A DNA stretch of 64,000 nt from Rhizobium ecuadorense. Lineage in GTDB: Bacteria > Pseudomonadota > Alphaproteobacteria > Rhizobiales > Rhizobiaceae. The notes beneath the pieces are model-generated. The model made no database searches, was not told where the DNA came from, and saw only the letters and a program-made list of their open reading frames with translations. Position numbers and translations under genes: made by a program. Each line of letters starts with the position of its first letter. The stretch's first letter is position 1. The stretch covers positions 1 to 64,000 of the forward strand of contig NZ_LFIO01000074.1 of assembly GCF_001187535.1 (NCBI RefSeq), written 5' to 3'. Positions 1 through 64,000 of this stretch are shown one piece after another.

Positions 1-55
1 ATCCGACTCCGTTTGAGCCAACAGAATGCTTCAATCTAACCAGGAAAGGCTCTAG

Positions 56-829
56 TTACCGCAGCGTTTTCAGCAGCTGGTCTCGATGCAGATCGATATA
101 GTTGATATCGCCGAGATACAGCCGGGCGTCTCCCGCAGCCACGTCCTCCGCGAAGGTCTGGTCTCCGGCCGAGGCGCTTGCCAGCATGAAGTTGACGAGC
201 GCCCGAAGCCGCCTGCAGATCATCTCCGGGAGTTGGCGCCGCTCTTCTGCTGTCGTTCCATAGGCCGTGCAGAAGATTGCCGCCCGCCGCAGTTGTTCGT
301 CGAGGCCTGATGTCACGCCGGGATGGGAGGGATCGGACAGGGGTGCCCAGCGGTAAACCGCATAGGCCAGATCCCAGAGGCGCGGGGCGGGATGGGCGGT
401 GTCGAAATCGATGATCCCGACAGCCTCATGCTCTGCCGTGGCGACATTGTATGGCGCATAATCTCCGTGGCAGATGATCTCGCACGGTTCCTGTTGCGGC
501 AGCATCCATGTCTGGACCTCGCGATCCGTTGCCAGAAACCCTTCAGATGCCGAATGAAAGTCGCGCAGAAGCCTGGCCGCAGACAGCAGCATCGTCTCCG
601 ATCCGACAAATGGATCACCCAGGTCTTCGCAGACGCGCCCGGCGACGTAGCTGACGATCTCCTGGTTTCCCCCTGTGATGCCGATAGGCTCCGGTGCCGC
701 CAGGAAGCCTCTACTCCTGAGACGCCGCAAAAACCGATGTACTGTCGGCGTCCATGCGCCGGATGGCCGGATGACGGTATCGCCGTTGCGCCAGATCTGC
801 CCGGTTCGTCCGCCGTCCAACGGTTTCAC
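56..829 (-). CDS. APH-family phosphotransferase (kinase-fold)
   Basis: A 257-residue protein of the aminoglycoside/choline phosphotransferase fold. The catalytic loop HGDYAPYN (H121, D123, N128) and the metal-binding DFD (D141) are intact, so an active small-molecule kinase is likely; the substrate cannot be read from sequence. An in-frame GTG lies at 844, but the GTG at 829 has GGAGG seven bases upstream and is preferred. It is read 26 bases downstream of the MBL-fold gene in the same direction, probably as one transcript. The name aminoglycoside phosphotransferase is only a family name; nothing here argues for drug resistance. Confidence 0.8.
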   Translation of the reverse strand: MKPLDGGRTGQIWRNGDTVIRPSGAWTPTVHRFLRRLRSRGFLAAPEPIGITGGNQEIVSYVAGRVCEDLGDPFVGSETMLLSAARLLRDFHSASEGFLATDREVQTWMLPQQEPCEIICHGDYAPYNVATAEHEAVGIIDFDTAHPAPRLWDLAYAVYRWAPLSDPSHPGVTSGLDEQLRRAAIFCTAYGTTAEERRQLPEMICRRLRALVNFMLASASAGDQTFAEDVAAGDARLYLGDINYIDLHRDQLLKTLR

Positions 830-855
830 GTCATTGCCTCCCACCTGCGGTGCCT

Positions 856-1737
856 TTATGCGGATTTCCGTTTTTCCATATGGGCCTGAACCGTGGCGCC
901 AAGGTTGGTCTCATGGCAGTTCCGGTAGAACGTCGCCGTATCCGCAGGCATCCCGTCGGGTATGGCGACGAAGTCTTCAAGCCGGAAACCACTTGAACGG
1001 CCGAGCTGCTCATTCGCCAACTGGCTTTCGCTCAACCCGTTAACACGATCGGCCAGGGCTTCGAAATAGGCGAGGTTCGCCTTCACCGTCGAAGGCGAAG
1101 ATGTCTGGCCATGCGCGGGGATGACCAGCCTCGCATCGAGGTCACGAATCCGCTGGAGCGAGGAACGGATCAGGCCAAGATCGCCAGCAGTTCTGCTCCA
1201 GACTTCGGGAATGGGGTATTCCACTGCGTCGACGGCCAGGCAGGTGCGCAGTTCGGGAATCCAGACGGCGATATGGTCGGGCGTGTGCCCGGGTGTATGG
1301 ATGAGTTCGAGCGTCAGATCACCGCCGTTGAGGACCATCGAGCCGGAGAAGGTGATATCGGGAGCCACGAGCTCGACGTTGCGAAACCGTGATTCCTCGC
1401 TCGTCTTGTCTTTCAGAACCTGTAGTGCGGAGGGATTACGCAAGCGGTCGAGTGCTGCGGCATGTGCGATAATCGGAGCGCGCCCCGCAATGGCGGCATT
1501 TCCCCAGAAGTGATCCCAATCCATGTGCGAATTGATGACGATCAGCGGGCGAGCTGCAGCCTTTTCTTCAAGCAGATCCAACCCCATCCGGCATAGCTCG
1601 GGTGTGCCGAGCGTATCGATCAGGACATTGAATCTCTCGGTCCGGACAAACACGGCATCGACTTCGTCCCCTGCCCGAACGATCATGATCCGCTCGTCAA
1701 GTTCGGGATAGGAGCACAATTCCACCGATATATCCAC
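856..1737 (-). CDS. MBL-fold metallo-hydrolase
   Basis: A 293-residue metallo-beta-lactamase-fold protein. The metal motif reads HMDWDH (H71, D73, D75, H76), so the second His of the usual HxHxDH is Asp. A second ligand motif HTPGHTPDH (H151) and D170 follow, then PAHGQ near 200. It has no signal peptide, so a cytoplasmic hydrolase is likely; the substrate is unknown. The start is GTG with AGAGG about eight bases upstream. It heads a two-gene unit with the phosphotransferase. Lactonase, thioesterase or glyoxalase-like activity are all possible. Confidence 0.8.
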   Translation of the reverse strand: MDISVELCSYPELDERIMIVRAGDEVDAVFVRTERFNVLIDTLGTPELCRMGLDLLEEKAAARPLIVINSHMDWDHFWGNAAIAGRAPIIAHAAALDRLRNPSALQVLKDKTSEESRFRNVELVAPDITFSGSMVLNGGDLTLELIHTPGHTPDHIAVWIPELRTCLAVDAVEYPIPEVWSRTAGDLGLIRSSLQRIRDLDARLVIPAHGQTSSPSTVKANLAYFEALADRVNGLSESQLANEQLGRSSGFRLEDFVAIPDGMPADTATFYRNCHETNLGATVQAHMEKRKSA

Positions 1738-1806
1738 GTCTGTTGCCTCTATTGCAGTCGGAGTGCTTTCTTTCAGTAGATCAAATCCTGATCATGTGCC
1801 TGCCCT

Positions 1807-2166
1807 TTAAGGATGGTGCGGCCGCTCTACAGGCACATACACATCCCACCGTTTCATCACATCATTCGGCACGGCGGTTGCGCATATCACCATCACGCTG
1901 GGTTTCGACCGGCCGAGGCTCTTCGGCGTCCATTGTGACCGGAGCGGGACCTCGCATCGGGGAACCAGCACCTTCACGTTGGGCTCCAGCACCTCCCATT
2001 GCTGCTGCCCTTTGGCGTTTTCCCGTTCGACGAAGTGCCTGGCCTCCGCACGGATTTCGAACAGGCCATGCTTGTACTCTGTGGAACGATCGGTCTCGAT
2101 GCTCCAGGAGGTGAGGCACAGGACGCAGGCCGAAAGGGTTGCGGCGAAGAGTATCGATCGAAGCAT
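1807..2166 (-). CDS. Small secreted hypothetical protein
   Basis: 119 residues starting MLRSILFAATLSACVLC, a hydrophobic signal-like N terminus with Cys residues near a possible lipobox or cleavage site, followed by a charged soluble part. The frame stays open upstream to 2442, but that extension has no secreted or coding-like character, so the ATG at 2166 is chosen. No family is recognised. It lies upstream of the MBL-fold gene with a 69-base gap and diverges from glgE. It is probably a conserved rhizobial exported protein. Confidence 0.55.
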   Translation of the reverse strand: MLRSILFAATLSACVLCLTSWSIETDRSTEYKHGLFEIRAEARHFVERENAKGQQQWEVLEPNVKVLVPRCEVPLRSQWTPKSLGRSKPSVMVICATAVPNDVMKRWDVYVPVERPHHP

Positions 2167-2352
2167 GGATGCGCTCTCAACAGCCAACGGACTCACCCTC
2201 CTTGGACAACGGAAGACTACCCGGATGCGGCTGGAATTCTCAAGGTCTCTTCGTCTCACGGGACGGCTTTGATGTTCGAACGAAGCACGTCCCGTCGATC
2301 CGGCGCCGACGCGGCCGATGCTTTCGTACACGCGCGAATTGGCCATGCCGGT

Positions 2353-2377
2353 GGAACAACAACCGCCAAACGTAGTT
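2353..2377 (+). promoter_or_regulatory. EcfG-like promoter before glgE
   Basis: GGAAC (2353-2357), a 16-base spacer, then AGTT (2374-2377). The alphaproteobacterial general-stress sigma factor EcfG/RpoE2 recognises GGAAC-N16/17-CGTT, so one base differs. It ends 30 bases before the preferred glgE ATG. Trehalose/glycogen stress genes are known EcfG targets in rhizobia. The assignment rests on motif and position only. Confidence 0.35.
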
Positions 2378-2407
2378 TGCCCTAAAAGCAACTCGAGGCG
2401 GCGGCCG

Positions 2408-5400
2408 ATGTCATTTTCTGCAAACGGGGGTGTGTTGAGCACCCCACCCCGGATCTATTATGTCAATCCGCTCCTTCTCCAGGGCCTCGACGCGTGGCGC
2501 GAGATTTTCGACCATGCGGCGGATACCGGTTTCGATCATGTGCTGACGGCGCCCCTCTTCGACCGGGGCGGGGAGCGTAGCGTCTTTGCTTCCCGGGATT
2601 TCGACCGCCTCGATCCTGAACTGTCGCTCGCAAGCGCGGTCGAGGATGGGGTGGCGCGCCTGGCGGAGGCTGGCCGCAAGAGCGGCGTCGCCTTGATGAT
2701 GGACCTGATGCTCGACGGCAAGGCGGGTGACCAAGCGGGCTTTCGTCCTGTCGATCCAAGGCGCTCGCCATTGGACCCGGCGGAGCCGATGACGGCGATG
2801 GGGACGGAACGGCAATCGCAGCTGTTGGCGGAATGGACCGGACGGCTGCAGCGGCTGAGCGGCCTCGGTCTCTCCGGTTACCGGGTGCTCGGGATCGATC
2901 GCACTGCACCGACGCTTTTCAAATCGCTGATTGCGGCGGTGCGCGAAAAGACCCAGGCACAATTCCTCGCCTGGACGCCCGGAACCGATTTCGCGGTGCG
3001 GGGCGGGATCAAGGGGACAGGTTTCGACGGCTGTTTTTCGTCGATGGCCTGGTGGGATTTCGACGAGAGATGGTTCATCGACGAGTATCGCGTACAGCAA
3101 TCGCTAGGCTGGCAGGTAGCATTTCCGGAGCCGCCTTTCGCGCGGCGCATCGCGCATGGAACCGAGAGCCGCGAGATTCTCGAGCGGCGCGCCGTCAGAG
3201 CCTTGCACCTTGCCGCTTCGCTCGGCGGCGGCCTGATGGTTCCGATGGGTTTCGAATATGGTGCGGCCACGCCGCTCGATCCGACGCATGGAAACAGGTC
3301 GGGTCTTCGGGGACTGCGCCACGACCTCGCTTTCGATCTTTGTTCCGAAATCCGCCTTGCGAATACCGAAATCGGCAAGGTCGAGAATGCGCCGGCCTCA
3401 TCGCTGCGCCTGATCCGCAACGCCAATGGACCGGTCTCGGCACTTCTGCAGTCCGAGGTGCAGGATCTGCGGAGCGCTGACAATGTGCGGTTCATCCTGC
3501 TGAACAGGGACCTTCGGAAAAGCGCACCGGCGCCGGTCACCGCACTTCGCGAAGCGGCCTCCGGTTTTCTTCCCTCTGCCGCCGACGGTGCCGCTCTGCG
3601 TTTGCGGGCAGGGGAGGCGCGGGTCATCGAAGGCAAGGCGCCGTCGCCGATCACCTCCAGGCCCGCTTTGGAGATCGTTCAGGCGACGGCATCGCCGCGG
3701 CTCGCCATCGAAAACATCGTGCCGCGCGTCGATGACGGGCGTTTCCCGGTCAAGCGGGTGGTCGGCGACATCGTCACCGTCGAGGCCGACATATTCGCCG
3801 ACGGCCACGACCCGATCGCTAGCGTCCTGCTCTGGCGTCCGCTCGATGCCATGGCGGATTGGAACGAGACGGAGATGCATCTGGTCGAAAACGACCGCTG
3901 GCGTGCCGAGTTCCTGCTGGAGCGCACCGGACGTTACGAGTTCGCGGTCGAGGCGTGGAAAAACCCGTTTGCGATCTTTCGCTACGAGCTGACCAAGAAG
4001 AACGACGCCCGGCTGGACCTGAAGCTCGAGCTGCAGGAAGGGCTGAACCTCGTCCGTTCGGCAAAGGTCGCGGCGCCTGCAGCGCTGGGCGCCGATTTGG
4101 ACGCTCTTGTCGACCGCCTCGAACAGGCGTCGGATGCCGAGCGCACGGCGATCCTGCTCGATCCCAAGACATCGGAATTGATGAACAAGGCCGACAGGCG
4201 GCCGTTCCGGCTTCGCTCCGCGGCAAGCGCCGTCGATGCCGAACGCAAGGCCGCGGCCTTTGCCAGCTGGTACCAGATTTTCCCGCGCTCGCAGAGCGGC
4301 GATCCGGACCGGCACGGCACGTTCGACGACGTGATCGCAAGATTGCCGGCCATCCGCGACATGGGCTTCGACGTGCTCTACTTCCCGCCGATTCATCCGA
4401 TTGGTTCGACCAACCGGAAAGGCCGCAACAACAGCCTGAAAGCCGGGCCCGATGATCCCGGAAGCCCCTATGCGATCGGCTCCGAGGAGGGCGGTCACGA
4501 TGCCATCCATCCCGAGCTCGGCGAATTCGAGGATTTCCGGCGTCTGATCGAGGCGGCAGGCCGGCATGGCTTGGAAATCGCCCTCGATCTCGCCATCCAG
4601 GCGTCGCCGGATCACCCCTGGCTGACGGACCATCCCGGCTGGTTCGACTGGCGTCCCGACGGCACGATCAAATATGCCGAAAACCCGCCGAAGAAATACG
4701 AGGACATCGTCAACGTCGATTTCTACACCAAAGACGCGCTGCCCTCGTTATGGGTGGAGCTGAGAGACATCGTCCAGCTCTGGGTCGATCAGGGCGTCAA
4801 GCTGTTTCGCGTCGACAATCCGCACACCAAGCCCTTTCCGTTCTGGGAATGGCTGATCGGCGATATCCGGGCGCGTCATCCCGATGTCGTCTTCCTGTCG
4901 GAAGCCTTCACCAAGCCGAAGGTGATGTACCGGCTGGCGAAGATCGGCTTCTCCCAGTCCTATACCTACTTCACCTGGCGCAATGCCAAATGGGAACTCG
5001 AGCAATATATGCGCGAGCTCACGGAGACGGCGGCGAAGGAATTCTTCCGCCCGCATTTCTTCGTCAACACCCATGATATCAATCCGGACTTCCTGCAGAA
5101 CGCGCCGCGCCCGGCCTTCCTGATCCGCGCAGCCCTGGCCGCCACCCTCTCGGGCCTGTGGGGCGTCTATAATGGTTTCGAACTCTGCGAGGGGCGGCCT
5201 GATGCCAAGCGCAAGGAATATGCCGACAGCGAGAAATACGAGATCCGCGCCTGGGACTATGACCGGCCGGGCAATATCATTGCCGAAATCAGGATGCTCA
5301 ACCGCATCCGGACCGAAAATACCGCGCTGCATTCACATCTCGGGCTGACGCTGCTGAATGCACGAAATGACAATATCCTGTTCTTCGAGAAGGCAAGCAA

Positions 5401-5632
5401 GGCGCGTGACAACGTCCTGCTGATCGCCATCAGTCTCGACCCCCACAATTTCCAGCAAAGCGATGTCGAGCTGCCGCTCTGGCAGTGGTCGCTCGGCGAT
5501 GGCGGCACCCTGGATGCCGAAGACCTGATCGGCGGACATCGTTTCAATTGGACCGGCAAATGGCAGAGCATCGGGCTCAATCCGCACGTTCTGCCCTATG
5601 CGGTCTGGCGTATTCGCTCAAGGGAGGCATGA
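2408..5632 (+). CDS. glgE: GlgE: alpha-1,4-glucan:maltose-1-P maltosyltransferase
   Basis: A 1,074-residue GlgE that extends alpha-1,4-glucans using maltose-1-phosphate. The C-terminal two thirds carry the family's N-terminal beta domain (from about 430) and a GH13_3 catalytic barrel: nucleophile D803 in RVDNPHTKP, acid/base E832 in LSEAF, third acid D890 in NTHDINPDF. The first 400 or so residues form an extra GH13-like domain lacking an obvious catalytic triad, which makes the protein much longer than mycobacterial GlgE (about 700). ATG 2408 is preferred; ATG 2318 would add 30 residues of low-complexity sequence. It is the first gene of glgE-treS-glgB, with the next ATG abutting the stop. 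Confidence 0.92.
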   Translation: MSFSANGGVLSTPPRIYYVNPLLLQGLDAWREIFDHAADTGFDHVLTAPLFDRGGERSVFASRDFDRLDPELSLASAVEDGVARLAEAGRKSGVALMMDLMLDGKAGDQAGFRPVDPRRSPLDPAEPMTAMGTERQSQLLAEWTGRLQRLSGLGLSGYRVLGIDRTAPTLFKSLIAAVREKTQAQFLAWTPGTDFAVRGGIKGTGFDGCFSSMAWWDFDERWFIDEYRVQQSLGWQVAFPEPPFARRIAHGTESREILERRAVRALHLAASLGGGLMVPMGFEYGAATPLDPTHGNRSGLRGLRHDLAFDLCSEIRLANTEIGKVENAPASSLRLIRNANGPVSALLQSEVQDLRSADNVRFILLNRDLRKSAPAPVTALREAASGFLPSAADGAALRLRAGEARVIEGKAPSPITSRPALEIVQATASPRLAIENIVPRVDDGRFPVKRVVGDIVTVEADIFADGHDPIASVLLWRPLDAMADWNETEMHLVENDRWRAEFLLERTGRYEFAVEAWKNPFAIFRYELTKKNDARLDLKLELQEGLNLVRSAKVAAPAALGADLDALVDRLEQASDAERTAILLDPKTSELMNKADRRPFRLRSAASAVDAERKAAAFASWYQIFPRSQSGDPDRHGTFDDVIARLPAIRDMGFDVLYFPPIHPIGSTNRKGRNNSLKAGPDDPGSPYAIGSEEGGHDAIHPELGEFEDFRRLIEAAGRHGLEIALDLAIQASPDHPWLTDHPGWFDWRPDGTIKYAENPPKKYEDIVNVDFYTKDALPSLWVELRDIVQLWVDQGVKLFRVDNPHTKPFPFWEWLIGDIRARHPDVVFLSEAFTKPKVMYRLAKIGFSQSYTYFTWRNAKWELEQYMRELTETAAKEFFRPHFFVNTHDINPDFLQNAPRPAFLIRAALAATLSGLWGVYNGFELCEGRPDAKRKEYADSEKYEIRAWDYDRPGNIIAEIRMLNRIRTENTALHSHLGLTLLNARNDNILFFEKASKARDNVLLIAISLDPHNFQQSDVELPLWQWSLGDGGTLDAEDLIGGHRFNWTGKWQSIGLNPHVLPYAVWRIRSREA

Positions 5633-8600
5633 ATGGACACGGTGAAGGCCGATGGCTCGCACCAGCCGCTGCTGTGGTACAAGGATGCGATCATCTATCA
5701 GCTGCACATCAAGTCGTTCTACGACGCCAATGGCGACGGCGTCGGCGACTTTGCCGGCCTGCACGCCAAGCTCGATCATATCGCGGCGCTTGGCGTCAAC
5801 GCCATCTGGCTGCTGCCCTTCTTTCCCTCGCCGCGCCGCGACGACGGCTATGACATCGCCGACTATGGCAATGTCAGCCCCGACTACGGCACAGTGGAGG
5901 ACTTCCGCGCCTTCGTCGACGCCGCCCATCAGCGCAATATCCGCGTCATCATCGAGCTCGTCATCAACCACACCTCCGATCAGCATCCCTGGTTCCAGCG
6001 CGCCCGCCAGGCGCCGGCGGGATCGCCGGAGCGCGACTTCTATGTGTGGTCGGATACCGATCAGAAATTCCCGGAAACGCGCATCATTTTCATCGATACG
6101 GAAAAATCCAACTGGACATGGGACGCCGCCGCCGGCGCTTACTACTGGCACCGCTTCTATTCGCATCAGCCTGACCTGAATTTCGACAGCCCGCTCGTCA
6201 TGGAGGAACTGCTGAAGGTGATGCGCTTCTGGCTGGAAACTGGCATCGACGGTTTCCGCCTCGACGCGATCCCCTACCTGGTCGAGCGTGAGGGCACGAT
6301 CAACGAAAACCTGCCGGAAACCCATGCGATCCTGAAGCGCATCCGCGCTGCTCTCGATGCCACCCATCCCGGGGTGATGCTGCTCGCCGAGGCCAATCAA
6401 TGGCCAGAGGACACGCGCGAATATTTCGGCGAGGGCGATGAATGCCACATGGCCTTCCACTTCCCGCTGATGCCGCGCATGTATATGGCGATCGCCAAGG
6501 AGGACCGCTTCCCGATCACCGATATCCTGCGGCAGACGCCGGAGATTCCCGAGAATTGCCAATGGGCGATCTTCCTGCGCAATCACGACGAGCTGACGCT
6601 CGAAATGGTGACCGACGCCGAGCGCGACTATCTCTGGGAAACCTACGCATCCGACAAGCGCGCCCGCATCAATCTCGGCATCAGGCGGCGCCTGGCGCCG
6701 CTGATGGAGCGCGACCGCCGGCGGATCGAGCTGATGAATGCGCTGCTTCTGTCGATGCCGGGAACGCCGGTCATCTATTACGGCGACGAGATCGGCATGG
6801 GCGACAATATCTATCTCGGCGACCGGGATGGGGTGCGGACGCCGATGCAATGGTCGCCGGACCGCAATGGCGGTTTCTCCAGGGTCGACCCGGCGCGTCT
6901 TGTCCTGCCGCCGGTCGCCGACCCGCTTTACGGTTTCGAGGCGGTCAATGTCGAGGCGCAGAGCACGGACGCGCATTCGCTGCTCAACTGGACGCGCAAG
7001 ATGCTGGCGCTGCGTGGGCGGCATCCGGCCTTAGGCCGCGGTTCGTTGCGGTTCCTCGCGCCGGAGAACCGCAAGATCCTCGCTTATCTCAGGGAGTATG
7101 AAGGCGAGACCCTGATGTGCGTCGCCAATCTCTCGCGGCTGCCGCAGGCGGTCGAACTCGACCTCTCAGCCTTCGAGGGCCGCGTGCCGATCGAATTGAC
7201 CGGCATGTCGCCCTTTCCGCCGATCGGGCAACTGACCTATCTGCTGACGCTGCCGCCCTACGGCTTCTTCTGGTTCCAATTGGAGGCCGATGCCGACCCG
7301 CCGGCATGGCGCACCGCGCCACCCGAACAGCTTCCCGATCTGGTGACGATGGTTGTCCGCCGCGGCCTGCTCGATCTTGTCGATGAGCCCAAGCTTGCAC
7401 GCGTCCTCAGCACCGAAATTCTGCCTGCCTATCTCGGCAAGCGGCGGTGGTTCGGGGCGAAGGACCAGCCGCTGCAGGCGGCGCGTCTGATCTCCGCAAC
7501 GCCGATCCCGTTTGCCGACGGGATCGTCCTCGGCGAACTGGAGGCGGTGCTGCCGAACCATAGCGAATCCTACCAGCTGCCGCTGGCGGTCGCCTGGGAC
7601 GATGCGCAACCATCGGTGCTGACCCAGCAACTCGCGCTCGGACGGGTCCGTCAGGGCAGGCGCGTCGGTTTCCTGACGGACGGATTTGCCGTGGAGGCGA
7701 TGGCGCGCGGCATACTGCGCGGGCTTGGCGATCGCTCGCGCATCACCGGCCGCACCGGCACGCTTGAATTTCTCGGCACGGAACGGCTCGATCGTCTCGC
7801 GGTCACCGATGACCTACCGGTCCATTGGCTCTCGGCCGAGCAATCCAATAGTTCGCTGATTGTCGGCGACCTCGCGATGATCAAGCTGATCAGGCACATC
7901 TTCCCCGGTATTCATCCGGAGGTCGAGATGACGCGCTATCTCACCCGCGCCGGCTACGACCACACGGCGCCCCTGCTCGGCGAGGTCGCGCATACGGACT
8001 CCAGTGGACGCCGCTCGACATTGATCATCGTCCAGGGCGCCATCCGCAATCAGGGCGATGCCTGGAACTGGATGCTGAACAATTTGCGCCGCGGGGCAGA
8101 CGAACTCGTGCTGAACGATCCGGCCGTCCAGCCAGGCGACGACGTCTTCCAGCCACTGATCAGCTTCGTCGCGATGGTCGGCCTAAGGCTCGGGGAACTG
8201 CATGTCGTGCTCGCCGGGGAGACCGCGGACGAAGCTTTCAGCCCGGTCGTCGCCGGCGACCGCGAGGTGGAGGCGATGAAGAAGGCGATTGCCGGTGAGG
8301 TCGACTACGCGATGTCGAAACTATCAGAACGTGAGGAGAGTGCCGATCCGGCAATCGACCTGCTCGCAGCCCCGTTGCTCAAGCGCCGCTCCGAACTCGT
8401 CGAGCTCGCCGCGACGCTGGCGCAGGCGACGCGCCATACGCTGATGACGCGTACCCATGGCGATTTCCATCTTGGCCAAATCCTCGTCAGCGAGGGCGAT
8501 GCCGTCATCATCGACTTCGAGGGCGAGCCTGCGAAAAACCTGGGCGAGCGCCGCGCCAAGACGAACCCGCTGCGCGATGTCGCCGGGCTTTTGAGATCAC

Positions 8601-8917
8601 TGAGTTATCTCGTCGCCACCGCCAAGCTCGACAACGACGCCGTCATCGAACACGAGAACGAAGTCCGTCGCGAGGCCATCGCCCGCTTCGGGCGTCAGGC
8701 GGAAGAGGCGTTCCTCGACGCCTATTCGCAGGCGGTTTCGGCATCGACGGCGCTTGACATGCCACCTGATCAACGACGGAGGGTCCTCGATGCCTTTCTT
8801 CTCGAAAAGGCCGCCTATGAAATCGCCTATGAAGCGCGGAACAGGCCGAAATGGCTTCCGATTCCGCTCTCCGGCCTCACCGAAATCGTGTCGCGCTTGG
8901 CGGGAGTTCCGGCATGA
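5633..8917 (+). CDS. treS: Trehalose synthase-maltokinase fusion
   Basis: A 1,094-residue bifunctional protein. Residues 1 to about 550 are a GH13 trehalose synthase (trehalose-maltose isomerase) with nucleophile D211 in [10 protein letters not shown], acid/base E253 in AEANQWPED and [10 protein letters not shown]. From about 560 to the end is a maltokinase (Mak/Pep2) with HGDFHLGQ (H942, D944) and metal-binding D961 in IDFEGEP. Together they convert trehalose to maltose and then to maltose-1-phosphate, the GlgE donor. The start codon follows the glgE stop directly, and the gene overlaps glgB by four bases. TreS-Mak fusions are known in proteobacteria. Confidence 0.95.
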
Positions 8918-11124
8918 ATGTTGAGCGCTCGGAACTTCTGGCCGGCATCGGGCACGATGCCCTCTGGGCCCTGATCGACGGGCGCCACGGCGATCCTTTT
9001 TCGATCCTCGGCCCGCACGAAAGCGGCGGCATGACAATCGTGCGCGTCTATCTGCCTGGCGCCGAAGCCGTCGATTTGATCGAGGCGGTGAGCGGTCGGG
9101 TGGTCGCGCCTTTCAGCATAGCGCATCCATCCGGCCTGTTTGCGGTAGCGACAGCTGCCCGGGCGGGCTACCGGCTGCGGGTCACATGGCCGGATGCGGT
9201 GCAGATCACCGAGGATCCCTATAGTTTCGGTCTGCTGCTCGGCGAACTCGACCTCCATCTGATATCGGAGGGTACCCATTACAGTCTGAGCCGGACGCTT
9301 GGCGCGGCGGCGATGTCGATCGACGGCATATCGGGCGTCCGTTTCGCCGTATGGGCGCCGAATGCCCGCCGGGTCTCGGTCGTCGGCGACTTCAATGCCT
9401 GGGACGGGCGGCGAAATCCGATGCGGCTGAGGCAGTCGGCGGGCGTCTGGGAGCTGTTCATTCCGACGCTTGCCCCCGGCGAAAGATACAAGTTCGAGAT
9501 CGTCGATGCCGAGGGAACCTGCCTGCCGCAAAAGGCCGATCCGGTGGCAAGGGCAAGCGAAGCTGCCCCATCCACCGCCTCGATCGTCGCATCGTCGACG
9601 CCGTTTCGATGGACGGATGACGGCTGGATGAAGGGCCGCTCCCGCCAGGAAAGACTGGAAGGCGCGATGTCAGTCTACGAGGTGCACGCCGGCTCCTGGC
9701 TGCGCGACGGGCGGGACGGCAACAGATATCTCGACTGGGTCGAGCTCAGCCAGCGGCTCGTTCCCTATGCCAGCGACATGGGATTCACCCATATCGAGCT
9801 GCTGCCGATCATGGAGCATCCGTTCGGTGGCTCCTGGGGCTATCAGCCGCTCGGCTTGTTTGCCCCGACCGGCCGGTATGGGACACCGGAGGATTTCGCC
9901 TATTTCGTGGACCGCTGCCATGGCGCCGGGCTCGGCGTCATCCTCGACTGGGTGCCGGCCCATTTTCCGACGGACGTCTGGGGTCTTGCCCGCTTCGATG
10001 GCAGCGCGCTCTACGAACATGAAGACCCGCGTGAGGGCTTTCACCGGGACTGGAACACGCTGATCTACAATCTCGGCCGCAACGAGGTCAAAGGCTTCCT
10101 GATCGCAAGCGCGCTCGAATGGCTCGAGCGTTACCATGTCGACGGCTTGCGCGTCGATGCTGTGGCCTCGATGCTTTACCGCGACTACAGCCGCGATGAA
10201 GGCGAGTGGATTCCCAACCAATATGGCGGCCGCGAAAATCTGGAAGCGGTGGAATTCTTCAAGCACTTAAACAGCATCATCCACGAGCGCTGCCCACATG
10301 CGATTGTGATCGCCGAGGAATCAACGGCCTGGCCTGGCGTTACAAAGCCGCCCGAGCAGGGCGGCCTCGGTTTCGACATCAAATGGAACATGGGCTGGAT
10401 GCATGACAGCCTAAGCTACATCGAGAAGGATCCGGTCTACCGCAGCTATCACCACGGCACGATGACCTTCGGCATGATCTATGCCTATTCCGAGCGCTTC
10501 ATGCTGCCGATTTCCCATGATGAGGTGGTCTATGGCAAAGGATCGCTGCTGACGAAAATGCCGGGCGACGACTGGCAAAAATTCGCCAATCTGCGCAGTT
10601 ATCTCGGCTTCATGTGGGGCCATCCCGGCAAGAAGCTCCTGTTCATGGGAAGCGAAGTTGCCCAGCCGGGCGAATGGAACCACGACGCGTCGGTGAGCTG
10701 GGATGTGCTGGACCGGCCTGAGCATGTCGGCATTCAGCGCCTGGTGAAGGATCTGAACGCGTTTTACAGCGACGAGCCGGCGTTGCAGTTCGGCGATTTT
10801 CACCCTGAAGGTTTCGAATGGGCGGCTGCCGACGACGCCGTCAATTCCGTTCTCGGTATGCTCCGTTATGCCAAGGACCGCTCTTCATCCGTTCTCGTCA
10901 TATCGAATTTCACGCCGGTGCCGCGTTACGGCTACAGGATCGGCGTGCCTGATGATGGCGTGTGGATCGAGCGGATCACGACGGATGCACGCGAATATGG
11001 CGGCTCCGGCCTGGTCAATGGCGCGCTGTCGAGCGAGCCAGTGCCGGTCCATGGCCGGCCATTCTCTTTATCGCTGACGGTGCCGCCGCTGGCGACGGTC
11101 TTTTTCAAGGGACCGTCGCCTTGA
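8914..11124 (+). CDS. glgB: 1,4-alpha-glucan branching enzyme GlgB
   Basis: 736 residues: an N-terminal beta domain, a CBM48 module (about 105-200, with [18 protein letters not shown]), a GH13_9 barrel with nucleophile D415 in [10 protein letters not shown], acid/base E468 in AEESTAWP, and the [12 protein letters not shown] motif, then a C-terminal beta domain. It introduces alpha-1,6 branches. The ATG overlaps the treS stop (ATGA) and has GGGAG seven bases upstream, so translation is coupled; the frame open from 8851 is only upstream read-through. With GlgE and TreS-Mak it completes synthesis of branched alpha-glucan from trehalose without GlgA/GlgC. It ends six bases from the convergent thiamine-diphosphate enzyme gene. 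Confidence 0.95.
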
Positions 11125-11130
11125 TAGGAT

Positions 11131-12759
11131 TCATTCGGCGTGCGGCGCCGGATGAATGAAAGGCCAGGGGCTTGCCTCGGATCCTTTTTCGATCGGAACC
11201 TCGATGAGCACGGGTTCATCGAGAGATAGGGCTTTCTCGATCGTCTCTTTGAGTTCGCTGGGGCTCGTCACTCTGAATGACCGGACACCGAAGCTTTCCC
11301 CGAGGGCGACAAAATCCGGATTGGTCAGGTCCGAGCCGAGATAGCGGCCTTGATAAGCTTGCTTCTGGTCGCGCAGCACGTTGCCATAGGCCGAATTGTT
11401 GAAGACGATAGCGACGACATTGATCTTGTGCTGGACGGCGGTGGCAAGTTCCTGAACGCCGAACATAAAGCCGCCATCGCCAGAGACAGAGATCACAGCT
11501 TTGTCGGGATTGGCGACCTTCACACCCAAGGCCGTATTGAAGCCAAAACCCAGATTGTCCTGATAACCGCATGTCACGTATTGGCGCGGCCCGTAGACCG
11601 GGAAGGCAAAGCGGGCCGTGAAGCCCATCTGGCTGACTTCCTCGACGAAGAAGCCGTCTCTCGGCAGAGCCTCACGAATGGCATCGAGATAGGCAAGCTG
11701 CGGCTGGACCTCAGAGAAACGCGATCTGGCGTCTTTGTTGAGGTCAGCGAATTCGCGGGTGCGATCCTGGCGGCTGGCGCCTGCCAGTGCAGCGATCAGA
11801 GCCTGCGTTCCGGCCTTGGCATCGGCGACGATGCCGACACTAGGCTTGAGGCGGACCATTTCGGTCGGATCGATATCGATGCGGATGATCTTGAGATCCT
11901 TGGGGAGCCATTTCCATCGCATGAACTGCAATTCGAGCCGGCTGCCGATGCCGATCAGAACGTCGGTGTTCTTCCAGTATTCATAGGCGGCGACGAAATT
12001 CAGGTAGTTCGGGTGGTCGTCGGCGACGATGCCCTTGCCGGAACGATGGGAGGTGACGGGCGACTGCAACAATTCCGCGAGAGCGGCGATCTCGGCGCCG
12101 GCATCCGCGGCACCGCCACCGACCATGATCATCGGATTCCTGGCGCCGGATATCAGTGCCGCTGCGGCAGCGATCTGATCGGAGTTGACAGCCGGATGAG
12201 GGGCGCTCGAACCGATGGGAAGTTCGACTTCGGGGCCGGATTGGCCAAACACGTCCCATGGCGCTTCGACCGCTCCCGGACCCTGGCGGCCGGAAAGCAT
12301 TTTGCCGATGACCTCGGCCATGACGGGACCAGCCTCGGACGGATGATTGATGCGCTCCGCCGTCTTGGTAAGCCCACGCATCGTCGCCAGTTGATCGGGC
12401 AGTTCGTGCAACTGTCCTCTGCCCTGGCCGATCAAATGGGACATGATGTTGCCGGTGATGCAAAGCACCGACGCGTTGGCGCCGTAAGCGGTGCAAAGAG
12501 CCGCGCCGGAATTGAGAACGCCGGGGCCGGGGACAACGGTATAGGCGCCGATCCGGCCGGTGGACTTGGCATAGCCATAGGCCATATATCCGGCGCCCTG
12601 TTCGTGCCTTGTGTGAATGAACCGAACCTCCTCACGGGCGCCGTAGAGGGCATCGTTGAAATCATACATGTGGGCGCCCGGGATGCCGAACACCGTGTCG
12701 ATCCCATGGCCGACGAGGGAACGGGTCATCGCCCGGCCGGTCGTTTCTTTCCTGCTCAT
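11131..12759 (-). CDS. Thiamine-diphosphate-dependent decarboxylase/carboligase
   Basis: 542 residues with the three-domain acetolactate-synthase/benzoylformate-decarboxylase layout. The N-terminal pyrimidine domain carries the cofactor-activating E53 in RHEQGAGYMAYGYA, and the C-terminal pyrophosphate domain has GDGGF followed by FNNSAYGN. SD GGAG lies seven bases before the ATG. The gene follows the aminotransferase by 38 bases in one operon, so its substrate may be the 2-oxo acid made by that enzyme (phenylpyruvate or indolepyruvate would fit an aromatic aminotransferase). The family cannot be resolved by eye between acetolactate synthase-like and 2-oxo-acid decarboxylase. Confidence 0.85.
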   Translation of the reverse strand: MSRKETTGRAMTRSLVGHGIDTVFGIPGAHMYDFNDALYGAREEVRFIHTRHEQGAGYMAYGYAKSTGRIGAYTVVPGPGVLNSGAALCTAYGANASVLCITGNIMSHLIGQGRGQLHELPDQLATMRGLTKTAERINHPSEAGPVMAEVIGKMLSGRQGPGAVEAPWDVFGQSGPEVELPIGSSAPHPAVNSDQIAAAAALISGARNPMIMVGGGAADAGAEIAALAELLQSPVTSHRSGKGIVADDHPNYLNFVAAYEYWKNTDVLIGIGSRLELQFMRWKWLPKDLKIIRIDIDPTEMVRLKPSVGIVADAKAGTQALIAALAGASRQDRTREFADLNKDARSRFSEVQPQLAYLDAIREALPRDGFFVEEVSQMGFTARFAFPVYGPRQYVTCGYQDNLGFGFNTALGVKVANPDKAVISVSGDGGFMFGVQELATAVQHKINVVAIVFNNSAYGNVLRDQKQAYQGRYLGSDLTNPDFVALGESFGVRSFRVTSPSELKETIEKALSLDEPVLIEVPIEKGSEASPWPFIHPAPHAE

Positions 12760-12797
12760 CTGAAGGCTCCAATGGCCTGAGTTGGGTTATTACGCGG

Positions 12798-13976
12798 CTA
12801 TTGGTTCAAACAACCTTCAGCGCGAAGTGCGGCGACGATGGCGCCGGCATCGGCCGGCTGCATGCCCGCAAGGTTCATACGGCCGGAGTCAGCCATGTAG
12901 ATGCCGTGCTTGGCTCTGAGGGCTGCTGCCGTTTCCTTGGACATGGAGAGATTGGAGAACAGGCCGCGTTGCCGGCTGATGAAGGCGAGATCCGGCGCTG
13001 CGGCGGCGAGCGCCGCACGATTGCCGTTGACACGCTCGCACATCTCTTCGAGCTCGGCGCGCCACATGGCCGACATATCCCCACTCTCAAGAATGCTCCT
13101 GACGATCGCGGCGCCATGATCGGGTGGCATCGACCAGTTCACGCGGGCAAGGGCGGCCATATTGCTCTCGGCCTTGCCGATGTCGTCGACATTGCGGGTC
13201 ATTGCATAGAGCGCGCCGACACGCTCGCGATAGAGACCGAAATTCTTGTCGCAGGAATAGGCGATCAACGCCTCGTCGACCGCATCGAGGATCATGCTTG
13301 TCGGTGCCGCGTCCTGCTCTAGGCCGTCACCAAGCCCCTGATAGGCAAGATCGATAAACGGCACCAGTCTATGTGCAACGAGCAGCTCGGTTATTTCTAG
13401 CCACTGCTCCATGGTGAAATCGATGCCGGTCGGATTGTGGCAGCACCCGTGAAGGAGGACGACATCGCCTTCCGCAGCGGAAGACAAGGCGGCGATGACG
13501 CTTTCGAATTTGACCTGCTGTGACGTCAGGTCGACGAAGGCGTAGTCCTTTACGGCCAGGCGTGCCGAGGCAAAGATCGGCGCATGGTTCGGCCAGCTCG
13601 GCGTGCCCAATAGAATCTTTGCCGATGGATTCGCCGTCTGGATGAGCTCGGCGCCGAGACGCAGCGCGCCGCTGCCGCCCGGTGTCTGAATGCCGACAAG
13701 GCGGTGACCGAACGTCGGCGATTTGCCGAAAATGATGGGCTGCAGCAGCCGCACGAATTGCAGATCGCCTTCCGGGCCGAGATATTTCTTGCTGTCCTGG
13801 GTTTCGAGGAGAAACTGCTCCGCTGCTTTTACGGCTCGCATCACCGGGGTGCGGCCCATGGCGTCGCGATAGACGCCGACACCAAGGTCGATCTTTCCGG
13901 TGCGCTCGTCGGCCTGAAAGGCCTTGATGAGGGCAAGCAGGCTGTCGGCCGGCCGGCTGTTCAGTTTCTCAAACAC
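12798..13976 (-). CDS. Aromatic/aspartate aminotransferase (class I)
   Basis: A 392-residue PLP enzyme of the TyrB/AspC (class I alpha) type: the substrate loop region GVGVYRDAMGRTPVM, CHNPTGID, and the PLP lysine K244 in SCDKNFGLYRERVGALY. The GTG at 13976 is chosen because GGAGG stands seven bases upstream and the protein then starts MFEKLNSRPADSL, the normal family start; the ATG at 14075 would add 33 unrelated residues. It is divergent from an Lrp-type regulator and followed by the thiamine-diphosphate enzyme. Rhizobial homologues act on Tyr, Phe and Trp; specificity here is inferred. Confidence 0.9.
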   Translation of the reverse strand: MFEKLNSRPADSLLALIKAFQADERTGKIDLGVGVYRDAMGRTPVMRAVKAAEQFLLETQDSKKYLGPEGDLQFVRLLQPIIFGKSPTFGHRLVGIQTPGGSGALRLGAELIQTANPSAKILLGTPSWPNHAPIFASARLAVKDYAFVDLTSQQVKFESVIAALSSAAEGDVVLLHGCCHNPTGIDFTMEQWLEITELLVAHRLVPFIDLAYQGLGDGLEQDAAPTSMILDAVDEALIAYSCDKNFGLYRERVGALYAMTRNVDDIGKAESNMAALARVNWSMPPDHGAAIVRSILESGDMSAMWRAELEEMCERVNGNRAALAAAAPDLAFISRQRGLFSNLSMSKETAAALRAKHGIYMADSGRMNLAGMQPADAGAIVAALRAEGCLNQ

Positions 13977-14033
13977 AAGTCCACCTCCGTTTCCAGGTTC
14001 TATCCGGAGACTAACTGAACTCTTGTGGCGAAT

Positions 14034-14104
14034 TTCTGCGATTATCTGCCTGTGGCCGCACATCGATGCAGACATTCTGCGTCATTCGGCTATTCTGCGC
14101 AGAA
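14034..14104. promoter_or_regulatory. Three TTCTGCG repeats, candidate Lrp operator
   Basis: Between the aminotransferase and the Lrp-type gene, TTCTGCG occurs at 14034-14040, 14075-14081 and 14093-14099. The last is half of a perfect 12-bp palindrome, TTCTGCGCAGAA (14093-14104). Lrp/AsnC regulators commonly bind repeated sites in the divergent region next to their own gene. Confidence 0.4.
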
Positions 14105-14130
14105 ATTCTCCTTGTCTCATTGGATGGCCC

Positions 14131-14598
14131 ATGCTTGACCAGTTCGATATCAAATTACTCGCCGCCCTCCAGCAAAACAGTGAAGTGACGCAGGGCGAGT
14201 TGTCGCAGAAGGTCAATCTCTCCGCGACCCAATGCGCACGCCGTTTGGAAAGGCTGCGCAACGAGGAGTACATCCAGAGCGTCGTCGCCATCCTCAATCC
14301 GGTAAAACTGGGTTTTGCCGTCGTCGCTCATACGCTTGTCAGCCTGCGCGCGCATACGGAAGGTGGAAACGAGCGGCTTCATCGGTTCATCGAGACCGCG
14401 CCGGAGATTCTTGAGTGTTATTCGCAGACGGGCGACGCCGATTTTCTGATGAAGGTCATGACGCGTGACCTCGACCATCTCAGCCAGTTTCTAGAAAGGA
14501 TGATCCGGGTCACCGACAATCTCGCCTCGGTCAAGTCGAGCATCGTCCTGAAGACGCTGAAAAAGACGACTGCTTTGCCGCTGCAGATCATGACGTGA
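14131..14598 (+). CDS. Lrp/AsnC-family transcriptional regulator
   Basis: 155 residues: an N-terminal winged helix-turn-helix (MLDQFDIKLLAALQQNSEVT..., recognition helix around SATQCARRLERL) and a C-terminal RAM ligand-binding domain (about 65-150, with YSQTGDADFLMKV). These regulators usually sense amino acids and act on a neighbouring gene. It is divergent from the aminotransferase operon and likely controls it. The ATG at 14131 gives the standard family length; the frame is open from 13924 but that part is non-coding. Confidence 0.9.
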   Translation: MLDQFDIKLLAALQQNSEVTQGELSQKVNLSATQCARRLERLRNEEYIQSVVAILNPVKLGFAVVAHTLVSLRAHTEGGNERLHRFIETAPEILECYSQTGDADFLMKVMTRDLDHLSQFLERMIRVTDNLASVKSSIVLKTLKKTTALPLQIMT

Positions 14599-14608
14599 GA
14601 GCGGCAGA

Positions 14609-14656
14609 GCATGATGCCGAAAAGTGTGAGCGGTTTTCGGGCGACATCCTGTTCTA
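14609..14656. repeat. 48-bp dispersed repeat, copy 1
   Basis: Matches 46445-46492 at 46 of 48 positions. Its core CCGAAAA-N10-TTTTCGG can form a 7-bp stem. It lies just after the Lrp-type gene and before the convergent end of the ABC ATPase gene, so it may also act as a terminator. Similar GCATGATGCCGAAAAG elements are very common between genes in Rhizobiaceae. Confidence 0.8.
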
Positions 14657-14663
14657 GCCGCTC

Positions 14664-15425
14664 TCATCTGAGATAGTGGATGTGCGGACGCGAATGATAG
14701 GGCGAGGCTTCGATGCGGGCCTCGACGGAAAAGACCTCGCGCAGAAGGTTCTCGCTCAGCACGTCTTCAGGTGCGCCCGAGGCGACGATCCTGCCCTGCT
14801 GCATGATAACAAGCTCATCGCAGAACATGGCGGCGTGGTTGAGATCGTGCAGGGCGACGATGCTGGTGATCGGCAGGCCGGAGACGAGCCGCATCAGGCC
14901 GATCTGGTGCTGGATGTCGAGATGGTTTGTGGGTTCGTCGAGGATCAGCTCCTGCGGCGACTGGGCGAGCGCCCTGGCAATATGGGTGCGCTGCTTTTCG
15001 CCGCCCGACAGGCTCTGCCAGCGATCGTCACGCTTCTCCGCCATGCCGGAGCGGGCGAGCGCTGCTTCGACCGCCTCTTCGTCGGCCTTGGTCCAGCCTG
15101 AGAACATGGAGCGGTGCGGGAAGCGGCCGAGCTTGACGACGTCGATGACCTTCAGATTGGCATTGGTCGTGGCGTGCTGCTCGACGAAAGCGATGCGCCG
15201 TGCGATCGAGCGGCGGCTGATCTTGCCGATATCGTTGCGATCGAGGATGACGCGCCCGGAATGCGGCCGCTTCAGGCCGGCGAGAAGCCGCAGCAGCGAG
15301 GTCTTGCCGGAGCCGTTCGGCCCGAGCAGGCCGAGCATCCGGCCGGGCTGCGCCTCCAGGGAAACGCCGTCCAGAATGGTCTTCCTGCCAATTTTCCAGG
15401 TGAGGTTGTCGGCCTTGATGCTCAT
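14664..15425 (-). CDS. Iron/siderophore-type ABC transporter ATPase
   Basis: A 253-residue FecE/FhuC-type ATPase: Walker A GPNGSGKT (about 36-43), Q-loop, signature LSGGEKQR, Walker B LILDEPTNHLD, and H-loop HDLNHA. Last gene of a three-gene importer; its ATG overlaps the permease stop by four bases. It would power uptake of a ferric siderophore, haem or cobalamin. No substrate-specific feature is visible. Confidence 0.9.
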   Translation of the reverse strand: MSIKADNLTWKIGRKTILDGVSLEAQPGRMLGLLGPNGSGKTSLLRLLAGLKRPHSGRVILDRNDIGKISRRSIARRIAFVEQHATTNANLKVIDVVKLGRFPHRSMFSGWTKADEEAVEAALARSGMAEKRDDRWQSLSGGEKQRTHIARALAQSPQELILDEPTNHLDIQHQIGLMRLVSGLPITSIVALHDLNHAAMFCDELVIMQQGRIVASGAPEDVLSENLLREVFSVEARIEASPYHSRPHIHYLR

Positions 15426-16462
15426 GACGCACGCTGGAACCGGTAGAGGATGATCGAGAAGAAGGGAACGCCGACGAGCGCCGTGACGACGCCGATCGGC
15501 AGGATCTGGCCGGGAATGAGGGCGCGCGCGGCGATGTCGGCGAGCACCACGAAGATCGCGCCTGCGATGGCGCAGGCCGGCAGCAGCCGAATATGCAGCG
15601 GCCCGACGACGAAGCGGGCGACATGCGGCACGACGAGGCCGACGAAGCCGATCGACCCGACCATGCTGACGATCGTCGCCGTCATCATGGCGGTGAGCGC
15701 GAAGAGCACCATGCGGGCGCGGGCGACATTGACGCCGAGCGAGGATGCCGCCTCGTCGCCGAAAGCGAAGGCGTCGAGCACGCGGGCATAGAGAAGACAG
15801 GCGGCAAGGCCGAAGCCGACGACGACCGAGACCAGCGCGAATTCCGGCCAGCGCACGCCGCTGAAGCTGCCGAGCAGCCAGAACATGACGTCGCGGGCCT
15901 GCTGCGCATTGGCCGAGGTGGTGACGATATAGGAGGTCGAGGCGTTGAAGAGTTGCGATGCGGCCACACCGGCAAGAATGGTGCGGTCCGCGCCGCCGCG
16001 CGTGCCGTTCGAGAGCAGCGCCACGAAGAAGAAGGCGGCGAAGGCGCCGGCAAAGGCGCCTGCCGACAGCGACACCGCGCCCGCGCCGAGCCCCAGGATG
16101 ACGATCGCCACGGCGCCGGTGGAGGCCCCGGCGGAGATGCCGAGCACATAGGGTTCGGCAAGCGGGTTGCGCAGCAGCGACTGCATGATGGCGCCCGACA
16201 GTGCCAGCCCCGCGCCGCAGAAGGCGGCGACCAGCGCGCGGCTCAGGCGATAATCCCAGATCACCGTCTCATGGATGCGGTTCAGCTCGACCGCGGTCCA
16301 GCCGAGCCGGTTGGTGACGGCCGAAAACGTGGTCGCAAGCGGAATCGGCAAGTCGCCGATCCCGACGCTGATGCCGACGGCGACAGCGATGAGGCAGAGG
16401 GAGGCGAGCAGCAGTCCGGTGACCGCTCCCAGCTGCCGGAAGAGACGGCCTGCGTCCGTCAC
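15422..16462 (-). CDS. FecCD-family ABC permease
   Basis: A 346-residue polytopic inner-membrane protein of the FecCD/BtuC family, about ten membrane segments, with the family stretches LSGAIMQSLLRNPLAEPYVLGIS and GFVGLVVPHVAR. It starts at GTG overlapping the stop of the binding-protein gene (GTGA). A single permease gene implies a homodimer, as in BtuC2D2. Middle gene of the siderophore-type importer. Confidence 0.92.
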   Translation of the reverse strand: MTDAGRLFRQLGAVTGLLLASLCLIAVAVGISVGIGDLPIPLATTFSAVTNRLGWTAVELNRIHETVIWDYRLSRALVAAFCGAGLALSGAIMQSLLRNPLAEPYVLGISAGASTGAVAIVILGLGAGAVSLSAGAFAGAFAAFFFVALLSNGTRGGADRTILAGVAASQLFNASTSYIVTTSANAQQARDVMFWLLGSFSGVRWPEFALVSVVVGFGLAACLLYARVLDAFAFGDEAASSLGVNVARARMVLFALTAMMTATIVSMVGSIGFVGLVVPHVARFVVGPLHIRLLPACAIAGAIFVVLADIAARALIPGQILPIGVVTALVGVPFFSIILYRFQRAS

Positions 16463-17484
16463 TTCAACAGACCGAGAGCCTTTAGCTGCTCGGCCACCTG
16501 CTCGGCGCCGTAGATCGTGCGGATCGTCGGGTTCATGGCCTGACCGTCCATGACGACGAGCGCCTTGTTCTTGACAGCAGGGGTCTGGCTGACGGCCGGA
16601 TCGGTATTCAGGAAGTTGATCTTGGCCTCGGGCTTATCGAGTTCCCAGCGGTTGCGGTCGAGGCTGGCGACGACGATAACGTCGGGATTGGCGGCGATGA
16701 TGCCTTCCCAGCCAATGGTCGGCCATTCCGCTTCCGCTGATATCGCATTGTGGCCGCCGAGCAGGTCGGCGATGAAGCCCGAGGCGCTGTTCTTGCCGCT
16801 GACATAGGCGTCGGCCGACGGGCTGGGGCTCGAAAACCAGAAGACGTAGGAGAGGTTCTTGCCGTCCTTGGAAACGCTCCCGCGAAGCTTGGCTTCCCGC
16901 GCCTTGAAGTCGGCAATCAGCGCCTGGCCGCGATCGGCGACGTCGAAAATCTGCGAAAGTTCGTCGATCTCCTTGTAGAGGAGATCCATGTTCCACAGCT
17001 CGGCGCGGCTGCCGTACTGATCCTTGACGTCCTTGGTGCTGAGGCAGGTGCTGGGCGAGAGATAGGTTGAAACACCTACCTTGTCGAAATCCTCGCGCTT
17101 GGCAACCTTGCTGTTCGGCCCGACGAGGCTCGGGAGCGCCGCCGCGACGAAATCGGGGTTTTCGGCGAGCATCGATTCGAAAGTCGGCATCTCGACGGTG
17201 AGAAGCTTGACCTTGGCATTGGCTTCGGCGAGCTGCGGCAGCACCTTGCTCGGCCAGAAGGCGGTGCCGACCATCTTGTCCTGAAGGCCGAGCAGCAGCA
17301 GGATTTCCGCGCTGTTCTGGCCGAGGCCGATCGCTCGCTCGGGCGCCTTCTTGAATGTCACCGCAGCGCCGCAGTTTTCGAGCGTCAGCGGGTAGGCCGT
17401 CGAACCGGCCAGCGTCGGATTTGCGGCAAGGCCGGTCAGGGCGGAGAGGCCGCAGGCGGTCAGAATTGATTTGAGGCTGGTCAC
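16459..17484 (-). CDS. Periplasmic iron/siderophore-type binding protein
   Basis: A 341-residue FecB/BtuF-fold binding protein with a cleavable signal (cut probably after TLAGS) and two lobes; the segments APERAIGLGQNSAEILLLLG and WEGIIAANPDVIVVA are typical. The start is GTG with GGGGA seven bases upstream. First gene of the operon binding protein-permease-ATPase. No TonB receptor or siderophore synthesis gene is in the window, so the ligand is unknown. The 124-base upstream gap is AT-rich in its middle and probably contains the promoter; I see no clear RirA or Irr box. Confidence 0.88.
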   Translation of the reverse strand: MTSLKSILTACGLSALTGLAANPTLAGSTAYPLTLENCGAAVTFKKAPERAIGLGQNSAEILLLLGLQDKMVGTAFWPSKVLPQLAEANAKVKLLTVEMPTFESMLAENPDFVAAALPSLVGPNSKVAKREDFDKVGVSTYLSPSTCLSTKDVKDQYGSRAELWNMDLLYKEIDELSQIFDVADRGQALIADFKAREAKLRGSVSKDGKNLSYVFWFSSPSPSADAYVSGKNSASGFIADLLGGHNAISAEAEWPTIGWEGIIAANPDVIVVASLDRNRWELDKPEAKINFLNTDPAVSQTPAVKNKALVVMDGQAMNPTIRTIYGAEQVAEQLKALGLLK

Positions 17485-17608
17485 GAAGAAATCCCCGGTG
17501 CGTGAGTGTCTGCGGCCGGGGTATAGCCTCAGGAGCAGCCTGAAAACAAGACTGAATAAATCAACTTATCACAAAATCGACAGGTGATCGTTGAGCGACA
17601 GTCGCTCC

Positions 17609-18454
17609 TCAGCTTGCCTCTCCGGTTTCGATGCGGGCGGTTTTGCGCGTGGCATGCAGGAAGGCTGCAATGAAGGCGATCGCGAACAGGAGAACGATGG
17701 TCGGGGCCGGCGCGCTGTCGATAAAGAAGGAGAGATAAACGCCGGCAAAGGCAGTGATCACCGCGATTGCGACCGACAGAGCGAGCATCGTACTGAAGCG
17801 GCGCGTCAGCAGATAGGCAATGGAGCCCGGTGCGATCAGCAGCGAGATGGCGAGAATGATGCCGACCGACCGAAGTGCTGCGACGATCGTCAATGAAAGC
17901 AGGCAGAGCAGGCCGTAGTGAAGCAGCTTCACCCTCAGCCCGACCGCTCTTGCCTGAGCCGGATCGAAGGCATGCAGCAGCAGGTCACGCCACTTGACGG
18001 CGATGATGGTGGCCGTCAGCGCCGCAACGGCTCCGGTCTCCACGATGTCGGGAAAGCCGATGCCGAGCATGTCGCCGAAGAGGATGTGATCGAGATGCAC
18101 CTCGGACTGGATCTTCACATAGAGAACCAGGCCGAAGCCGAACATGCCCGAAAATACGATGCCCATCACCGTGTCCTGCTTGATGCGGCTGTTATCCTTG
18201 AGGAAGCCGGTGGCAAGCGCGCAGACCATCCCGGCCGCAAAGGCGCCGACCGCCAACGGAAAGCCGGCGATATAGGCGATGACCACGCCCGGGAAGACGG
18301 CATGGCTCATGGCGTCTCCCATCAGCGCCCAGCCTTTGAGCACAAGGAAGCAGGAGAGCAGCGCTGTGGGGATGGCGATCAGCACCGAGATGATCAGGGC
18401 GTTGATCATGAAATCGAACTGGAACGGCGCCAGCAGGGTGGTAAGACCGTTCAT
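17609..18454 (-). CDS. sitD: Manganese ABC transporter permease SitD
   Basis: A 281-residue ABC-3 family permease, about eight or nine membrane segments, with the family stretch LVLKGWALMGDAMSHAVFPG near the N terminus. The ATG at 18454 overlaps the sitC stop by four bases; the same frame is open to 19258, but the upstream part only mirrors sitC. It is the last gene of sitABCD, and forms the channel with SitC for Mn(II) (possibly Fe(II)). Confidence 0.92.
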   Translation of the reverse strand: MNGLTTLLAPFQFDFMINALIISVLIAIPTALLSCFLVLKGWALMGDAMSHAVFPGVVIAYIAGFPLAVGAFAAGMVCALATGFLKDNSRIKQDTVMGIVFSGMFGFGLVLYVKIQSEVHLDHILFGDMLGIGFPDIVETGAVAALTATIIAVKWRDLLLHAFDPAQARAVGLRVKLLHYGLLCLLSLTIVAALRSVGIILAISLLIAPGSIAYLLTRRFSTMLALSVAIAVITAFAGVYLSFFIDSAPAPTIVLLFAIAFIAAFLHATRKTARIETGEAS

Positions 18455-19308
18455 GAGGATGTCTCCAGCGCTTGAGCGGCCCTGCGCCGGCTCGCCAGCA
18501 TTCCGTGCTTGGGCGCCAGGATGAAGGCGGCAAGGAAGATCAGCGTCTGGAGGACGATGATGATGCCGCCGGTCGCGCCGTCGAGGAAATAGCTCACATA
18601 GGCGCCGATGAAGCTGGTCGCCGCCCCGATCGCGACGGCGATGACGAGCAGCCGCGGGAAACGATCCGTCAGCAGGTAAGCCGTCGCCCCCGGCGTCACC
18701 ACCATGCAGATGACCAGAAAGGCGCCGACGGTCTGCAGCGCCGCGACCGTCGAGGCCGACAGCAGCGTGAAAAACATGATCTTGAGCCGCGTCGGATTGA
18801 GCCCGATCGAACGGGCGTGGGTCTCGTCGAAGAAGACGACCATCAGGTCCTTCCACTTCACCAGCAGGATGGCGAGCGAAACGAAGCCGATGATGGCGAG
18901 CTGAAGCGTGTCTTCGGGGGTGATTGCGAGGATGTTGCCGAGCACGATCGTCTGAATGTTCACCGCGGTTGGTCGGAGCGATACCATGAACAGGCCGAGC
19001 CCGAAGAAGGAGGAAAAGATCAGGCCGATGATGGCGTCTTCCTTCAGCTTGGTGCGCTGGTTGAGGAAGAGCATCGCCGCGGCGGCAAGGCCGCCGGAGA
19101 AGAATGCGCCGATCGAGAAGGGAAGTCCGATCATGTAGGCGCCGGCGACACCCGGCACGATGGAATGCGAGAGGGCGTCGCCGATCAGCGACCAGCCCTT
19201 GAGCATCAGATAACAGGAGAGGAAGGCGCAGACACCGCCGACAAGAGCCGATACCCACATGGCGTTCAGCATGTAGTCATAGGTGAAAGGTTCGAGAAAG
19301 ACGGCCAT
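18451..19308 (-). CDS. sitC: Manganese ABC transporter permease SitC
   Basis: A 285-residue ABC-3 permease paralogous to SitD, with LMLKGWSLIGDALSHSIVPG near residue 30-50 and about eight membrane segments. It overlaps sitB by one base and sitD by four. Two different permeases in tandem is the standard SitABCD/YfeABCD arrangement. Confidence 0.93.
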   Translation of the reverse strand: MAVFLEPFTYDYMLNAMWVSALVGGVCAFLSCYLMLKGWSLIGDALSHSIVPGVAGAYMIGLPFSIGAFFSGGLAAAAMLFLNQRTKLKEDAIIGLIFSSFFGLGLFMVSLRPTAVNIQTIVLGNILAITPEDTLQLAIIGFVSLAILLVKWKDLMVVFFDETHARSIGLNPTRLKIMFFTLLSASTVAALQTVGAFLVICMVVTPGATAYLLTDRFPRLLVIAVAIGAATSFIGAYVSYFLDGATGGIIIVLQTLIFLAAFILAPKHGMLASRRRAAQALETSS

Positions 19309-20207
19309 CAGGCTTGCTCTCCGCTTCCGTTCGCCGAGACAGGCGCGAGCAGCTTGCCCTCCCGCAGGACCAGCGGCCTCTCGTCGTCGGTGAGGATCCC
19401 GACGGGATATGGCTTGCTGCCGGAGCCATTCAACACGAGATGACGAAGCACGCCGCCGAAGGTTCTCTCGAGGTTTTCCTGGGTAAAGGTCTCGTCCGTC
19501 TGTCCGTAGGCCAGCACCGTGCCTTTGATCAGCACCGTGCGGTCGCAGAATTCCGGCACGCTGCCGAGATTGTGCGTCGACACCAGCATCACCCGGCCTT
19601 CGTCGCGCAGAGAGCGGAGCAGCTTGACGATGGCCTCTTCGGTCTTGACGTCGACGCCGGTGAAGGGTTCGTCGAGCAGGATGACGCGGCCGTCCTGCGC
19701 CAGCGCGCGAGCAAGGAAGACGCGCTTTTTCTGGCCGCCGGAAAGTTCGCCGATCTGGCGCTTGCGGAATTCGCTCATGTTGACGCGGGCGAGCGCCTTG
19801 GACACGGCTTCGTGGTCGGCCGCTTTCGGAATGCGCATCATCCCCATATGGCCGTAGCGCCCCATCATGACGACGTCCTCGACCAGCACCGGAAAATTCC
19901 AGTCGACCTCTTCCGATTGCGGCACGTAGGCGACAAGATTTTTTCGCAGCGCTTGTTCGACCGGCATGCCGAGCACGGAAATCTCACCCCTGGCGAGGCG
20001 CACGAAGCCCATGATCGCCTTGAACAGGGTCGATTTTCCGGAGCCGTTGACGCCGACGAGCGCGGTAATGGTACCGGTGGGTGTCTGGAAGCTGGCGCCG
20101 CGCAGCGCCGTGTGGCCGTTGCGATAGGTAACCGTGGCATCCTTTACAGAGATGCCGGCCCCCGCATCCGAAGATGCGGGGGAAACCGGGGAAGCGATAC
20201 CGTTCAT
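19308..20207 (-). CDS. sitB: Manganese ABC transporter ATPase SitB
   Basis: 299 residues with Walker [10 protein letters not shown], signature LSGGQKKR, Walker [13 protein letters not shown] and H-loop STHNLG. The N terminus has about 20 extra polar residues and the C terminus about 40 beyond the core. It overlaps the sitA stop region by four bases and sitC by one. Energises Mn(II) import with SitA, SitC and SitD. Confidence 0.93.
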
Positions 20208-21121
20208 TGCGACAGGCCTTCGGCAAGCCCCTTGACGACGGTGTCGGAGGTGACGCGCAGCAGGTCGATATAGGTCGGCGTGGGGCCGTCGGCTTCGCTC
20301 AGGGAGTCGACATAGAGCACGCCGCCATACCGGGCGCCGGTTTCACGGGCGACCTGGCGGGCCGGCTTGTCCGACACCGTGCTCTCGCTGAACACGGCAG
20401 GGATCTTGTTGGCCCTGACGGCATCGACGACTTTGCGGACCTGTTGCGGCGTGCCCTGCTGATCGGCATTGATCGGCCACAGATAGAGTTCCTTCAGGCC
20501 GAAGTCGCGGGCGAGATAAGAAAAGGCCCCTTCGCTCGATACCAGCCAGCGCTTGTCCTCGGGAATGGTATTCAGCTTCTCGCGGATCGGCGCGATGGTC
20601 GCCTCGATCTCCTTCTTGTAGGCCTCGGCGTTGGCCTTGTAGATCTCGGCATTCTCAGGATCGTATTTGACGAAGGCATCGCGGATGTTGTCGACATAAA
20701 TGATCGCGTTCTTCGGCGACATCCAGGCATGCGGATTGGGTTTGCCGCTATAGGGGCCTTCGCTGATGCCCATCGGCTCGACGCCTGTGGAGACCACGAC
20801 GTCGGGAACATCTTTCAGGTTTCGGTAGAATTTCTGGAACCACAGCTCGAGATTGAGGCCGTTCGACAGGAGGATCTGGGCGCCCTGCGCCCGCTGAATA
20901 TCACCGGGCGTCGGCTGATATTCGTGGATCTCGGCCCCGGGCTTGGTGATCGATTCCACGATCGCCGCATCGCCGGCAACGTTCTTTGCCATGTCGGCAA
21001 TGACGGTGAAGGTGGTCACCGCTTTGAACTTCTCCTGCGCGGCGGCACCGCCGGCCATCAGGCCGAGTGCGGCGACGGCCACCAGTCCGCTTACGACTCT
21101 GCGTCTCATGTAACTCGGCAT
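20204..21121 (-). CDS. sitA: Manganese-binding lipoprotein-like SBP SitA
   Basis: A 305-residue cluster A-I metal-binding protein with a signal peptide cut after GGAAAQ (no lipobox). The four ligands expected in the family are visible: His in EIHEYQPT, His in NPHAWMSP, Glu in [10 protein letters not shown] and Asp in YVDSLS. The ATG at 21121 has AAGGGA seven bases upstream; ATG 21136 and 21187 are less likely starts. First gene of the operon, directly behind Mur-like operators. Confidence 0.93.
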
Positions 21122-21202
21122 GAATATTCCCTTCATTGCTTCATCAAACCATTCGGCGCGCACAGCGACGGCCGGCAACAAGTTCACCGATAAAAATGCG
21201 AC

Positions 21203-21219
21203 GCATTTGCAATTAATGC
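21203..21219. promoter_or_regulatory. Second Mur-like inverted repeat
   Basis: GCATT-N7-AATGC (21203-21219), overlapping a 13-bp palindrome AATGCGACGCATT (21195-21207). It lies between sitA and the stronger repeat at 21245. Rhizobial sit promoters are reported to carry two Mur-responsive sites; this is the weaker candidate. Confidence 0.4.
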
Positions 21220-21244
21220 CGATGAGCCTCGTTGCTATCTATTC

Positions 21245-21265
21245 TGCAATTGCGAATGAATTGCA
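21245..21265. promoter_or_regulatory. Mur-responsive-type operator upstream of sitA
   Basis: A perfect inverted repeat TGCAATT-N7-AATTGCA, 124 bases before the sitA ATG. It matches the style of Mur (Mn-responsive Fur) boxes of rhizobial sit operons. Mn-loaded Mur would repress sitABCD here. Confidence 0.65.
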
Positions 21266-21453
21266 ATAAGGATTTTGAAAACGAGCAAACCGAAAATTGT
21301 CCGGACGCGCTGATGTCGAACGGCACGGCGCCTTGCCCGGGTCATATGCCTGGCGATGCAGCAAAGGAGAGGAAGGGCGTACCGATACACCGTGGCGGGC
21401 CCGAAACGGCCCGGCCCGACCTCGGCAGCCTCAAGGGAAAATCCCTGGAATAG
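21256..21453 (+). CDS. Possible small hypothetical protein
   Basis: A 65-codon frame from ATG 21256 (alternatives 21232 and 21313) divergent from sitA and ending three bases before the convergent stress-type gene. It starts inside the Mur-like operator and has no clear SD. Composition is hydrophilic with several Cys, Pro and Gly. No family is recognised; it may be chance. Confidence 0.25.
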   Translation: MNCNKDFENEQTENCPDALMSNGTAPCPGHMPGDAAKERKGVPIHRGGPETARPDLGSLKGKSLE

Positions 21454-21455
21454 GG

Positions 21456-21737
21456 TCAGCTCAGCTTTCCCACGAGCTTGGCATAGTCCGAAAAAGTTAG
21501 CTGCTCGCCTTTCCCGGTGGCCTGCTCGGCAAGCTGCAAGACACGGATGGGAAACAGGATCGCGGCACGGTTGGCGTCCGACAGCTCATGGTCGTCGTCG
21601 TCCTCGACGGACTTCATCGCTTTCGACAACGCGGCATTGAGCTCCTGGCGGGTGAGCAGATCCTTCTCGACGATTGCGTCGCAAATCGACGCCATCGCCA
21701 TGATCAGGCCCTTGAGCTGCAGATTGGCCGTATTCAT
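21456..21737 (-). CDS. Small hypothetical protein, stress-linked
   Basis: 93 residues, soluble and mostly helical, rich in acidic residues around SVEDDDDHELSD. The ATG at 21737 has GGAG seven bases upstream; the frame is open to 22031 but that part overlaps the upstream gene. It is 26 bases downstream of the 150-residue protein gene, so both are probably read from the EcfG-type promoter at 22241-22266. No family is recognised. Confidence 0.6.
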   Translation of the reverse strand: MNTANLQLKGLIMAMASICDAIVEKDLLTRQELNAALSKAMKSVEDDDDHELSDANRAAILFPIRVLQLAEQATGKGEQLTFSDYAKLVGKLS

Positions 21738-21763
21738 GAGAACTCCAATGAAAGAGGCAAGCT

Positions 21764-22216
21764 CTAATCCGGTTCGACCGACCGGATCGTGTCGACCGAG
21801 ACCATACCTTCGACAATGCCACGCATGATATCGTGCCTGTTCCGGTCGATCTCGATGACAGTATAGAGCTTGTCGTCGCGGAAGGCACTGGCATTGGCCG
21901 TCGTCACATCCTCTGCGGGAGCCGCATCCACTTCCATGAAGTCGAGTTCGCGCGCCGCGGCGACGATCCTGGCGTCGCCAGGCGTTCTGGCGGCCACGAC
22001 GACGATGCCGTGACCGGGGGCATTGTCCCATCTCGGATCGTCAGGAGCCGCGATCGGTTCCAGCCGGTAGATGTTGAGCATCTCGCCGCCCGTTTCGGGC
22101 GAGGCTTGCGCCGCCGCATCCTGCATTTGTGCTTGGCTCTCGACCGATTTTCCGAATGTGTTCGGGCTGGTCGCGTTGTTGATCTCTTCCTTGCCTGTCC
22201 TTGAGACGTTCGACAT
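21764..22216 (-). CDS. Hypothetical protein behind EcfG promoter
   Basis: 150 residues, soluble. The first 50 are polar and low-complexity (Ser, Gln, Asn, Ala); the rest looks folded, with GHGIVVVAARTPGDARIVAAA and KLYTVIEIDRNRHDIMRGI. ATG 22216 is preceded by GGAGAG; upstream codons to 22408 have no coding look. First gene of a two-gene unit directly behind a near-consensus general-stress promoter, so induction in starvation or osmotic stress is likely. No family is recognised. Confidence 0.6.
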   Translation of the reverse strand: MSNVSRTGKEEINNATSPNTFGKSVESQAQMQDAAAQASPETGGEMLNIYRLEPIAAPDDPRWDNAPGHGIVVVAARTPGDARIVAAARELDFMEVDAAPAEDVTTANASAFRDDKLYTVIEIDRNRHDIMRGIVEGMVSVDTIRSVEPD

Positions 22217-22240
22217 GTCGCTCTCCATTGTCAGGACGGA

Positions 22241-22266
22241 AACGACGGCCGGCGCGTAACTGTTCC
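22241..22266 (-). promoter_or_regulatory. EcfG (general stress sigma) promoter
   Basis: On the minus strand GGAAC (22266-22262), a 17-base spacer, then CGTT (22244-22241), an exact match to the EcfG/RpoE2 consensus. It ends 24 bases before the ATG of the 150-residue hypothetical gene. Confidence 0.65.
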
Positions 22267-22440
22267 CGCCTGCCCGAAAAACCGCAAATCTCGGCAAAAC
22301 GGTTTTCGGCGGGCGCTTTGGATTCATGCAGCTGTCAAGTTCATTTTGAATGACAAATGATGATAGGCTGTATGCGGAATGGCCCATACCATTTTCTGCG
22401 TTGAGCACTAAATTACCAGTCGTCGAAGAGGGGGATTTTC

Positions 22441-28188
<5,748 letters not shown>

Positions 28189-28198
28189 GGACCCGGCC

Positions 28199-29875
28199 AT
28201 GAACCCCGTCAACATCCTCCTCGTCGACGACCAGCCCGCCAAGCTCTTGAGTTATGAGGTCATTCTCGAAGAACTCGAGGAAAACCTCATCAAGGCGCAA
28301 TCCGCCCGCGAAGCCTTCGAGCATCTGCTGCGCACCGAAATTGCCGTGATCCTCGTCGACGTCTGCATGCCCGAACAGGATGGCTTCGAGCTGGTCAGCA
28401 TGATCCGTCAGCACCCGCGCTATCAGAACACGCCGATCATTTTCGTTTCCGCGGTGATGCTGGCCGAACCCGACCGGCTGCGTGGCTATGCTGTCGGCGC
28501 CGTCGACTACGTCTCCGTACCGATCGTGCCCGAAGTGCTGAGGGCCAAGGTCAGGGTCTTTGCCGATCTCTACAGGAAGACGCGGGAACTCGAACGACTG
28601 AACGCCGAACTGGAGGCCAGGGTTCGCCAGCGCACCGCCGAGCTCGAGGCTTCGGCCGCCCAGCTGCGGGAGCTCAACGAGGAGCTGGAGCACCGGATCG
28701 ATCAAAGAACGCGCGAGCGCGAGGAGGCGCTGGCGCAATTGTTTGAGGCGCAGAAGCTCGACACGATCGGCCACCTGACGGGCGGGGTGGCGCATGACTT
28801 CAACAACCTTCTGATGGCGGTGCTCGGCAGCCTCGGCCTTCTGAAGAAGCGGCTTCCGGCGGATGAACGCAGCGAACGTCTGCTGACGAATGCGATCCAG
28901 GCGGCCGAGCGCGGCACGGCGCTGACCCAGCGCCTGCTTGCCTTCGCCCGCCGCCAGGAGCTGAAGCCCCAGGCGGTCGATTTCCTCAGGCTGTTCGAAA
29001 ACGTCGAGGATCTTCTCGCCAAGGCGGTGGGGCCGCGCATCGAAATCCGCAAGCGCATTCCGGCCGATCTGGCGCCGCTTCTGGTGGACAGTAACCAGCT
29101 GGAGCTGGCGCTGCTCAACCTGTTCGTCAATGCCCGCGACGCGCTCGAAAGCGGCGGGGCCGTGACGGTTGCCGCGGCAGCGGCCGAAGACGCTCGGCCG
29201 GCCGGTCTCGCAGGCGGGAATTACATCAGGATATCGGTGTCGGACGATGGTGAAGGCATGGATGAGGCAACGGTCGCTCGCGCCGCCGAACCGTTTTTCA
29301 CCACCAAAGGGGTCGGCAAGGGCACCGGCCTCGGCCTGTCGATGGTTCATGGCCTGGCGGCGCAATCCGGCGGCTCGATCCAGATATTGAGCGCGAGGGA
29401 CAAGGGCACGACCGTATCCCTGTGGCTGCCCGTCGCCGAGACCTTCGTCAAGACGCAGCCGGCGGTCGAGCCTCCCGCAACGGAAGCCTTGAACCCGGTG
29501 TCACGGCCGCTCGCCATTCTCGTCGTCGACGACGATGCGCTTGTCCGGACGGGAACCGTGGCGATGCTGGAGGATCTCGGCCACCTGCCGCGGGAAGCGT
29601 CTTCCGCCTCGCAGGCCCTGGAATTCCTTGCCGACGGACGGGATTGCGATCTTGTCATTACCGATCACGCGATGCCCGGCATGACGGGTGCAGAGCTTGC
29701 ACGCCACCTTCGTTCCGCCTTCCCGGGCCTGCCCATTATTCTTGCCTCGGGCTACGCCGAGTTTTCCGAAGATCACGGTCTCGGCCGGATGCTCAGGATG
29801 ACCAAACCCTTCACCCAGGAGCAGCTTCAGGCGGCCATGGACAAGGCACTCTCGGGCAAAGTCGCGGCGGCGTAA
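28199..29875 (+). CDS. REC-histidine kinase-REC protein
   Basis: 558 residues, soluble. N-terminal receiver with phospho-acceptor D54 in LVDVCMPEQDG, coiled coil (about 125-185), a kinase core with H199 in GGVAHDFNNLL and an ATPase domain (NLFVNARDAL, then KGTGLGLSMVHGL), and a C-terminal receiver with D489 in ITDHAMPG. ATG with GAGGAC upstream, 10 bases after the poly-HAMP kinase. The receiver-first layout suggests it takes phosphate from the upstream kinase. No DNA-binding output domain is present, so the final target lies elsewhere. Confidence 0.92.
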   Translation: MNPVNILLVDDQPAKLLSYEVILEELEENLIKAQSAREAFEHLLRTEIAVILVDVCMPEQDGFELVSMIRQHPRYQNTPIIFVSAVMLAEPDRLRGYAVGAVDYVSVPIVPEVLRAKVRVFADLYRKTRELERLNAELEARVRQRTAELEASAAQLRELNEELEHRIDQRTREREEALAQLFEAQKLDTIGHLTGGVAHDFNNLLMAVLGSLGLLKKRLPADERSERLLTNAIQAAERGTALTQRLLAFARRQELKPQAVDFLRLFENVEDLLAKAVGPRIEIRKRIPADLAPLLVDSNQLELALLNLFVNARDALESGGAVTVAAAAAEDARPAGLAGGNYIRISVSDDGEGMDEATVARAAEPFFTTKGVGKGTGLGLSMVHGLAAQSGGSIQILSARDKGTTVSLWLPVAETFVKTQPAVEPPATEALNPVSRPLAILVVDDDALVRTGTVAMLEDLGHLPREASSASQALEFLADGRDCDLVITDHAMPGMTGAELARHLRSAFPGLPIILASGYAEFSEDHGLGRMLRMTKPFTQEQLQAAMDKALSGKVAAA

Positions 29876-29975
29876 CGGCCGGGAAGCAGCGGAGAGCGCG
29901 GTCGAAATCTTGGATGAGGTTGAACCCGAACGGGTGGAATTGGAGCATTTCCACTTTCTATTTGCCTACCTCCCT

Positions 29976-30164
29976 TCATTCCTCCCGATCGATTTCGTCC
30001 ATGCGTGCTTCAAGCCGCTTCCAGACCTCATCGAGAGGCTTGGCCTTGGTGGGGTCGGCCTCATGGGCGTCATAAGTGGCCACAATTTCCGTTCGCAACC
30101 AATGCTCGACGTGCTTTGCCTCTTCTGCGGGAGAGGCGGTGTTCATTTGCCAGATTGTGTGCAT
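29976..30164 (-). CDS. Small antitoxin-like hypothetical protein
   Basis: 62 residues from ATG 30164 (AGGA eight bases upstream). The segment EHWLRTEIVATYDAHEADPTKAKPLDEV resembles C-terminal halves of short type II antitoxin or stability-determinant proteins, but no DNA-binding N terminus is present. No toxin gene is seen next to it. The frame is open to 30233. Function unproven. Confidence 0.45.
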   Translation of the reverse strand: MHTIWQMNTASPAEEAKHVEHWLRTEIVATYDAHEADPTKAKPLDEVWKRLEARMDEIDREE

Positions 30165-30687
30165 CGTTGCGTTCCTATCTCTCCACGTCATTGTTGGTAC
30201 GCTACAGGAGAAAATCCCGCTTATCTTGATCATCGACAGCTGCGGCTTTCGCGGGTTTTATTCGTAATGTCTTCAAAAAATGATGGCATCGCCCGAACGA
30301 AAGGTATTGGTGTGCCCTCAGCTATAATATTGCTCCTCGCGACGAAGGCCTTGTTCGCAGGCTGGAGCTGGAAAGACTCAGGCGAGAGCACGCTGAGGGT
30401 AAAGCCAGCGGTGAACCCGAAGAAATTGACCCCACGCGCTTCCTGCAAGAGCTGCAAGCAGAACGTGCGGCGCGTCGTTGAAATAAAGCGATCTCTGTCG
30501 GCTTCGCCTCAGATACGAGATATCTGGCGCACAATATCGCCGTTCACAACGAAGTGGTTCGAGCTGGTTGCCACGCATTCTTTAATCCGGTGACGGCGGC
30601 CGCTTTCGCGTGCGGATGAAACTTTTTGCTCCTGCAAAAGTTACCTCAATCGATCTTCACTTCACCGAAGGCTTTCCCTTGACCAAC
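30165..30687. other. Gene-poor, lower-GC stretch
   Basis: 523 bases between the antitoxin-like gene and treZ. No intact gene is supported. It contains a coding-like fragment (30332-30481) and, after its stop, 44 more stop-free codons without a start. A weak EcfG-like GAAAC-N16-AGTT (30618-30642) precedes treZ. Confidence 0.5.
30332..30481 (+). pseudogene. Possible antitoxin-gene remnant
   Basis: A stop-terminated frame without a start codon whose translation includes RRLELERLRREHAEGKASGE and ends FLQELQAERAARR. This resembles the C-terminal tail of ParD-like antitoxins. An ATG in another frame at 30283 is followed by a few plausible codons, so a frameshifted small gene is possible. No toxin follows. 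Confidence 0.3.
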
Positions 30688-32448
30688 ATGACGTTCGGCC
30701 CCGCAGTCATTGAAGAGGGTATTCTATTTCGGCTCTGGGCTCCCCTGCATGAAAGCGTGTCGTTGAAAATCGAAGGCGCCGATCTGCTGCCGATGCAGGC
30801 GGCGGACGGTGGCTGGCATCGGTGCAGAGTTTCGAATGCCGATGCCGGTACGCGCTATTGCTTCGTTCTTCCCGACGGCCTCGAAATTCCAGATCCCGCC
30901 TCGCGGTTCCAGCCGCAGGATGTGCATGGTCCAAGCGAAGTGGTCGACCTCACCTCCTATCGCTGGACGACGCGCGACTGGACCGGCCGGCCCTGGGAAG
31001 AAATGGTCATCTACGAGATGCATATCGGCTGCTTCACGCCGGAGGGGACTTTCACCTCTGCGATCGAGCGGCTCGATCATCTCAGGGAGCTGGGTGTTAC
31101 GGCTTTGCAGATCATGCCGGTCAGCGAATTCCCCGGCCGTTACAGCTGGGGTTATGACGGCGTGCTGCCCTATGCCCCCGACAGCAGCTACGGTCGGCCG
31201 GAGGATTTCATGGCGCTGGTGGACGCGGCGCATCAGCGCGGCATCTCGGTGTTCCTCGATGTGGTTTACAACCACTTCGGGCCTGACGGGAATTATATCC
31301 CTTCCTATGCGCCGCTTTTCACCGACAATCACAAGACGCCCTGGGGCCACGGCATCAACTATGACGGCGACGGGTCGGGGATGATCCGTGAATTTGTCAT
31401 CGAGAACGCCATCTACTGGATCACCGAATTCAGGCTCGACGGCTTCCGCTTCGATGCCGTTCACGCGATCAAGGACGATAGCGACGAGCACCTGCTTCAC
31501 GAACTTGCCCGCCGCGTCAAGGCTGCGGCCGGCGATCGGCATGTTCATCTGATCGTCGAAAACGAGGAGAATGACAGCGATCTGCTGAAGCGTGACGAAA
31601 AAGGCGCAGCGAAGCTGTTCACCGCCCAGTGGAACGACGACGTCCACCACCTGCTGCATATCACCGCCACCGGCGAAACCTTCGGCTATTATGCCGATTA
31701 TGCCGGCGACGCCGGCAAGCTCGGCCGGGCGCTGGCCGAAGGCTTCGTGTTCCAGGGGGAACATATGCCTTATCGCGGCGGGAATAGGGGCAGGCCGAGC
31801 GGTCACCTGCCGCCAACGGCTTTCATCTCCTTCGTCCAGAACCATGATCAGATCGGCAACCGGGCGCTGGGCGACCGGGTCATGGCGTCGAGCCCTACCG
31901 ATGCCGTCAAAGCCGTCACATCAATCTATCTGCTGGCGCCCGAGATTCCGATGCTGTTCATGGGGGAGGAGTGGGGCGCTGCAGAGCCTTTCCCGTTTTT
32001 CTGCGATTTCGACGAGGAGCTGAACGAGAAGGTTAGAAAGGGCCGTCGCGAGGAGCTTTCGCGTCTGCCGGGCTTCGACTCCGAAGACCTTCTCGACCCG
32101 ACGGCGCCATCGACCTTTGCTGCGGCCAAACTGGATTGGTCGAAACGCGCTTCCTCCGAGATCCTCGATTTCTACAGAACGTTGCTCGATGTCCGGCACC
32201 GGAAGATCGTTCCTTTGCTGAAAGGTGTGACGGCGGGAAGCGCCGTCTACGGTTCGACGGGCAATGCGATCGTGGTCGATTGGACCCTGGCGGAAGGCCG
32301 GCATCTTCATCTGCGCGCCAACCTTGGCGACGAGGCGGCGGCGCTCGACTCGCCACCGGACGATGCTGAGGCGATATTCCATCTCGGCGGACGCGACGGC
32401 GGCGGTCTGGCGCCCTGGGCAGTGATCTGGAGCCTGAGCGAGGCGTGA
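30688..32448 (+). CDS. treZ: Malto-oligosyltrehalose trehalohydrolase TreZ
   Basis: A 586-residue GH13_10 enzyme that releases trehalose from malto-oligosyltrehalose. N-terminal CBM48-like domain (about 1-95, FRLWAPLHESV), then a catalytic barrel with nucleophile D256 in GFRFDAVHAI, acid/base E291 in IVENEEND and D387 in QNHDQIGN; YNHFGPDGNY is also typical. ATG 30688 is used; a TTG at 30679 has GAAGG seven bases upstream and may be the true start. Its partner TreY is not in the window. malQ follows after 23 bases. Confidence 0.9.
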   Translation: MTFGPAVIEEGILFRLWAPLHESVSLKIEGADLLPMQAADGGWHRCRVSNADAGTRYCFVLPDGLEIPDPASRFQPQDVHGPSEVVDLTSYRWTTRDWTGRPWEEMVIYEMHIGCFTPEGTFTSAIERLDHLRELGVTALQIMPVSEFPGRYSWGYDGVLPYAPDSSYGRPEDFMALVDAAHQRGISVFLDVVYNHFGPDGNYIPSYAPLFTDNHKTPWGHGINYDGDGSGMIREFVIENAIYWITEFRLDGFRFDAVHAIKDDSDEHLLHELARRVKAAAGDRHVHLIVENEENDSDLLKRDEKGAAKLFTAQWNDDVHHLLHITATGETFGYYADYAGDAGKLGRALAEGFVFQGEHMPYRGGNRGRPSGHLPPTAFISFVQNHDQIGNRALGDRVMASSPTDAVKAVTSIYLLAPEIPMLFMGEEWGAAEPFPFFCDFDEELNEKVRKGRREELSRLPGFDSEDLLDPTAPSTFAAAKLDWSKRASSEILDFYRTLLDVRHRKIVPLLKGVTAGSAVYGSTGNAIVVDWTLAEGRHLHLRANLGDEAAALDSPPDDAEAIFHLGGRDGGGLAPWAVIWSLSEA

Positions 32449-32471
32449 GGACGCTGGGAGGAAGGGGTCCA

Positions 32472-34319
32472 ATGATGAAATCCGCAGAGCTCGACAAACT
32501 CGCCCGCCGCCACGGCATCAGCCCGACCAGGCCCAGCCCCGAGAACCGGGAAGTGGTGATCTCAGCCGCGACCAAGCGCAAAATACTCTCGGCACTGAAT
32601 ATCGAATTGACGGTAGATCAAGAGACCGGCGCGCCGCAGCGGAAAGCAAAGCCGGACGGCAGGAAGATCCCGGTATCGTTTCTGCCGGATTTCCTATCCG
32701 CTACACGGGTCTGGGGCGTGAGCCTGCAGCTTTACGAGCTCCGGTCGGCACGCAACTGGGGCATAGGGGACTTCCAGGATCTGGCCGATATGGCCGATCT
32801 GGCGGGGTCGCTGGGAGCCGATTTCATCGGCCTCAATCCGCTTCACGCGCCGTTCCTCGCCGATCCCGACCGCTGCAGCCCCTATGAACCCTCAAGCCGC
32901 CAGCATCTCAACCCGCTCTATATCGCCGTCGATCAGGTGCCGGGATTTGCCGGCAGTCCCGAACTCGAACGGCAATTGGAGGGCCTTCGCCAATCCGATC
33001 TCATCGACTACGTTGGCGTCGCGCGCACCAAGCTTGGCGCCCTTCATGACCTCTGGTCGGCACGGCGACAGCGCCGCGTTGATGACGAGGCCGATTTCGA
33101 CGCATTCGTGGCGCAAGGCGACGACAGTCTGCGGCTGCATGCGCTGTTCGAATGCCTTTCCTCTTCCATGGTCGAGCGCGGGGCAGGTGCCGGCTGGCGG
33201 CGATGGCCAACCGAGTTCCAGCGCTTCGACGGTGCCGCCGTCGGCGATTTCGAACGTGAGCACGCGGATGATGTTCGCTTCCACATGTGGCTGCAATGGC
33301 TTGCCCACCGCCAGCTGATGCAGGCGGCGGAGCGGGCGCGCAAGGCCGGCCTCAGGATCGGGCTCTATCTCGATCTTGCGGTCGGCGAAGCGGTCGATGG
33401 CTCGGCGACGTGGAGCGAGCCTGATATCTATGTCTCCAAGGCGACAATCGGCAGTCCTCCCGATCCATTCGCCGTTGACGGGCAGGACTGGCACCTTGCC
33501 GGATATCTGCCATCCGAAATTGCCGGAGGGGAGATGTCGCCTTACCGGCGCATGGTGAGCACCGCCATGCGCTACGCCGGCGCTATCCGCATCGACCATG
33601 CCCCGGCGATCCGCCGACTTTTCCTGGTGCCGCTAGGCGCCAGGCCGGACAGCGGCGCCTATGTCCGCTATCCCGAGGACCGGCTGCTGCAGATCCTCGC
33701 CGAGGTTTCCGCCGAACATCGATGCCTCGTCATCGGGGAGTCTCTCGGCATGATTCCGGAAGGATTGCAGGAGGATCTGGAGGCCGCCGGCATCCTCTCC
33801 TATCGGATCCTTTCCTACGAACAGGACAAGCAGGGTTTCAAGCCTGCCGAAGCCTATCCCGCCCTCGCGCTCGCCTGCATTTCGACGCATGACCACCAGA
33901 CCCTTGCCGACTGGTGGCGCGGCGGCGACATTCGGGATCGCTGTGAACACGGTATCGTACCGCCCGATCTGACCGAAGAACATCTCAAACACCGCAGGCA
34001 CGAGCGGAGATTCCTCAAAACGGTCTTCAACGCTGCCGGCATCGACGTGCCGGCCCGGCTCGCGCCGCGGGCAGGCCAGGAGGCGTTGAAAGATCTGACC
34101 GTCAGCGCCTACCGTTTCATTGCACGGACGCCATCGCTTCTGACATCGGTGCGGCTTGCCGATCTCACCGACGAGAAAAGACCGACCAATATACCGGGCA
34201 CCAGCGACAGCTATCCGAACTGGAAGCCGAAGCTATCGGTTTTGCTGGAGGATCTGCCGTCTGTCTCGCTGCTCAAGCGCGTGACGGCGGCAATGCGGGA
34301 GGAAAGGCCGCGGGAGTGA
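32472..34319 (+). CDS. malQ: 4-alpha-glucanotransferase MalQ
   Basis: A 615-residue GH77 amylomaltase: WGIGDFQDL, SPYEPSSR, nucleophile D375 in IRIDHAPAI, acid/base E423 in IGESLGMIP and D474 in STHDHQT. It disproportionates maltodextrins. An N-terminal segment of about 75 residues precedes the barrel, as in many proteobacterial MalQ. ATG 32472 has GAAGGGG upstream; a start at 32445 overlapping treZ is less likely. Operon with treZ; together they would shuttle maltodextrin ends into trehalose if TreY is supplied elsewhere. Confidence 0.92.
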   Translation: MMKSAELDKLARRHGISPTRPSPENREVVISAATKRKILSALNIELTVDQETGAPQRKAKPDGRKIPVSFLPDFLSATRVWGVSLQLYELRSARNWGIGDFQDLADMADLAGSLGADFIGLNPLHAPFLADPDRCSPYEPSSRQHLNPLYIAVDQVPGFAGSPELERQLEGLRQSDLIDYVGVARTKLGALHDLWSARRQRRVDDEADFDAFVAQGDDSLRLHALFECLSSSMVERGAGAGWRRWPTEFQRFDGAAVGDFEREHADDVRFHMWLQWLAHRQLMQAAERARKAGLRIGLYLDLAVGEAVDGSATWSEPDIYVSKATIGSPPDPFAVDGQDWHLAGYLPSEIAGGEMSPYRRMVSTAMRYAGAIRIDHAPAIRRLFLVPLGARPDSGAYVRYPEDRLLQILAEVSAEHRCLVIGESLGMIPEGLQEDLEAAGILSYRILSYEQDKQGFKPAEAYPALALACISTHDHQTLADWWRGGDIRDRCEHGIVPPDLTEEHLKHRRHERRFLKTVFNAAGIDVPARLAPRAGQEALKDLTVSAYRFIARTPSLLTSVRLADLTDEKRPTNIPGTSDSYPNWKPKLSVLLEDLPSVSLLKRVTAAMREERPRE

Positions 34320-34491
34320 TCGAGGTGGAGGGAGCCGTCGGCTGCCGCCGCGCCGATGGAAATCGATCGGGGAAGGAACGAATACGCAGCCGACGAATTT
34401 TCTACAAATAAGGACAGGGAATGTCGAGATGAGGGCCTATCCGCTGTCGCCGCTTTAAAGGCGGCACGACCCATATGATGGAAACAAGATC

Positions 34492-34653
34492 ATGACGACC
34501 GCATTCATCCTTATCGCATTGGCTCTGATCATCATCTACGCCGGACCGACATTGCTGTTCTTCTGCGTCGGCTATGCCGATTATGTGCTGGAACGGCGAA
34601 GACATATGATCGCGCTGAAGCACGCCGTGAGGCGTCGCAGCGACGAGCTGTAG
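34492..34653 (+). CDS. Small single-pass membrane protein
   Basis: A 53-codon gene: MTTAFILIALALIIIYAG begins a hydrophobic helix of about 26 residues, followed by a basic, Arg/His-rich tail ending RRRSDEL. Codon use is high-GC and gene-like. SD is weak (GGAA). No family recognised; such small inner-membrane proteins often modulate larger partners. Confidence 0.5.
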   Translation: MTTAFILIALALIIIYAGPTLLFFCVGYADYVLERRRHMIALKHAVRRRSDEL

Positions 34654-34698
34654 AGCCATTCGCAGAAATCGCCGACCCTTGGCTTTCCCGGAATGGGA

Positions 34699-34726
34699 CC
34701 GGAGGCAGGTCGGAACCCGCCTCCGG
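34699..34726. terminator. Hairpin between convergent genes
   Basis: CCGGAGGC (34699-34706), a 12-base loop, then GCCTCCGG (34719-34726). It stands between the small membrane protein gene and the convergent exported protein gene and could stop transcription from either side, though no long T-run follows. Confidence 0.45.
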
Positions 34727-34743
34727 CTGCTGGAGCGGTCAGC

Positions 34744-35931
34744 TTAGTCGTTCGCCGTGACCTTGACGCCAAGGACCGACGGAATGGTGTTCGGCGCACC
34801 CATGGCCGCGCCGATGATCATCGGAAATGGAACGGGCTTTTCCGGTGCTGCGCTGATCGTCAGGTTTTTCGGCCCGTCGAGATAGGTGTTGACGGCAGCT
34901 GACACCTGGTTCTGCAGCTCCGGCAGGTTGAGCTGCGCCATCATCATCGGCACAAGACCTTTCAGCGACTGCGTCAGCTCATCGCCGGTGACGCCCTGCT
35001 GCGCGCCGGCATAGTCGAGCGCCTTCTTTGTGATCGAGGCATCGTCGAAGCGGATCGAGGCGCTGTTGAACGTCAGCTGCTGCATCAGCCCCAGCATCGC
35101 CAGGCCGACGGCCTGGTTGGCCTCTTCCTTGTTCGGATTGGCCTCGGCGGTCTTTACCGCCTCCTGCAGCGACTTGACGAAGCCGAGCGTATAGCCGGAG
35201 AAGTCGATGGCGACATTCAGCCGGCCGATATTCTTGAAGTCGAACGCGTATTCGTCGACCGCAATCTTGCCGCTTTCGACTTCCCAGCTGCCCTTCATCG
35301 TCACCGTGCCGTCGAGCGCGGTCAGCCCGAGTTTCTCGATGGCTTCCTTCGCGCTCGCATCTTCGACCTGCGACAGGTCGGCTTTCAGGCCGGCGACATT
35401 GGCGTCATAGGTAAAGCCGCCATCCTGGCGCTCGAGGTTGGACTCGATGCCCTCGATGGCAAACACGTCCTTGCCCTTGATGTTGACAGCAATCGCCCCG
35501 GTGCTGACGGTTTCATAGAGGAGGATGTCGTTCAGCGTATCGCCCGCGGCATTGGCGGGAATCGTCAGGCCGGCGATCTCGATATCCTTGGCGGAAAATC
35601 GTCCTTCCTCCTGGCTCATGTCGATATCAGGGAAAGAGACTGTTTTGGCGTGGTAGCCGCCGCCTTCCGTTTCCTCGACACCCTCGAAGGTAAGCTCGCC
35701 GATCTTCAAGGTATCGCCGGGCAGGCTTGTAGAGCCCACCTGGACGCCCGTCGCCGTTACCGTATCGCCATCGACCTCAGCCTTTTCGAAGGTGATGACC
35801 GTGCCGCCGGCACTGGTGGCGGCATTGAGCTTTTTCATCATGTCGGCGCCGTCAAGCGCGAAGGAGGGGCCAGCGAGCGCCAGGAAGGCGGTGCTTGCCA
35901 TCATCAGGCGGAGATTGCGCATAGGCTTCAT
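34744..35931 (-). CDS. Exported hypothetical protein
   Basis: 395 residues with a clear signal peptide (cut after GPSFA, about residue 21). The mature part is acidic, rich in beta-like segments and repeated notions of value/ID motifs such as GDTLKIGELTFEG and KDIEIAGLTIP, resembling a periplasmic lipid- or AsmA-like beta structure, but no family is certain. ATG 35931 has AAGGA eight bases upstream; the frame is open to 36030. No operon partner. Confidence 0.7.
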   Translation of the reverse strand: MKPMRNLRLMMASTAFLALAGPSFALDGADMMKKLNAATSAGGTVITFEKAEVDGDTVTATGVQVGSTSLPGDTLKIGELTFEGVEETEGGGYHAKTVSFPDIDMSQEEGRFSAKDIEIAGLTIPANAAGDTLNDILLYETVSTGAIAVNIKGKDVFAIEGIESNLERQDGGFTYDANVAGLKADLSQVEDASAKEAIEKLGLTALDGTVTMKGSWEVESGKIAVDEYAFDFKNIGRLNVAIDFSGYTLGFVKSLQEAVKTAEANPNKEEANQAVGLAMLGLMQQLTFNSASIRFDDASITKKALDYAGAQQGVTGDELTQSLKGLVPMMMAQLNLPELQNQVSAAVNTYLDGPKNLTISAAPEKPVPFPMIIGAAMGAPNTIPSVLGVKVTAND

Positions 35932-36427
35932 GGAAATATCCTTGTGGAGTAAGTGGATGGGGTTGCGAAATTCCGGACCTGTCCCTCCGGCTCTCTTGCC
36001 TGAGAGCGGGCTGGGATGTCGCGGTTTCATCTGGTCGGCTAATTCGGGGGTGAGGAGGTCAGGCTCTGCCGGAACCGTTGCACCGAGGAGATATAGCTGA
36101 CCTGCCGTCGCGGATGGACGGCGGCATTTTCTCTAGCACAGGTAGTTTTGCGGCTCATTATCAGACGTAGAGTGTATTCCCTCGATTCTTGCAACCCTCA
36201 AATTCCGCTGGCCGGTGGGAAATCATTCGCCCAAATTTCATGTGTTTTTCAATGACCTATGAGGTGTCCGGCCTTTATTCGCTTCTGAACTAATATATTT
36301 GTATTTTAGTGTGGACGGCGGCTGACCGATTGGGCTAAGTCCGTGGCGGCAGAGTCTGGTCAGCGCGCTCGCCGTATCGAACGATCGATATGGGCTGGCC
36401 TGCATTCGTCCAATCAGGAGAAGCGTG
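35932..36427. other. Intergenic region, AT-rich in places
   Basis: 496 bases between the exported protein gene and the EamA transporter gene. No gene is supported. It contains a hairpin GCTCTC-N6-GAGAGC (35990-36007) in the 5' region of the exported protein gene, an AT-rich stretch from about 36120, and an ACT/AGT-flanked site at 36289-36310. Confidence 0.6.
36289..36310. promoter_or_regulatory. Degenerate GntR-like operator
   Basis: ACT-N16-AGT. The first 11 bases ACTAATATATT resemble the ACT-N8-AGT operators at 37342, 42714 and 48289. It lies about 120 bases before the EamA transporter gene. Much weaker than the other three. Confidence 0.25.
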
Positions 36428-37303
36428 ATGCAGCCCGGTCGCACAGGCCTCGCCGTCTGCATGATGGTGGCCGCCGCCTTTTTGAACAGTCTCGACGCGA
36501 TCATCGTGCGCATGCTGGCCGGCGACGTGCACCCCTTGATGATCGGCTTTTTCCGGTCGTTTTTCGGACTTCTTGCCGTCTCGCCGTGGATCGTGGCGCG
36601 GGTTGGTCTGAAAGACTCTCCCTACCGGGTTCTGCATGTCGTGCGTGCGGGTCTGAAACTTGCCTCACTGGTTGCGTTGTTCATCGCCTTTGCGCACGCT
36701 CCGCTGGCCGATGCCACGGCGATCAATTTCACCATGCCGATGTTTCTCGTTCTCGGTGCGTGGCTTGTGCTCAAGGAACGTGTCGGCATCTCCAGCGTCG
36801 CCGGCATCGCCGCGGGTTTTGTCGGCGTCATGATCATCATTCGCCCAGGCGCGACCGGTTTCGATCAATGGCTGCTTTTTGCACTGGCAGGAGCGGTCTT
36901 GACGGCGGCCAGCCAGTTGATGCTGCGGCGGATGGCATTGAGGGACAGCGCGGACCGGCTGGTTGCATGGAATCTGATCACGACGGTGCCGCTTGGCCTG
37001 ATCGTCATGCTGCCGGTCTGGTCGATGCCGAGCTGGAGCCAACTCGGGCTGCTCGCCATGCAGGGGGCACTCGGCGCCTTCAACATGACGCTGATCACGC
37101 GCGCCTTCGGCATGGCGGCCGCAAGCGTCCTGGCGCCGCTCGACTTTCTCCGGCTGCCGGTCGTGGCGCTGATGGCCTTCCTGTTTTTCTCGGAAATTCC
37201 GGCTGCCCAGACCTGGATCGGTGCAGCGGTCATCATTGGCGCGACCATCATCGGCACCGGTGGCATGGCGTGGCGACGGAGGCCGCCGGTTGACAAGGCC
37301 TGA
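36428..37303 (+). CDS. EamA/DMT-family transporter
   Basis: A 291-residue inner-membrane protein with about ten membrane segments arranged as two EamA repeats (about 8-140 and 150-285). ATG 36428 has AGGAG seven bases upstream. DMT proteins export amino acids, nucleobases or other small metabolites; the substrate is unknown. It stands upstream of the sugar-acid cluster in the same direction, with its own promoter region. Confidence 0.88.
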   Translation: MQPGRTGLAVCMMVAAAFLNSLDAIIVRMLAGDVHPLMIGFFRSFFGLLAVSPWIVARVGLKDSPYRVLHVVRAGLKLASLVALFIAFAHAPLADATAINFTMPMFLVLGAWLVLKERVGISSVAGIAAGFVGVMIIIRPGATGFDQWLLFALAGAVLTAASQLMLRRMALRDSADRLVAWNLITTVPLGLIVMLPVWSMPSWSQLGLLAMQGALGAFNMTLITRAFGMAAASVLAPLDFLRLPVVALMAFLFFSEIPAAQTWIGAAVIIGATIIGTGGMAWRRRPPVDKA

Positions 37304-37337
37304 TCATTCTAAGAAAAGGGGTTCACAAAAATTCTAG

Positions 37338-37355
37338 ATGCACTAATATTTCAGT
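37338..37355. promoter_or_regulatory. Candidate GntR operator, transporter operon
   Basis: ATGCACTAATATTTCAGT (core ACT-N8-AGT, 37342-37355). It matches the reverse complement of 48289-48306 at 15 of 18 positions and shares the core with 42714-42727. It lies 95 bases before the permease ATG. Confidence 0.6.
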
Positions 37356-37449
37356 TGACGCCTGTCGCCGGAGGGGCATGACGGGCGGGCTTCGGCACGA
37401 GCGAAGATCAGGCTGACGATCCGAATAGGTTTCACTCGGGAGGAGTGGC

Positions 37450-38364
37450 ATGAAAAGTTTCATCGGCAAACGCGCGATCGCCAGCGGCGTATCGCTCGTG
37501 GCGCTTATCGTCATCGTGTTCTTCCTGTCCCGGCTGACAGGCGACCCGACCGACCTCTATCTGCCGATCGATGCGACCACGGAAATGCGCCAGCAATTCC
37601 GTGAGATGAACGGGTTCAATGACCCGCTGATCATCCAGTTCGGCCGTTATGTTGCCGATCTCGCTCAGGGCAACTTCGGTCAATCCCTGCGGCAGGCCCG
37701 CCCTGCCATGGATGTCGTGCTGGAGGCCTTCGTCTGGACCTTCTGGCTGGCTGTCATCACCATGACGCTCGTCACGGTGGCTGCGATCGTCATCGGTTCG
37801 CTGGCGGCGTTTCGCGTCGGCGGCGTCTTCGATCGTCTCGCCACCTTCTTCTCGCTGATCGGCGCTGCGGCCCCGGATTTCTGGCTTGCGATCGTGGCCA
37901 TCGTCATTTTCGCCGTCAAACTGCATGTCCTGCCGACATCGGGAACGGGAACCTTCTGGCATTGGGTCCTGCCGGTCAGCGTGCTGTTCATCCGGCCCTT
38001 CGGCCTGATCCTGCAGGTTGTGCGGGGCTCGATGATCAGCGTCCTATCTTCCGCCTACGTCAAGACGGCCCGCGCCAAGGGTGTCCGTTCGAACTCGATC
38101 ATCTTCGTTCACGGGCTGCGCAATGCCATGCTGCCGGTGATCACCGTCATCGGCGACCAGGCGGCAGCCATCTTGAACGGTGCCGTGGTCGTCGAAACGG
38201 TGTTCGGTTTTCCGGGAATCGGCAAGCTGATGATCGATTCCATCCTGCTTCGCGATTTCGCCGTCGTGCTGGCCGTCATCATGGTCTCGGCATTGGCGAT
38301 TTTCATCATGAACCTGTTGATCGACATCGCCTATGCGCTGCTCGATCCGCGTATCCGGTATTGA
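37450..38364 (+). CDS. Dipeptide-type ABC permease (DppB-like)
   Basis: A 304-residue inner-membrane protein with about six segments and the conserved cytoplasmic loop YVKTARAKGVRSNSIIFVHGLRNA that contacts the ATPase. The family imports peptides, nickel, or oligosaccharides and sugar acids in rhizobia. GGGAGG lies upstream. First gene of permease-permease-ATPase-dehydrogenase; the binding protein is about 10 kb downstream under a matching operator. Confidence 0.92.
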   Translation: MKSFIGKRAIASGVSLVALIVIVFFLSRLTGDPTDLYLPIDATTEMRQQFREMNGFNDPLIIQFGRYVADLAQGNFGQSLRQARPAMDVVLEAFVWTFWLAVITMTLVTVAAIVIGSLAAFRVGGVFDRLATFFSLIGAAAPDFWLAIVAIVIFAVKLHVLPTSGTGTFWHWVLPVSVLFIRPFGLILQVVRGSMISVLSSAYVKTARAKGVRSNSIIFVHGLRNAMLPVITVIGDQAAAILNGAVVVETVFGFPGIGKLMIDSILLRDFAVVLAVIMVSALAIFIMNLLIDIAYALLDPRIRY

Positions 38365-38367
38365 GCG

Positions 38368-39309
38368 ATGGCGATGACCGACACCCAAATCCTCATCGAG
38401 AAAAAGCCGAGCGGCCCGATCGGGCGCTGGCTGACCATGCTGTGGGCGGACAAGCTGGCCTTCTTCGCCGCTCTGTTCCTTCTGATCGTTCTTCTCTGTG
38501 CGCTGCTTGGCCCGTTTCTGCTGGAGGGCATCGCCACCAAGCAGAACCTGCGGGGTCGAAACGCGCCGCCCTTCGATCTCACCCGCGGATGGCTTTACGT
38601 CCTTGGCGCCGATGCGCTGGGCAGGCCGCTTCTGGCCCGCGTCGTCGTGGCGGCGCAAAACACCATCCTGGTTGCGGCGGCGGCGGTGCTTGCCTCCTCC
38701 GTCGTCGGCACGGCGCTCGGACTGGTGGCGGGTTACAGCCGCTCGTCCGCGGCTCAATGGATCATGCGCCTCGGCGACGTCATCATGTCCTTTCCGTCGC
38801 TGCTTCTGGCGGTGATCGTGCTCTATATGCTCGAACCCTCGGTCACCAATATCGTCCTCGTCCTGGCAATCACCCGTATTCCGATCTATCTGCGCACCGC
38901 CCGCGCCGAAGTGCTTGAGGTGCGCGAGCGGATGTTCGTGCAGGCGGCGAAGGTGATGGGGGCATCGAACCGGCGCATCGTCTTTAATCACATCCTGCCG
39001 GTGATCTTTCCGACGCTGGTGACCATCGCGACGCTCGATTTCGCCTTCGTCATGCTGGCGGAATCCTCGCTGTCGTTCCTGGGGATCGGCATTCAGGCGC
39101 CTGAGATCACCTGGGGTCTCATGGTTGCCCAAGGACGGCCCTATCTCACCAATGCCTGGTGGCTGTCCTTCTGGCCCGGCCTTGCCATCATCCTGACGAC
39201 GCTGTCGCTGAACCTCCTGTCGAATTGGCTGCGCATCGCGCTCGATCCGACGCAACGCTGGCGCCTTGAAATGAGAGGCAGGGAAATGAGGGGCGGGAAA
39301 AATGGCTGA
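38368..39309 (+). CDS. Dipeptide-type ABC permease (DppC-like)
   Basis: 313 residues, with a cytoplasmic N terminus, a family loop (FVQAAKVMGASNRRIVFNHILP) and about six membrane segments. It starts three bases after the DppB-like gene and overlaps the ATPase gene by eight bases. Forms the heteromeric channel with the previous protein. Confidence 0.92.
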   Translation: MAMTDTQILIEKKPSGPIGRWLTMLWADKLAFFAALFLLIVLLCALLGPFLLEGIATKQNLRGRNAPPFDLTRGWLYVLGADALGRPLLARVVVAAQNTILVAAAAVLASSVVGTALGLVAGYSRSSAAQWIMRLGDVIMSFPSLLLAVIVLYMLEPSVTNIVLVLAITRIPIYLRTARAEVLEVRERMFVQAAKVMGASNRRIVFNHILPVIFPTLVTIATLDFAFVMLAESSLSFLGIGIQAPEITWGLMVAQGRPYLTNAWWLSFWPGLAIILTTLSLNLLSNWLRIALDPTQRWRLEMRGREMRGGKNG

Positions 39310-40936
39310 ACATCTTCTCGACGTGCGTAACCTCTCGGTCGAGTTCCACACGCTCACCGGCACCGTCAAGGCAGTACAGGACGTAAGCTGGCATCTCGAC
39401 CGCGGCGAGACGCTGGCAATTCTCGGAGAAAGCGGTTCGGGTAAATCGGTCTCCGCCTCGGCCGTCATGAACCTGATCGATATGCCGCCCGGCAGGATCA
39501 CCAGCGGCACCATTCTCCTGAATGGGTGCGACATGCTGACAATGACGCCCGAGCAGCGGCGTTCGATCAACGGCGCGAGGATCGCCATGATCTTTCAGGA
39601 CCCGCTGGCCCATCTCAACCCGGTCTATCCGGTCGGCTGGCAAATCACCGAAATGATGACCACGCACGGTGAACCCGCTGAGCGCGCCGGCGCCAGGGCG
39701 CTCGAATTGATCGGACGCGTCGGCATCACCGATCCGCAGGCGGCGATGCGCAAATATCCGTTCCAGTTCTCCGGCGGACAGCGGCAACGCCTGATGATCG
39801 CCATGGCGATCGCCTGCAAGCCGGACATCCTGATTGCCGATGAACCCACCACCGCGCTTGACGTTACGGTGCAGGCTCAGGTGCTCGAACTTCTGCAGGA
39901 GTTGCAGCAGGAAACCGGAATGGGCCTGTTGCTGATCACGCATGATCTCGGCGTCGTTGCCGAGATCGCCGACCGGGTCGTGGTGATGAATTCCGGCTGC
40001 GTCGTCGAAACCGGCAATGCTGCCGAAGTCTATCGCAATCCGCAGAACGCCTATACGAAGAAGCTGATTGCCGCCGCACCGGGGAAGGGCGCAATGGCGC
40101 AGGAGCGTGACCGGCAGGGCGAGCCGCTGCTGCGCGCCATCGGCTTGAAGAAGAGTTTTGGTGCCTTCCAGGCCCTGAAAGGTGTCGACCTCGTCATCAT
40201 GCCCGGCGAAACCGTCGCGGTCGTCGGCGAGAGCGGTTCCGGCAAGTCGACCCTTGCCCGGGCGATCGTTCGCCTCGACGATCCGCAGGAGGGCCAGGTC
40301 CTTTACCGCGGCAATGATCTGCTTGCGATGACCTCGAGAGAAATATTCGGGCTGCGTCGTGATTTGCAGATGGTCTTTCAGGACCCGACACAGTCGCTCA
40401 ACCCGCGAATGACCGTGTTCAGGCTGATTTCTGAGGCCTGGGTCATTCACCCCGAGATCCTGCCGAAAGCAAGGTGGAAGGAGAGGGTGGCCGAATTGCT
40501 GATCAAGGTCGGTCTGAAGCCGGATATGGCGGACCGCTATCCGCATCAATTCTCCGGCGGTCAGCGCCAGCGCATCGCCATTGCCCGCGCGCTGGCGATG
40601 GAGCCGAAACTGATCATCTGCGACGAGGCGGTTTCGGCGCTCGACGTGTCGATCCAGGCGCAGGTGATTGCCTTGCTCGAAGGCCTGCGTCGCGAATTCG
40701 GCCTGTCCTATCTTTTCATTGCGCACGACTTGCCGGTGGTTCGCGATTTCGCCGACCGCGTCATCGTCATGAAGGCCGGCGAAATTGTCGAGGAGGGGCC
40801 CGTGGCCAGGATCTTCAATGCGCCCGCCCACCCCTATACCCAGGCGCTGCTTGCCGCCGGCCTCGATCCCGATCCCGAAATCCAGGCCGCCCGGCGCGCC
40901 GCACGCCTCACACAGGAAGGACTCGTTCCCGCATGA
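39302..40936 (+). CDS. Dipeptide-type ABC ATPase, two domains fused
   Basis: 544 residues, DppD and DppF in one chain. Domain 1: Walker A GESGSGKSV, signature FSGGQRQR, Walker B LIADEPTTALD. Domain 2 from about 275: Walker A GESGSGKST, signature FSGGQRQR, Walker B IICDEAVSALD. Both sites look complete. The stop overlaps the ATG of the 2-hydroxyacid dehydrogenase (ATGA), coupling uptake to metabolism. Confidence 0.94.
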   Translation: MAEHLLDVRNLSVEFHTLTGTVKAVQDVSWHLDRGETLAILGESGSGKSVSASAVMNLIDMPPGRITSGTILLNGCDMLTMTPEQRRSINGARIAMIFQDPLAHLNPVYPVGWQITEMMTTHGEPAERAGARALELIGRVGITDPQAAMRKYPFQFSGGQRQRLMIAMAIACKPDILIADEPTTALDVTVQAQVLELLQELQQETGMGLLLITHDLGVVAEIADRVVVMNSGCVVETGNAAEVYRNPQNAYTKKLIAAAPGKGAMAQERDRQGEPLLRAIGLKKSFGAFQALKGVDLVIMPGETVAVVGESGSGKSTLARAIVRLDDPQEGQVLYRGNDLLAMTSREIFGLRRDLQMVFQDPTQSLNPRMTVFRLISEAWVIHPEILPKARWKERVAELLIKVGLKPDMADRYPHQFSGGQRQRIAIARALAMEPKLIICDEAVSALDVSIQAQVIALLEGLRREFGLSYLFIAHDLPVVRDFADRVIVMKAGEIVEEGPVARIFNAPAHPYTQALLAAGLDPDPEIQAARRAARLTQEGLVPA

Positions 40937-41880
40937 AGCCCGATGTCATCGTCGCCTACCCGCTCCGGCCCCGTCAGATGGCAGGGCTGGAGGAGATCTA
41001 TACGCTGCACCGGCTGGACCTTGCAGAAGGCCGGGAACGCGATGCTCTTCTGGCCAAATCCGGCCCGATCTGCACGGCTCTGGTCTGCAACGGCCATGTG
41101 ACGATCGACGAGGCGCTGCTTGCGAAGTTGCCGGCGCTGAAGCTTGCCGCCTGTTCCTCGGCCGGCTACGACCAGATGGATGTCGAGGCGATGACGCGGC
41201 GCGGCATCAAGCTCACCAACACATCCGAGGTCCTGTGCGACGACGTTGCCGACACGGCGCTGCTTCTGATGCTGGCGGCCCGCCGGCGCCTGCCGGAAGG
41301 CGACCGCTATGTGCGCTCCGGCGAATGGGGGCGCAACGGCATGATGCCGCTGACAACGTCGACGTCGGGCAAGAAGGCCGGGATTGTCGGCCTCGGCCGC
41401 ATCGGTATGGCGATTGCCAGGCGATGCGAGGCTGTCGGGCTGACGGTCGGCTATTCCGGACGGACGAAAAAAGCCGGCAACGATTTTGCCTATTTCGACG
41501 AGCCGGTGAAACTGGCGGACTGGGCAGATATCCTGATCGTGGCGACGCCGGGCGGGGCCTCGACCGAAGGTTTGATTTCGGCTGAGGTGCTGAACGCGCT
41601 CGGCCCGGCGGGCAGCTTCATCAACATTGCCCGCGGCACCGTGGTCGATGAGCCGGCGCTGATCCGGGCCCTGCAGGAGAGGCGGATCGCGTCGGCCGGC
41701 ATCGATGTCTACCTCAACGAACCCCATCCCGATCCGCGCTTTGCAGCGCTCGATAATGTCGTGCTCTATCCCCATCACGCCAGTGGCACCGAGGAAACGC
41801 GCGACAGGATGGCGCAATTGACGGTCGACAACCTTGCCGCCTTCTTCGCAGGCAGGCCGCTGCTGACGCCGGTCAATTGA
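40933..41880 (+). CDS. D-isomer 2-hydroxyacid dehydrogenase
   Basis: 315 residues, NAD(P)-dependent. Rossmann motif GLGRIGMAIA (about 150), catalytic Arg in NIARGTVVDE, Glu in DVYLNEP and His in PHHASGT. Family members reduce glyoxylate, hydroxypyruvate or 2-oxo sugar acids. Its ATG overlaps the ATPase gene stop, so it is made with the transporter; it probably acts on an imported acid or an intermediate of its breakdown. Confidence 0.9.
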   Translation: MKPDVIVAYPLRPRQMAGLEEIYTLHRLDLAEGRERDALLAKSGPICTALVCNGHVTIDEALLAKLPALKLAACSSAGYDQMDVEAMTRRGIKLTNTSEVLCDDVADTALLLMLAARRRLPEGDRYVRSGEWGRNGMMPLTTSTSGKKAGIVGLGRIGMAIARRCEAVGLTVGYSGRTKKAGNDFAYFDEPVKLADWADILIVATPGGASTEGLISAEVLNALGPAGSFINIARGTVVDEPALIRALQERRIASAGIDVYLNEPHPDPRFAALDNVVLYPHHASGTEETRDRMAQLTVDNLAAFFAGRPLLTPVN

Positions 41881-41909
41881 CCCCGGTGGAAATCCGCGGC
41901 GCGGCAGGC

Positions 41910-42629
41910 TCAGACGAAGTAGTCCGGGAACTCCTTCCTGAGCTCTTCCACTTTCGCGACGGTGCGGCTGAGATGCTCGCGGATCGCATCGACCGCACCC
42001 TGTTCGTCGCGGGCGGCAATCGCGTCGATGATGGCGTGGTGGCCGTCGAGGATGCTCATGATCTTGCCCTTTTCGGGCAGGTGCAGACGGCGAAGGCGCT
42101 CGAGATGGCCGGACCGCTCGCGAACCAGTTGATGCAGGCTGCTGCGCTTGGCGCCTGCGAACAAGGTCTGGTGAAAGAGTTCGTCGAGTTCCTGGAAGAT
42201 GGCGATCTGGTCGACGTCGTCGGCGACGGCCGACTGCATTTTGATGATCGAGCGGGCGCGCGTGATGACGCTTGGATCCGGATCCGGATCGGTCGCGAGG
42301 CGGCGGCAGACTTCCGATTCCAGCGCGACGCGAAGGAAATGCGCCTCGTATATCTGCAGGACGTCTATCCTGGTCACCACGGTGCGGGACTGCGGGTAAA
42401 TGCGCACCAGGCCTTCCTGTTTGAGGAGCTGCAACGCGTCACGAATGGGGGTCTGGCTGACTTCATAGGTCTCGGTAAGCTCGGTGCGCGACAGCGTGGT
42501 GTCCGGCGGCAGCTGAATGGTGATGATGCGCTTTCTCAGATCATCATAGACGCGCTGGACGGTGCTGCCGGCCGCGGGTGGAAAACCGGGTGCAGTCAGG
42601 CCGAATGTGGAGGCGAACTGGGAATTCAT
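41910..42629 (-). CDS. GntR-family regulator, FadR/FCD subfamily
   Basis: 239 residues: winged helix-turn-helix (about 22-85, TLSRTELTETYEVSQTPIRDALQLL) and an FCD ligand domain (about 95-225) with metal-type residues (ELDELFHQTL, HHAIIDAI). ATG 42629 has AAGGA nine bases upstream. It diverges from the dehydratase operon and sits between the two halves of the sugar-acid cluster. Likely a repressor released by a sugar acid, acting at the ACT-N8-AGT sites. Confidence 0.9.
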   Translation of the reverse strand: MNSQFASTFGLTAPGFPPAAGSTVQRVYDDLRKRIITIQLPPDTTLSRTELTETYEVSQTPIRDALQLLKQEGLVRIYPQSRTVVTRIDVLQIYEAHFLRVALESEVCRRLATDPDPDPSVITRARSIIKMQSAVADDVDQIAIFQELDELFHQTLFAGAKRSSLHQLVRERSGHLERLRRLHLPEKGKIMSILDGHHAIIDAIAARDEQGAVDAIREHLSRTVAKVEELRKEFPDYFV

Positions 42630-42670
42630 GTGAGGCAATCCTTTTCACTCCATTCATAGCTTTGCACGCC

Positions 42671-42688
42671 CTAATGCACAAGAATGCA
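42671..42688. promoter_or_regulatory. CTAATGC motif near gntR start
   Basis: CTAATGCACAAGAATGCA lies 42 bases upstream of the GntR gene ATG. A close relative, CTAATGCGCAAATGCA, is found as the reverse complement of 48302-48317 in the binding-protein promoter. Possibly a second contact for the same regulator. Confidence 0.3.
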
Positions 42689-42713
42689 AAGTTGCCGTTG
42701 ATATATATGGGAA

Positions 42714-42727
42714 ACTAAAATATCAGT
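42714..42727. promoter_or_regulatory. Candidate GntR operator, dehydratase operon
   Basis: ACTAAAATATCAGT, core ACT-N8-AGT, lying between the divergent GntR and dehydratase genes, 47 bases before the latter's GTG. Shares the core and AT-rich centre with 37342-37355 and 48289-48302. Confidence 0.6.
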
Positions 42728-42773
42728 TGGAAGAAGGTGTGCGGAGGAGCACGCAAAAAGGTGGGAGAAAGCC

Positions 42774-44510
42774 GTGGCCGCGAGGAAAATTTACGAGGAA
42801 TTGCGGTCGGCCCGATGGATGCTGCCGGATGATCAGCGTTCGTTCGGTCACCGGTCGCGGACCATGCAGATGGGCTATGCGCCGGAGGATTGGCAGGGAA
42901 AGCCGATCATTGCCGTCATCAACACCTGGTCCGACGCCCAGCCGTGCCACATGCATTTCCGCGAACGCGTGGAATGGGTGAAGCGGGGCATTCTTCAGTC
43001 GGGCGGGTTCCCGATGGAATTGCCCGCTCTTTCGCTTTCCGAAAATTTCGTCAAGCCGACGACGATGCTCTACCGCAACATGCTGGCGATGGAGACCGAG
43101 GAGCTGTTGCGCAGCCATCCTGTCGACGGCGCCGTTCTGATGGGCGGCTGCGACAAGACGACACCCGGCCTTGTCATGGGTGCGGTCAGCATGGGCATTC
43201 CCTTTGTTTATCTGCCGGCCGGTCCGATGCTCCGCGGCAATTACGCCGGCAAGACGCTCGGCTCCGGCACCGACGGTTTCAAATATTGGGATGAGCGGCG
43301 TGCCGGCACGATCACCAAAGAGGAGTGGCAGGGCATCGAAGGCGGCATTGCCCGCAGCTACGGCCATTGCATGACCATGGGCACAGCGTCGACGATGACG
43401 GCGATCGCCGAGGCTATGGGATTGACGCTGCCGGGCGCTTCCTCGATTCCGGCGGCCGACGCCAACCACCAGCGCATGTCGGCAGCCTGCGGCCGCCGCA
43501 TCGTCGATATGGTGTGGGAGGATCTGACGCCGGACAAGATCATCACGCCGGCCTCCGTCGACAATGCAGTCACGGTCGCCATGGCGACCGGCTGCTCCAC
43601 CAATGCGATCATCCATCTGATCGCCATGGCGCGGCGCGCCGGCGTGCCGCTGGAGCTCGATGACCTCGATCGCATCGGCCGCACCACGCCGGTTCTTGCC
43701 AACATCCGGCCGTCCGGTTCGACCTACCTGATGGAGGATTTCTTTTATGCGGGCGGCTTGCGGGCGCTGATGAAGCAGCTCGGCGACAAGCTGGATCCAA
43801 CCGCGATAACCGTCACGGGCAAGCCCTTGGTGGACGGCCTCGACCAGGTGAAAATCTACAATGACGACGTTATCCGGCCATTGTCGAACCCGGTCTATCA
43901 CGAAGGTTCGCTGGCAGTACTCAAGGGCAATCTGTGTCCCGACGGCGCGGTCATCAAGCCGGCGGCCTGCGACCCGAAGTTCCATCGCCATCGCGGTCCA
44001 GCGCTGGTCGCCGACAGCTATGCGGAGATGAAGAAGATCATCGACGATCCCGATTATCCGCTGACGCCTGATACGGTGCTGGTGCTGCGCAATGCCGGCC
44101 CGCAGGGCGGGCCCGGCATGCCGGAATGGGGCATGATCCCGATGCCGAAGGCGTTATTGAAGCTTGGCCTGCGCGACATGGTGCGCATTTCGGATGCCCG
44201 CATGTCCGGAACGAGCTTCGGCGCCTGCGTGCTGCACGCCGCGCCGGAATCCTACATCGGCGGGCCGCTGGCATTGTTGCGAACCGGTGACATGGTCGAG
44301 CTCGACATTCCGGCACGCAGCCTCAATATGCTGGTTTCCGAAGAGCAGATCGCAGCGCGGCGTGCCGCCTGGGTGGCGCCGATAAGGCATTACGAGCGCG
44401 GTTACGGCTTCATGTTCTCCAAGCATATCGAGCAGGCCGACAAAGGCTGCGACTTCGACTTCCTGACGACGGAATTCGGTGGCAAGACTGCTGAACCGGC
44501 TATCAACTGA
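42774..44510 (+). CDS. IlvD/Edd-family sugar-acid dehydratase
   Basis: 578 residues of the IlvD/Edd family, sugar-acid (L-arabinonate/D-xylonate) type. Three cysteines expected to hold a [2Fe-2S] cluster are C58 in SDAQPCHMH, C126 in GGCDKTTPG and C199 in YGHCMTMGTASTM; K128 is next to the metal site and SGTSFG near 482 supplies the catalytic Ser. Closely resembles the rhizobial L-arabinonate dehydratases. Removes water from an aldonate to give a 2-oxo-3-deoxy acid. GTG start with GGGAG upstream. First gene of the enzyme operon. Confidence 0.9.
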   Translation: MAARKIYEELRSARWMLPDDQRSFGHRSRTMQMGYAPEDWQGKPIIAVINTWSDAQPCHMHFRERVEWVKRGILQSGGFPMELPALSLSENFVKPTTMLYRNMLAMETEELLRSHPVDGAVLMGGCDKTTPGLVMGAVSMGIPFVYLPAGPMLRGNYAGKTLGSGTDGFKYWDERRAGTITKEEWQGIEGGIARSYGHCMTMGTASTMTAIAEAMGLTLPGASSIPAADANHQRMSAACGRRIVDMVWEDLTPDKIITPASVDNAVTVAMATGCSTNAIIHLIAMARRAGVPLELDDLDRIGRTTPVLANIRPSGSTYLMEDFFYAGGLRALMKQLGDKLDPTAITVTGKPLVDGLDQVKIYNDDVIRPLSNPVYHEGSLAVLKGNLCPDGAVIKPAACDPKFHRHRGPALVADSYAEMKKIIDDPDYPLTPDTVLVLRNAGPQGGPGMPEWGMIPMPKALLKLGLRDMVRISDARMSGTSFGACVLHAAPESYIGGPLALLRTGDMVELDIPARSLNMLVSEEQIAARRAAWVAPIRHYERGYGFMFSKHIEQADKGCDFDFLTTEFGGKTAEPAIN

Positions 44511-44519
44511 GGCACCACG

Positions 44520-45710
44520 ATGTTTGATCCCAATCGACGCACGATCCCCGCACAGCCGCCCAAGGCCGGCTTTGCGGCCGGCCCGGCCAAGCTGGACGCC
44601 ATCCGCTCGGTCACGCTGTCGCTCGCTTATCTGCCGTTGGCGCGGCCGATCAGCGACGCCAAGGTTTTGACGGGCCGGCAGAAGCCGCTGACTGAGGTGG
44701 CATTTCTGTTTTGCGAGATCGTCTCCGAAGCCGGCCATAGCGGTCTCGGCTTCAGTTACTCGAAGCGGGCCGGCGGCCCCGCTCTTTATGCGCATGCCTG
44801 CGAGATTGCCGACAATCTGATCGGCGAAGATCCCAGCGACACGGCGCGGATATGGGACAAGCTCTGCTGGGCCGGAGCCTCGGTCGGACGCTCCGGCATT
44901 GCGACGCAGGCCATTGCCGCCATCGACATCTGCCTCTGGGACCTGAAGGCAAAACGGGCCGGCCTGCCGTTGGCAAAATTGCTCGGCGCTTATCGCGACA
45001 GCGTCGCCTGCTACAACACGTCAGGCGGCTTCCTGTCGTCGAGTGTCGAGGAAATCCGCGATGCCATCGATCACTCGATCGCCGCCGGTATCGGCGGCAT
45101 CAAGATCAAGGTCGGGCAGCCGGACCCGATGATCGACCTTCGCCGGCTTGATGCCGTGACCAGCCATATCGACGGCCGTGTGCCGCTAATGGTCGATGCC
45201 AACCAGCAATGGGACCGCACGACGGCGTTGCGCTTCGGCCGGCTGGTCGAGCCGCTCAATCTCGAATGGATCGAAGAACCGCTCGATGCCTATGACGCCG
45301 AAGGCCATGCCGCACTGGCGCGCGAACTCGCCACACCGATCGCCACCGGCGAGATGCTGGCAAGCGCCGACGAACATATGGCCCTGATCCGCGCTGACGC
45401 GGTCGACTTCATTCAGCCGGATGCGCCGCGTGTCGGCGGCATCACGCCGTTTCTCCGCATCTGCACGCAAGCCGAGGCGAAACGCATGCGCCTGGCGCCG
45501 CATTTCGCCATGGAAATCCATCTGCACCTGGCGGCCGCCTATGCGCACGAGCCGTGGGTAGAGCATTTCGATTGGCTGGCGCCACTGTTCAACGAGCAGC
45601 TCGACATTCGGGATGGCCGGATGATCGTGCCCGCGCGTCCGGGGCTTGGCTGCAGCCTGACGGGCAATGCCCGTGACTGGACCGTGGAAACACGCAGCTT
45701 CGGCAGCTGA
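44520..45710 (+). CDS. Enolase-superfamily dehydratase (galactarate/talarate type)
   Basis: 396 residues of the mandelate racemase subgroup. K195 and K197 form the KxK (IKIKVGQ), metal ligands lie in DANQQW, WIEEPL and TGEML, and H328 in APHFAMEIH is the second base. As I recall, K197 and H328 are also the catalytic pair numbers in Salmonella L-talarate/galactarate dehydratase, and the C-terminal WVEHFDWLAPLFNE is alike. It would turn an aldarate into 5-keto-4-deoxyglucarate. It follows the IlvD/Edd gene by nine bases. Confidence 0.85.
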   Translation: MFDPNRRTIPAQPPKAGFAAGPAKLDAIRSVTLSLAYLPLARPISDAKVLTGRQKPLTEVAFLFCEIVSEAGHSGLGFSYSKRAGGPALYAHACEIADNLIGEDPSDTARIWDKLCWAGASVGRSGIATQAIAAIDICLWDLKAKRAGLPLAKLLGAYRDSVACYNTSGGFLSSSVEEIRDAIDHSIAAGIGGIKIKVGQPDPMIDLRRLDAVTSHIDGRVPLMVDANQQWDRTTALRFGRLVEPLNLEWIEEPLDAYDAEGHAALARELATPIATGEMLASADEHMALIRADAVDFIQPDAPRVGGITPFLRICTQAEAKRMRLAPHFAMEIHLHLAAAYAHEPWVEHFDWLAPLFNEQLDIRDGRMIVPARPGLGCSLTGNARDWTVETRSFGS

Positions 45711-45732
45711 ATTTGAACGAGGAGAAGGAAAT

Positions 45733-46443
45733 ATGAACCCCGCAACCCGTGAAAAGCTGATGGGTGTCTCGGTCGCGACGCTCTGCTCGGCGCTGTTCAA
45801 GCGCGGCCTGAGAAACCAGACGGTTCAGGATGTCCGGCCGGTGCAGCCGAAGGGCCGCAACATGGTGGGGCCGGCCTTCACGCTGCGTTACATGCCGGCG
45901 CGCGAGGACCGCAATGCGATGAACGTGTTTCGGAACCCGAAACATCCGCAAAGGCTTGCCATCGAGACCTGCCCCGAAGGTCATGTTCTGGTGATGGACA
46001 GCCGCAAGGATCCGCGGGCGGCCTCGGCCGGCGACATATTGATTACCCGTCTGATGATGCGCGGCGGCGCCGGCGTCGTCACCGACGGCGGCTTCCGCGA
46101 CGCCATGACCATCGGCGGCCTTGATATTCCCGCCTATCACCATCGTCCCTCCAGCCCGACCAACCTCACGCTGCACGAGGCGATCGACATAAACGTGCCG
46201 ATCGGCTGCGGCGACGTGGCGGTCTTCCCTGGTGATATCATGGTTGGCGACGACGACAGCGTGATCGTCATTCCGGCCGAGATCGCCGACGAGATCGCCG
46301 ACGAAGCGGTGGAGATGACTGCTTACGAGGATTTCGTCACGGAGCGCGTCAAGCAGGGACATACGATCATCGGCCTCTATCCGGCCACCGACGAAAGTAA
46401 TCTGACGCTCTTTGCCGAATGGCGAAAGGTGAACGACCGCTAA
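45733..46443 (+). CDS. RraA-like protein, possible aldolase
   Basis: 236 residues of the RraA/HMG-aldolase fold, with TDGGFRD (Arg and Asp of the active site) and GDVAVFPGDIMVGDDDSVIVIP. Some relatives are class II aldolases for 4-hydroxy-2-oxo acids, others RNase E regulators; the context here favours a carbon-metabolism role, for example on a 2-oxo-3-deoxy acid. ATG 45733 has GAAGGA upstream. Third gene of the enzyme operon. Confidence 0.8.
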   Translation: MNPATREKLMGVSVATLCSALFKRGLRNQTVQDVRPVQPKGRNMVGPAFTLRYMPAREDRNAMNVFRNPKHPQRLAIETCPEGHVLVMDSRKDPRAASAGDILITRLMMRGGAGVVTDGGFRDAMTIGGLDIPAYHHRPSSPTNLTLHEAIDINVPIGCGDVAVFPGDIMVGDDDSVIVIPAEIADEIADEAVEMTAYEDFVTERVKQGHTIIGLYPATDESNLTLFAEWRKVNDR

Positions 46444-46444
46444 A

Positions 46445-46492
46445 GCATGATGCCGAAAAGTGTGAGCGGTTTTCGGACGACATCCCGTTCTA
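46445..46492. repeat. 48-bp dispersed repeat, copy 2
   Basis: Pair of 14609-14656 with two mismatches. It starts one base after the RraA-like stop codon and includes the same CCGAAAA/TTTTCGG stem. Placed inside the enzyme operon, so it may shape mRNA stability or partly terminate before the aldehyde dehydrogenase gene. Confidence 0.8.
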
Positions 46493-46559
46493 AGCCGCGC
46501 ATCTTGAACAACGGATCACCGCATCAGGACGGAGCGAGGCTCCACCGAGGAGGATAAGA

Positions 46560-48077
46560 ATGAGCTGGACCCCTTCAGGCAGGCATCTCATTGCCGGCGA
46601 GTGGATTGCCGGAACGACGACATTTCGCTCCGAGCCGGCGCACGGCCCGGCCCATGACTTCGCGGTCGGGACGACGGAACTGGTCGACCGCGCGTGCCGC
46701 GCTGCCAAAGCCGCTTTTGCGGCGTTTTCAGCAAAGACATGCGAGGAGCGCGCCATTTTCCTCGAGACGATCGCCGAGGAGATCGACAGACGCGGCGAGG
46801 CCGTCACCCTCATCGGAACTCAGGAAACGGGGCTCCCGGAAGGCCGGCTCAATGGCGAGCGTGCCCGCACCACGGGCCAGCTCAAGCTGTTTGCCGAGCA
46901 TATCCGCAAGGGCGCGCATCTCGACGCGCGTGTCGACGCGGCGCAACCCGATCGGCAGCCGGCGCCGCGGCCCGAAATCCGCCTGGTGCAGCGGCCGATC
47001 GGCTCGGTCGCCGTCTTCGGCGCCTCGAATTTTCCGCTGGCATTCTCGACGGCTGGCGGCGATACGGCAGCCGCGCTTGCCGCCGGCTGCCCGGTCGTGG
47101 TGAAGGGACATTCAGCTCATCCCGGCACCGGCGAGATCATTGCCGAGGCGGTCGCCGCTGCGATCGAGCGTACCGGAATGCCGGCCGGCGTCTTCAGCCT
47201 GATCCAGGGCGGGCGCCGCGATGTCGGCACGGCTCTGGTGACGCATCCCGCCATCAAAGCGGTCGGCTTTACCGGATCGCTTGCCGGCGGTCGTGCGCTC
47301 TTCGACCTTTGCGCCCAGCGCCCCGAACCGATCCCCTTTTTCGGGGAGCTCGGCAGCGTCAATCCGATGTTCCTGCTGCCGGCCGCGACCGCCGCCCGGG
47401 CTGAGGCGATCGGTTCAGGCTGGGCGGGCTCCCTGACGCTCGGAGCCGGCCAGTTCTGCACCAAACCCGGTATCGCCGTCGTGGTCGATGGGCCGGAGGC
47501 GGACAGGTTTGCCGGCGCCGCCAAGTCGGCTCTCGAAAAGGTGGCGCCACAGACGATGCTGACCCAAGGCATCGCAACCGCTTATCACGACGGTGTCGAG
47601 CGCATGCGGGCGAGCAATGCCGTCGCGCCGGTACTTTCTGTAAAGAGCGCCGGTCGGGACGCAGCCCCGAACCTGTTCGAGACCAATGGTTCGGCCTGGC
47701 TTGCCGATCATTCGCTCAGCGAAGAGGTGTTCGGTTCTCTCGGTCTGGTGGTGCGCGTCGGCTCGCCGGAAGAGATGCTCACCCTTGCCGAAAGCTTCCA
47801 GGGGCAGTTGACGGCGACGATCCATATGGACGACGCCGATCTTGGCCTTGCCCGCGACCTGCTGCCGATCCTCGAAAGGAAGGCGGGCCGATTGCTGGTC
47901 AATGGCTTCCCGACCGGCGTCGAGGTTGTCGATTCCATGGTGCATGGCGGTCCCTATCCGGCCTCGACCAATTTCGGTGCGACCAGCGTCGGGACCATGT
48001 CGATCCGCAGGTTTCTGCGCCCCGTCGCCTACCAGAATTTCCCCGCCGGCCTGTTGCCCCAAGACCTGCGCAACTGA
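46560..48077 (+). CDS. 2-oxoglutarate semialdehyde-type dehydrogenase
   Basis: 505 residues of the aldehyde dehydrogenase superfamily, of the type that oxidises 2,5-dioxovalerate to 2-oxoglutarate: GASNFPLAFSTAGGDTAAAL, VVKGHSAHPGT, catalytic Glu in GELGSVNP and Cys in GAGQFCTKPG. This is the last step of the non-phosphorylating L-arabinose, D-xylose and aldarate routes. AGGAGG precedes the ATG. It is 116 bases after the RraA-like gene with a repeat between. Confidence 0.9.
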   Translation: MSWTPSGRHLIAGEWIAGTTTFRSEPAHGPAHDFAVGTTELVDRACRAAKAAFAAFSAKTCEERAIFLETIAEEIDRRGEAVTLIGTQETGLPEGRLNGERARTTGQLKLFAEHIRKGAHLDARVDAAQPDRQPAPRPEIRLVQRPIGSVAVFGASNFPLAFSTAGGDTAAALAAGCPVVVKGHSAHPGTGEIIAEAVAAAIERTGMPAGVFSLIQGGRRDVGTALVTHPAIKAVGFTGSLAGGRALFDLCAQRPEPIPFFGELGSVNPMFLLPAATAARAEAIGSGWAGSLTLGAGQFCTKPGIAVVVDGPEADRFAGAAKSALEKVAPQTMLTQGIATAYHDGVERMRASNAVAPVLSVKSAGRDAAPNLFETNGSAWLADHSLSEEVFGSLGLVVRVGSPEEMLTLAESFQGQLTATIHMDDADLGLARDLLPILERKAGRLLVNGFPTGVEVVDSMVHGGPYPASTNFGATSVGTMSIRRFLRPVAYQNFPAGLLPQDLRN

Positions 48078-48094
48078 AACCGGGGAGCAACAAA

Positions 48095-48223
48095 TTGATC
48101 GCTGCGACGAAACTTCGCGAGATCATTCGCCGGATTCGAGGCAGATCAATGCCTGCGCCGCTGACCGATCTTACCGATGAAGAGGTCGACATGCCGCGCG
48201 GACTGATTGCTTCGGCCGGCTAG
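48095..48223 (+). CDS. Possible 42-residue peptide
   Basis: TTG start with GGGGAG seven bases upstream, 17 bases after the aldehyde dehydrogenase stop. The product MIAATKLREIIRRIRGRSMP... is basic at the N terminus and acidic in the middle (LTDLTDEEVD). No family recognised. May be a small accessory peptide or chance. Confidence 0.3.
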   Translation: MIAATKLREIIRRIRGRSMPAPLTDLTDEEVDMPRGLIASAG

Positions 48224-48288
48224 AAACCAAGCGTTCCAGACTTAGAGAGTGCCCGTGTTTCGGCCACCGCGCTTGATCGCTCCATTCA

Positions 48289-48306
48289 ACTAGTATATTA
48301 GTGCAT
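48289..48306. promoter_or_regulatory. Candidate GntR operator, binding-protein gene
   Basis: ACTAGTATATTAGT (48289-48302), extended by GCAT to 48306. Its reverse complement matches 37338-37355 at 15 of 18 bases. It lies 110 bases before the binding-protein ATG. Confidence 0.6.
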
Positions 48307-48412
48307 TTGCGCATTAGATCGGCTTTCTCAGGAGGAGGCGAGGGCCGGATCACCGGAAATAGGACGAAGATTCGCTGTAAGGAGCGCCGCCGGCGCATGG
48401 GAGGAGAACGAA

Positions 48413-49933
48413 ATGAAACTGCATTTGGTTGCTGCCTGTATTTCAACCGCGATGATCGGGCTGAGCACTGGCTCGGCACACGCTGACGATGCCAAGAGCA
48501 ACGTCACTGTCGTGCTTGCCGAGACCGTCGATGTCGTCGAGCCCTGCATGGCGGCGCGCCAGGACGTCGGCCGGGTCATGTCCGAAAACGTCAACGAGAT
48601 GCTGGTCGAATTCGACTACGTCAATGGCGGCCTCAAACCCCGCCTGGCGACGGAGTGGTCGAAGATCGACGACGACACTTGGGAATTCAAGCTGCGCCCG
48701 AACGTCAAATGGCACGACGGCAAGCCGTTCACCGCCAAAGACGTCCAGTTCACGATCGAGCGCAACAAGAACAAGAAGCTCAGCTGTGAAACCGGCGGCA
48801 AATATTTCGGCGGCACGGAATTCAGCTTCGAGACGCCGGATGCCAACACGATCCGCATTACGACAAAACCGGCCCAGCCGATTCTGCCGTTGCTGATGAC
48901 GGTGATGGCCGTGGAATCGGCCGAGGCGACGCCTGCAGACGAATTCACCCGCAAGCCGATCGGCACCGGCCCCTATACGTTCGACAAATGGGAGATCGGC
49001 CAGTCGATCGTGCTGAAGCGCAATCCGGATTATTGGGGGGAGAAGCCCCAGGTCGAGCAGGCCACCTACCTGTTCCGCTCGGACAGCGCGGTCGCTGCCG
49101 CCATGGTCGATGCCGGCGAAGCCGATATCGTTCCGGCCGTATCGGTGCAGGATGCCACCAACAAGGAAACCGATTTCGCCTATCCGAATTCGGAGACGAC
49201 ATCGCTGCGCATCGATACCCGCGCAGCACCCCTCAACGACCGGCGCATACGCGAAGCGATGAATCTTGCCATCGATCGTCAGGCAATGCTCGGAACACTA
49301 TTTCCCGAACAGGCGAAGATCGCCACGCAGCTCGTTGTGCCCACAACGATCGGCTACAATGCCGATATCCCCGCCTGGCCCTATGATCCTGAAAAGGCAA
49401 AGGAACTGGTCAAGGCGGCGAAAGCTGACGGCGTCCCGGTCGATCAAGAGATCCGCATCATCGGCCGCAACGGGCAATATCCCAACGCCACCGAAGCGAT
49501 GGAAGCTATGATGGCCATGCTTCAGGACGTCGGTTTGAACGTCAAGCTCGACATGTACGACGTTTCCGTGTGGAACGGCTATTTCGTTGCACCTTTCGTC
49601 GCCGATTCCGGCCCGACATTGACCCAGTCGCAGCATGACAATGCCACCGGTGATCCCGTCTTCACCGCATTCGTCAAATACGCGACCGACGGCTCTCACT
49701 CCATGGTTCGGGATCCCACGGTCGACGCCCTCATCGCCAAGGCGACTTCAGCCACCGGCGACGAGCGCACAAAACTTTGGAAGGAGCTTTTCGCCAAGGT
49801 GAACACCGAGATCATCGCCGATATACCGATGTTTCATATGGTCGGCTTCACCCGCGTTTCGCCGCGTCTCGACTTCAAGCCGACGATCGCGACGAATTCC
49901 GAACTGCAGTTGTCGCAGATCCGCTTCAAGTAA
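48413..49933 (+). CDS. Family 5 ABC substrate-binding protein
   Basis: 506 residues, periplasmic, with a signal peptide cut after GSAHA. Typical SBP_bac_5 stretches: ATEWSKIDDDTWEFKLRPNVKWHDGKPF, and IGTGPYTFDKWEIGQSIVLKRNPDYWG. Excellent GGAGGA before the ATG. It is the only candidate binding protein for the permeases at 37-39 kb and shares their operator. Binds peptides or, by context, a sugar acid. Confidence 0.92.
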   Translation: MKLHLVAACISTAMIGLSTGSAHADDAKSNVTVVLAETVDVVEPCMAARQDVGRVMSENVNEMLVEFDYVNGGLKPRLATEWSKIDDDTWEFKLRPNVKWHDGKPFTAKDVQFTIERNKNKKLSCETGGKYFGGTEFSFETPDANTIRITTKPAQPILPLLMTVMAVESAEATPADEFTRKPIGTGPYTFDKWEIGQSIVLKRNPDYWGEKPQVEQATYLFRSDSAVAAAMVDAGEADIVPAVSVQDATNKETDFAYPNSETTSLRIDTRAAPLNDRRIREAMNLAIDRQAMLGTLFPEQAKIATQLVVPTTIGYNADIPAWPYDPEKAKELVKAAKADGVPVDQEIRIIGRNGQYPNATEAMEAMMAMLQDVGLNVKLDMYDVSVWNGYFVAPFVADSGPTLTQSQHDNATGDPVFTAFVKYATDGSHSMVRDPTVDALIAKATSATGDERTKLWKELFAKVNTEIIADIPMFHMVGFTRVSPRLDFKPTIATNSELQLSQIRFK

Positions 49934-49950
49934 GCTGGTTTGCGGATTGA

Positions 49951-49984
49951 AGCGCGGGCCGCCTTTTCCTGAATGGCCCGCGCT
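49951..49984 (+). terminator. Terminator after binding-protein gene
   Basis: AGCGCGGGCC (49951-49960), a 14-base loop, then GGCCCGCGCT (49975-49984) and TTCC. A 10-bp GC stem starting 18 bases after the stop. It separates the binding-protein gene from the Ldh_2 gene. Confidence 0.65.
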
Positions 49985-50004
49985 TTCCATGACATGACGG
50001 ATGG

Positions 50005-51066
50005 ATGCCTATGCCGCTGATTGACCGCATTGCCCTCACCCAATTCGCCGAGCAGATATTGATCCGCGCCGGGATGGAAGCCGACAAGGCCGAAACCACA
50101 GCCGCCGTCCTGGTGGAAGGCGACATGATCGGCCACGAAACGCATGGCGTCAGCCTTGTGAACTGGTATGTCGAAGCATTGGAGGACGGTTCGCTGGCGA
50201 AGTCCGGCAGCTACGAGGTGGTCAATGACCGCGGCGCAGCCTTTGTCTGGGACGGCAAATCCTTGCCGGGTGCGTGGCTCTTGACAAAGGCGATCGAGCA
50301 GGCCTGCGAACGTGTGCGCGATCGCGGCGTCGTCACCGCGGCAATCCGAAACTGCCATCATACCTGCGCTCTGTCAGCCTTCATGCGGCAGGTTACCGAG
50401 CAGGGCCTGATCGTGCAGCTGTCGGTATCGCATCCGGCGGCAAGCCGTGTCGCGCCCTATGGCGGCACCAAGCCGCTGCTGACGCCGAACCCGATAGCGG
50501 CCGGATTCCCGACATCCGGGGATCCGATCCTGATCGACGTCTCGGCTTCGATCACCACTACGACGATGACACAAGACCTGGCGAAGGCCGGCAGGAAATT
50601 CCCCGAAGCCTGGGCTTTCACCGCCGCAGGTGAGCCGACCGATGATCCGCGCGAGGTGACCGAACGCGGCGGGACGATGATGCCGCTTGGTGGCCAGTTG
50701 AAGGGTCATAAGGGCTTTGGGCTCGGGCTGATCGTCGAGTTGCTGGGACAGGGGCTTTCCGGCAAGGGACGGGCGAACGCGCCGCCTGGCGTGTTTTCGC
50801 AAAGCGCCTTTCTTCAGGTCATCGACCCCGCCTTTTTCGTCGGGCTGGATGCCTTTACCGCTCAGTCCGATTTTCTCGCCTCCGCATGCCGCAGCAACCC
50901 TTCCGCGCCCTGGAACAATGGCCCGGTCCGCATGCCGGGTGACAGCGCAGCCCGAAGACGTCGCTCGGCGTTGGAAGAGGGCGTGCCGGTCGGCGAGGCG
51001 GCATGGGAGAAGCTCTGTAAGCATGCCGAGATCCTGGGCTTGCCGATCCCTGACGTCGTCGCCTGA
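50005..51066 (+). CDS. Ldh_2-family (malate/L-sulfolactate-type) dehydrogenase
   Basis: 353 residues of the NAD(P)-dependent Ldh_2 fold: catalytic region GHETHGVSLVNWYVEAL, then NCHHTCALSAF, YGGTKPLLTPNP and GHKGFGLGLIVELL. Relatives act on malate, sulfolactate, 2,3-diketogulonate or ureidoglycolate. ATG 50005 or 50011. Its position directly behind the sugar-acid cluster suggests it belongs to that pathway, but a terminator stands between and it may use read-through or its own promoter. Confidence 0.88.
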   Translation: MPMPLIDRIALTQFAEQILIRAGMEADKAETTAAVLVEGDMIGHETHGVSLVNWYVEALEDGSLAKSGSYEVVNDRGAAFVWDGKSLPGAWLLTKAIEQACERVRDRGVVTAAIRNCHHTCALSAFMRQVTEQGLIVQLSVSHPAASRVAPYGGTKPLLTPNPIAAGFPTSGDPILIDVSASITTTTMTQDLAKAGRKFPEAWAFTAAGEPTDDPREVTERGGTMMPLGGQLKGHKGFGLGLIVELLGQGLSGKGRANAPPGVFSQSAFLQVIDPAFFVGLDAFTAQSDFLASACRSNPSAPWNNGPVRMPGDSAARRRRSALEEGVPVGEAAWEKLCKHAEILGLPIPDVVA

Positions 51067-51154
51067 AGGGGCACGGCCTTGCACGCGCCATGCCGCGCTG
51101 AAGGCGACCGTCATGACGTTAAGGACAACTTGTTCCGACGTCTCCATCCGATTC

Positions 51155-51179
51155 TGGAACAATCTCTGTCGTCTCCTGT
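51155..51179 (+). promoter_or_regulatory. EcfG-like promoter before lipoprotein gene
   Basis: GGAAC (51155-51159), 16 bases, TGTT (51176-51179), one base off the consensus, 55 bases before the lipoprotein ATG. Confidence 0.45.
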
Positions 51180-51234
51180 TACATTGGCGAGATGGGTCAA
51201 GTGACGCGCAACGGACGGAACGGCTGGAGGTTCG

Positions 51235-51525
51235 ATGAAAAGGAGTATGGGATTTGGGGTGGCCTTTGCCGTTATTCTGACGGGCTGCACGACCGGCGAA
51301 AGCAATTACGCGTCGGCGGGACTGGCCCCGATCCCCGGCAGCATCACCTACAATGGTCAGCCTCGCACGAAGTTGACGAAATCGCCCATAGGGTCTTCTT
51401 TCCCGCACAGCTTTACAGATCAATGGGGACGCCAGGTCGAGGAAATTTACATCATCCGGCCTGATCGCAGCTTGCTGATTGCAGAGCGCCACTATCGGCC
51501 GGTCTTCTCGCTCGATGACGACTAA
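51235..51525 (+). CDS. Small lipoprotein
   Basis: 96 residues. Signal peptide with lipobox LTGC (Cys 18), then a short soluble part with DQWGRQVEEIYIIRPDRSLLIAERHYRPVF. GGAGG five bases before the ATG. No family recognised. It follows an EcfG-like promoter, so probably a stress-induced envelope protein. Confidence 0.65.
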   Translation: MKRSMGFGVAFAVILTGCTTGESNYASAGLAPIPGSITYNGQPRTKLTKSPIGSSFPHSFTDQWGRQVEEIYIIRPDRSLLIAERHYRPVFSLDDD

Positions 51526-51562
51526 AACAGGGTGATTTGAGGTTTGGGAAGGAGAATTGATC

Positions 51563-51970
51563 ATGCCGCGACGCAAGAGCAATGAGACGGCCACCCTCGA
51601 CACCAAGGGAGCCAAGATCGGTGAGCCTGTGCCGAAAGCCATCATCGATATCAACACGGCCTCTGTCGGCGTTCCCCGGCAGGCTGATCAGGATTTGCGT
51701 GAGGAGTTGAGCGCGCTGCGACAGCAAATCGACTCGCTCCAGCAGCAGATCCTCGGTGGCGTCCGATCGGTAAAGGGCGGTGCCGGGAAAGCGATGCGTC
51801 AGACGGAAGCGGCGGTGAAGCGCTATCCGGCCTCGACGCTCCTTGTCGTCGCGGCTGTCGCGGCTGGCTTCGCCTTCGCCGGACACCGCGCCTCTCTGCC
51901 GCGCCGCCGCCATCAATCGGCGCTGCGCGAGATGAGAGATTTCTACGACACCATCCGCGAGCGCATCTGA
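51563..51970 (+). CDS. DUF883/ElaB-like membrane-anchored protein
   Basis: 135 residues: polar N terminus, a coiled-coil middle (about 45-75, REELSALRQQIDSLQQQI), a C-terminal hydrophobic helix LLVVAAVAAGFAFAG and a basic tail. This layout recalls the ElaB/YqjD ribosome-tethering stress proteins. AAGGAG precedes ATG 51563. Confidence 0.65.
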   Translation: MPRRKSNETATLDTKGAKIGEPVPKAIIDINTASVGVPRQADQDLREELSALRQQIDSLQQQILGGVRSVKGGAGKAMRQTEAAVKRYPASTLLVVAAVAAGFAFAGHRASLPRRRHQSALREMRDFYDTIRERI

Positions 51971-51990
51971 CAAGATTTCGGGATTGTCAG
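51967..51990 (+). terminator. Hairpin at end of DUF883-like gene
   Basis: CTGACAA, a 10-base loop, TTGTCAG. It starts at the stop codon of the DUF883-like gene. No T-run follows, so stop or stabiliser role is uncertain. Confidence 0.35.
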
Positions 51991-52037
51991 TATTCCGATT
52001 ATGCCCGAGACTTGGTCATTCAAGCGAGGGCAACTGC

Positions 52038-52286
52038 ATGCTCGACATCATCATACGAAGCGCTCTTGATATTGTCGGGCGCACGGAGCGCCTGATCGAG
52101 GCCAGCAGGCGGTTGCTGGACGGTGAAGGTCTCGATGAAGTCGAGGTGTACGAACTCCATTACGAGATCGAACGGCTCGGGGATGCGGTTTTCGTCGTGG
52201 ACGAAGCCATTCGCTCGCTCATGCGCACCGTCGAATGCTGGCCGCAGGCCGCCAGCGCCCATGGGATACACAGGACATTGCATTGA
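52038..52286 (+). CDS. Small hypothetical protein
   Basis: 82 residues, helical and acidic in the middle (DGEGLDEVEVYELHYEIERLGDAV), no signal or membrane segment. GAGGG eight bases before ATG 52038. Lies among small stress-type genes. No family recognised. Confidence 0.5.
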   Translation: MLDIIIRSALDIVGRTERLIEASRRLLDGEGLDEVEVYELHYEIERLGDAVFVVDEAIRSLMRTVECWPQAASAHGIHRTLH

Positions 52287-52603
52287 TGGGCTGCCGGTGC
52301 TCCCCGCGAGAACAGACATTCCGCCAAGCCCGTTCCGGACTGGTTTTCGAGCTGTGATCTGCGTGTCACGCCGATGTCACGCGACCATGGAAACAATATG
52401 TGCTTGATCGGCGTCTGTAGTGTGAGGCCAAGTCTCCGACCTAGAGGCCGCCGGTTCGATTGCCGGAACGGACCGCTTGGTCGCTTGGTCGAATTTTGAG
52501 CGCATTGGAGACACTCGATGAGGGATGTGTTGTCGACTATCACGCGTATCCTGAGCTGGGGACGGCCGGGTCAATGCTGCCATCAATTTGCTGGAGCATC
52601 ACG
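52287..52603. other. Intergenic stretch without a clear gene
   Basis: 317 bases between two small hypothetical genes. I see no intact gene, RNA or strong promoter. GGAAC occurs at 52465 without a matching -10. Confidence 0.5.
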
Positions 52604-52695
52604 ATGAGCTCGAAGCGCTCCAGGCGAAAATCTCAGCCCCACGAATTCATCTTTCCGGTTCACACACGCACGATCGCGCAGATCAGGTACGATAG
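52570..52695 (+). pseudogene. Possible antitoxin-like fragment
   Basis: A start-less frame translating VNAAINLLEHHDELEALQAK, like the middle of ParD antitoxins, ending at TAG 52693. It overlaps the KTSC-like gene in another frame, so at most one of the two is functional. Confidence 0.2.
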
Positions 52696-52834
52696 CCTCA
52701 GCCGCGTCATGACGGTGGTCTATCACGACGGCCGCTCTACGACGACGACCGGCATACAAGGCTCGGCGATGCTGAGGATCCTCGCCCAGCGTCCGCTGGA
52801 GCGCTCTCCGTTTCTGTTGCAGACGGTCATCTGA
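52604..52834 (+). CDS. KTSC-like small protein
   Basis: 76 residues from ATG 52604 (GGAG seven bases upstream). IAQIRYDSLSRVMTVVYHDG followed by a tail resembles the KTSC beta-type domain. Function of that domain is unclear, sometimes linked to lysyl-tRNA synthetase or nucleic acid. The frame is open from 52460 but that part looks non-coding. Confidence 0.45.
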   Translation: MSSKRSRRKSQPHEFIFPVHTRTIAQIRYDSLSRVMTVVYHDGRSTTTTGIQGSAMLRILAQRPLERSPFLLQTVI

Positions 52835-52928
52835 AGCTGAAAGTCATCGCCGAAATCGGCGATCTTGCATCCATTTCCCGCGGGCTGCGTTTCATCTCCA
52901 ATAGCCGAACCCAATGGAGGGAATGCCG

Positions 52929-53189
52929 ATGATCTTTCCACCGCCGAAAACCGAAGCGCCTGCGCAACGCTTCAAAGAGGCGACCGATGCCGCGCGCGAC
53001 GCATTGGAAAAGCTGATTGCAGCCGCCAATGAAGCCGGATGGGCAACCGAAGAGATAACGGCGGCGCTGCTTAAGGCCGCCCGGTTTCTAAGCGATGCCA
53101 ACAAGAAAGATCCCGATCCGGCCGACGATCCCGTCAGCGACGCATCTGCCAGGCAGGAGCAGATCGGTCACGGCGAGCTCTATGACTAA
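52929..53189 (+). CDS. Small helical hypothetical protein
   Basis: 86 residues starting MIFPPPKTEAPAQRF, with an amphipathic helical middle (ATDAARDALEKLIAAANEAG) and an acidic tail. GGAGGG seven bases before ATG 52929. No family recognised; similar small proteins are common next to rhizobial stress genes. Confidence 0.55.
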   Translation: MIFPPPKTEAPAQRFKEATDAARDALEKLIAAANEAGWATEEITAALLKAARFLSDANKKDPDPADDPVSDASARQEQIGHGELYD

Positions 53190-53213
53190 AGCACGTCCGC
53201 TCTAGGCCGGATC

Positions 53214-54284
53214 TCACCGGCCGATCGTCGCAACGGAGCCGCGCAGGACGAGGCTGGTGGCGACGCGCAGACGTTCCACGGCAAGTTGGTTGCCCTCGAT
53301 GCGGGCGACGAGCCGTTCGCCGGCGAGTTTGCCCAGTTCGTAGACGCGCTGGTCGATGATGGTGATCGGTGGAACGGTGACGCTGGTCCAGTCGGCGTCC
53401 AGAAATGAAATCATCGAGACATCCTCAGGGATCGACAGGCCGAGCGATTGCAGCGACTTGAAAATGCGCAAGCCGACGAGGCTATCGGATGCCAACAGCG
53501 CCGTCGGCGGCGATATTTCCGAGAGCAGGCGTTTGATCACGGCATCCGTCTGATGCTGGTCCGTGGCGCCGAGCCGGATGTAATGAAGAGGGTTCGGCAA
53601 ACCCGCCTCGGTCAGGGCGCTGACGAAGCCTTCCACGCGCTCGCGCACGGCGGAATTCGAGATTCGCGCGATATCGGTGAGCCCGCCTTCCTCGGCTTCC
53701 ATGGCCGAGATATAGGCGAGGCGGCGATGTCCCCGGCCGATCAGATGCCGGGTCGCGCTGAGTGCCGCCTCCCGGTCGTCGCCGGTCACGGCGTCGACAT
53801 CGAGCTCCGGGATGGCCCGGTCGAACAGAACCAGCGGCACGCCGGCGCGGCGGACATGCTGCAGGTGATCGAGGCGGTCGCAGCGGGCCGGCGTGACGAT
53901 CAGCCCATCGACGCGCTTGCCGATCAGCAGATCGACGGCCGATTTTTCCGCTTCGAGCTGTTCGCCAGAATTGGCGATGATGACGTTGAAGCCCGCGAGG
54001 CGCGCCGCATCGCTGATGCCGCGCACCGCCAGGCTGAAAAAAGCGTTCTCGATATCGCCGACAACGACGCCGATGATGCCTGAGCGTCCGGTGCTCATGC
54101 TCCGGGCGAGCTCGTTCGGGCGGTATTCGAGTGCCGCCGCCGCCGCCATCACCTCATCCTTGATCTTGTCGCTGACGACACCATAGCCGCCGAGCACGCG
54201 GGCGGCCGTCGCCTTCGAGACCTTTGCGGTCTTGGCGACGTCGGCGACCGTGACTGACCGTTTCGGGTGAGCGGAATCTTCCAT
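53214..54284 (-). CDS. LacI-family transcriptional regulator
   Basis: 356 residues: LacI helix-turn-helix (about 11-30, VTVADVAKTAKVSKATAARVL), hinge, and a periplasmic-binding-type ligand domain (about 68-350). Divergent from the binding-protein operon with three ACCGGT-centred operators between. LacI regulators usually sense sugars, which is unusual beside an amino-acid-type transporter. ATG 54284. Confidence 0.92.
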   Translation of the reverse strand: MEDSAHPKRSVTVADVAKTAKVSKATAARVLGGYGVVSDKIKDEVMAAAAALEYRPNELARSMSTGRSGIIGVVVGDIENAFFSLAVRGISDAARLAGFNVIIANSGEQLEAEKSAVDLLIGKRVDGLIVTPARCDRLDHLQHVRRAGVPLVLFDRAIPELDVDAVTGDDREAALSATRHLIGRGHRRLAYISAMEAEEGGLTDIARISNSAVRERVEGFVSALTEAGLPNPLHYIRLGATDQHQTDAVIKRLLSEISPPTALLASDSLVGLRIFKSLQSLGLSIPEDVSMISFLDADWTSVTVPPITIIDQRVYELGKLAGERLVARIEGNQLAVERLRVATSLVLRGSVATIGR

Positions 54285-54311
54285 GAATCGAGGACTACAA
54301 GAGTTGTTGAC

Positions 54312-54319
54312 GACCGGTC
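54312..54319. promoter_or_regulatory. LacI operator site 1
   Basis: GACCGGTC, 8-bp palindrome, centred 35 bp from site 2 and closest to the lacI-type gene. Possibly for auto-regulation. Confidence 0.45.
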
Positions 54320-54344
54320 AATTGATAGATATCAAATATGTCGT

Positions 54345-54356
54345 GAGACCGGTCTC
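54345..54356. promoter_or_regulatory. LacI operator site 2
   Basis: GAGACCGGTCTC, perfect 12-bp palindrome with the central CG typical of LacI-family operators, 104 bases before the binding-protein ATG. Confidence 0.65.
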
Positions 54357-54365
54357 TTTATATGA

Positions 54366-54377
54366 GAGACCGGTTTC
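54366..54377. promoter_or_regulatory. LacI operator site 3
   Basis: GAGACCGGTTTC, one base off site 2 and 21 bp (two helical turns) from it, centre to centre. Confidence 0.6.
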
Positions 54378-54460
54378 TACTCCACAGTCCCCGCTGCTGA
54401 TGCGCGGCCGGGCGAACCAATATGCCGATAAGAGCATTCCTTTCAGAGCGGAGAACGACG

Positions 54461-55288
54461 ATGAAGCCTTTTCAATCATTTGCGGCCACGCTTGCCCCAT
54501 TGCGGGCCGGCATTCTGACATGCCTTCTTGCTGTGGGGGCGGGCTCTGCGGCTGCGGCCGACAATCCCTATAACCTCATCGAGGCCGGGGTGATCAGCGT
54601 CGGCACGATGGGTGATTCCAAGCCCTATACGTTTGCGACGGCGGACGGCCAGTTCACCGGTTTCGATATCGAACTGTTTCTCAACGTCGTCTCCCGACTC
54701 GGCTTTCCGAAAGACAAGGTGACGTTCACGGGCCAGGAATTTTCGGCACTGCTGCCGTCGGTGGCAAACGAACGGTTCGATGTTGCCGTTGCAGCGATCG
54801 GAACCACCGAAGCCCGCAAGAAGACCGTCGATTTTTCCGACGGCTATCTTGCCGGTTACCTCTCGGTCCTGACTGCCGATGCCGGCATCAAGGACGCCGA
54901 CGGGCTTAAGGGCAAGCGCCTCGGTGTCGTGCAGGGAACCTTGCAGGAAGTCTATGCGGCCAAGAATTTCGGCGAAACCGATCTGGTGAAATTCCCCGAC
55001 AACAATTCCGCCGTCGCCGCCCTCAACAACGGAACGGTCGATGCGCATTTTCTCGATTACGAGGCCGCCAAACAATATGGCGAGCGCTATCCCGCGCTGA
55101 AGGTTGCGGTCAACATCCCATCCTTCGATGCGCCGGCGGGCTTCGTGATCCGCAAGGGAAATGACGCCTTCCGCACGGCGCTGAACGGTGCCCTTCACGA
55201 CGCGATGCAGGACGGCACCTGGAAGAGCCTCTACGAAAAATGGTTCCCGGGCTCGCCGATGCCGGACCAGTATCTTCCCAAGAAGTAA
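54461..55288 (+). CDS. Amino-acid-type ABC binding protein
   Basis: 275 residues, SBP_bac_3 family, signal peptide cut after GSAAAA. Family stretches: [38 protein letters not shown], and [18 protein letters not shown] 54461 with GGAG eight bases upstream. First gene of the LacI-controlled operon. Binds an amino acid or opine-like amine. Confidence 0.92.
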
Positions 55289-55296
55289 GCCCGCCA

Positions 55297-55318
55297 GCCG
55301 TCCGCTTCGGCGGACGGC
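55297..55318 (+). other. Intercistronic hairpin with TTCG loop
   Basis: GCCGTCCGC-TTCG-GCGGACGGC, a 9-bp stem with a UUCG tetraloop, nine bases after the binding-protein stop and 34 before the next ATG. Probably protects the binding-protein mRNA 3' end, giving more binding protein than permease. Confidence 0.65.
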
Positions 55319-55352
55319 GTCATGCCCTGCACGGGCTTCGATGGGGATCTCG

Positions 55353-56891
55353 ATGAACTGGCTTGAAAATCTGCACCGCAGCTTCCTGGATTGGGAGGCC
55401 ATGGCGGAAGTGCTGCCGAGCATGATCAGCGTCGGCCTGAAGAATACCCTGATCCTGGCTGCCGCCTCGACCATGCTCGGCGTCGTCATCGGCATGGCTC
55501 TCGCCGTCATGGGCATCTCGCAATCCCGCTGGCTGCGGCTGCCGGCGCGCATCTACACCGATATCTTTCGCGGGCTGCCGGCAATCGTCACGATTCTGAT
55601 CATCGGGCAGGGTTTTGCCCGGATCGGGCGGGAGATCTTCGGTCCGTCGCCATTCCCGCTCGGCATCCTGGCGCTCAGCCTGATCGCCGGGGCCTATATC
55701 GGCGAGATTTTCCGCTCGGGCATCCAAAGCGTCGAGCGCGGCCAGATGGAAGCCTGCCGGGCGCTCAGCATGAGCTACGGGCAGGGCATGCGCCTGATCG
55801 TCATCCCGCAAGGCATCCGGCGCGTTCTGCCGGCGCTGGTCAACCAGTTCATCGGAAACGTCAAGGATTCCAGCCTCGTCTATTTCCTCGGATTGCTCGC
55901 CTCCGAGCGGGAGATCTTCCGCGTCGGCCAGGATCAGGCTGTCGTCACCGGCAATCTGTCGCCCTTGTTGCTGGCGGGTCTTTTCTATCTCGTCATCACC
56001 GTGCCGCTCACGCATTTGGTCAATTACATCGATGCGAGACTGCGGCTCGGAAAACAGGGCCGCGGCGCGGGCATTGCCAGCGGTTTGGCCGAGGTGAGCG
56101 AATTGCAGGCCGCTGCCAGCCCACCGCCCGCAGCCGAATCTGTCGGGGAGACGGAACCGCGCTTCAAGGGCGGCGCCCTGAACATCCGGGATCTCGCCAT
56201 GGCCTATGGCGATCTCGACGTGCTGAAGGGTGTCGATCTCGACATCGCCGCCGGGACCGTCACCTGCATCATCGGCCCCTCCGGTTCGGGCAAATCGACG
56301 CTGCTGCGCTGCATGAACAGGCTGGTGGAACCGAAAGCCGGTGACATCCTGCTCGACGGCGACAGCATTCTGGCCATGAAACCGGAACGGCTGCGCCGGC
56401 GGGTGGGGATGGTGTTCCAGCACTTCAACCTGTTTCCCGATCACACAGCCCTTGAGAACGTCATGCTTTCCCTGACGAAGATCAAGAAGATGCCGAGACA
56501 GGAGGCGCGACGCATCGCCGAGGCGCGTCTGGCCGAGGTCGGTCTTGCCGAGCGCAGGGATCATCGCCCGACCGGCCTATCGGGCGGGCAGCAGCAACGC
56601 GTCGCCATCGCGCGTGCTCTCGCCATGGATCCGGAGCTTATCTTGTTCGACGAAGTGACGAGTGCGCTCGATCCCGAACTGGTCAAGGGTGTTCTCGACC
56701 TGATGGCGGCCCTCGGCCGCCAGGGCATGACCATGGCCGTCGTTACGCATGAAATGGGATTTGCGCGCAGGGTGGCCGATCAGGTGGTCTTCATGGACGA
56801 GGGCCGCATCGTCGAGGCCGGCTGCCCGCAGCAGATCTTCGACCATCCCAAAAGCGAGCGGCTGAGGCGCTTCCTTGCGGAAGTCCTCTAA
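55353..56891 (+). CDS. Fused amino-acid ABC permease-ATPase
   Basis: 512 residues. Permease domain (about 1-235) with about five membrane segments and the HisMQ-type loop QMEACRALSMSYGQGMRLIVIPQGIRR, a linker rich in Ala and Pro (about 240-275), then an ATPase domain with Walker A GPSGSGKST, signature LSGGQQQR, Walker B LILFDEVTSALD and H-loop THEMGFA. ATG 55353 with GGGGA upstream. Works with the upstream binding protein as a homodimer, needing no second permease. Confidence 0.93.
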   Translation: MNWLENLHRSFLDWEAMAEVLPSMISVGLKNTLILAAASTMLGVVIGMALAVMGISQSRWLRLPARIYTDIFRGLPAIVTILIIGQGFARIGREIFGPSPFPLGILALSLIAGAYIGEIFRSGIQSVERGQMEACRALSMSYGQGMRLIVIPQGIRRVLPALVNQFIGNVKDSSLVYFLGLLASEREIFRVGQDQAVVTGNLSPLLLAGLFYLVITVPLTHLVNYIDARLRLGKQGRGAGIASGLAEVSELQAAASPPPAAESVGETEPRFKGGALNIRDLAMAYGDLDVLKGVDLDIAAGTVTCIIGPSGSGKSTLLRCMNRLVEPKAGDILLDGDSILAMKPERLRRRVGMVFQHFNLFPDHTALENVMLSLTKIKKMPRQEARRIAEARLAEVGLAERRDHRPTGLSGGQQQRVAIARALAMDPELILFDEVTSALDPELVKGVLDLMAALGRQGMTMAVVTHEMGFARRVADQVVFMDEGRIVEAGCPQQIFDHPKSERLRRFLAEVL

Positions 56892-56973
56892 CCCCTGAGG
56901 CGAGGCATGCCGCCGGCTCTCGCGACGGATGCGTTGGAATTCGTTCGACATAGCAGGAAATAAGGTTATCGAC

Positions 56974-58110
56974 ATGAATGCTTCCCCAAAACCTTCGAAT
57001 GTCGTCGTCATCGGTGGCGGCATATTCGGCGTCTCGACGGCCGTCCATCTCACTCGCCTCGGGATCGCCACCGTACTCGTCAGCGACGGGCCGCTTGCCA
57101 ATGGCGCTTCCGGCCGTTCGCTCGCCTGGCTCAATTCGGCCCGGAAACGCTCCGATGCCTATCACCGGCTGCGCCTCGCCGGCATCGACCGTTATCGCAC
57201 CCTTGCTGCCCGGTATCCGGATGCGCCCTGGCTCCGCTTCGATGGCGGCCTGACCTGGGATGCCGATGACGCCGGCAATGAGATCGCCGAGGTCTTCGAC
57301 TTCGAGCGCGATCTCGGCTATCACGCGCAATGGCTGGCCCAGGAAAACATTGCCGACGCGACGCCCGGCGTCGACACCGGCGCGGTGACGCCGCAGGGGG
57401 CGATCTTCAATCCCGGGGAAGGCTGGGTCGATCTTCCCTCGCTGATCGGCCTTCTGGCGGAGGAATTCCGTTCGCTCGGCGGCCAGGTCGTGACGGACGC
57501 CGGGCGCGCAACGATTGACATCGACGGCGCCCGCGTCTGCGGCGTGAGCGCAGCAGACGGCAGGCGCTGGGACGCGGAGTCTGTGCTGCTTGCCGCAGGC
57601 GGCGACGTTCCGGCAATCGTCGCCGAAGCCGGCCAGCATATCGACGACGCAACGCCGGTCGCCCTTCTCGTCAGGACCAAGCCGATCCGCCATTCGCTGA
57701 AGGCCGTGCTCAACACCCCCCGTGTCGCCATCCGGCCGACGCCCAATGGCGGTTTTGCGCTCGATTCCGCCTGGTCCGAGGAAGAGGTCGGAGTGAAGCC
57801 GGATGGCAGCTATGACGTCAGACAATCGACGCTGGATGGGCTGCTGCGCGAGGCGTCGAAAGTTCTCGAAGGCAATCCGAGGCTCGAGATCGACGATTAC
57901 GGGGTCGGCCCGAAGCCCATTCCGGGCGACGGCGAGCCGGTCTTCGGCGAACTGCCGTCGATCTGGGGTTATTTCGTTGCCTTCAGCCATAGTGGCGCCA
58001 CCCTCGGCCTGATCGCCGGCGAACTGCTGGCGGACGAGATCGCCACCGGACGCCGTCATCCGCTGCTGGCGGAGTTTCGGCCGGAGCGTTTCAGCGCATC
58101 GCGGCCGTGA
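56974..58110 (+). CDS. FAD-dependent oxidoreductase (DAO family)
   Basis: 378 residues of the DAO fold: FAD-binding VVVIGGGIFGVSTAVHL at the N terminus, a LAAGGDVPAIV region, and a C-terminal GYFVAFSHSGATLGLIAGELLA. Related to D-amino-acid dehydrogenases and sarcosine or glycine oxidases, which oxidise a C-N bond. AAGG precedes ATG 56974. Probably degrades the compound imported by the upstream transporter. Confidence 0.88.
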   Translation: MNASPKPSNVVVIGGGIFGVSTAVHLTRLGIATVLVSDGPLANGASGRSLAWLNSARKRSDAYHRLRLAGIDRYRTLAARYPDAPWLRFDGGLTWDADDAGNEIAEVFDFERDLGYHAQWLAQENIADATPGVDTGAVTPQGAIFNPGEGWVDLPSLIGLLAEEFRSLGGQVVTDAGRATIDIDGARVCGVSAADGRRWDAESVLLAAGGDVPAIVAEAGQHIDDATPVALLVRTKPIRHSLKAVLNTPRVAIRPTPNGGFALDSAWSEEEVGVKPDGSYDVRQSTLDGLLREASKVLEGNPRLEIDDYGVGPKPIPGDGEPVFGELPSIWGYFVAFSHSGATLGLIAGELLADEIATGRRHPLLAEFRPERFSASRP

Positions 58111-58164
58111 TGGATCAAATAGAGCCATCGAGCGTTCTGCCGAGGAAACAACGGGAGACGCATC

Positions 58165-58677
58165 ATGTTTAAAGACGAGCCCGCCGGTGTCGGCGCGGAA
58201 GAGAGACACGACGATGTCGGTGCGCGGATGGCGAACGGAGAGGAGACGACCATCAATCCGAACCTTATCCGGCGTGAGGGGTTCGCGAGCGAGGCCGAGT
58301 ACGAGGCCCACCTTGCCGCGCTTGGCCGGGATGCTTTGACTTCGGCCGAAGCTTATATCGAGGAACCGTTCCTGGCATCAGAGGAGCATGTTCTGGAAAG
58401 TCGGTTGCGGGAGCTGAGGGAGGAGCTCGAAAACCTCCAGGCCCGCCTTCATGTGATCAGAGATCAGACTGCGGCCGTCGTGACTGAAAACGTCCGATGG
58501 GCCGATGCCAGCGCCCATGCCCAGCTCGGCAATCAGCCGTGGCTGAAGCTCGCCGGCGCCATGGCTGCGGCATTCGTCGTCACGCGGGGTATCAGGCGAC
58601 TGCCTCTCGGGACCGTCGCGACCACGGCGCTGCCCTTGGTCGCCGCCGCTATGAACCGGAAATTCGCCAGAGGATGA
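58165..58677 (+). CDS. Hypothetical membrane-associated protein
   Basis: 170 residues: acidic N terminus, a coiled coil (about 75-105, ESRLRELREELENLQARLH), then two weak hydrophobic stretches (WLKLAGAMAAAFVVT and TVATTALPLVAAAM). GGGAG precedes the ATG. Resembles rhizobial proteins annotated as nutrient-deprivation-induced. 54 bases after the oxidoreductase gene. Confidence 0.6.
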   Translation: MFKDEPAGVGAEERHDDVGARMANGEETTINPNLIRREGFASEAEYEAHLAALGRDALTSAEAYIEEPFLASEEHVLESRLRELREELENLQARLHVIRDQTAAVVTENVRWADASAHAQLGNQPWLKLAGAMAAAFVVTRGIRRLPLGTVATTALPLVAAAMNRKFARG

Positions 58678-58720
58678 CGTTCAAAGCCCCAAAGCGAAAT
58701 CTGCACCTGTTTGCGCATTT

Positions 58721-58746
58721 GGAACCGGCTTCCGCATATGGCCGAT
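58721..58746 (+). promoter_or_regulatory. Weak EcfG-like promoter
   Basis: GGAAC-N17-CGAT, one base off consensus, 79 bases before the next ATG. Confidence 0.25.
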
Positions 58747-58825
58747 CGGGTCTGGGATCGTCATGAAACCAGCGTCATCTTCTTGCCGAAGTGTTCGTGA
58801 CATTTTACGTCTTAAGGAGGCGAGC

Positions 58826-59077
58826 ATGCCTGGACATGACGACCGCTATATCGAGATTACGACACGTCTTCGCTCGGTGCGATCGTTCTGCGACTTCCTC
58901 TCGCAGGGCGGAATCGTCCGCGTCGCCTTGAAGGACGGCGCTCCCTATAAAGACGTCACGGCCGTACTCCTGGAACGGAAGCGCAGGGAGGCGGAAGCGC
59001 TCGATCGTACACGCCGGCGGCTCTATCCGGAGCTCTCGGATGAAGAGGTGATGCCGCCGCTTTACAGTCGTCACTGA
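58826..59077 (+). CDS. Small basic hypothetical protein
   Basis: 83 residues, soluble, basic in the C-terminal half (LLERKRREAEALDRTRRRLY). AAGGAGG five bases before ATG 58826 is the best SD in this part. No family recognised. Convergent with the chemoreceptor gene. Confidence 0.6.
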   Translation: MPGHDDRYIEITTRLRSVRSFCDFLSQGGIVRVALKDGAPYKDVTAVLLERKRREAEALDRTRRRLYPELSDEEVMPPLYSRH

Positions 59078-59125
59078 CGCGCCCGCCCATCAGAGGCCAA
59101 GCGTCTACGAAGCAGCGCGGGCCCT

Positions 59126-61630
59126 CTACGCTGCGTTCACGCGACGCGCCTCTGTTTCATCCAATTGGAATTGGTCGATCAGCTGCAGCAGCGTCTTCGT
59201 CTCGTCGGCAAGTTCCTTCGTCGCTGCGCTCGTTTCCTCGACCATGGCTGCGTTCTGTTGCGTCATCTGATCCATCAGGTTGACGGAGGAATTGACCTCG
59301 TGCAGGGCGTTGTACTGTTCCCTGCTCGAGCGGGCAATGACGTCCATTTGCTCGGATGCGGTGACCACTTTCGCGGAAATGCTTTCGAGGACTTCGCTGG
59401 TTTCGCGTACGACCCGGGCCCCGTTGGTGATCTCCGCCCGCGAGCGCCCGATCAGCTGTTTGATCCGCTGGCCGGCCTCGGCGGAGCGCTGGGCGAGATC
59501 GCGGACTTCCTGGGCGACGACCGCAAAGCCTTTTCCAGCCTCGCCGGCGCGGGCCGCTTCGATGCCGGCATTGAGCGCGAGCAGGTTCGTCTGGAATGCG
59601 ATGTCGTCGATGACGCCGATGATCTGTACGATCTCGTCGGAAGCCGCTTCGATCTTGCCCATCGCGTCGATCGCACTGGCCACGACCTCGGATGAGGAAT
59701 CGGCCGTCTCTTTGGTGTCGGCGATGATCTGACGGGCATCGTCGGCGCAGGCCGCGGACGAACGAACCGTGGTGGTGATCTCTTCGATGGCTGCAGCGAT
59801 TTCCTCAAGCGCGACGGCCTGCTGTTCGGTGCGCTTTGCAAGGTTGCTCGCCGACAGATCCATCTGGCCGGCATTGCCTTCGATCATCCGGGTGTTGGTG
59901 CGGATCTGGTCGATCGTTTCCTGCAGGCGAAGCAGCGACGCATTGAAATCGTTGCGGAGTTGCTCCAGCCGGCCGAAGAAGGGCGTTGTGATCGTCCGGG
60001 AAATGTCGCCGCGCGCCAGGCGCCCGAGGCCATCGGCGAGCGCCGTCACCGCAAAGTCGATCTGCTGTTCGACCGTACGTTTTTCCGCGTCGTTGCGATG
60101 CCTTTCCTCCTCGGCCCGCGTCCGTTCGATCTCGCTGCGCTCCTCGATCTCGACCTTGGCGATGGCATTGTTCTTGAGGATGCCGAGTGCGCGGGCCATG
60201 TCGCCGATTTCATCGGCCCGGCTTTCGCCGGTGATCGACGTTTCGAGCTTGCCGTCGGCGAGCCGCCGCATGGCCGAGGTGATCTGGTTGATCGGGCCTT
60301 TGAGTGTCATCGTCAGCCCGACCCCGGCGAGGATTGCGATCACCACGCCGAGGATCGTCGTTCCCAGAGACATGGAATTGGCATCGGTGCGTTCTGCCGC
60401 GGCGTTCTGCCGCTGCATTTCGGCGAAAGCCGTCAACTGCGACCACATGCCGTCGACATCGGCGGCTGCGGCGCGGAATTCGTCCTGGCGTTGGGCGCTG
60501 ATGCGGACGAGGTCGGTGGCGGCTTTCTGCATCTTATCCAGCGCCGGCAGCAGCTTCGGCTTGAGATTGTCGAATTGCGCAACCCCGCCGGCATTGGAAA
60601 CCAACGTGTCCAAGCCCTTCCTGACCGCCATGATTTCCTGCAATAGCCGCTGAAGATTGGCATCCGTGGGCGCAAGCGTCAGTTTCGCCATGACGATCTG
60701 GATCACGTAGGCAGAGGTGGTCAGTTTCTGGCCGTCTCTCTGACCGGTCTTGGCGCGCTCGACCGATTTGGCGGTGTCGGCCGCCTTATCCGTTACCGTC
60801 TTCAGCCGGCGTGCGGCGACCGCCTGCAATTCGGGCAGCCTGGCGACGATCTGACCCATCGCATCCTTGAGGCCGGCTGCACGCTCCTCGGCCTGGCCGG
60901 CGGTTTCGACAAGCGGCTTCAAGGCGGCAATGGCATCGTCGATCGTCTTTTTGGCCTCCGGCGCCTCGCCGCCCAGCGCCATCCCCACGATGCGCTGCTG
61001 CCGGGCGAGTTCCTCCATGTCGGGGCTGCCGATCGGGCCGGCGGCTTGAGCCTTGTCGTTCAGCGACTGGGCGAAGGAGGCGAAGTCCGATATGCGCTGT
61101 GCGTCGCCCAGCCTATTGCGGGCTTCGTCTTCCTGGCTGTCGGCAGCACGCTGGAGAACCTTGGCACCTTCAACGATATCCGTCTGGGACGACACGACGA
61201 CGCTCTGCGCCTTCTGGAGATCGGCAAGCAATGCTGCCCGGCTCTCCTGAAGCTGCCACAGAGTATCCATGCGAGCGGAAATTCCGTCGATGGAAGACAG
61301 CGTCTGCTCCAACTCCTGCTGGCCGCTGCGATCGGCGGCGAGCCGGTCGAGACCGGATTTCAATAGAGTGCGCTGATCGGCAAGCCTGGCGGTAACGGCG
61401 TCCCGGTTTTCCTGCGTGGCATTGGCAAGGAAGTCGGCCATTGCGGCGGACAGATCGCGAAAGCCGCTCAAGGACTGCAGGACGGAGTTGGAAATATCCA
61501 TCCGCCCCTGAAGCAGGCTCGATGCATAAAAGCCCATGGCGCCCACGGCCATGATGCTCACGATGAACGGAACGATGAAAACCATCACCTGCGTCTGAAT
61601 GCGCACACGTGACAACAGCCTGCCCAACAT
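59126..61630 (-). CDS. Methyl-accepting chemotaxis protein
   Basis: 834 residues. Membrane helices at about 16-38 and 425-445 flank a large (about 385-residue) helical periplasmic sensor region, longer than the common four-helix bundle. Then two HAMP domains (about 447-500 and 535-590) and a signalling domain with the hairpin tip QTNLLALNAGIEAARAGEAGKGFAVVA. No CheR-binding pentapeptide is seen at the C terminus. ATG 61630 with GGAGGGG upstream. Ligand unknown; may control swimming towards or from an amine or acid. Confidence 0.92.
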   Translation of the reverse strand: MLGRLLSRVRIQTQVMVFIVPFIVSIMAVGAMGFYASSLLQGRMDISNSVLQSLSGFRDLSAAMADFLANATQENRDAVTARLADQRTLLKSGLDRLAADRSGQQELEQTLSSIDGISARMDTLWQLQESRAALLADLQKAQSVVVSSQTDIVEGAKVLQRAADSQEDEARNRLGDAQRISDFASFAQSLNDKAQAAGPIGSPDMEELARQQRIVGMALGGEAPEAKKTIDDAIAALKPLVETAGQAEERAAGLKDAMGQIVARLPELQAVAARRLKTVTDKAADTAKSVERAKTGQRDGQKLTTSAYVIQIVMAKLTLAPTDANLQRLLQEIMAVRKGLDTLVSNAGGVAQFDNLKPKLLPALDKMQKAATDLVRISAQRQDEFRAAAADVDGMWSQLTAFAEMQRQNAAAERTDANSMSLGTTILGVVIAILAGVGLTMTLKGPINQITSAMRRLADGKLETSITGESRADEIGDMARALGILKNNAIAKVEIEERSEIERTRAEEERHRNDAEKRTVEQQIDFAVTALADGLGRLARGDISRTITTPFFGRLEQLRNDFNASLLRLQETIDQIRTNTRMIEGNAGQMDLSASNLAKRTEQQAVALEEIAAAIEEITTTVRSSAACADDARQIIADTKETADSSSEVVASAIDAMGKIEAASDEIVQIIGVIDDIAFQTNLLALNAGIEAARAGEAGKGFAVVAQEVRDLAQRSAEAGQRIKQLIGRSRAEITNGARVVRETSEVLESISAKVVTASEQMDVIARSSREQYNALHEVNSSVNLMDQMTQQNAAMVEETSAATKELADETKTLLQLIDQFQLDETEARRVNAA

Positions 61631-61760
61631 CAACCCCTCCCTCTTCCCCAGGAGCGCAGTCGATTTCGAGTGAAAGTCCTGATCCGCTCGAACCGACTAC
61701 ACATCCGCCCCCTCAGAGACACGACATCGGCGGAATGAATATTCCATATCACATTATTTG

Positions 61761-61776
61761 TGAAACATTCGTTTCA
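61761..61776. promoter_or_regulatory. TGAAAC inverted repeat before chemoreceptor
   Basis: TGAAAC-ATTC-GTTTCA, 131 bases upstream of the chemoreceptor ATG, in an AT-rich segment. Could be a repressor site. Confidence 0.3.
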
Positions 61777-61846
61777 ATGTCGCCACGAGTGATGGTGAAT
61801 GTCGTTTTTCAACAGATATCGGCGCCAGCGAGCGCGACAGCGGCGA

Positions 61847-62575
61847 TCAGGCGAAAGCAATTTCCGCGAGCAGAGGAAGGTGGTCTGAAGCGACCCTTGC
61901 CAGGCGGTTATCCAGAACCGTCGCCTGTTTGACGATGAGATCGTCGGTGACGAAGACGTGGTCGATACGCATCAGCGGGTAGCGGGAGGGAAATGTCGCT
62001 TTTGGCTTGGCGTTGCCTGCGAGCTGGGCGTCCTTCAACGACCGCGTGGCAAGTCGGTAAGTCGCCGATGCCGGGATGGCGTTGAAGTCGCCGCAGAGGA
62101 TGGTGGGTAAAGCTTCATCCGTCGTTCCGCGCAGCCAGCCTGAGTTCAACAGCGTCGTCATCTGGCGCATGCGCTCGCGGCCGCGAAGGCCGAGATGGGT
62201 GTTGACGACCAGCAGTTTTCTGTCGCCGACCAGGATTTCAACGGAAAGCGCGCCGCGCTGTTCACCGATGGATGGCAGTGGACCGGCCTTGACCGCGCCG
62301 GTCGGCAAGGCGGTGATAACCGCATCGCCATACTGCTCTTCGGCAACCGATAGCGCCGGATGAAAATGCGCCTGCATCTTGAGAAGCGAGGCGATCGTAT
62401 GGGCCTGGTCGATGCCGCCGGTCCTGCGCCTGAGGACATCGACCTCCTGGAGAGCGACGATGTCGGCTTGCGCCTCGGCGATGACCGAAGCGATGCGCCC
62501 GGGATCGAGCTTGCGGTCGCTGCCGATACAGCTGTGGACGTTATAGGTCAGGAGTTTGATTGATTTTTCCGGCAT
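61847..62575 (-). CDS. Endonuclease/exonuclease/phosphatase family, YbhP-like
   Basis: 242 residues of the EEP superfamily: LTYNVHSCIG, ALQEVD, NTHLG, GDFNA and SDHLP supply the Mg-binding and catalytic residues. No signal peptide. ATG 62575 fits the family start, though no strong SD is seen; the frame is open to 62632. In E. coli the relative ybhP sits between clsB and ybhN, and both relatives lie beside it here. Confidence 0.88.
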   Translation of the reverse strand: MPEKSIKLLTYNVHSCIGSDRKLDPGRIASVIAEAQADIVALQEVDVLRRRTGGIDQAHTIASLLKMQAHFHPALSVAEEQYGDAVITALPTGAVKAGPLPSIGEQRGALSVEILVGDRKLLVVNTHLGLRGRERMRQMTTLLNSGWLRGTTDEALPTILCGDFNAIPASATYRLATRSLKDAQLAGNAKPKATFPSRYPLMRIDHVFVTDDLIVKQATVLDNRLARVASDHLPLLAEIAFA

Positions 62576-62691
62576 GGGCCCGTTGAAGCTCGTCCCTTGG
62601 GAACATGGATGCGGTTCCCCGGGGGAACACAAAACTCGTTTGATCGTTCCAGATTATCGGCCCGTCACGCTCGCACTCCTGAGGACAATCG

Positions 62692-63651
62692 ATGCGTTTG
62701 AAAAGCATGATCTGGAATGGACTGCTCGTTGCCGCTCTTTGTCTTGCGGTCTTTCTTCTCTATCGTATCTTCCAGCAGTATAGCCTCGACCAGATCGTCC
62801 AATCGGTTCGCAGCATACCGCTTTCAAGCTTCTGTACAGCACTTCTCTTTGCTGCGGCATCCTACCTATGCCTTGGCTGTTTCGATCTCCTGGCGATCCG
62901 TTCGCTCGGCAAATCCTTGCCTTATCCCAAAATTGCGTTGGCTTCGTTCATCAGCCTGTCGCTCGGCCACAATATCGGATTTGCCGGACTGAGCAGCGGC
63001 GCCTTCCGCTACCGCTTTTATTCGCGCTGGGGGCTGACGACCGAGGACGTAGCGAAGATCATCCTGTTCTGCGGCGTCACGGTCGGGCTCGGACTGATGA
63101 CGCTCGGTGGTCTTGCGCTGATCGTCAATCCGGGTGATGCCGGACGCCTGCTGCGGCTTGATCCGGACAGTGTGCGCATCTTTGGCTTGCTGGCGCTCAT
63201 CGTGCCGGTCGTCTATGCGGGGCTGGCGTTTTTCATCCGCGGCAAGTTGCGGCTCTGGCGCTGGTCGTTTCAGTTGCCGCGATTTTCGATTGCCGTCGCG
63301 CAGGTCGGGATCGGGACGCTCAACTTCATGCTCGTTTCCGCCTGCCTGCACCAGATGCTCTCGGCCTTCGGCGGCGTCGCCTTCTTCAGGTCGGTGACGG
63401 CCTATGTGCTGGCCAATTCGGCAATTCTCGCAACCCATGTTCCTGGTGGGCTCGGCGTGCTCGAGGCGACCGTCTCCTATGCCGTGCCGAAGGAGGCCTC
63501 GATCGGCGCATTGATCGCGTTCCGCTGCGCCTATTTCTTCATTCCGCTGGCGCTCGGCACGACGCTTCTCGTCATCAGCGAGATCGTCTTCCGAAGATCA
63601 CGCGGGGCGGATGAGGCGGCGAATGAGGGCGCCGAGGCCCAGTCGGTGTAG
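62692..63651 (+). CDS. YbhN-like membrane protein (UPF0104)
   Basis: 319 residues, about eight membrane segments, of the lysylphosphatidylglycerol synthetase transmembrane/UPF0104 family; SLSLGHNIGFAGLSSGAFRYRFYSRWGL and HVPGGLGVLEATV are conserved stretches. GAGGA precedes the ATG. YbhN-type proteins are linked to phospholipid movement. It diverges from the YbhP-like gene and overlaps the cardiolipin-synthase-like gene by 54 bases at the 3' end. Confidence 0.88.
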   Translation: MRLKSMIWNGLLVAALCLAVFLLYRIFQQYSLDQIVQSVRSIPLSSFCTALLFAAASYLCLGCFDLLAIRSLGKSLPYPKIALASFISLSLGHNIGFAGLSSGAFRYRFYSRWGLTTEDVAKIILFCGVTVGLGLMTLGGLALIVNPGDAGRLLRLDPDSVRIFGLLALIVPVVYAGLAFFIRGKLRLWRWSFQLPRFSIAVAQVGIGTLNFMLVSACLHQMLSAFGGVAFFRSVTAYVLANSAILATHVPGGLGVLEATVSYAVPKEASIGALIAFRCAYFFIPLALGTTLLVISEIVFRRSRGADEAANEGAEAQSV

Positions 63652-64000
63652 GGGCAGGAAAGGGCGGGCCGGGTCGAAGAACCCGCTGCCTCTGACCGGT
63701 GAGATGCTGCCGGAAAGCTCGACGGCGAATTCTCTCAGACCCCGAGCGCCATCATTCTGCGCGTCGATTGCTTCGATCACCGAGCCGCTTTGCGCGTAAG
63801 CCGCTGCAAAACTCGCGGTGCTCGTTCCGAGATATTCCGCCAGCAGGCGATTGCGCAGCTCCGCGACCGCGCGACGGTGTTCGTCCGTTGCAGAGTGAAA
63901 TAGTATATCGCATTCCGAATCAAGGCCTTCGGAGCGATTGTTGAGATTGGAGGAGCCGATGCGCAGCAGCTCATCGTCGGCAATCATCAGTTTGGAATGG
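63598..64000 (-). CDS. Phospholipase D/cardiolipin synthase-like, partial
   Basis: C-terminal part (134 codons) of a PLD-family protein whose 5' end is outside the window. The second HKD motif is in frame at the edge: HSKLMIADDELLRIGSSNLNNRS, with His at 63999-63997. Likely a cardiolipin synthase (ClsB-like) given the YbhP- and YbhN-like neighbours. Its 3' end overlaps the YbhN-like gene on the opposite strand. Confidence 0.85.
   Translation of the reverse strand, partial: HSKLMIADDELLRIGSSNLNNRSEGLDSECDILFHSATDEHRRAVAELRNRLLAEYLGTSTASFAAAYAQSGSVIEAIDAQNDGARGLREFAVELSGSISPVRGSGFFDPARPFLPLHRLGLGALIRRLIRPA

Follow-up and report, generated by a model that had tools for sequence, protein, structure and literature searches.

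Comparative analysis of a sugar-acid gene cluster from Rhizobium ecuadorense points to a local regulon, in which the GntR regulator encoded within the cluster (41910-42638) very probably binds four sites of the type ACTAATATATTAGT and so switches the whole cluster as one. This reading is well supported by sequence comparison, since the same operator stands before each unit and is kept in orthologous clusters. The cluster lies in a 64,000-nucleotide stretch of DNA, hereafter the window; its features are collected in Table 1.

Table 1. Genes, predicted operators and promoter-like pairs of the cluster
Feature	Position	Strand	Basis or remark
Operator 4 (predicted), ACTAATATATTTGT	36289..36302	+	1 mismatch to palindrome; precedes EamA-type gene at 36425
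EamA/DMT-type transporter gene	36425..37303	+	ORF; R. johnstonii 3841 ortholog annotated DMT family transporter
Promoter-like pair TTCACA-N16-TAATAT, transporter operon	37322..37349	+	Consensus scan only; second hexamer within operator 1
Operator 1 (predicted), ACTAATATTTCAGT	37342..37355	+	Precedes transporter operon
Transporter operon: two permeases, double ATPase, 2-hydroxyacid dehydrogenase (last gene, from 40933)	37450..41880	+	ORFs, profile matches
GntR regulator gene with FCD domain	41910..42638	-	Start is TTG at 42638 or ATG at 42629
Promoter-like pair TTGCCG-N18-TAAAAT, dehydratase operon	42692..42721	+	Consensus scan only; second hexamer within operator 2
Operator 2 (predicted), ACTAAAATATCAGT	42714..42727	+	Within gntR/dehydratase divergon
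L-arabinonate-dehydratase-type (IlvD/EDD) gene	42774..44510	+	NF009559, 1133.7 bits (cut-off 882)
Talarate/galactarate-dehydratase-type gene	44520..45710	+	NF047820, 662.4 bits (cut-off 500); solved relatives 2og9, 2pp0
RraA-like gene	45727..46443	+	NF006093 over cut-off, plus PF03737
Aldehyde dehydrogenase gene	46560..48077	+	PF00171; among NCBIfam models shown, none at cut-off
kdgD-type gene remnant, its two ends	48092..48223 (ends approximate)	+	Alignment with L036-L039
Operator 3 (predicted), ACTAGTATATTAGT	48289..48302	+	Precedes binding-protein gene
Family-5 substrate-binding protein gene and Ldh_2 dehydrogenase gene (from 50005)	48413..51066	+	ORFs, Pfam

A sugar-acid cluster with an FCD-GntR regulator

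Open reading frames and profile matches bear out in outline the gene picture of the original prediction, namely transporter/dehydrogenase, FCD-GntR, dehydratase and binding-protein units. The predicted role of the cluster is uptake and catabolism of a sugar acid. The pathway for galactarate and talarate runs through KdgD and 2-oxoglutarate semialdehyde. The window resembles such a system in its talarate/galactarate-dehydratase-type gene: the aldarate dehydratase expected of a galactarate/talarate cluster is present (NF047820), with the aldehyde dehydrogenase assigned at the level of Pfam family only. Four orthologous clusters (L036-L039) carry a KdgD-type gene at the position of the remnant. 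In contrast to that pathway, the window has an ABC importer of the peptide/opine type, an RraA-like gene and a second dehydratase, of the arabinonate type. Its cluster has no complete kdgD, another KdgD being encoded elsewhere in the genome. The R. johnstonii 3841 cluster is located on plasmid pRL12; by gene counting, the subject of a passage in PMC3333776 would map in or next to the transporter operon.

A rare palindrome concentrated in the cluster

14-mers of the form ACT-N8-AGT had been predicted at 37342, 42714 and 48289 and are found at all three, and the agreement claimed between the first and the third (15 of 18 bases) is exact. The sites are thus real and their union into one regulon is supported, except that there are four of them, the one at 36289-36302 having been overlooked. 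The bare ACT-N8-AGT did not hold up as a motif. The window has five occurrences where 3.53 are expected, a count equalled or exceeded in 30 of 100 shuffles, and the whole genome has 223; the pattern was dropped as evidence. The usable motif is the 14-bp palindrome ACTAATATATTAGT, a consensus derived from distant relatives with locus G093 among its sources. At up to two mismatches it occurs at five places in the 7.38 Mb genome, four of them within the cluster's 12 kb, and the same pattern read backwards occurs at one.

Among 100 relatives, at least one site (up to two mismatches) was found in 79 genomes, but such raw counts are weak because the backwards control is often equally high. Across relatives, only sites adjoining regulators were therefore taken as evidence.

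Site and regulator travel together in distant bacteria

With three mismatches allowed, 29 of the 30 regulators with 41-100% identity have a site nearby. At up to two mismatches, 58 of 80 named loci have one no more than 250 bp from the regulator gene; the reversed control gives 0 and shuffled upstream sequence 0.06%. The 80 loci hold 55 further sites, and 44 of these precede a cluster gene by no more than 300 bp (permB 22, sbp 14, eamA 6, dehydratase 1, gntR 1). Where gene order is altered, sites precede the dehydratase and rraA genes (L152), the transporter operon (L216 and L217) or a transporter operon headed by sbp (L043). Two of the 80 loci (L163 and L189) have no site within three mismatches, and a dehydratase copy located elsewhere in L148 has none at two. 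Beyond the genus, in other families and orders too, the palindrome adjoins the orthologous regulator and precedes transporter and dehydratase genes. Since site and regulator co-occur in distant bacteria, their pairing is likely.

Position alone is insufficient to name the regulator, because paralogous regulators share the ACT..AGT frame; indeed, 22 of 40 regulators of 26-39% identity have an upstream match at up to three mismatches. The sites might instead be bound by a paralogous FCD-GntR, for example the one on the uxuA side, beside a mannonate dehydratase gene, or be shared by several paralogues, the cluster then belonging to a wider hexuronate/aldarate network. The uxuA-side protein (35% identical) is like the window regulator in having the frame upstream of its own gene and an adjoining sugar-acid dehydratase gene, and its site in G007 (L207), ACTGGTATATTAGT, is one base from site 3. 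It differs in bearing an Arg in helix 3 and, in the window's own genome (L206), G/C at operator positions 5 and 10 of its site, ACTGGTATACTAGT, which is three mismatches off, at positions 4, 5 and 10. The A/T-core palindrome, in contrast, tracks orthologues of the window regulator across many genomes. A scan of 385 alphaproteobacterial genomes returned 12 exact copies, nine of them adjoining an FCD-GntR gene, where one of the nine, G093, was also a partial source of the consensus. Eight of these nine stand next to members of the window regulator's own clade, and one (L218) adjoins a regulator carrying the Arg. Of the other copies, one is flanked by an rraA homolog and by another transporter-type gene, and two are in loci of 26% and 40% GC. 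We therefore regard binding by a paralogue as improbable, and the window regulator as the likely ligand of the sites, although they depart from the published operator pattern of the family.

Conservation of the sites within the genus

Conservation in orthologous clusters had been set beforehand as a check that could refute the regulon, and the regulon withstood it. Of the 11 full clusters of the genus, the window included, all retain sites 1 and 2, eight retain site 3 and seven site 4. At site 1, 13 of 14 columns are invariant against 49% of surrounding bases; at site 4 all 14 are invariant in the seven clusters that keep it, against 35%. Site 4 alone is more conserved than every other 14-column window; sites 1-3 are not.

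These data also bear on a second alternative, that site 2 is the sole working operator, serving autoregulation and the dehydratase operon, with sites 1, 3 and 4 representing promoter -10 elements or remnants. Site 2 is present in every cluster examined, including the short clusters L041 and L042, and three and four of the 11 full clusters lack sites 3 and 4 respectively (for site 4, L036-L039). However, the whole promoter stretch is deleted in the three clusters lacking site 3, so that in L033 and L034 sbp follows aldh after about 130 bp and in L038 it comes shortly after kdgD, and base decay of site 3 was seen in no case. Together with the near invariance of site 1 and the 22 and 14 sites that precede permB and sbp among the 80 loci, this makes a single working operator a little less probable still than binding by a paralogue. 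Chance resemblance among AT-rich intergenic stretches, which the window count of bare ACT-N8-AGT would allow, has a negligible probability in view of the 58 loci with a site against none for the reversed pattern, the rarity of the palindrome genome-wide, its conservation and the 385-genome scan.

An altered recognition helix and a G-free operator core

The regulator combines a GntR winged helix (PF00392, 55.8 bits, cut-off 27) with an FCD domain (PF07729, 76.0 bits, cut-off 24.3). A PDB search for its sequence relatives returned structures of Atu1419 (6z74 and others), an FCD/VanR-type GntR of Agrobacterium fabrum crystallised with DNA (PMC7797058). Both proteins share this domain arrangement and the Ser-x-Thr...Arg spacing of helix 3 (residues 44-46 and 49 in Atu1419, 61-63 and 66 here), and the palindromic operator overlapping the promoter and the autoregulation described for Atu1419 (PMC7797058) are predicted for the window. 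In the Atu1419 operator, ATGTATACAT, a GT..AC core is read by Arg45 (PMC7797058). The window regulator, in contrast, has Gln62 at this position (helix 3 is SQTPIRDAL), and its operators have A/T at the core with a conserved ACT..AGT outside. Gln, Leu, Ser or Ala occupies the position across the clade. The Arg is not universal, because a further solved relative, 3sxy (TM0439), has Phe. Asp152, His156, His200 and His222, the candidate acidic/His set of the FCD effector site, are invariant in seven aligned regulators and, by analogy with Atu1419, may bind metal.

The FadR-subfamily regulators DgoR, ExuR, UxuR, GntR and LldR share the consensus TKGT-N2-3-ACMA, with NanR and BioR as exceptions (Suvorova et al, 2015, PMC4494728). 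The sugar-acid and carboxylate regulators of this subfamily resemble the predicted window system: they are local and repressor-type, and their palindromic, AT-rich operators frequently occupy divergons (PMC4494728). The window operator, however, lacks these boxes, GT and AC being absent at that spacing from all four sites, and its type is not named in the FadR section of PMC4494728. Among the literature results listed, no title or abstract opening concerns it, and we do not claim absence from print.

Covariation between helix and operator was assessed with positions 5 and 10 excluded from site scoring; 49 of 150 regulators passed the good-site cut, and the window's own upstream site fell below it (7 of 9) and was excluded. 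Regulators without the Arg have A at positions 5/10 in 60 of 60 half-sites, whereas those with it have 14 G, 9 C, 12 A and 1 T in 36. The Arg regulators L108, L112 and L120 are counter-examples, with A on both sides, and so is L218, whose Arg regulator adjoins an exact palindrome. Since the loss of the Arg falls on a single branch of the tree and only Gln, Leu or Ser was searched for at that position, the covariation amounts to one event and is suggestive only. We predict that the G-free core and the loss of the Arg form one linked switch, these counter-examples notwithstanding. A more tentative proposal, which we rate as somewhat short of an even chance, is that a clade of FCD-GntR sugar-acid regulators, found across the Alphaproteobacteria and also in Marinomonas and in one record with an actinobacterial label, lost the helix Arg and moved from GTATAC to ATATAT within an unchanged ACT..AGT frame. 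By this swap the regulator would be kept off the near-identical operator of a paralogue that shares the cell with it, the Arg-bearing one on the uxuA side. If true, this would constitute a two-position code by which paralogues tell their operators apart. The clade departs from the published GT..AC rule together with the residue that enforces the rule in the solved relative, and the paired departures in base and residue offer a way to test how GntR paralogues that share a cell are kept from binding one another's operators.

A model for regulation of the cluster

In the model that we favour, an FCD-GntR dimer would bind the palindromes of all four units (EamA gene, transporter operon, gntR/dehydratase divergon, binding-protein gene). 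We infer repression at sites 1 and 2, where a predicted -10 hexamer falls within the operator and a bound dimer would thus keep RNA polymerase from the promoter, even though such promoter-like pairs are at chance level (three in the scanned stretch against 2.6 expected by shuffling). Occupancy of site 2 would also limit synthesis of the regulator itself. A pathway carboxylate (such as galactarate, talarate or their keto-deoxy product) might then enter the FCD domain and free the DNA, allowing importer and enzymes to be produced together. The regulator is predicted to read A/T at operator positions 5 and 10, and not the GT..AC core of the family, because Gln replaces the G-reading Arg of the solved relative. 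Such a regulon would unite sugar-acid genes spread over 12 kb, and its sharply defined operator can be searched for in any genome.

DNA looping between the sites was also considered. At site 4, one half of the palindrome is imperfect. We also considered whether this operator belongs to a longer element reaching downstream. A TTTTAGT is present downstream of operator 4.

A putative palindromic operator shared by four sites

The original prediction held that three ACT-N8-AGT sites (sites 1–3 in the table) form one regulon under the FadR-type regulator. All three lie exactly where it placed them, and the agreement of 15 of 18 bases claimed for the first and third is exact. The bare pattern, however, is not enriched in the window (5 occurrences versus 3.53 in shuffles; 30 of 100 shuffles reach 5). 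The useful pattern is a 14-bp palindrome, ACTAATATATTAGT, which occurs exactly beside regulators 45–57% identical to this one in three other families (L014, L015, L018). At ≤2 mismatches it is found in five places in the 7.38 Mb genome, compared with one for the backwards control, and these include a fourth site in the window. A further match to bare ACT-N8-AGT, ACTAAATTACCAGT, is a poor palindrome 14 kb from the cluster and is taken as chance.

Positions of putative operators and related features (palindrome at ≤2 mismatches for sites 1–4 and the fifth place)
Feature	Location	Remark
Site 1	37342–37355	transporter operon
Site 2	42714–42727	gntR/dehydratase divergon
Site 3	48289–48302	binding protein gene
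Site 4	36289–36302	new; upstream of EamA-type gene
Fifth place	C113:170186	elsewhere in own genome
gntR	41910–42638 (−)	FCD-type regulator
ACTAAATTACCAGT	22407–22420	bare ACT-N8-AGT
kdgD-type remnant	about 48092–48223	two ends of the gene
Another KdgD	G000:C1337:207926–208816	own genome
ACTGGTATATTAGT	L207:6163–6176	genome G007
Extra Paracoccus site	L216:11020–11033	past ldh2
Extra Paracoccus site	L217:10645–10658	past ldh2
Orthologous transporter operon	NC_008378.1:252040–255511	pRL12, R. johnstonii 3841

The cluster opens with the EamA-type transporter, followed by two permeases, a double ATPase and a 2-hydroxyacid dehydrogenase. Next is gntR, which is on the reverse strand. Beyond it lie the two dehydratase genes, one of L-arabinonate-dehydratase type and one of talarate/galactarate-dehydratase type, an RraA-like gene and an aldehyde dehydrogenase gene, and then a family-5 binding protein and an Ldh_2 dehydrogenase. 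Both dehydratases score above curated cut-offs, the other functions being assigned by family. A consensus scan showed promoter-like pairs whose second hexamer falls inside the operator at sites 1 and 2; with 3 such pairs found versus 2.6 expected, they are of interest only for their position.

Conservation of the sites

The regulator has a match of some kind in 93 of 100 relatives and a close ortholog (94–99% identity) in 12. All twelve query genes are present at ten of these loci (L031–L040); at the other two (L041, L042), gntR, the dehydratase and rraA are the only ones within the fetched stretch. Among the 11 full clusters, window included, sites 1 and 2 are present in all, site 3 in 8 and site 4 in 7, and site 2 is also kept in the two short clusters. 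In L033, L034 and L038, which lack site 3, the promoter stretch has been deleted. Invariant columns number 13/14 at site 1, 13/14 at site 2, 12/14 at site 3 (8 genomes) and 14/14 at site 4 (7 genomes), versus 49%, 57%, 45% and 35% of the surrounding intergenic bases, respectively. Site 4 alone was outscored by no other 14-column window (site 1, 6/137; site 2, 1/123; site 3, 10/326). At sites 1 and 2, upstream, promoter-side bases are conserved too.

Beyond the genus, 80 named loci were collected by regulator alignment; since the search pattern required Q, L or S at the helix position, this set is uninformative on Arg regulators. In 58 of the 80, the palindrome (≤2 mismatches) stands at most 250 bp from the regulator start, compared with none for the reversed pattern and 0.06% for shuffled upstream sequence, and its density is 2.81 per kb near the regulator start versus 0.040 per kb elsewhere. 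Of the other 55 sites, 44 precede a cluster gene by at most 300 bp. Nine of the 11 left over are ~3 kb upstream of regulators with the helix SQSPVRE or SQSPIRE, and in the sole annotated locus of this type (L045) the site precedes a TRAP binding-protein gene. The last two, in L153 and L154, are followed by tripartite-transporter-like genes, so far as the frames of L216 could be read by eye. Two of the 80 loci (L163, L189) have no site at ≤3 mismatches.

Genes that have moved keep the site in front. In Paracoccus marinaquae (L152) these are the dehydratase gene and rraA, and in two further Paracoccus (L216, L217) the transporter operon; the sbp-headed transporter operon of L043 is likewise preceded by a site. 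As a counter-example, a dehydratase copy distant from the regulator in L148 has none at 2 mismatches. The extra site in L216 and L217 possibly brings a second importer into the regulon. In Marinomonas (L177, L181, L183), the regulator is preceded by two palindromes spaced 31–32 bp apart, of which one is exact and the other has one mismatch.

A scan that took no account of the regulator found the exact 14-mer in 12 of 385 alphaproteobacterial genomes, one copy each (backwards control, 4). Nine copies lie within ~160 bp of the start of an FCD-GntR gene match, one of them (G093) being L018, a source of the consensus. A tenth copy is flanked by an rraA homolog and by a gene that, judged by eye, encodes a TRAP binding protein. 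The remaining two fall in loci that have no such genes, at 26% and 40% GC.

The reading of the sites as one regulon is borne out, more strongly than claimed and with four sites rather than three. A single local regulon with a regulator–operator pair kept across families is well supported, with binding itself inferred.

Operator form and recognition helix

The published FadR-subfamily consensus is TKGT-N2-3-ACMA (PMC4494728), and in Atu1419 the essential G of ATGTATACAT is read by helix-3 Arg45 (PMC7797058). In contrast, the regulator here has Gln62 at the equivalent residue, its clade having Gln, Leu, Ser or Ala, and the operators have mostly A/T where G/C would stand, although site 3 keeps G in one half. 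The operator form is unusual for its family. Among the regulators hit by the exact 14-mer scan, the helix Arg is absent in 8 of 9 and present in one (L218). In a tree of 115 of 150 regulators, near-copies omitted, all 75 non-Arg rows fall on one side of a single branch (100/99). The loss of Arg is one evolutionary event, and the link between Arg/Gln and operator bases, which has counter-examples, is a prediction. The regulon design is familiar as biology; the operator form and absent Arg make it a variant that deserves a bench test.

The outer frame is shared more widely: 22 of 40 other FCD regulators of these genomes, 26–39% identical, have a match upstream (≤3 mismatches). One example is an FCD-GntR paralogue (35% identical) beside a uxuA-type mannonate dehydratase gene, with an upstream operator near-identical to the one here: ACTGGTATACTAGT in the same genome (L206, contig C1671) and ACTGGTATATTAGT in G007. 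Other centres within the frame occur upstream of FCD regulators, namely CTACCATGGTAG or CTGCCATGGTAG (L098, L105, L118) and ACTAGTATGGTAGT or ACTTGTATGGTAGT (L106, L114, L116). Given these centres, many FCD regulators of this order may have the ACT..AGT frame in common.

Substrate and the strain 3841 transporter

In four clusters (L036–L039), a 5-dehydro-4-deoxyglucarate-dehydratase-type (kdgD-type) gene sits between the aldehyde dehydrogenase and the binding protein. The copy in L039 (R. johnstonii 3841 type) has a disrupted frame, and in the window just the two ends of the gene are left; the genome encodes another KdgD elsewhere. Together with the talarate/galactarate dehydratase, this gene points to an aldarate substrate such as galactarate; the inducer is inferred. 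In the short clusters L041, L042, L137 and L138, no query genes are present besides gntR and those for the arabinonate-type dehydratase and the RraA-like protein, which suggests that the latter two are the core; the RraA-like protein is a candidate for the aldolase.

A gene count that starts at rpiB2 (pRL120210; PMC11103875) places the transporter operon of strain 3841 at about pRL120241–243. By this mapping, pRL120243, which is reported to be induced in the alfalfa rhizosphere and whose solute is given as unknown (PMC3333776), likely belongs to the operon or lies next to it.
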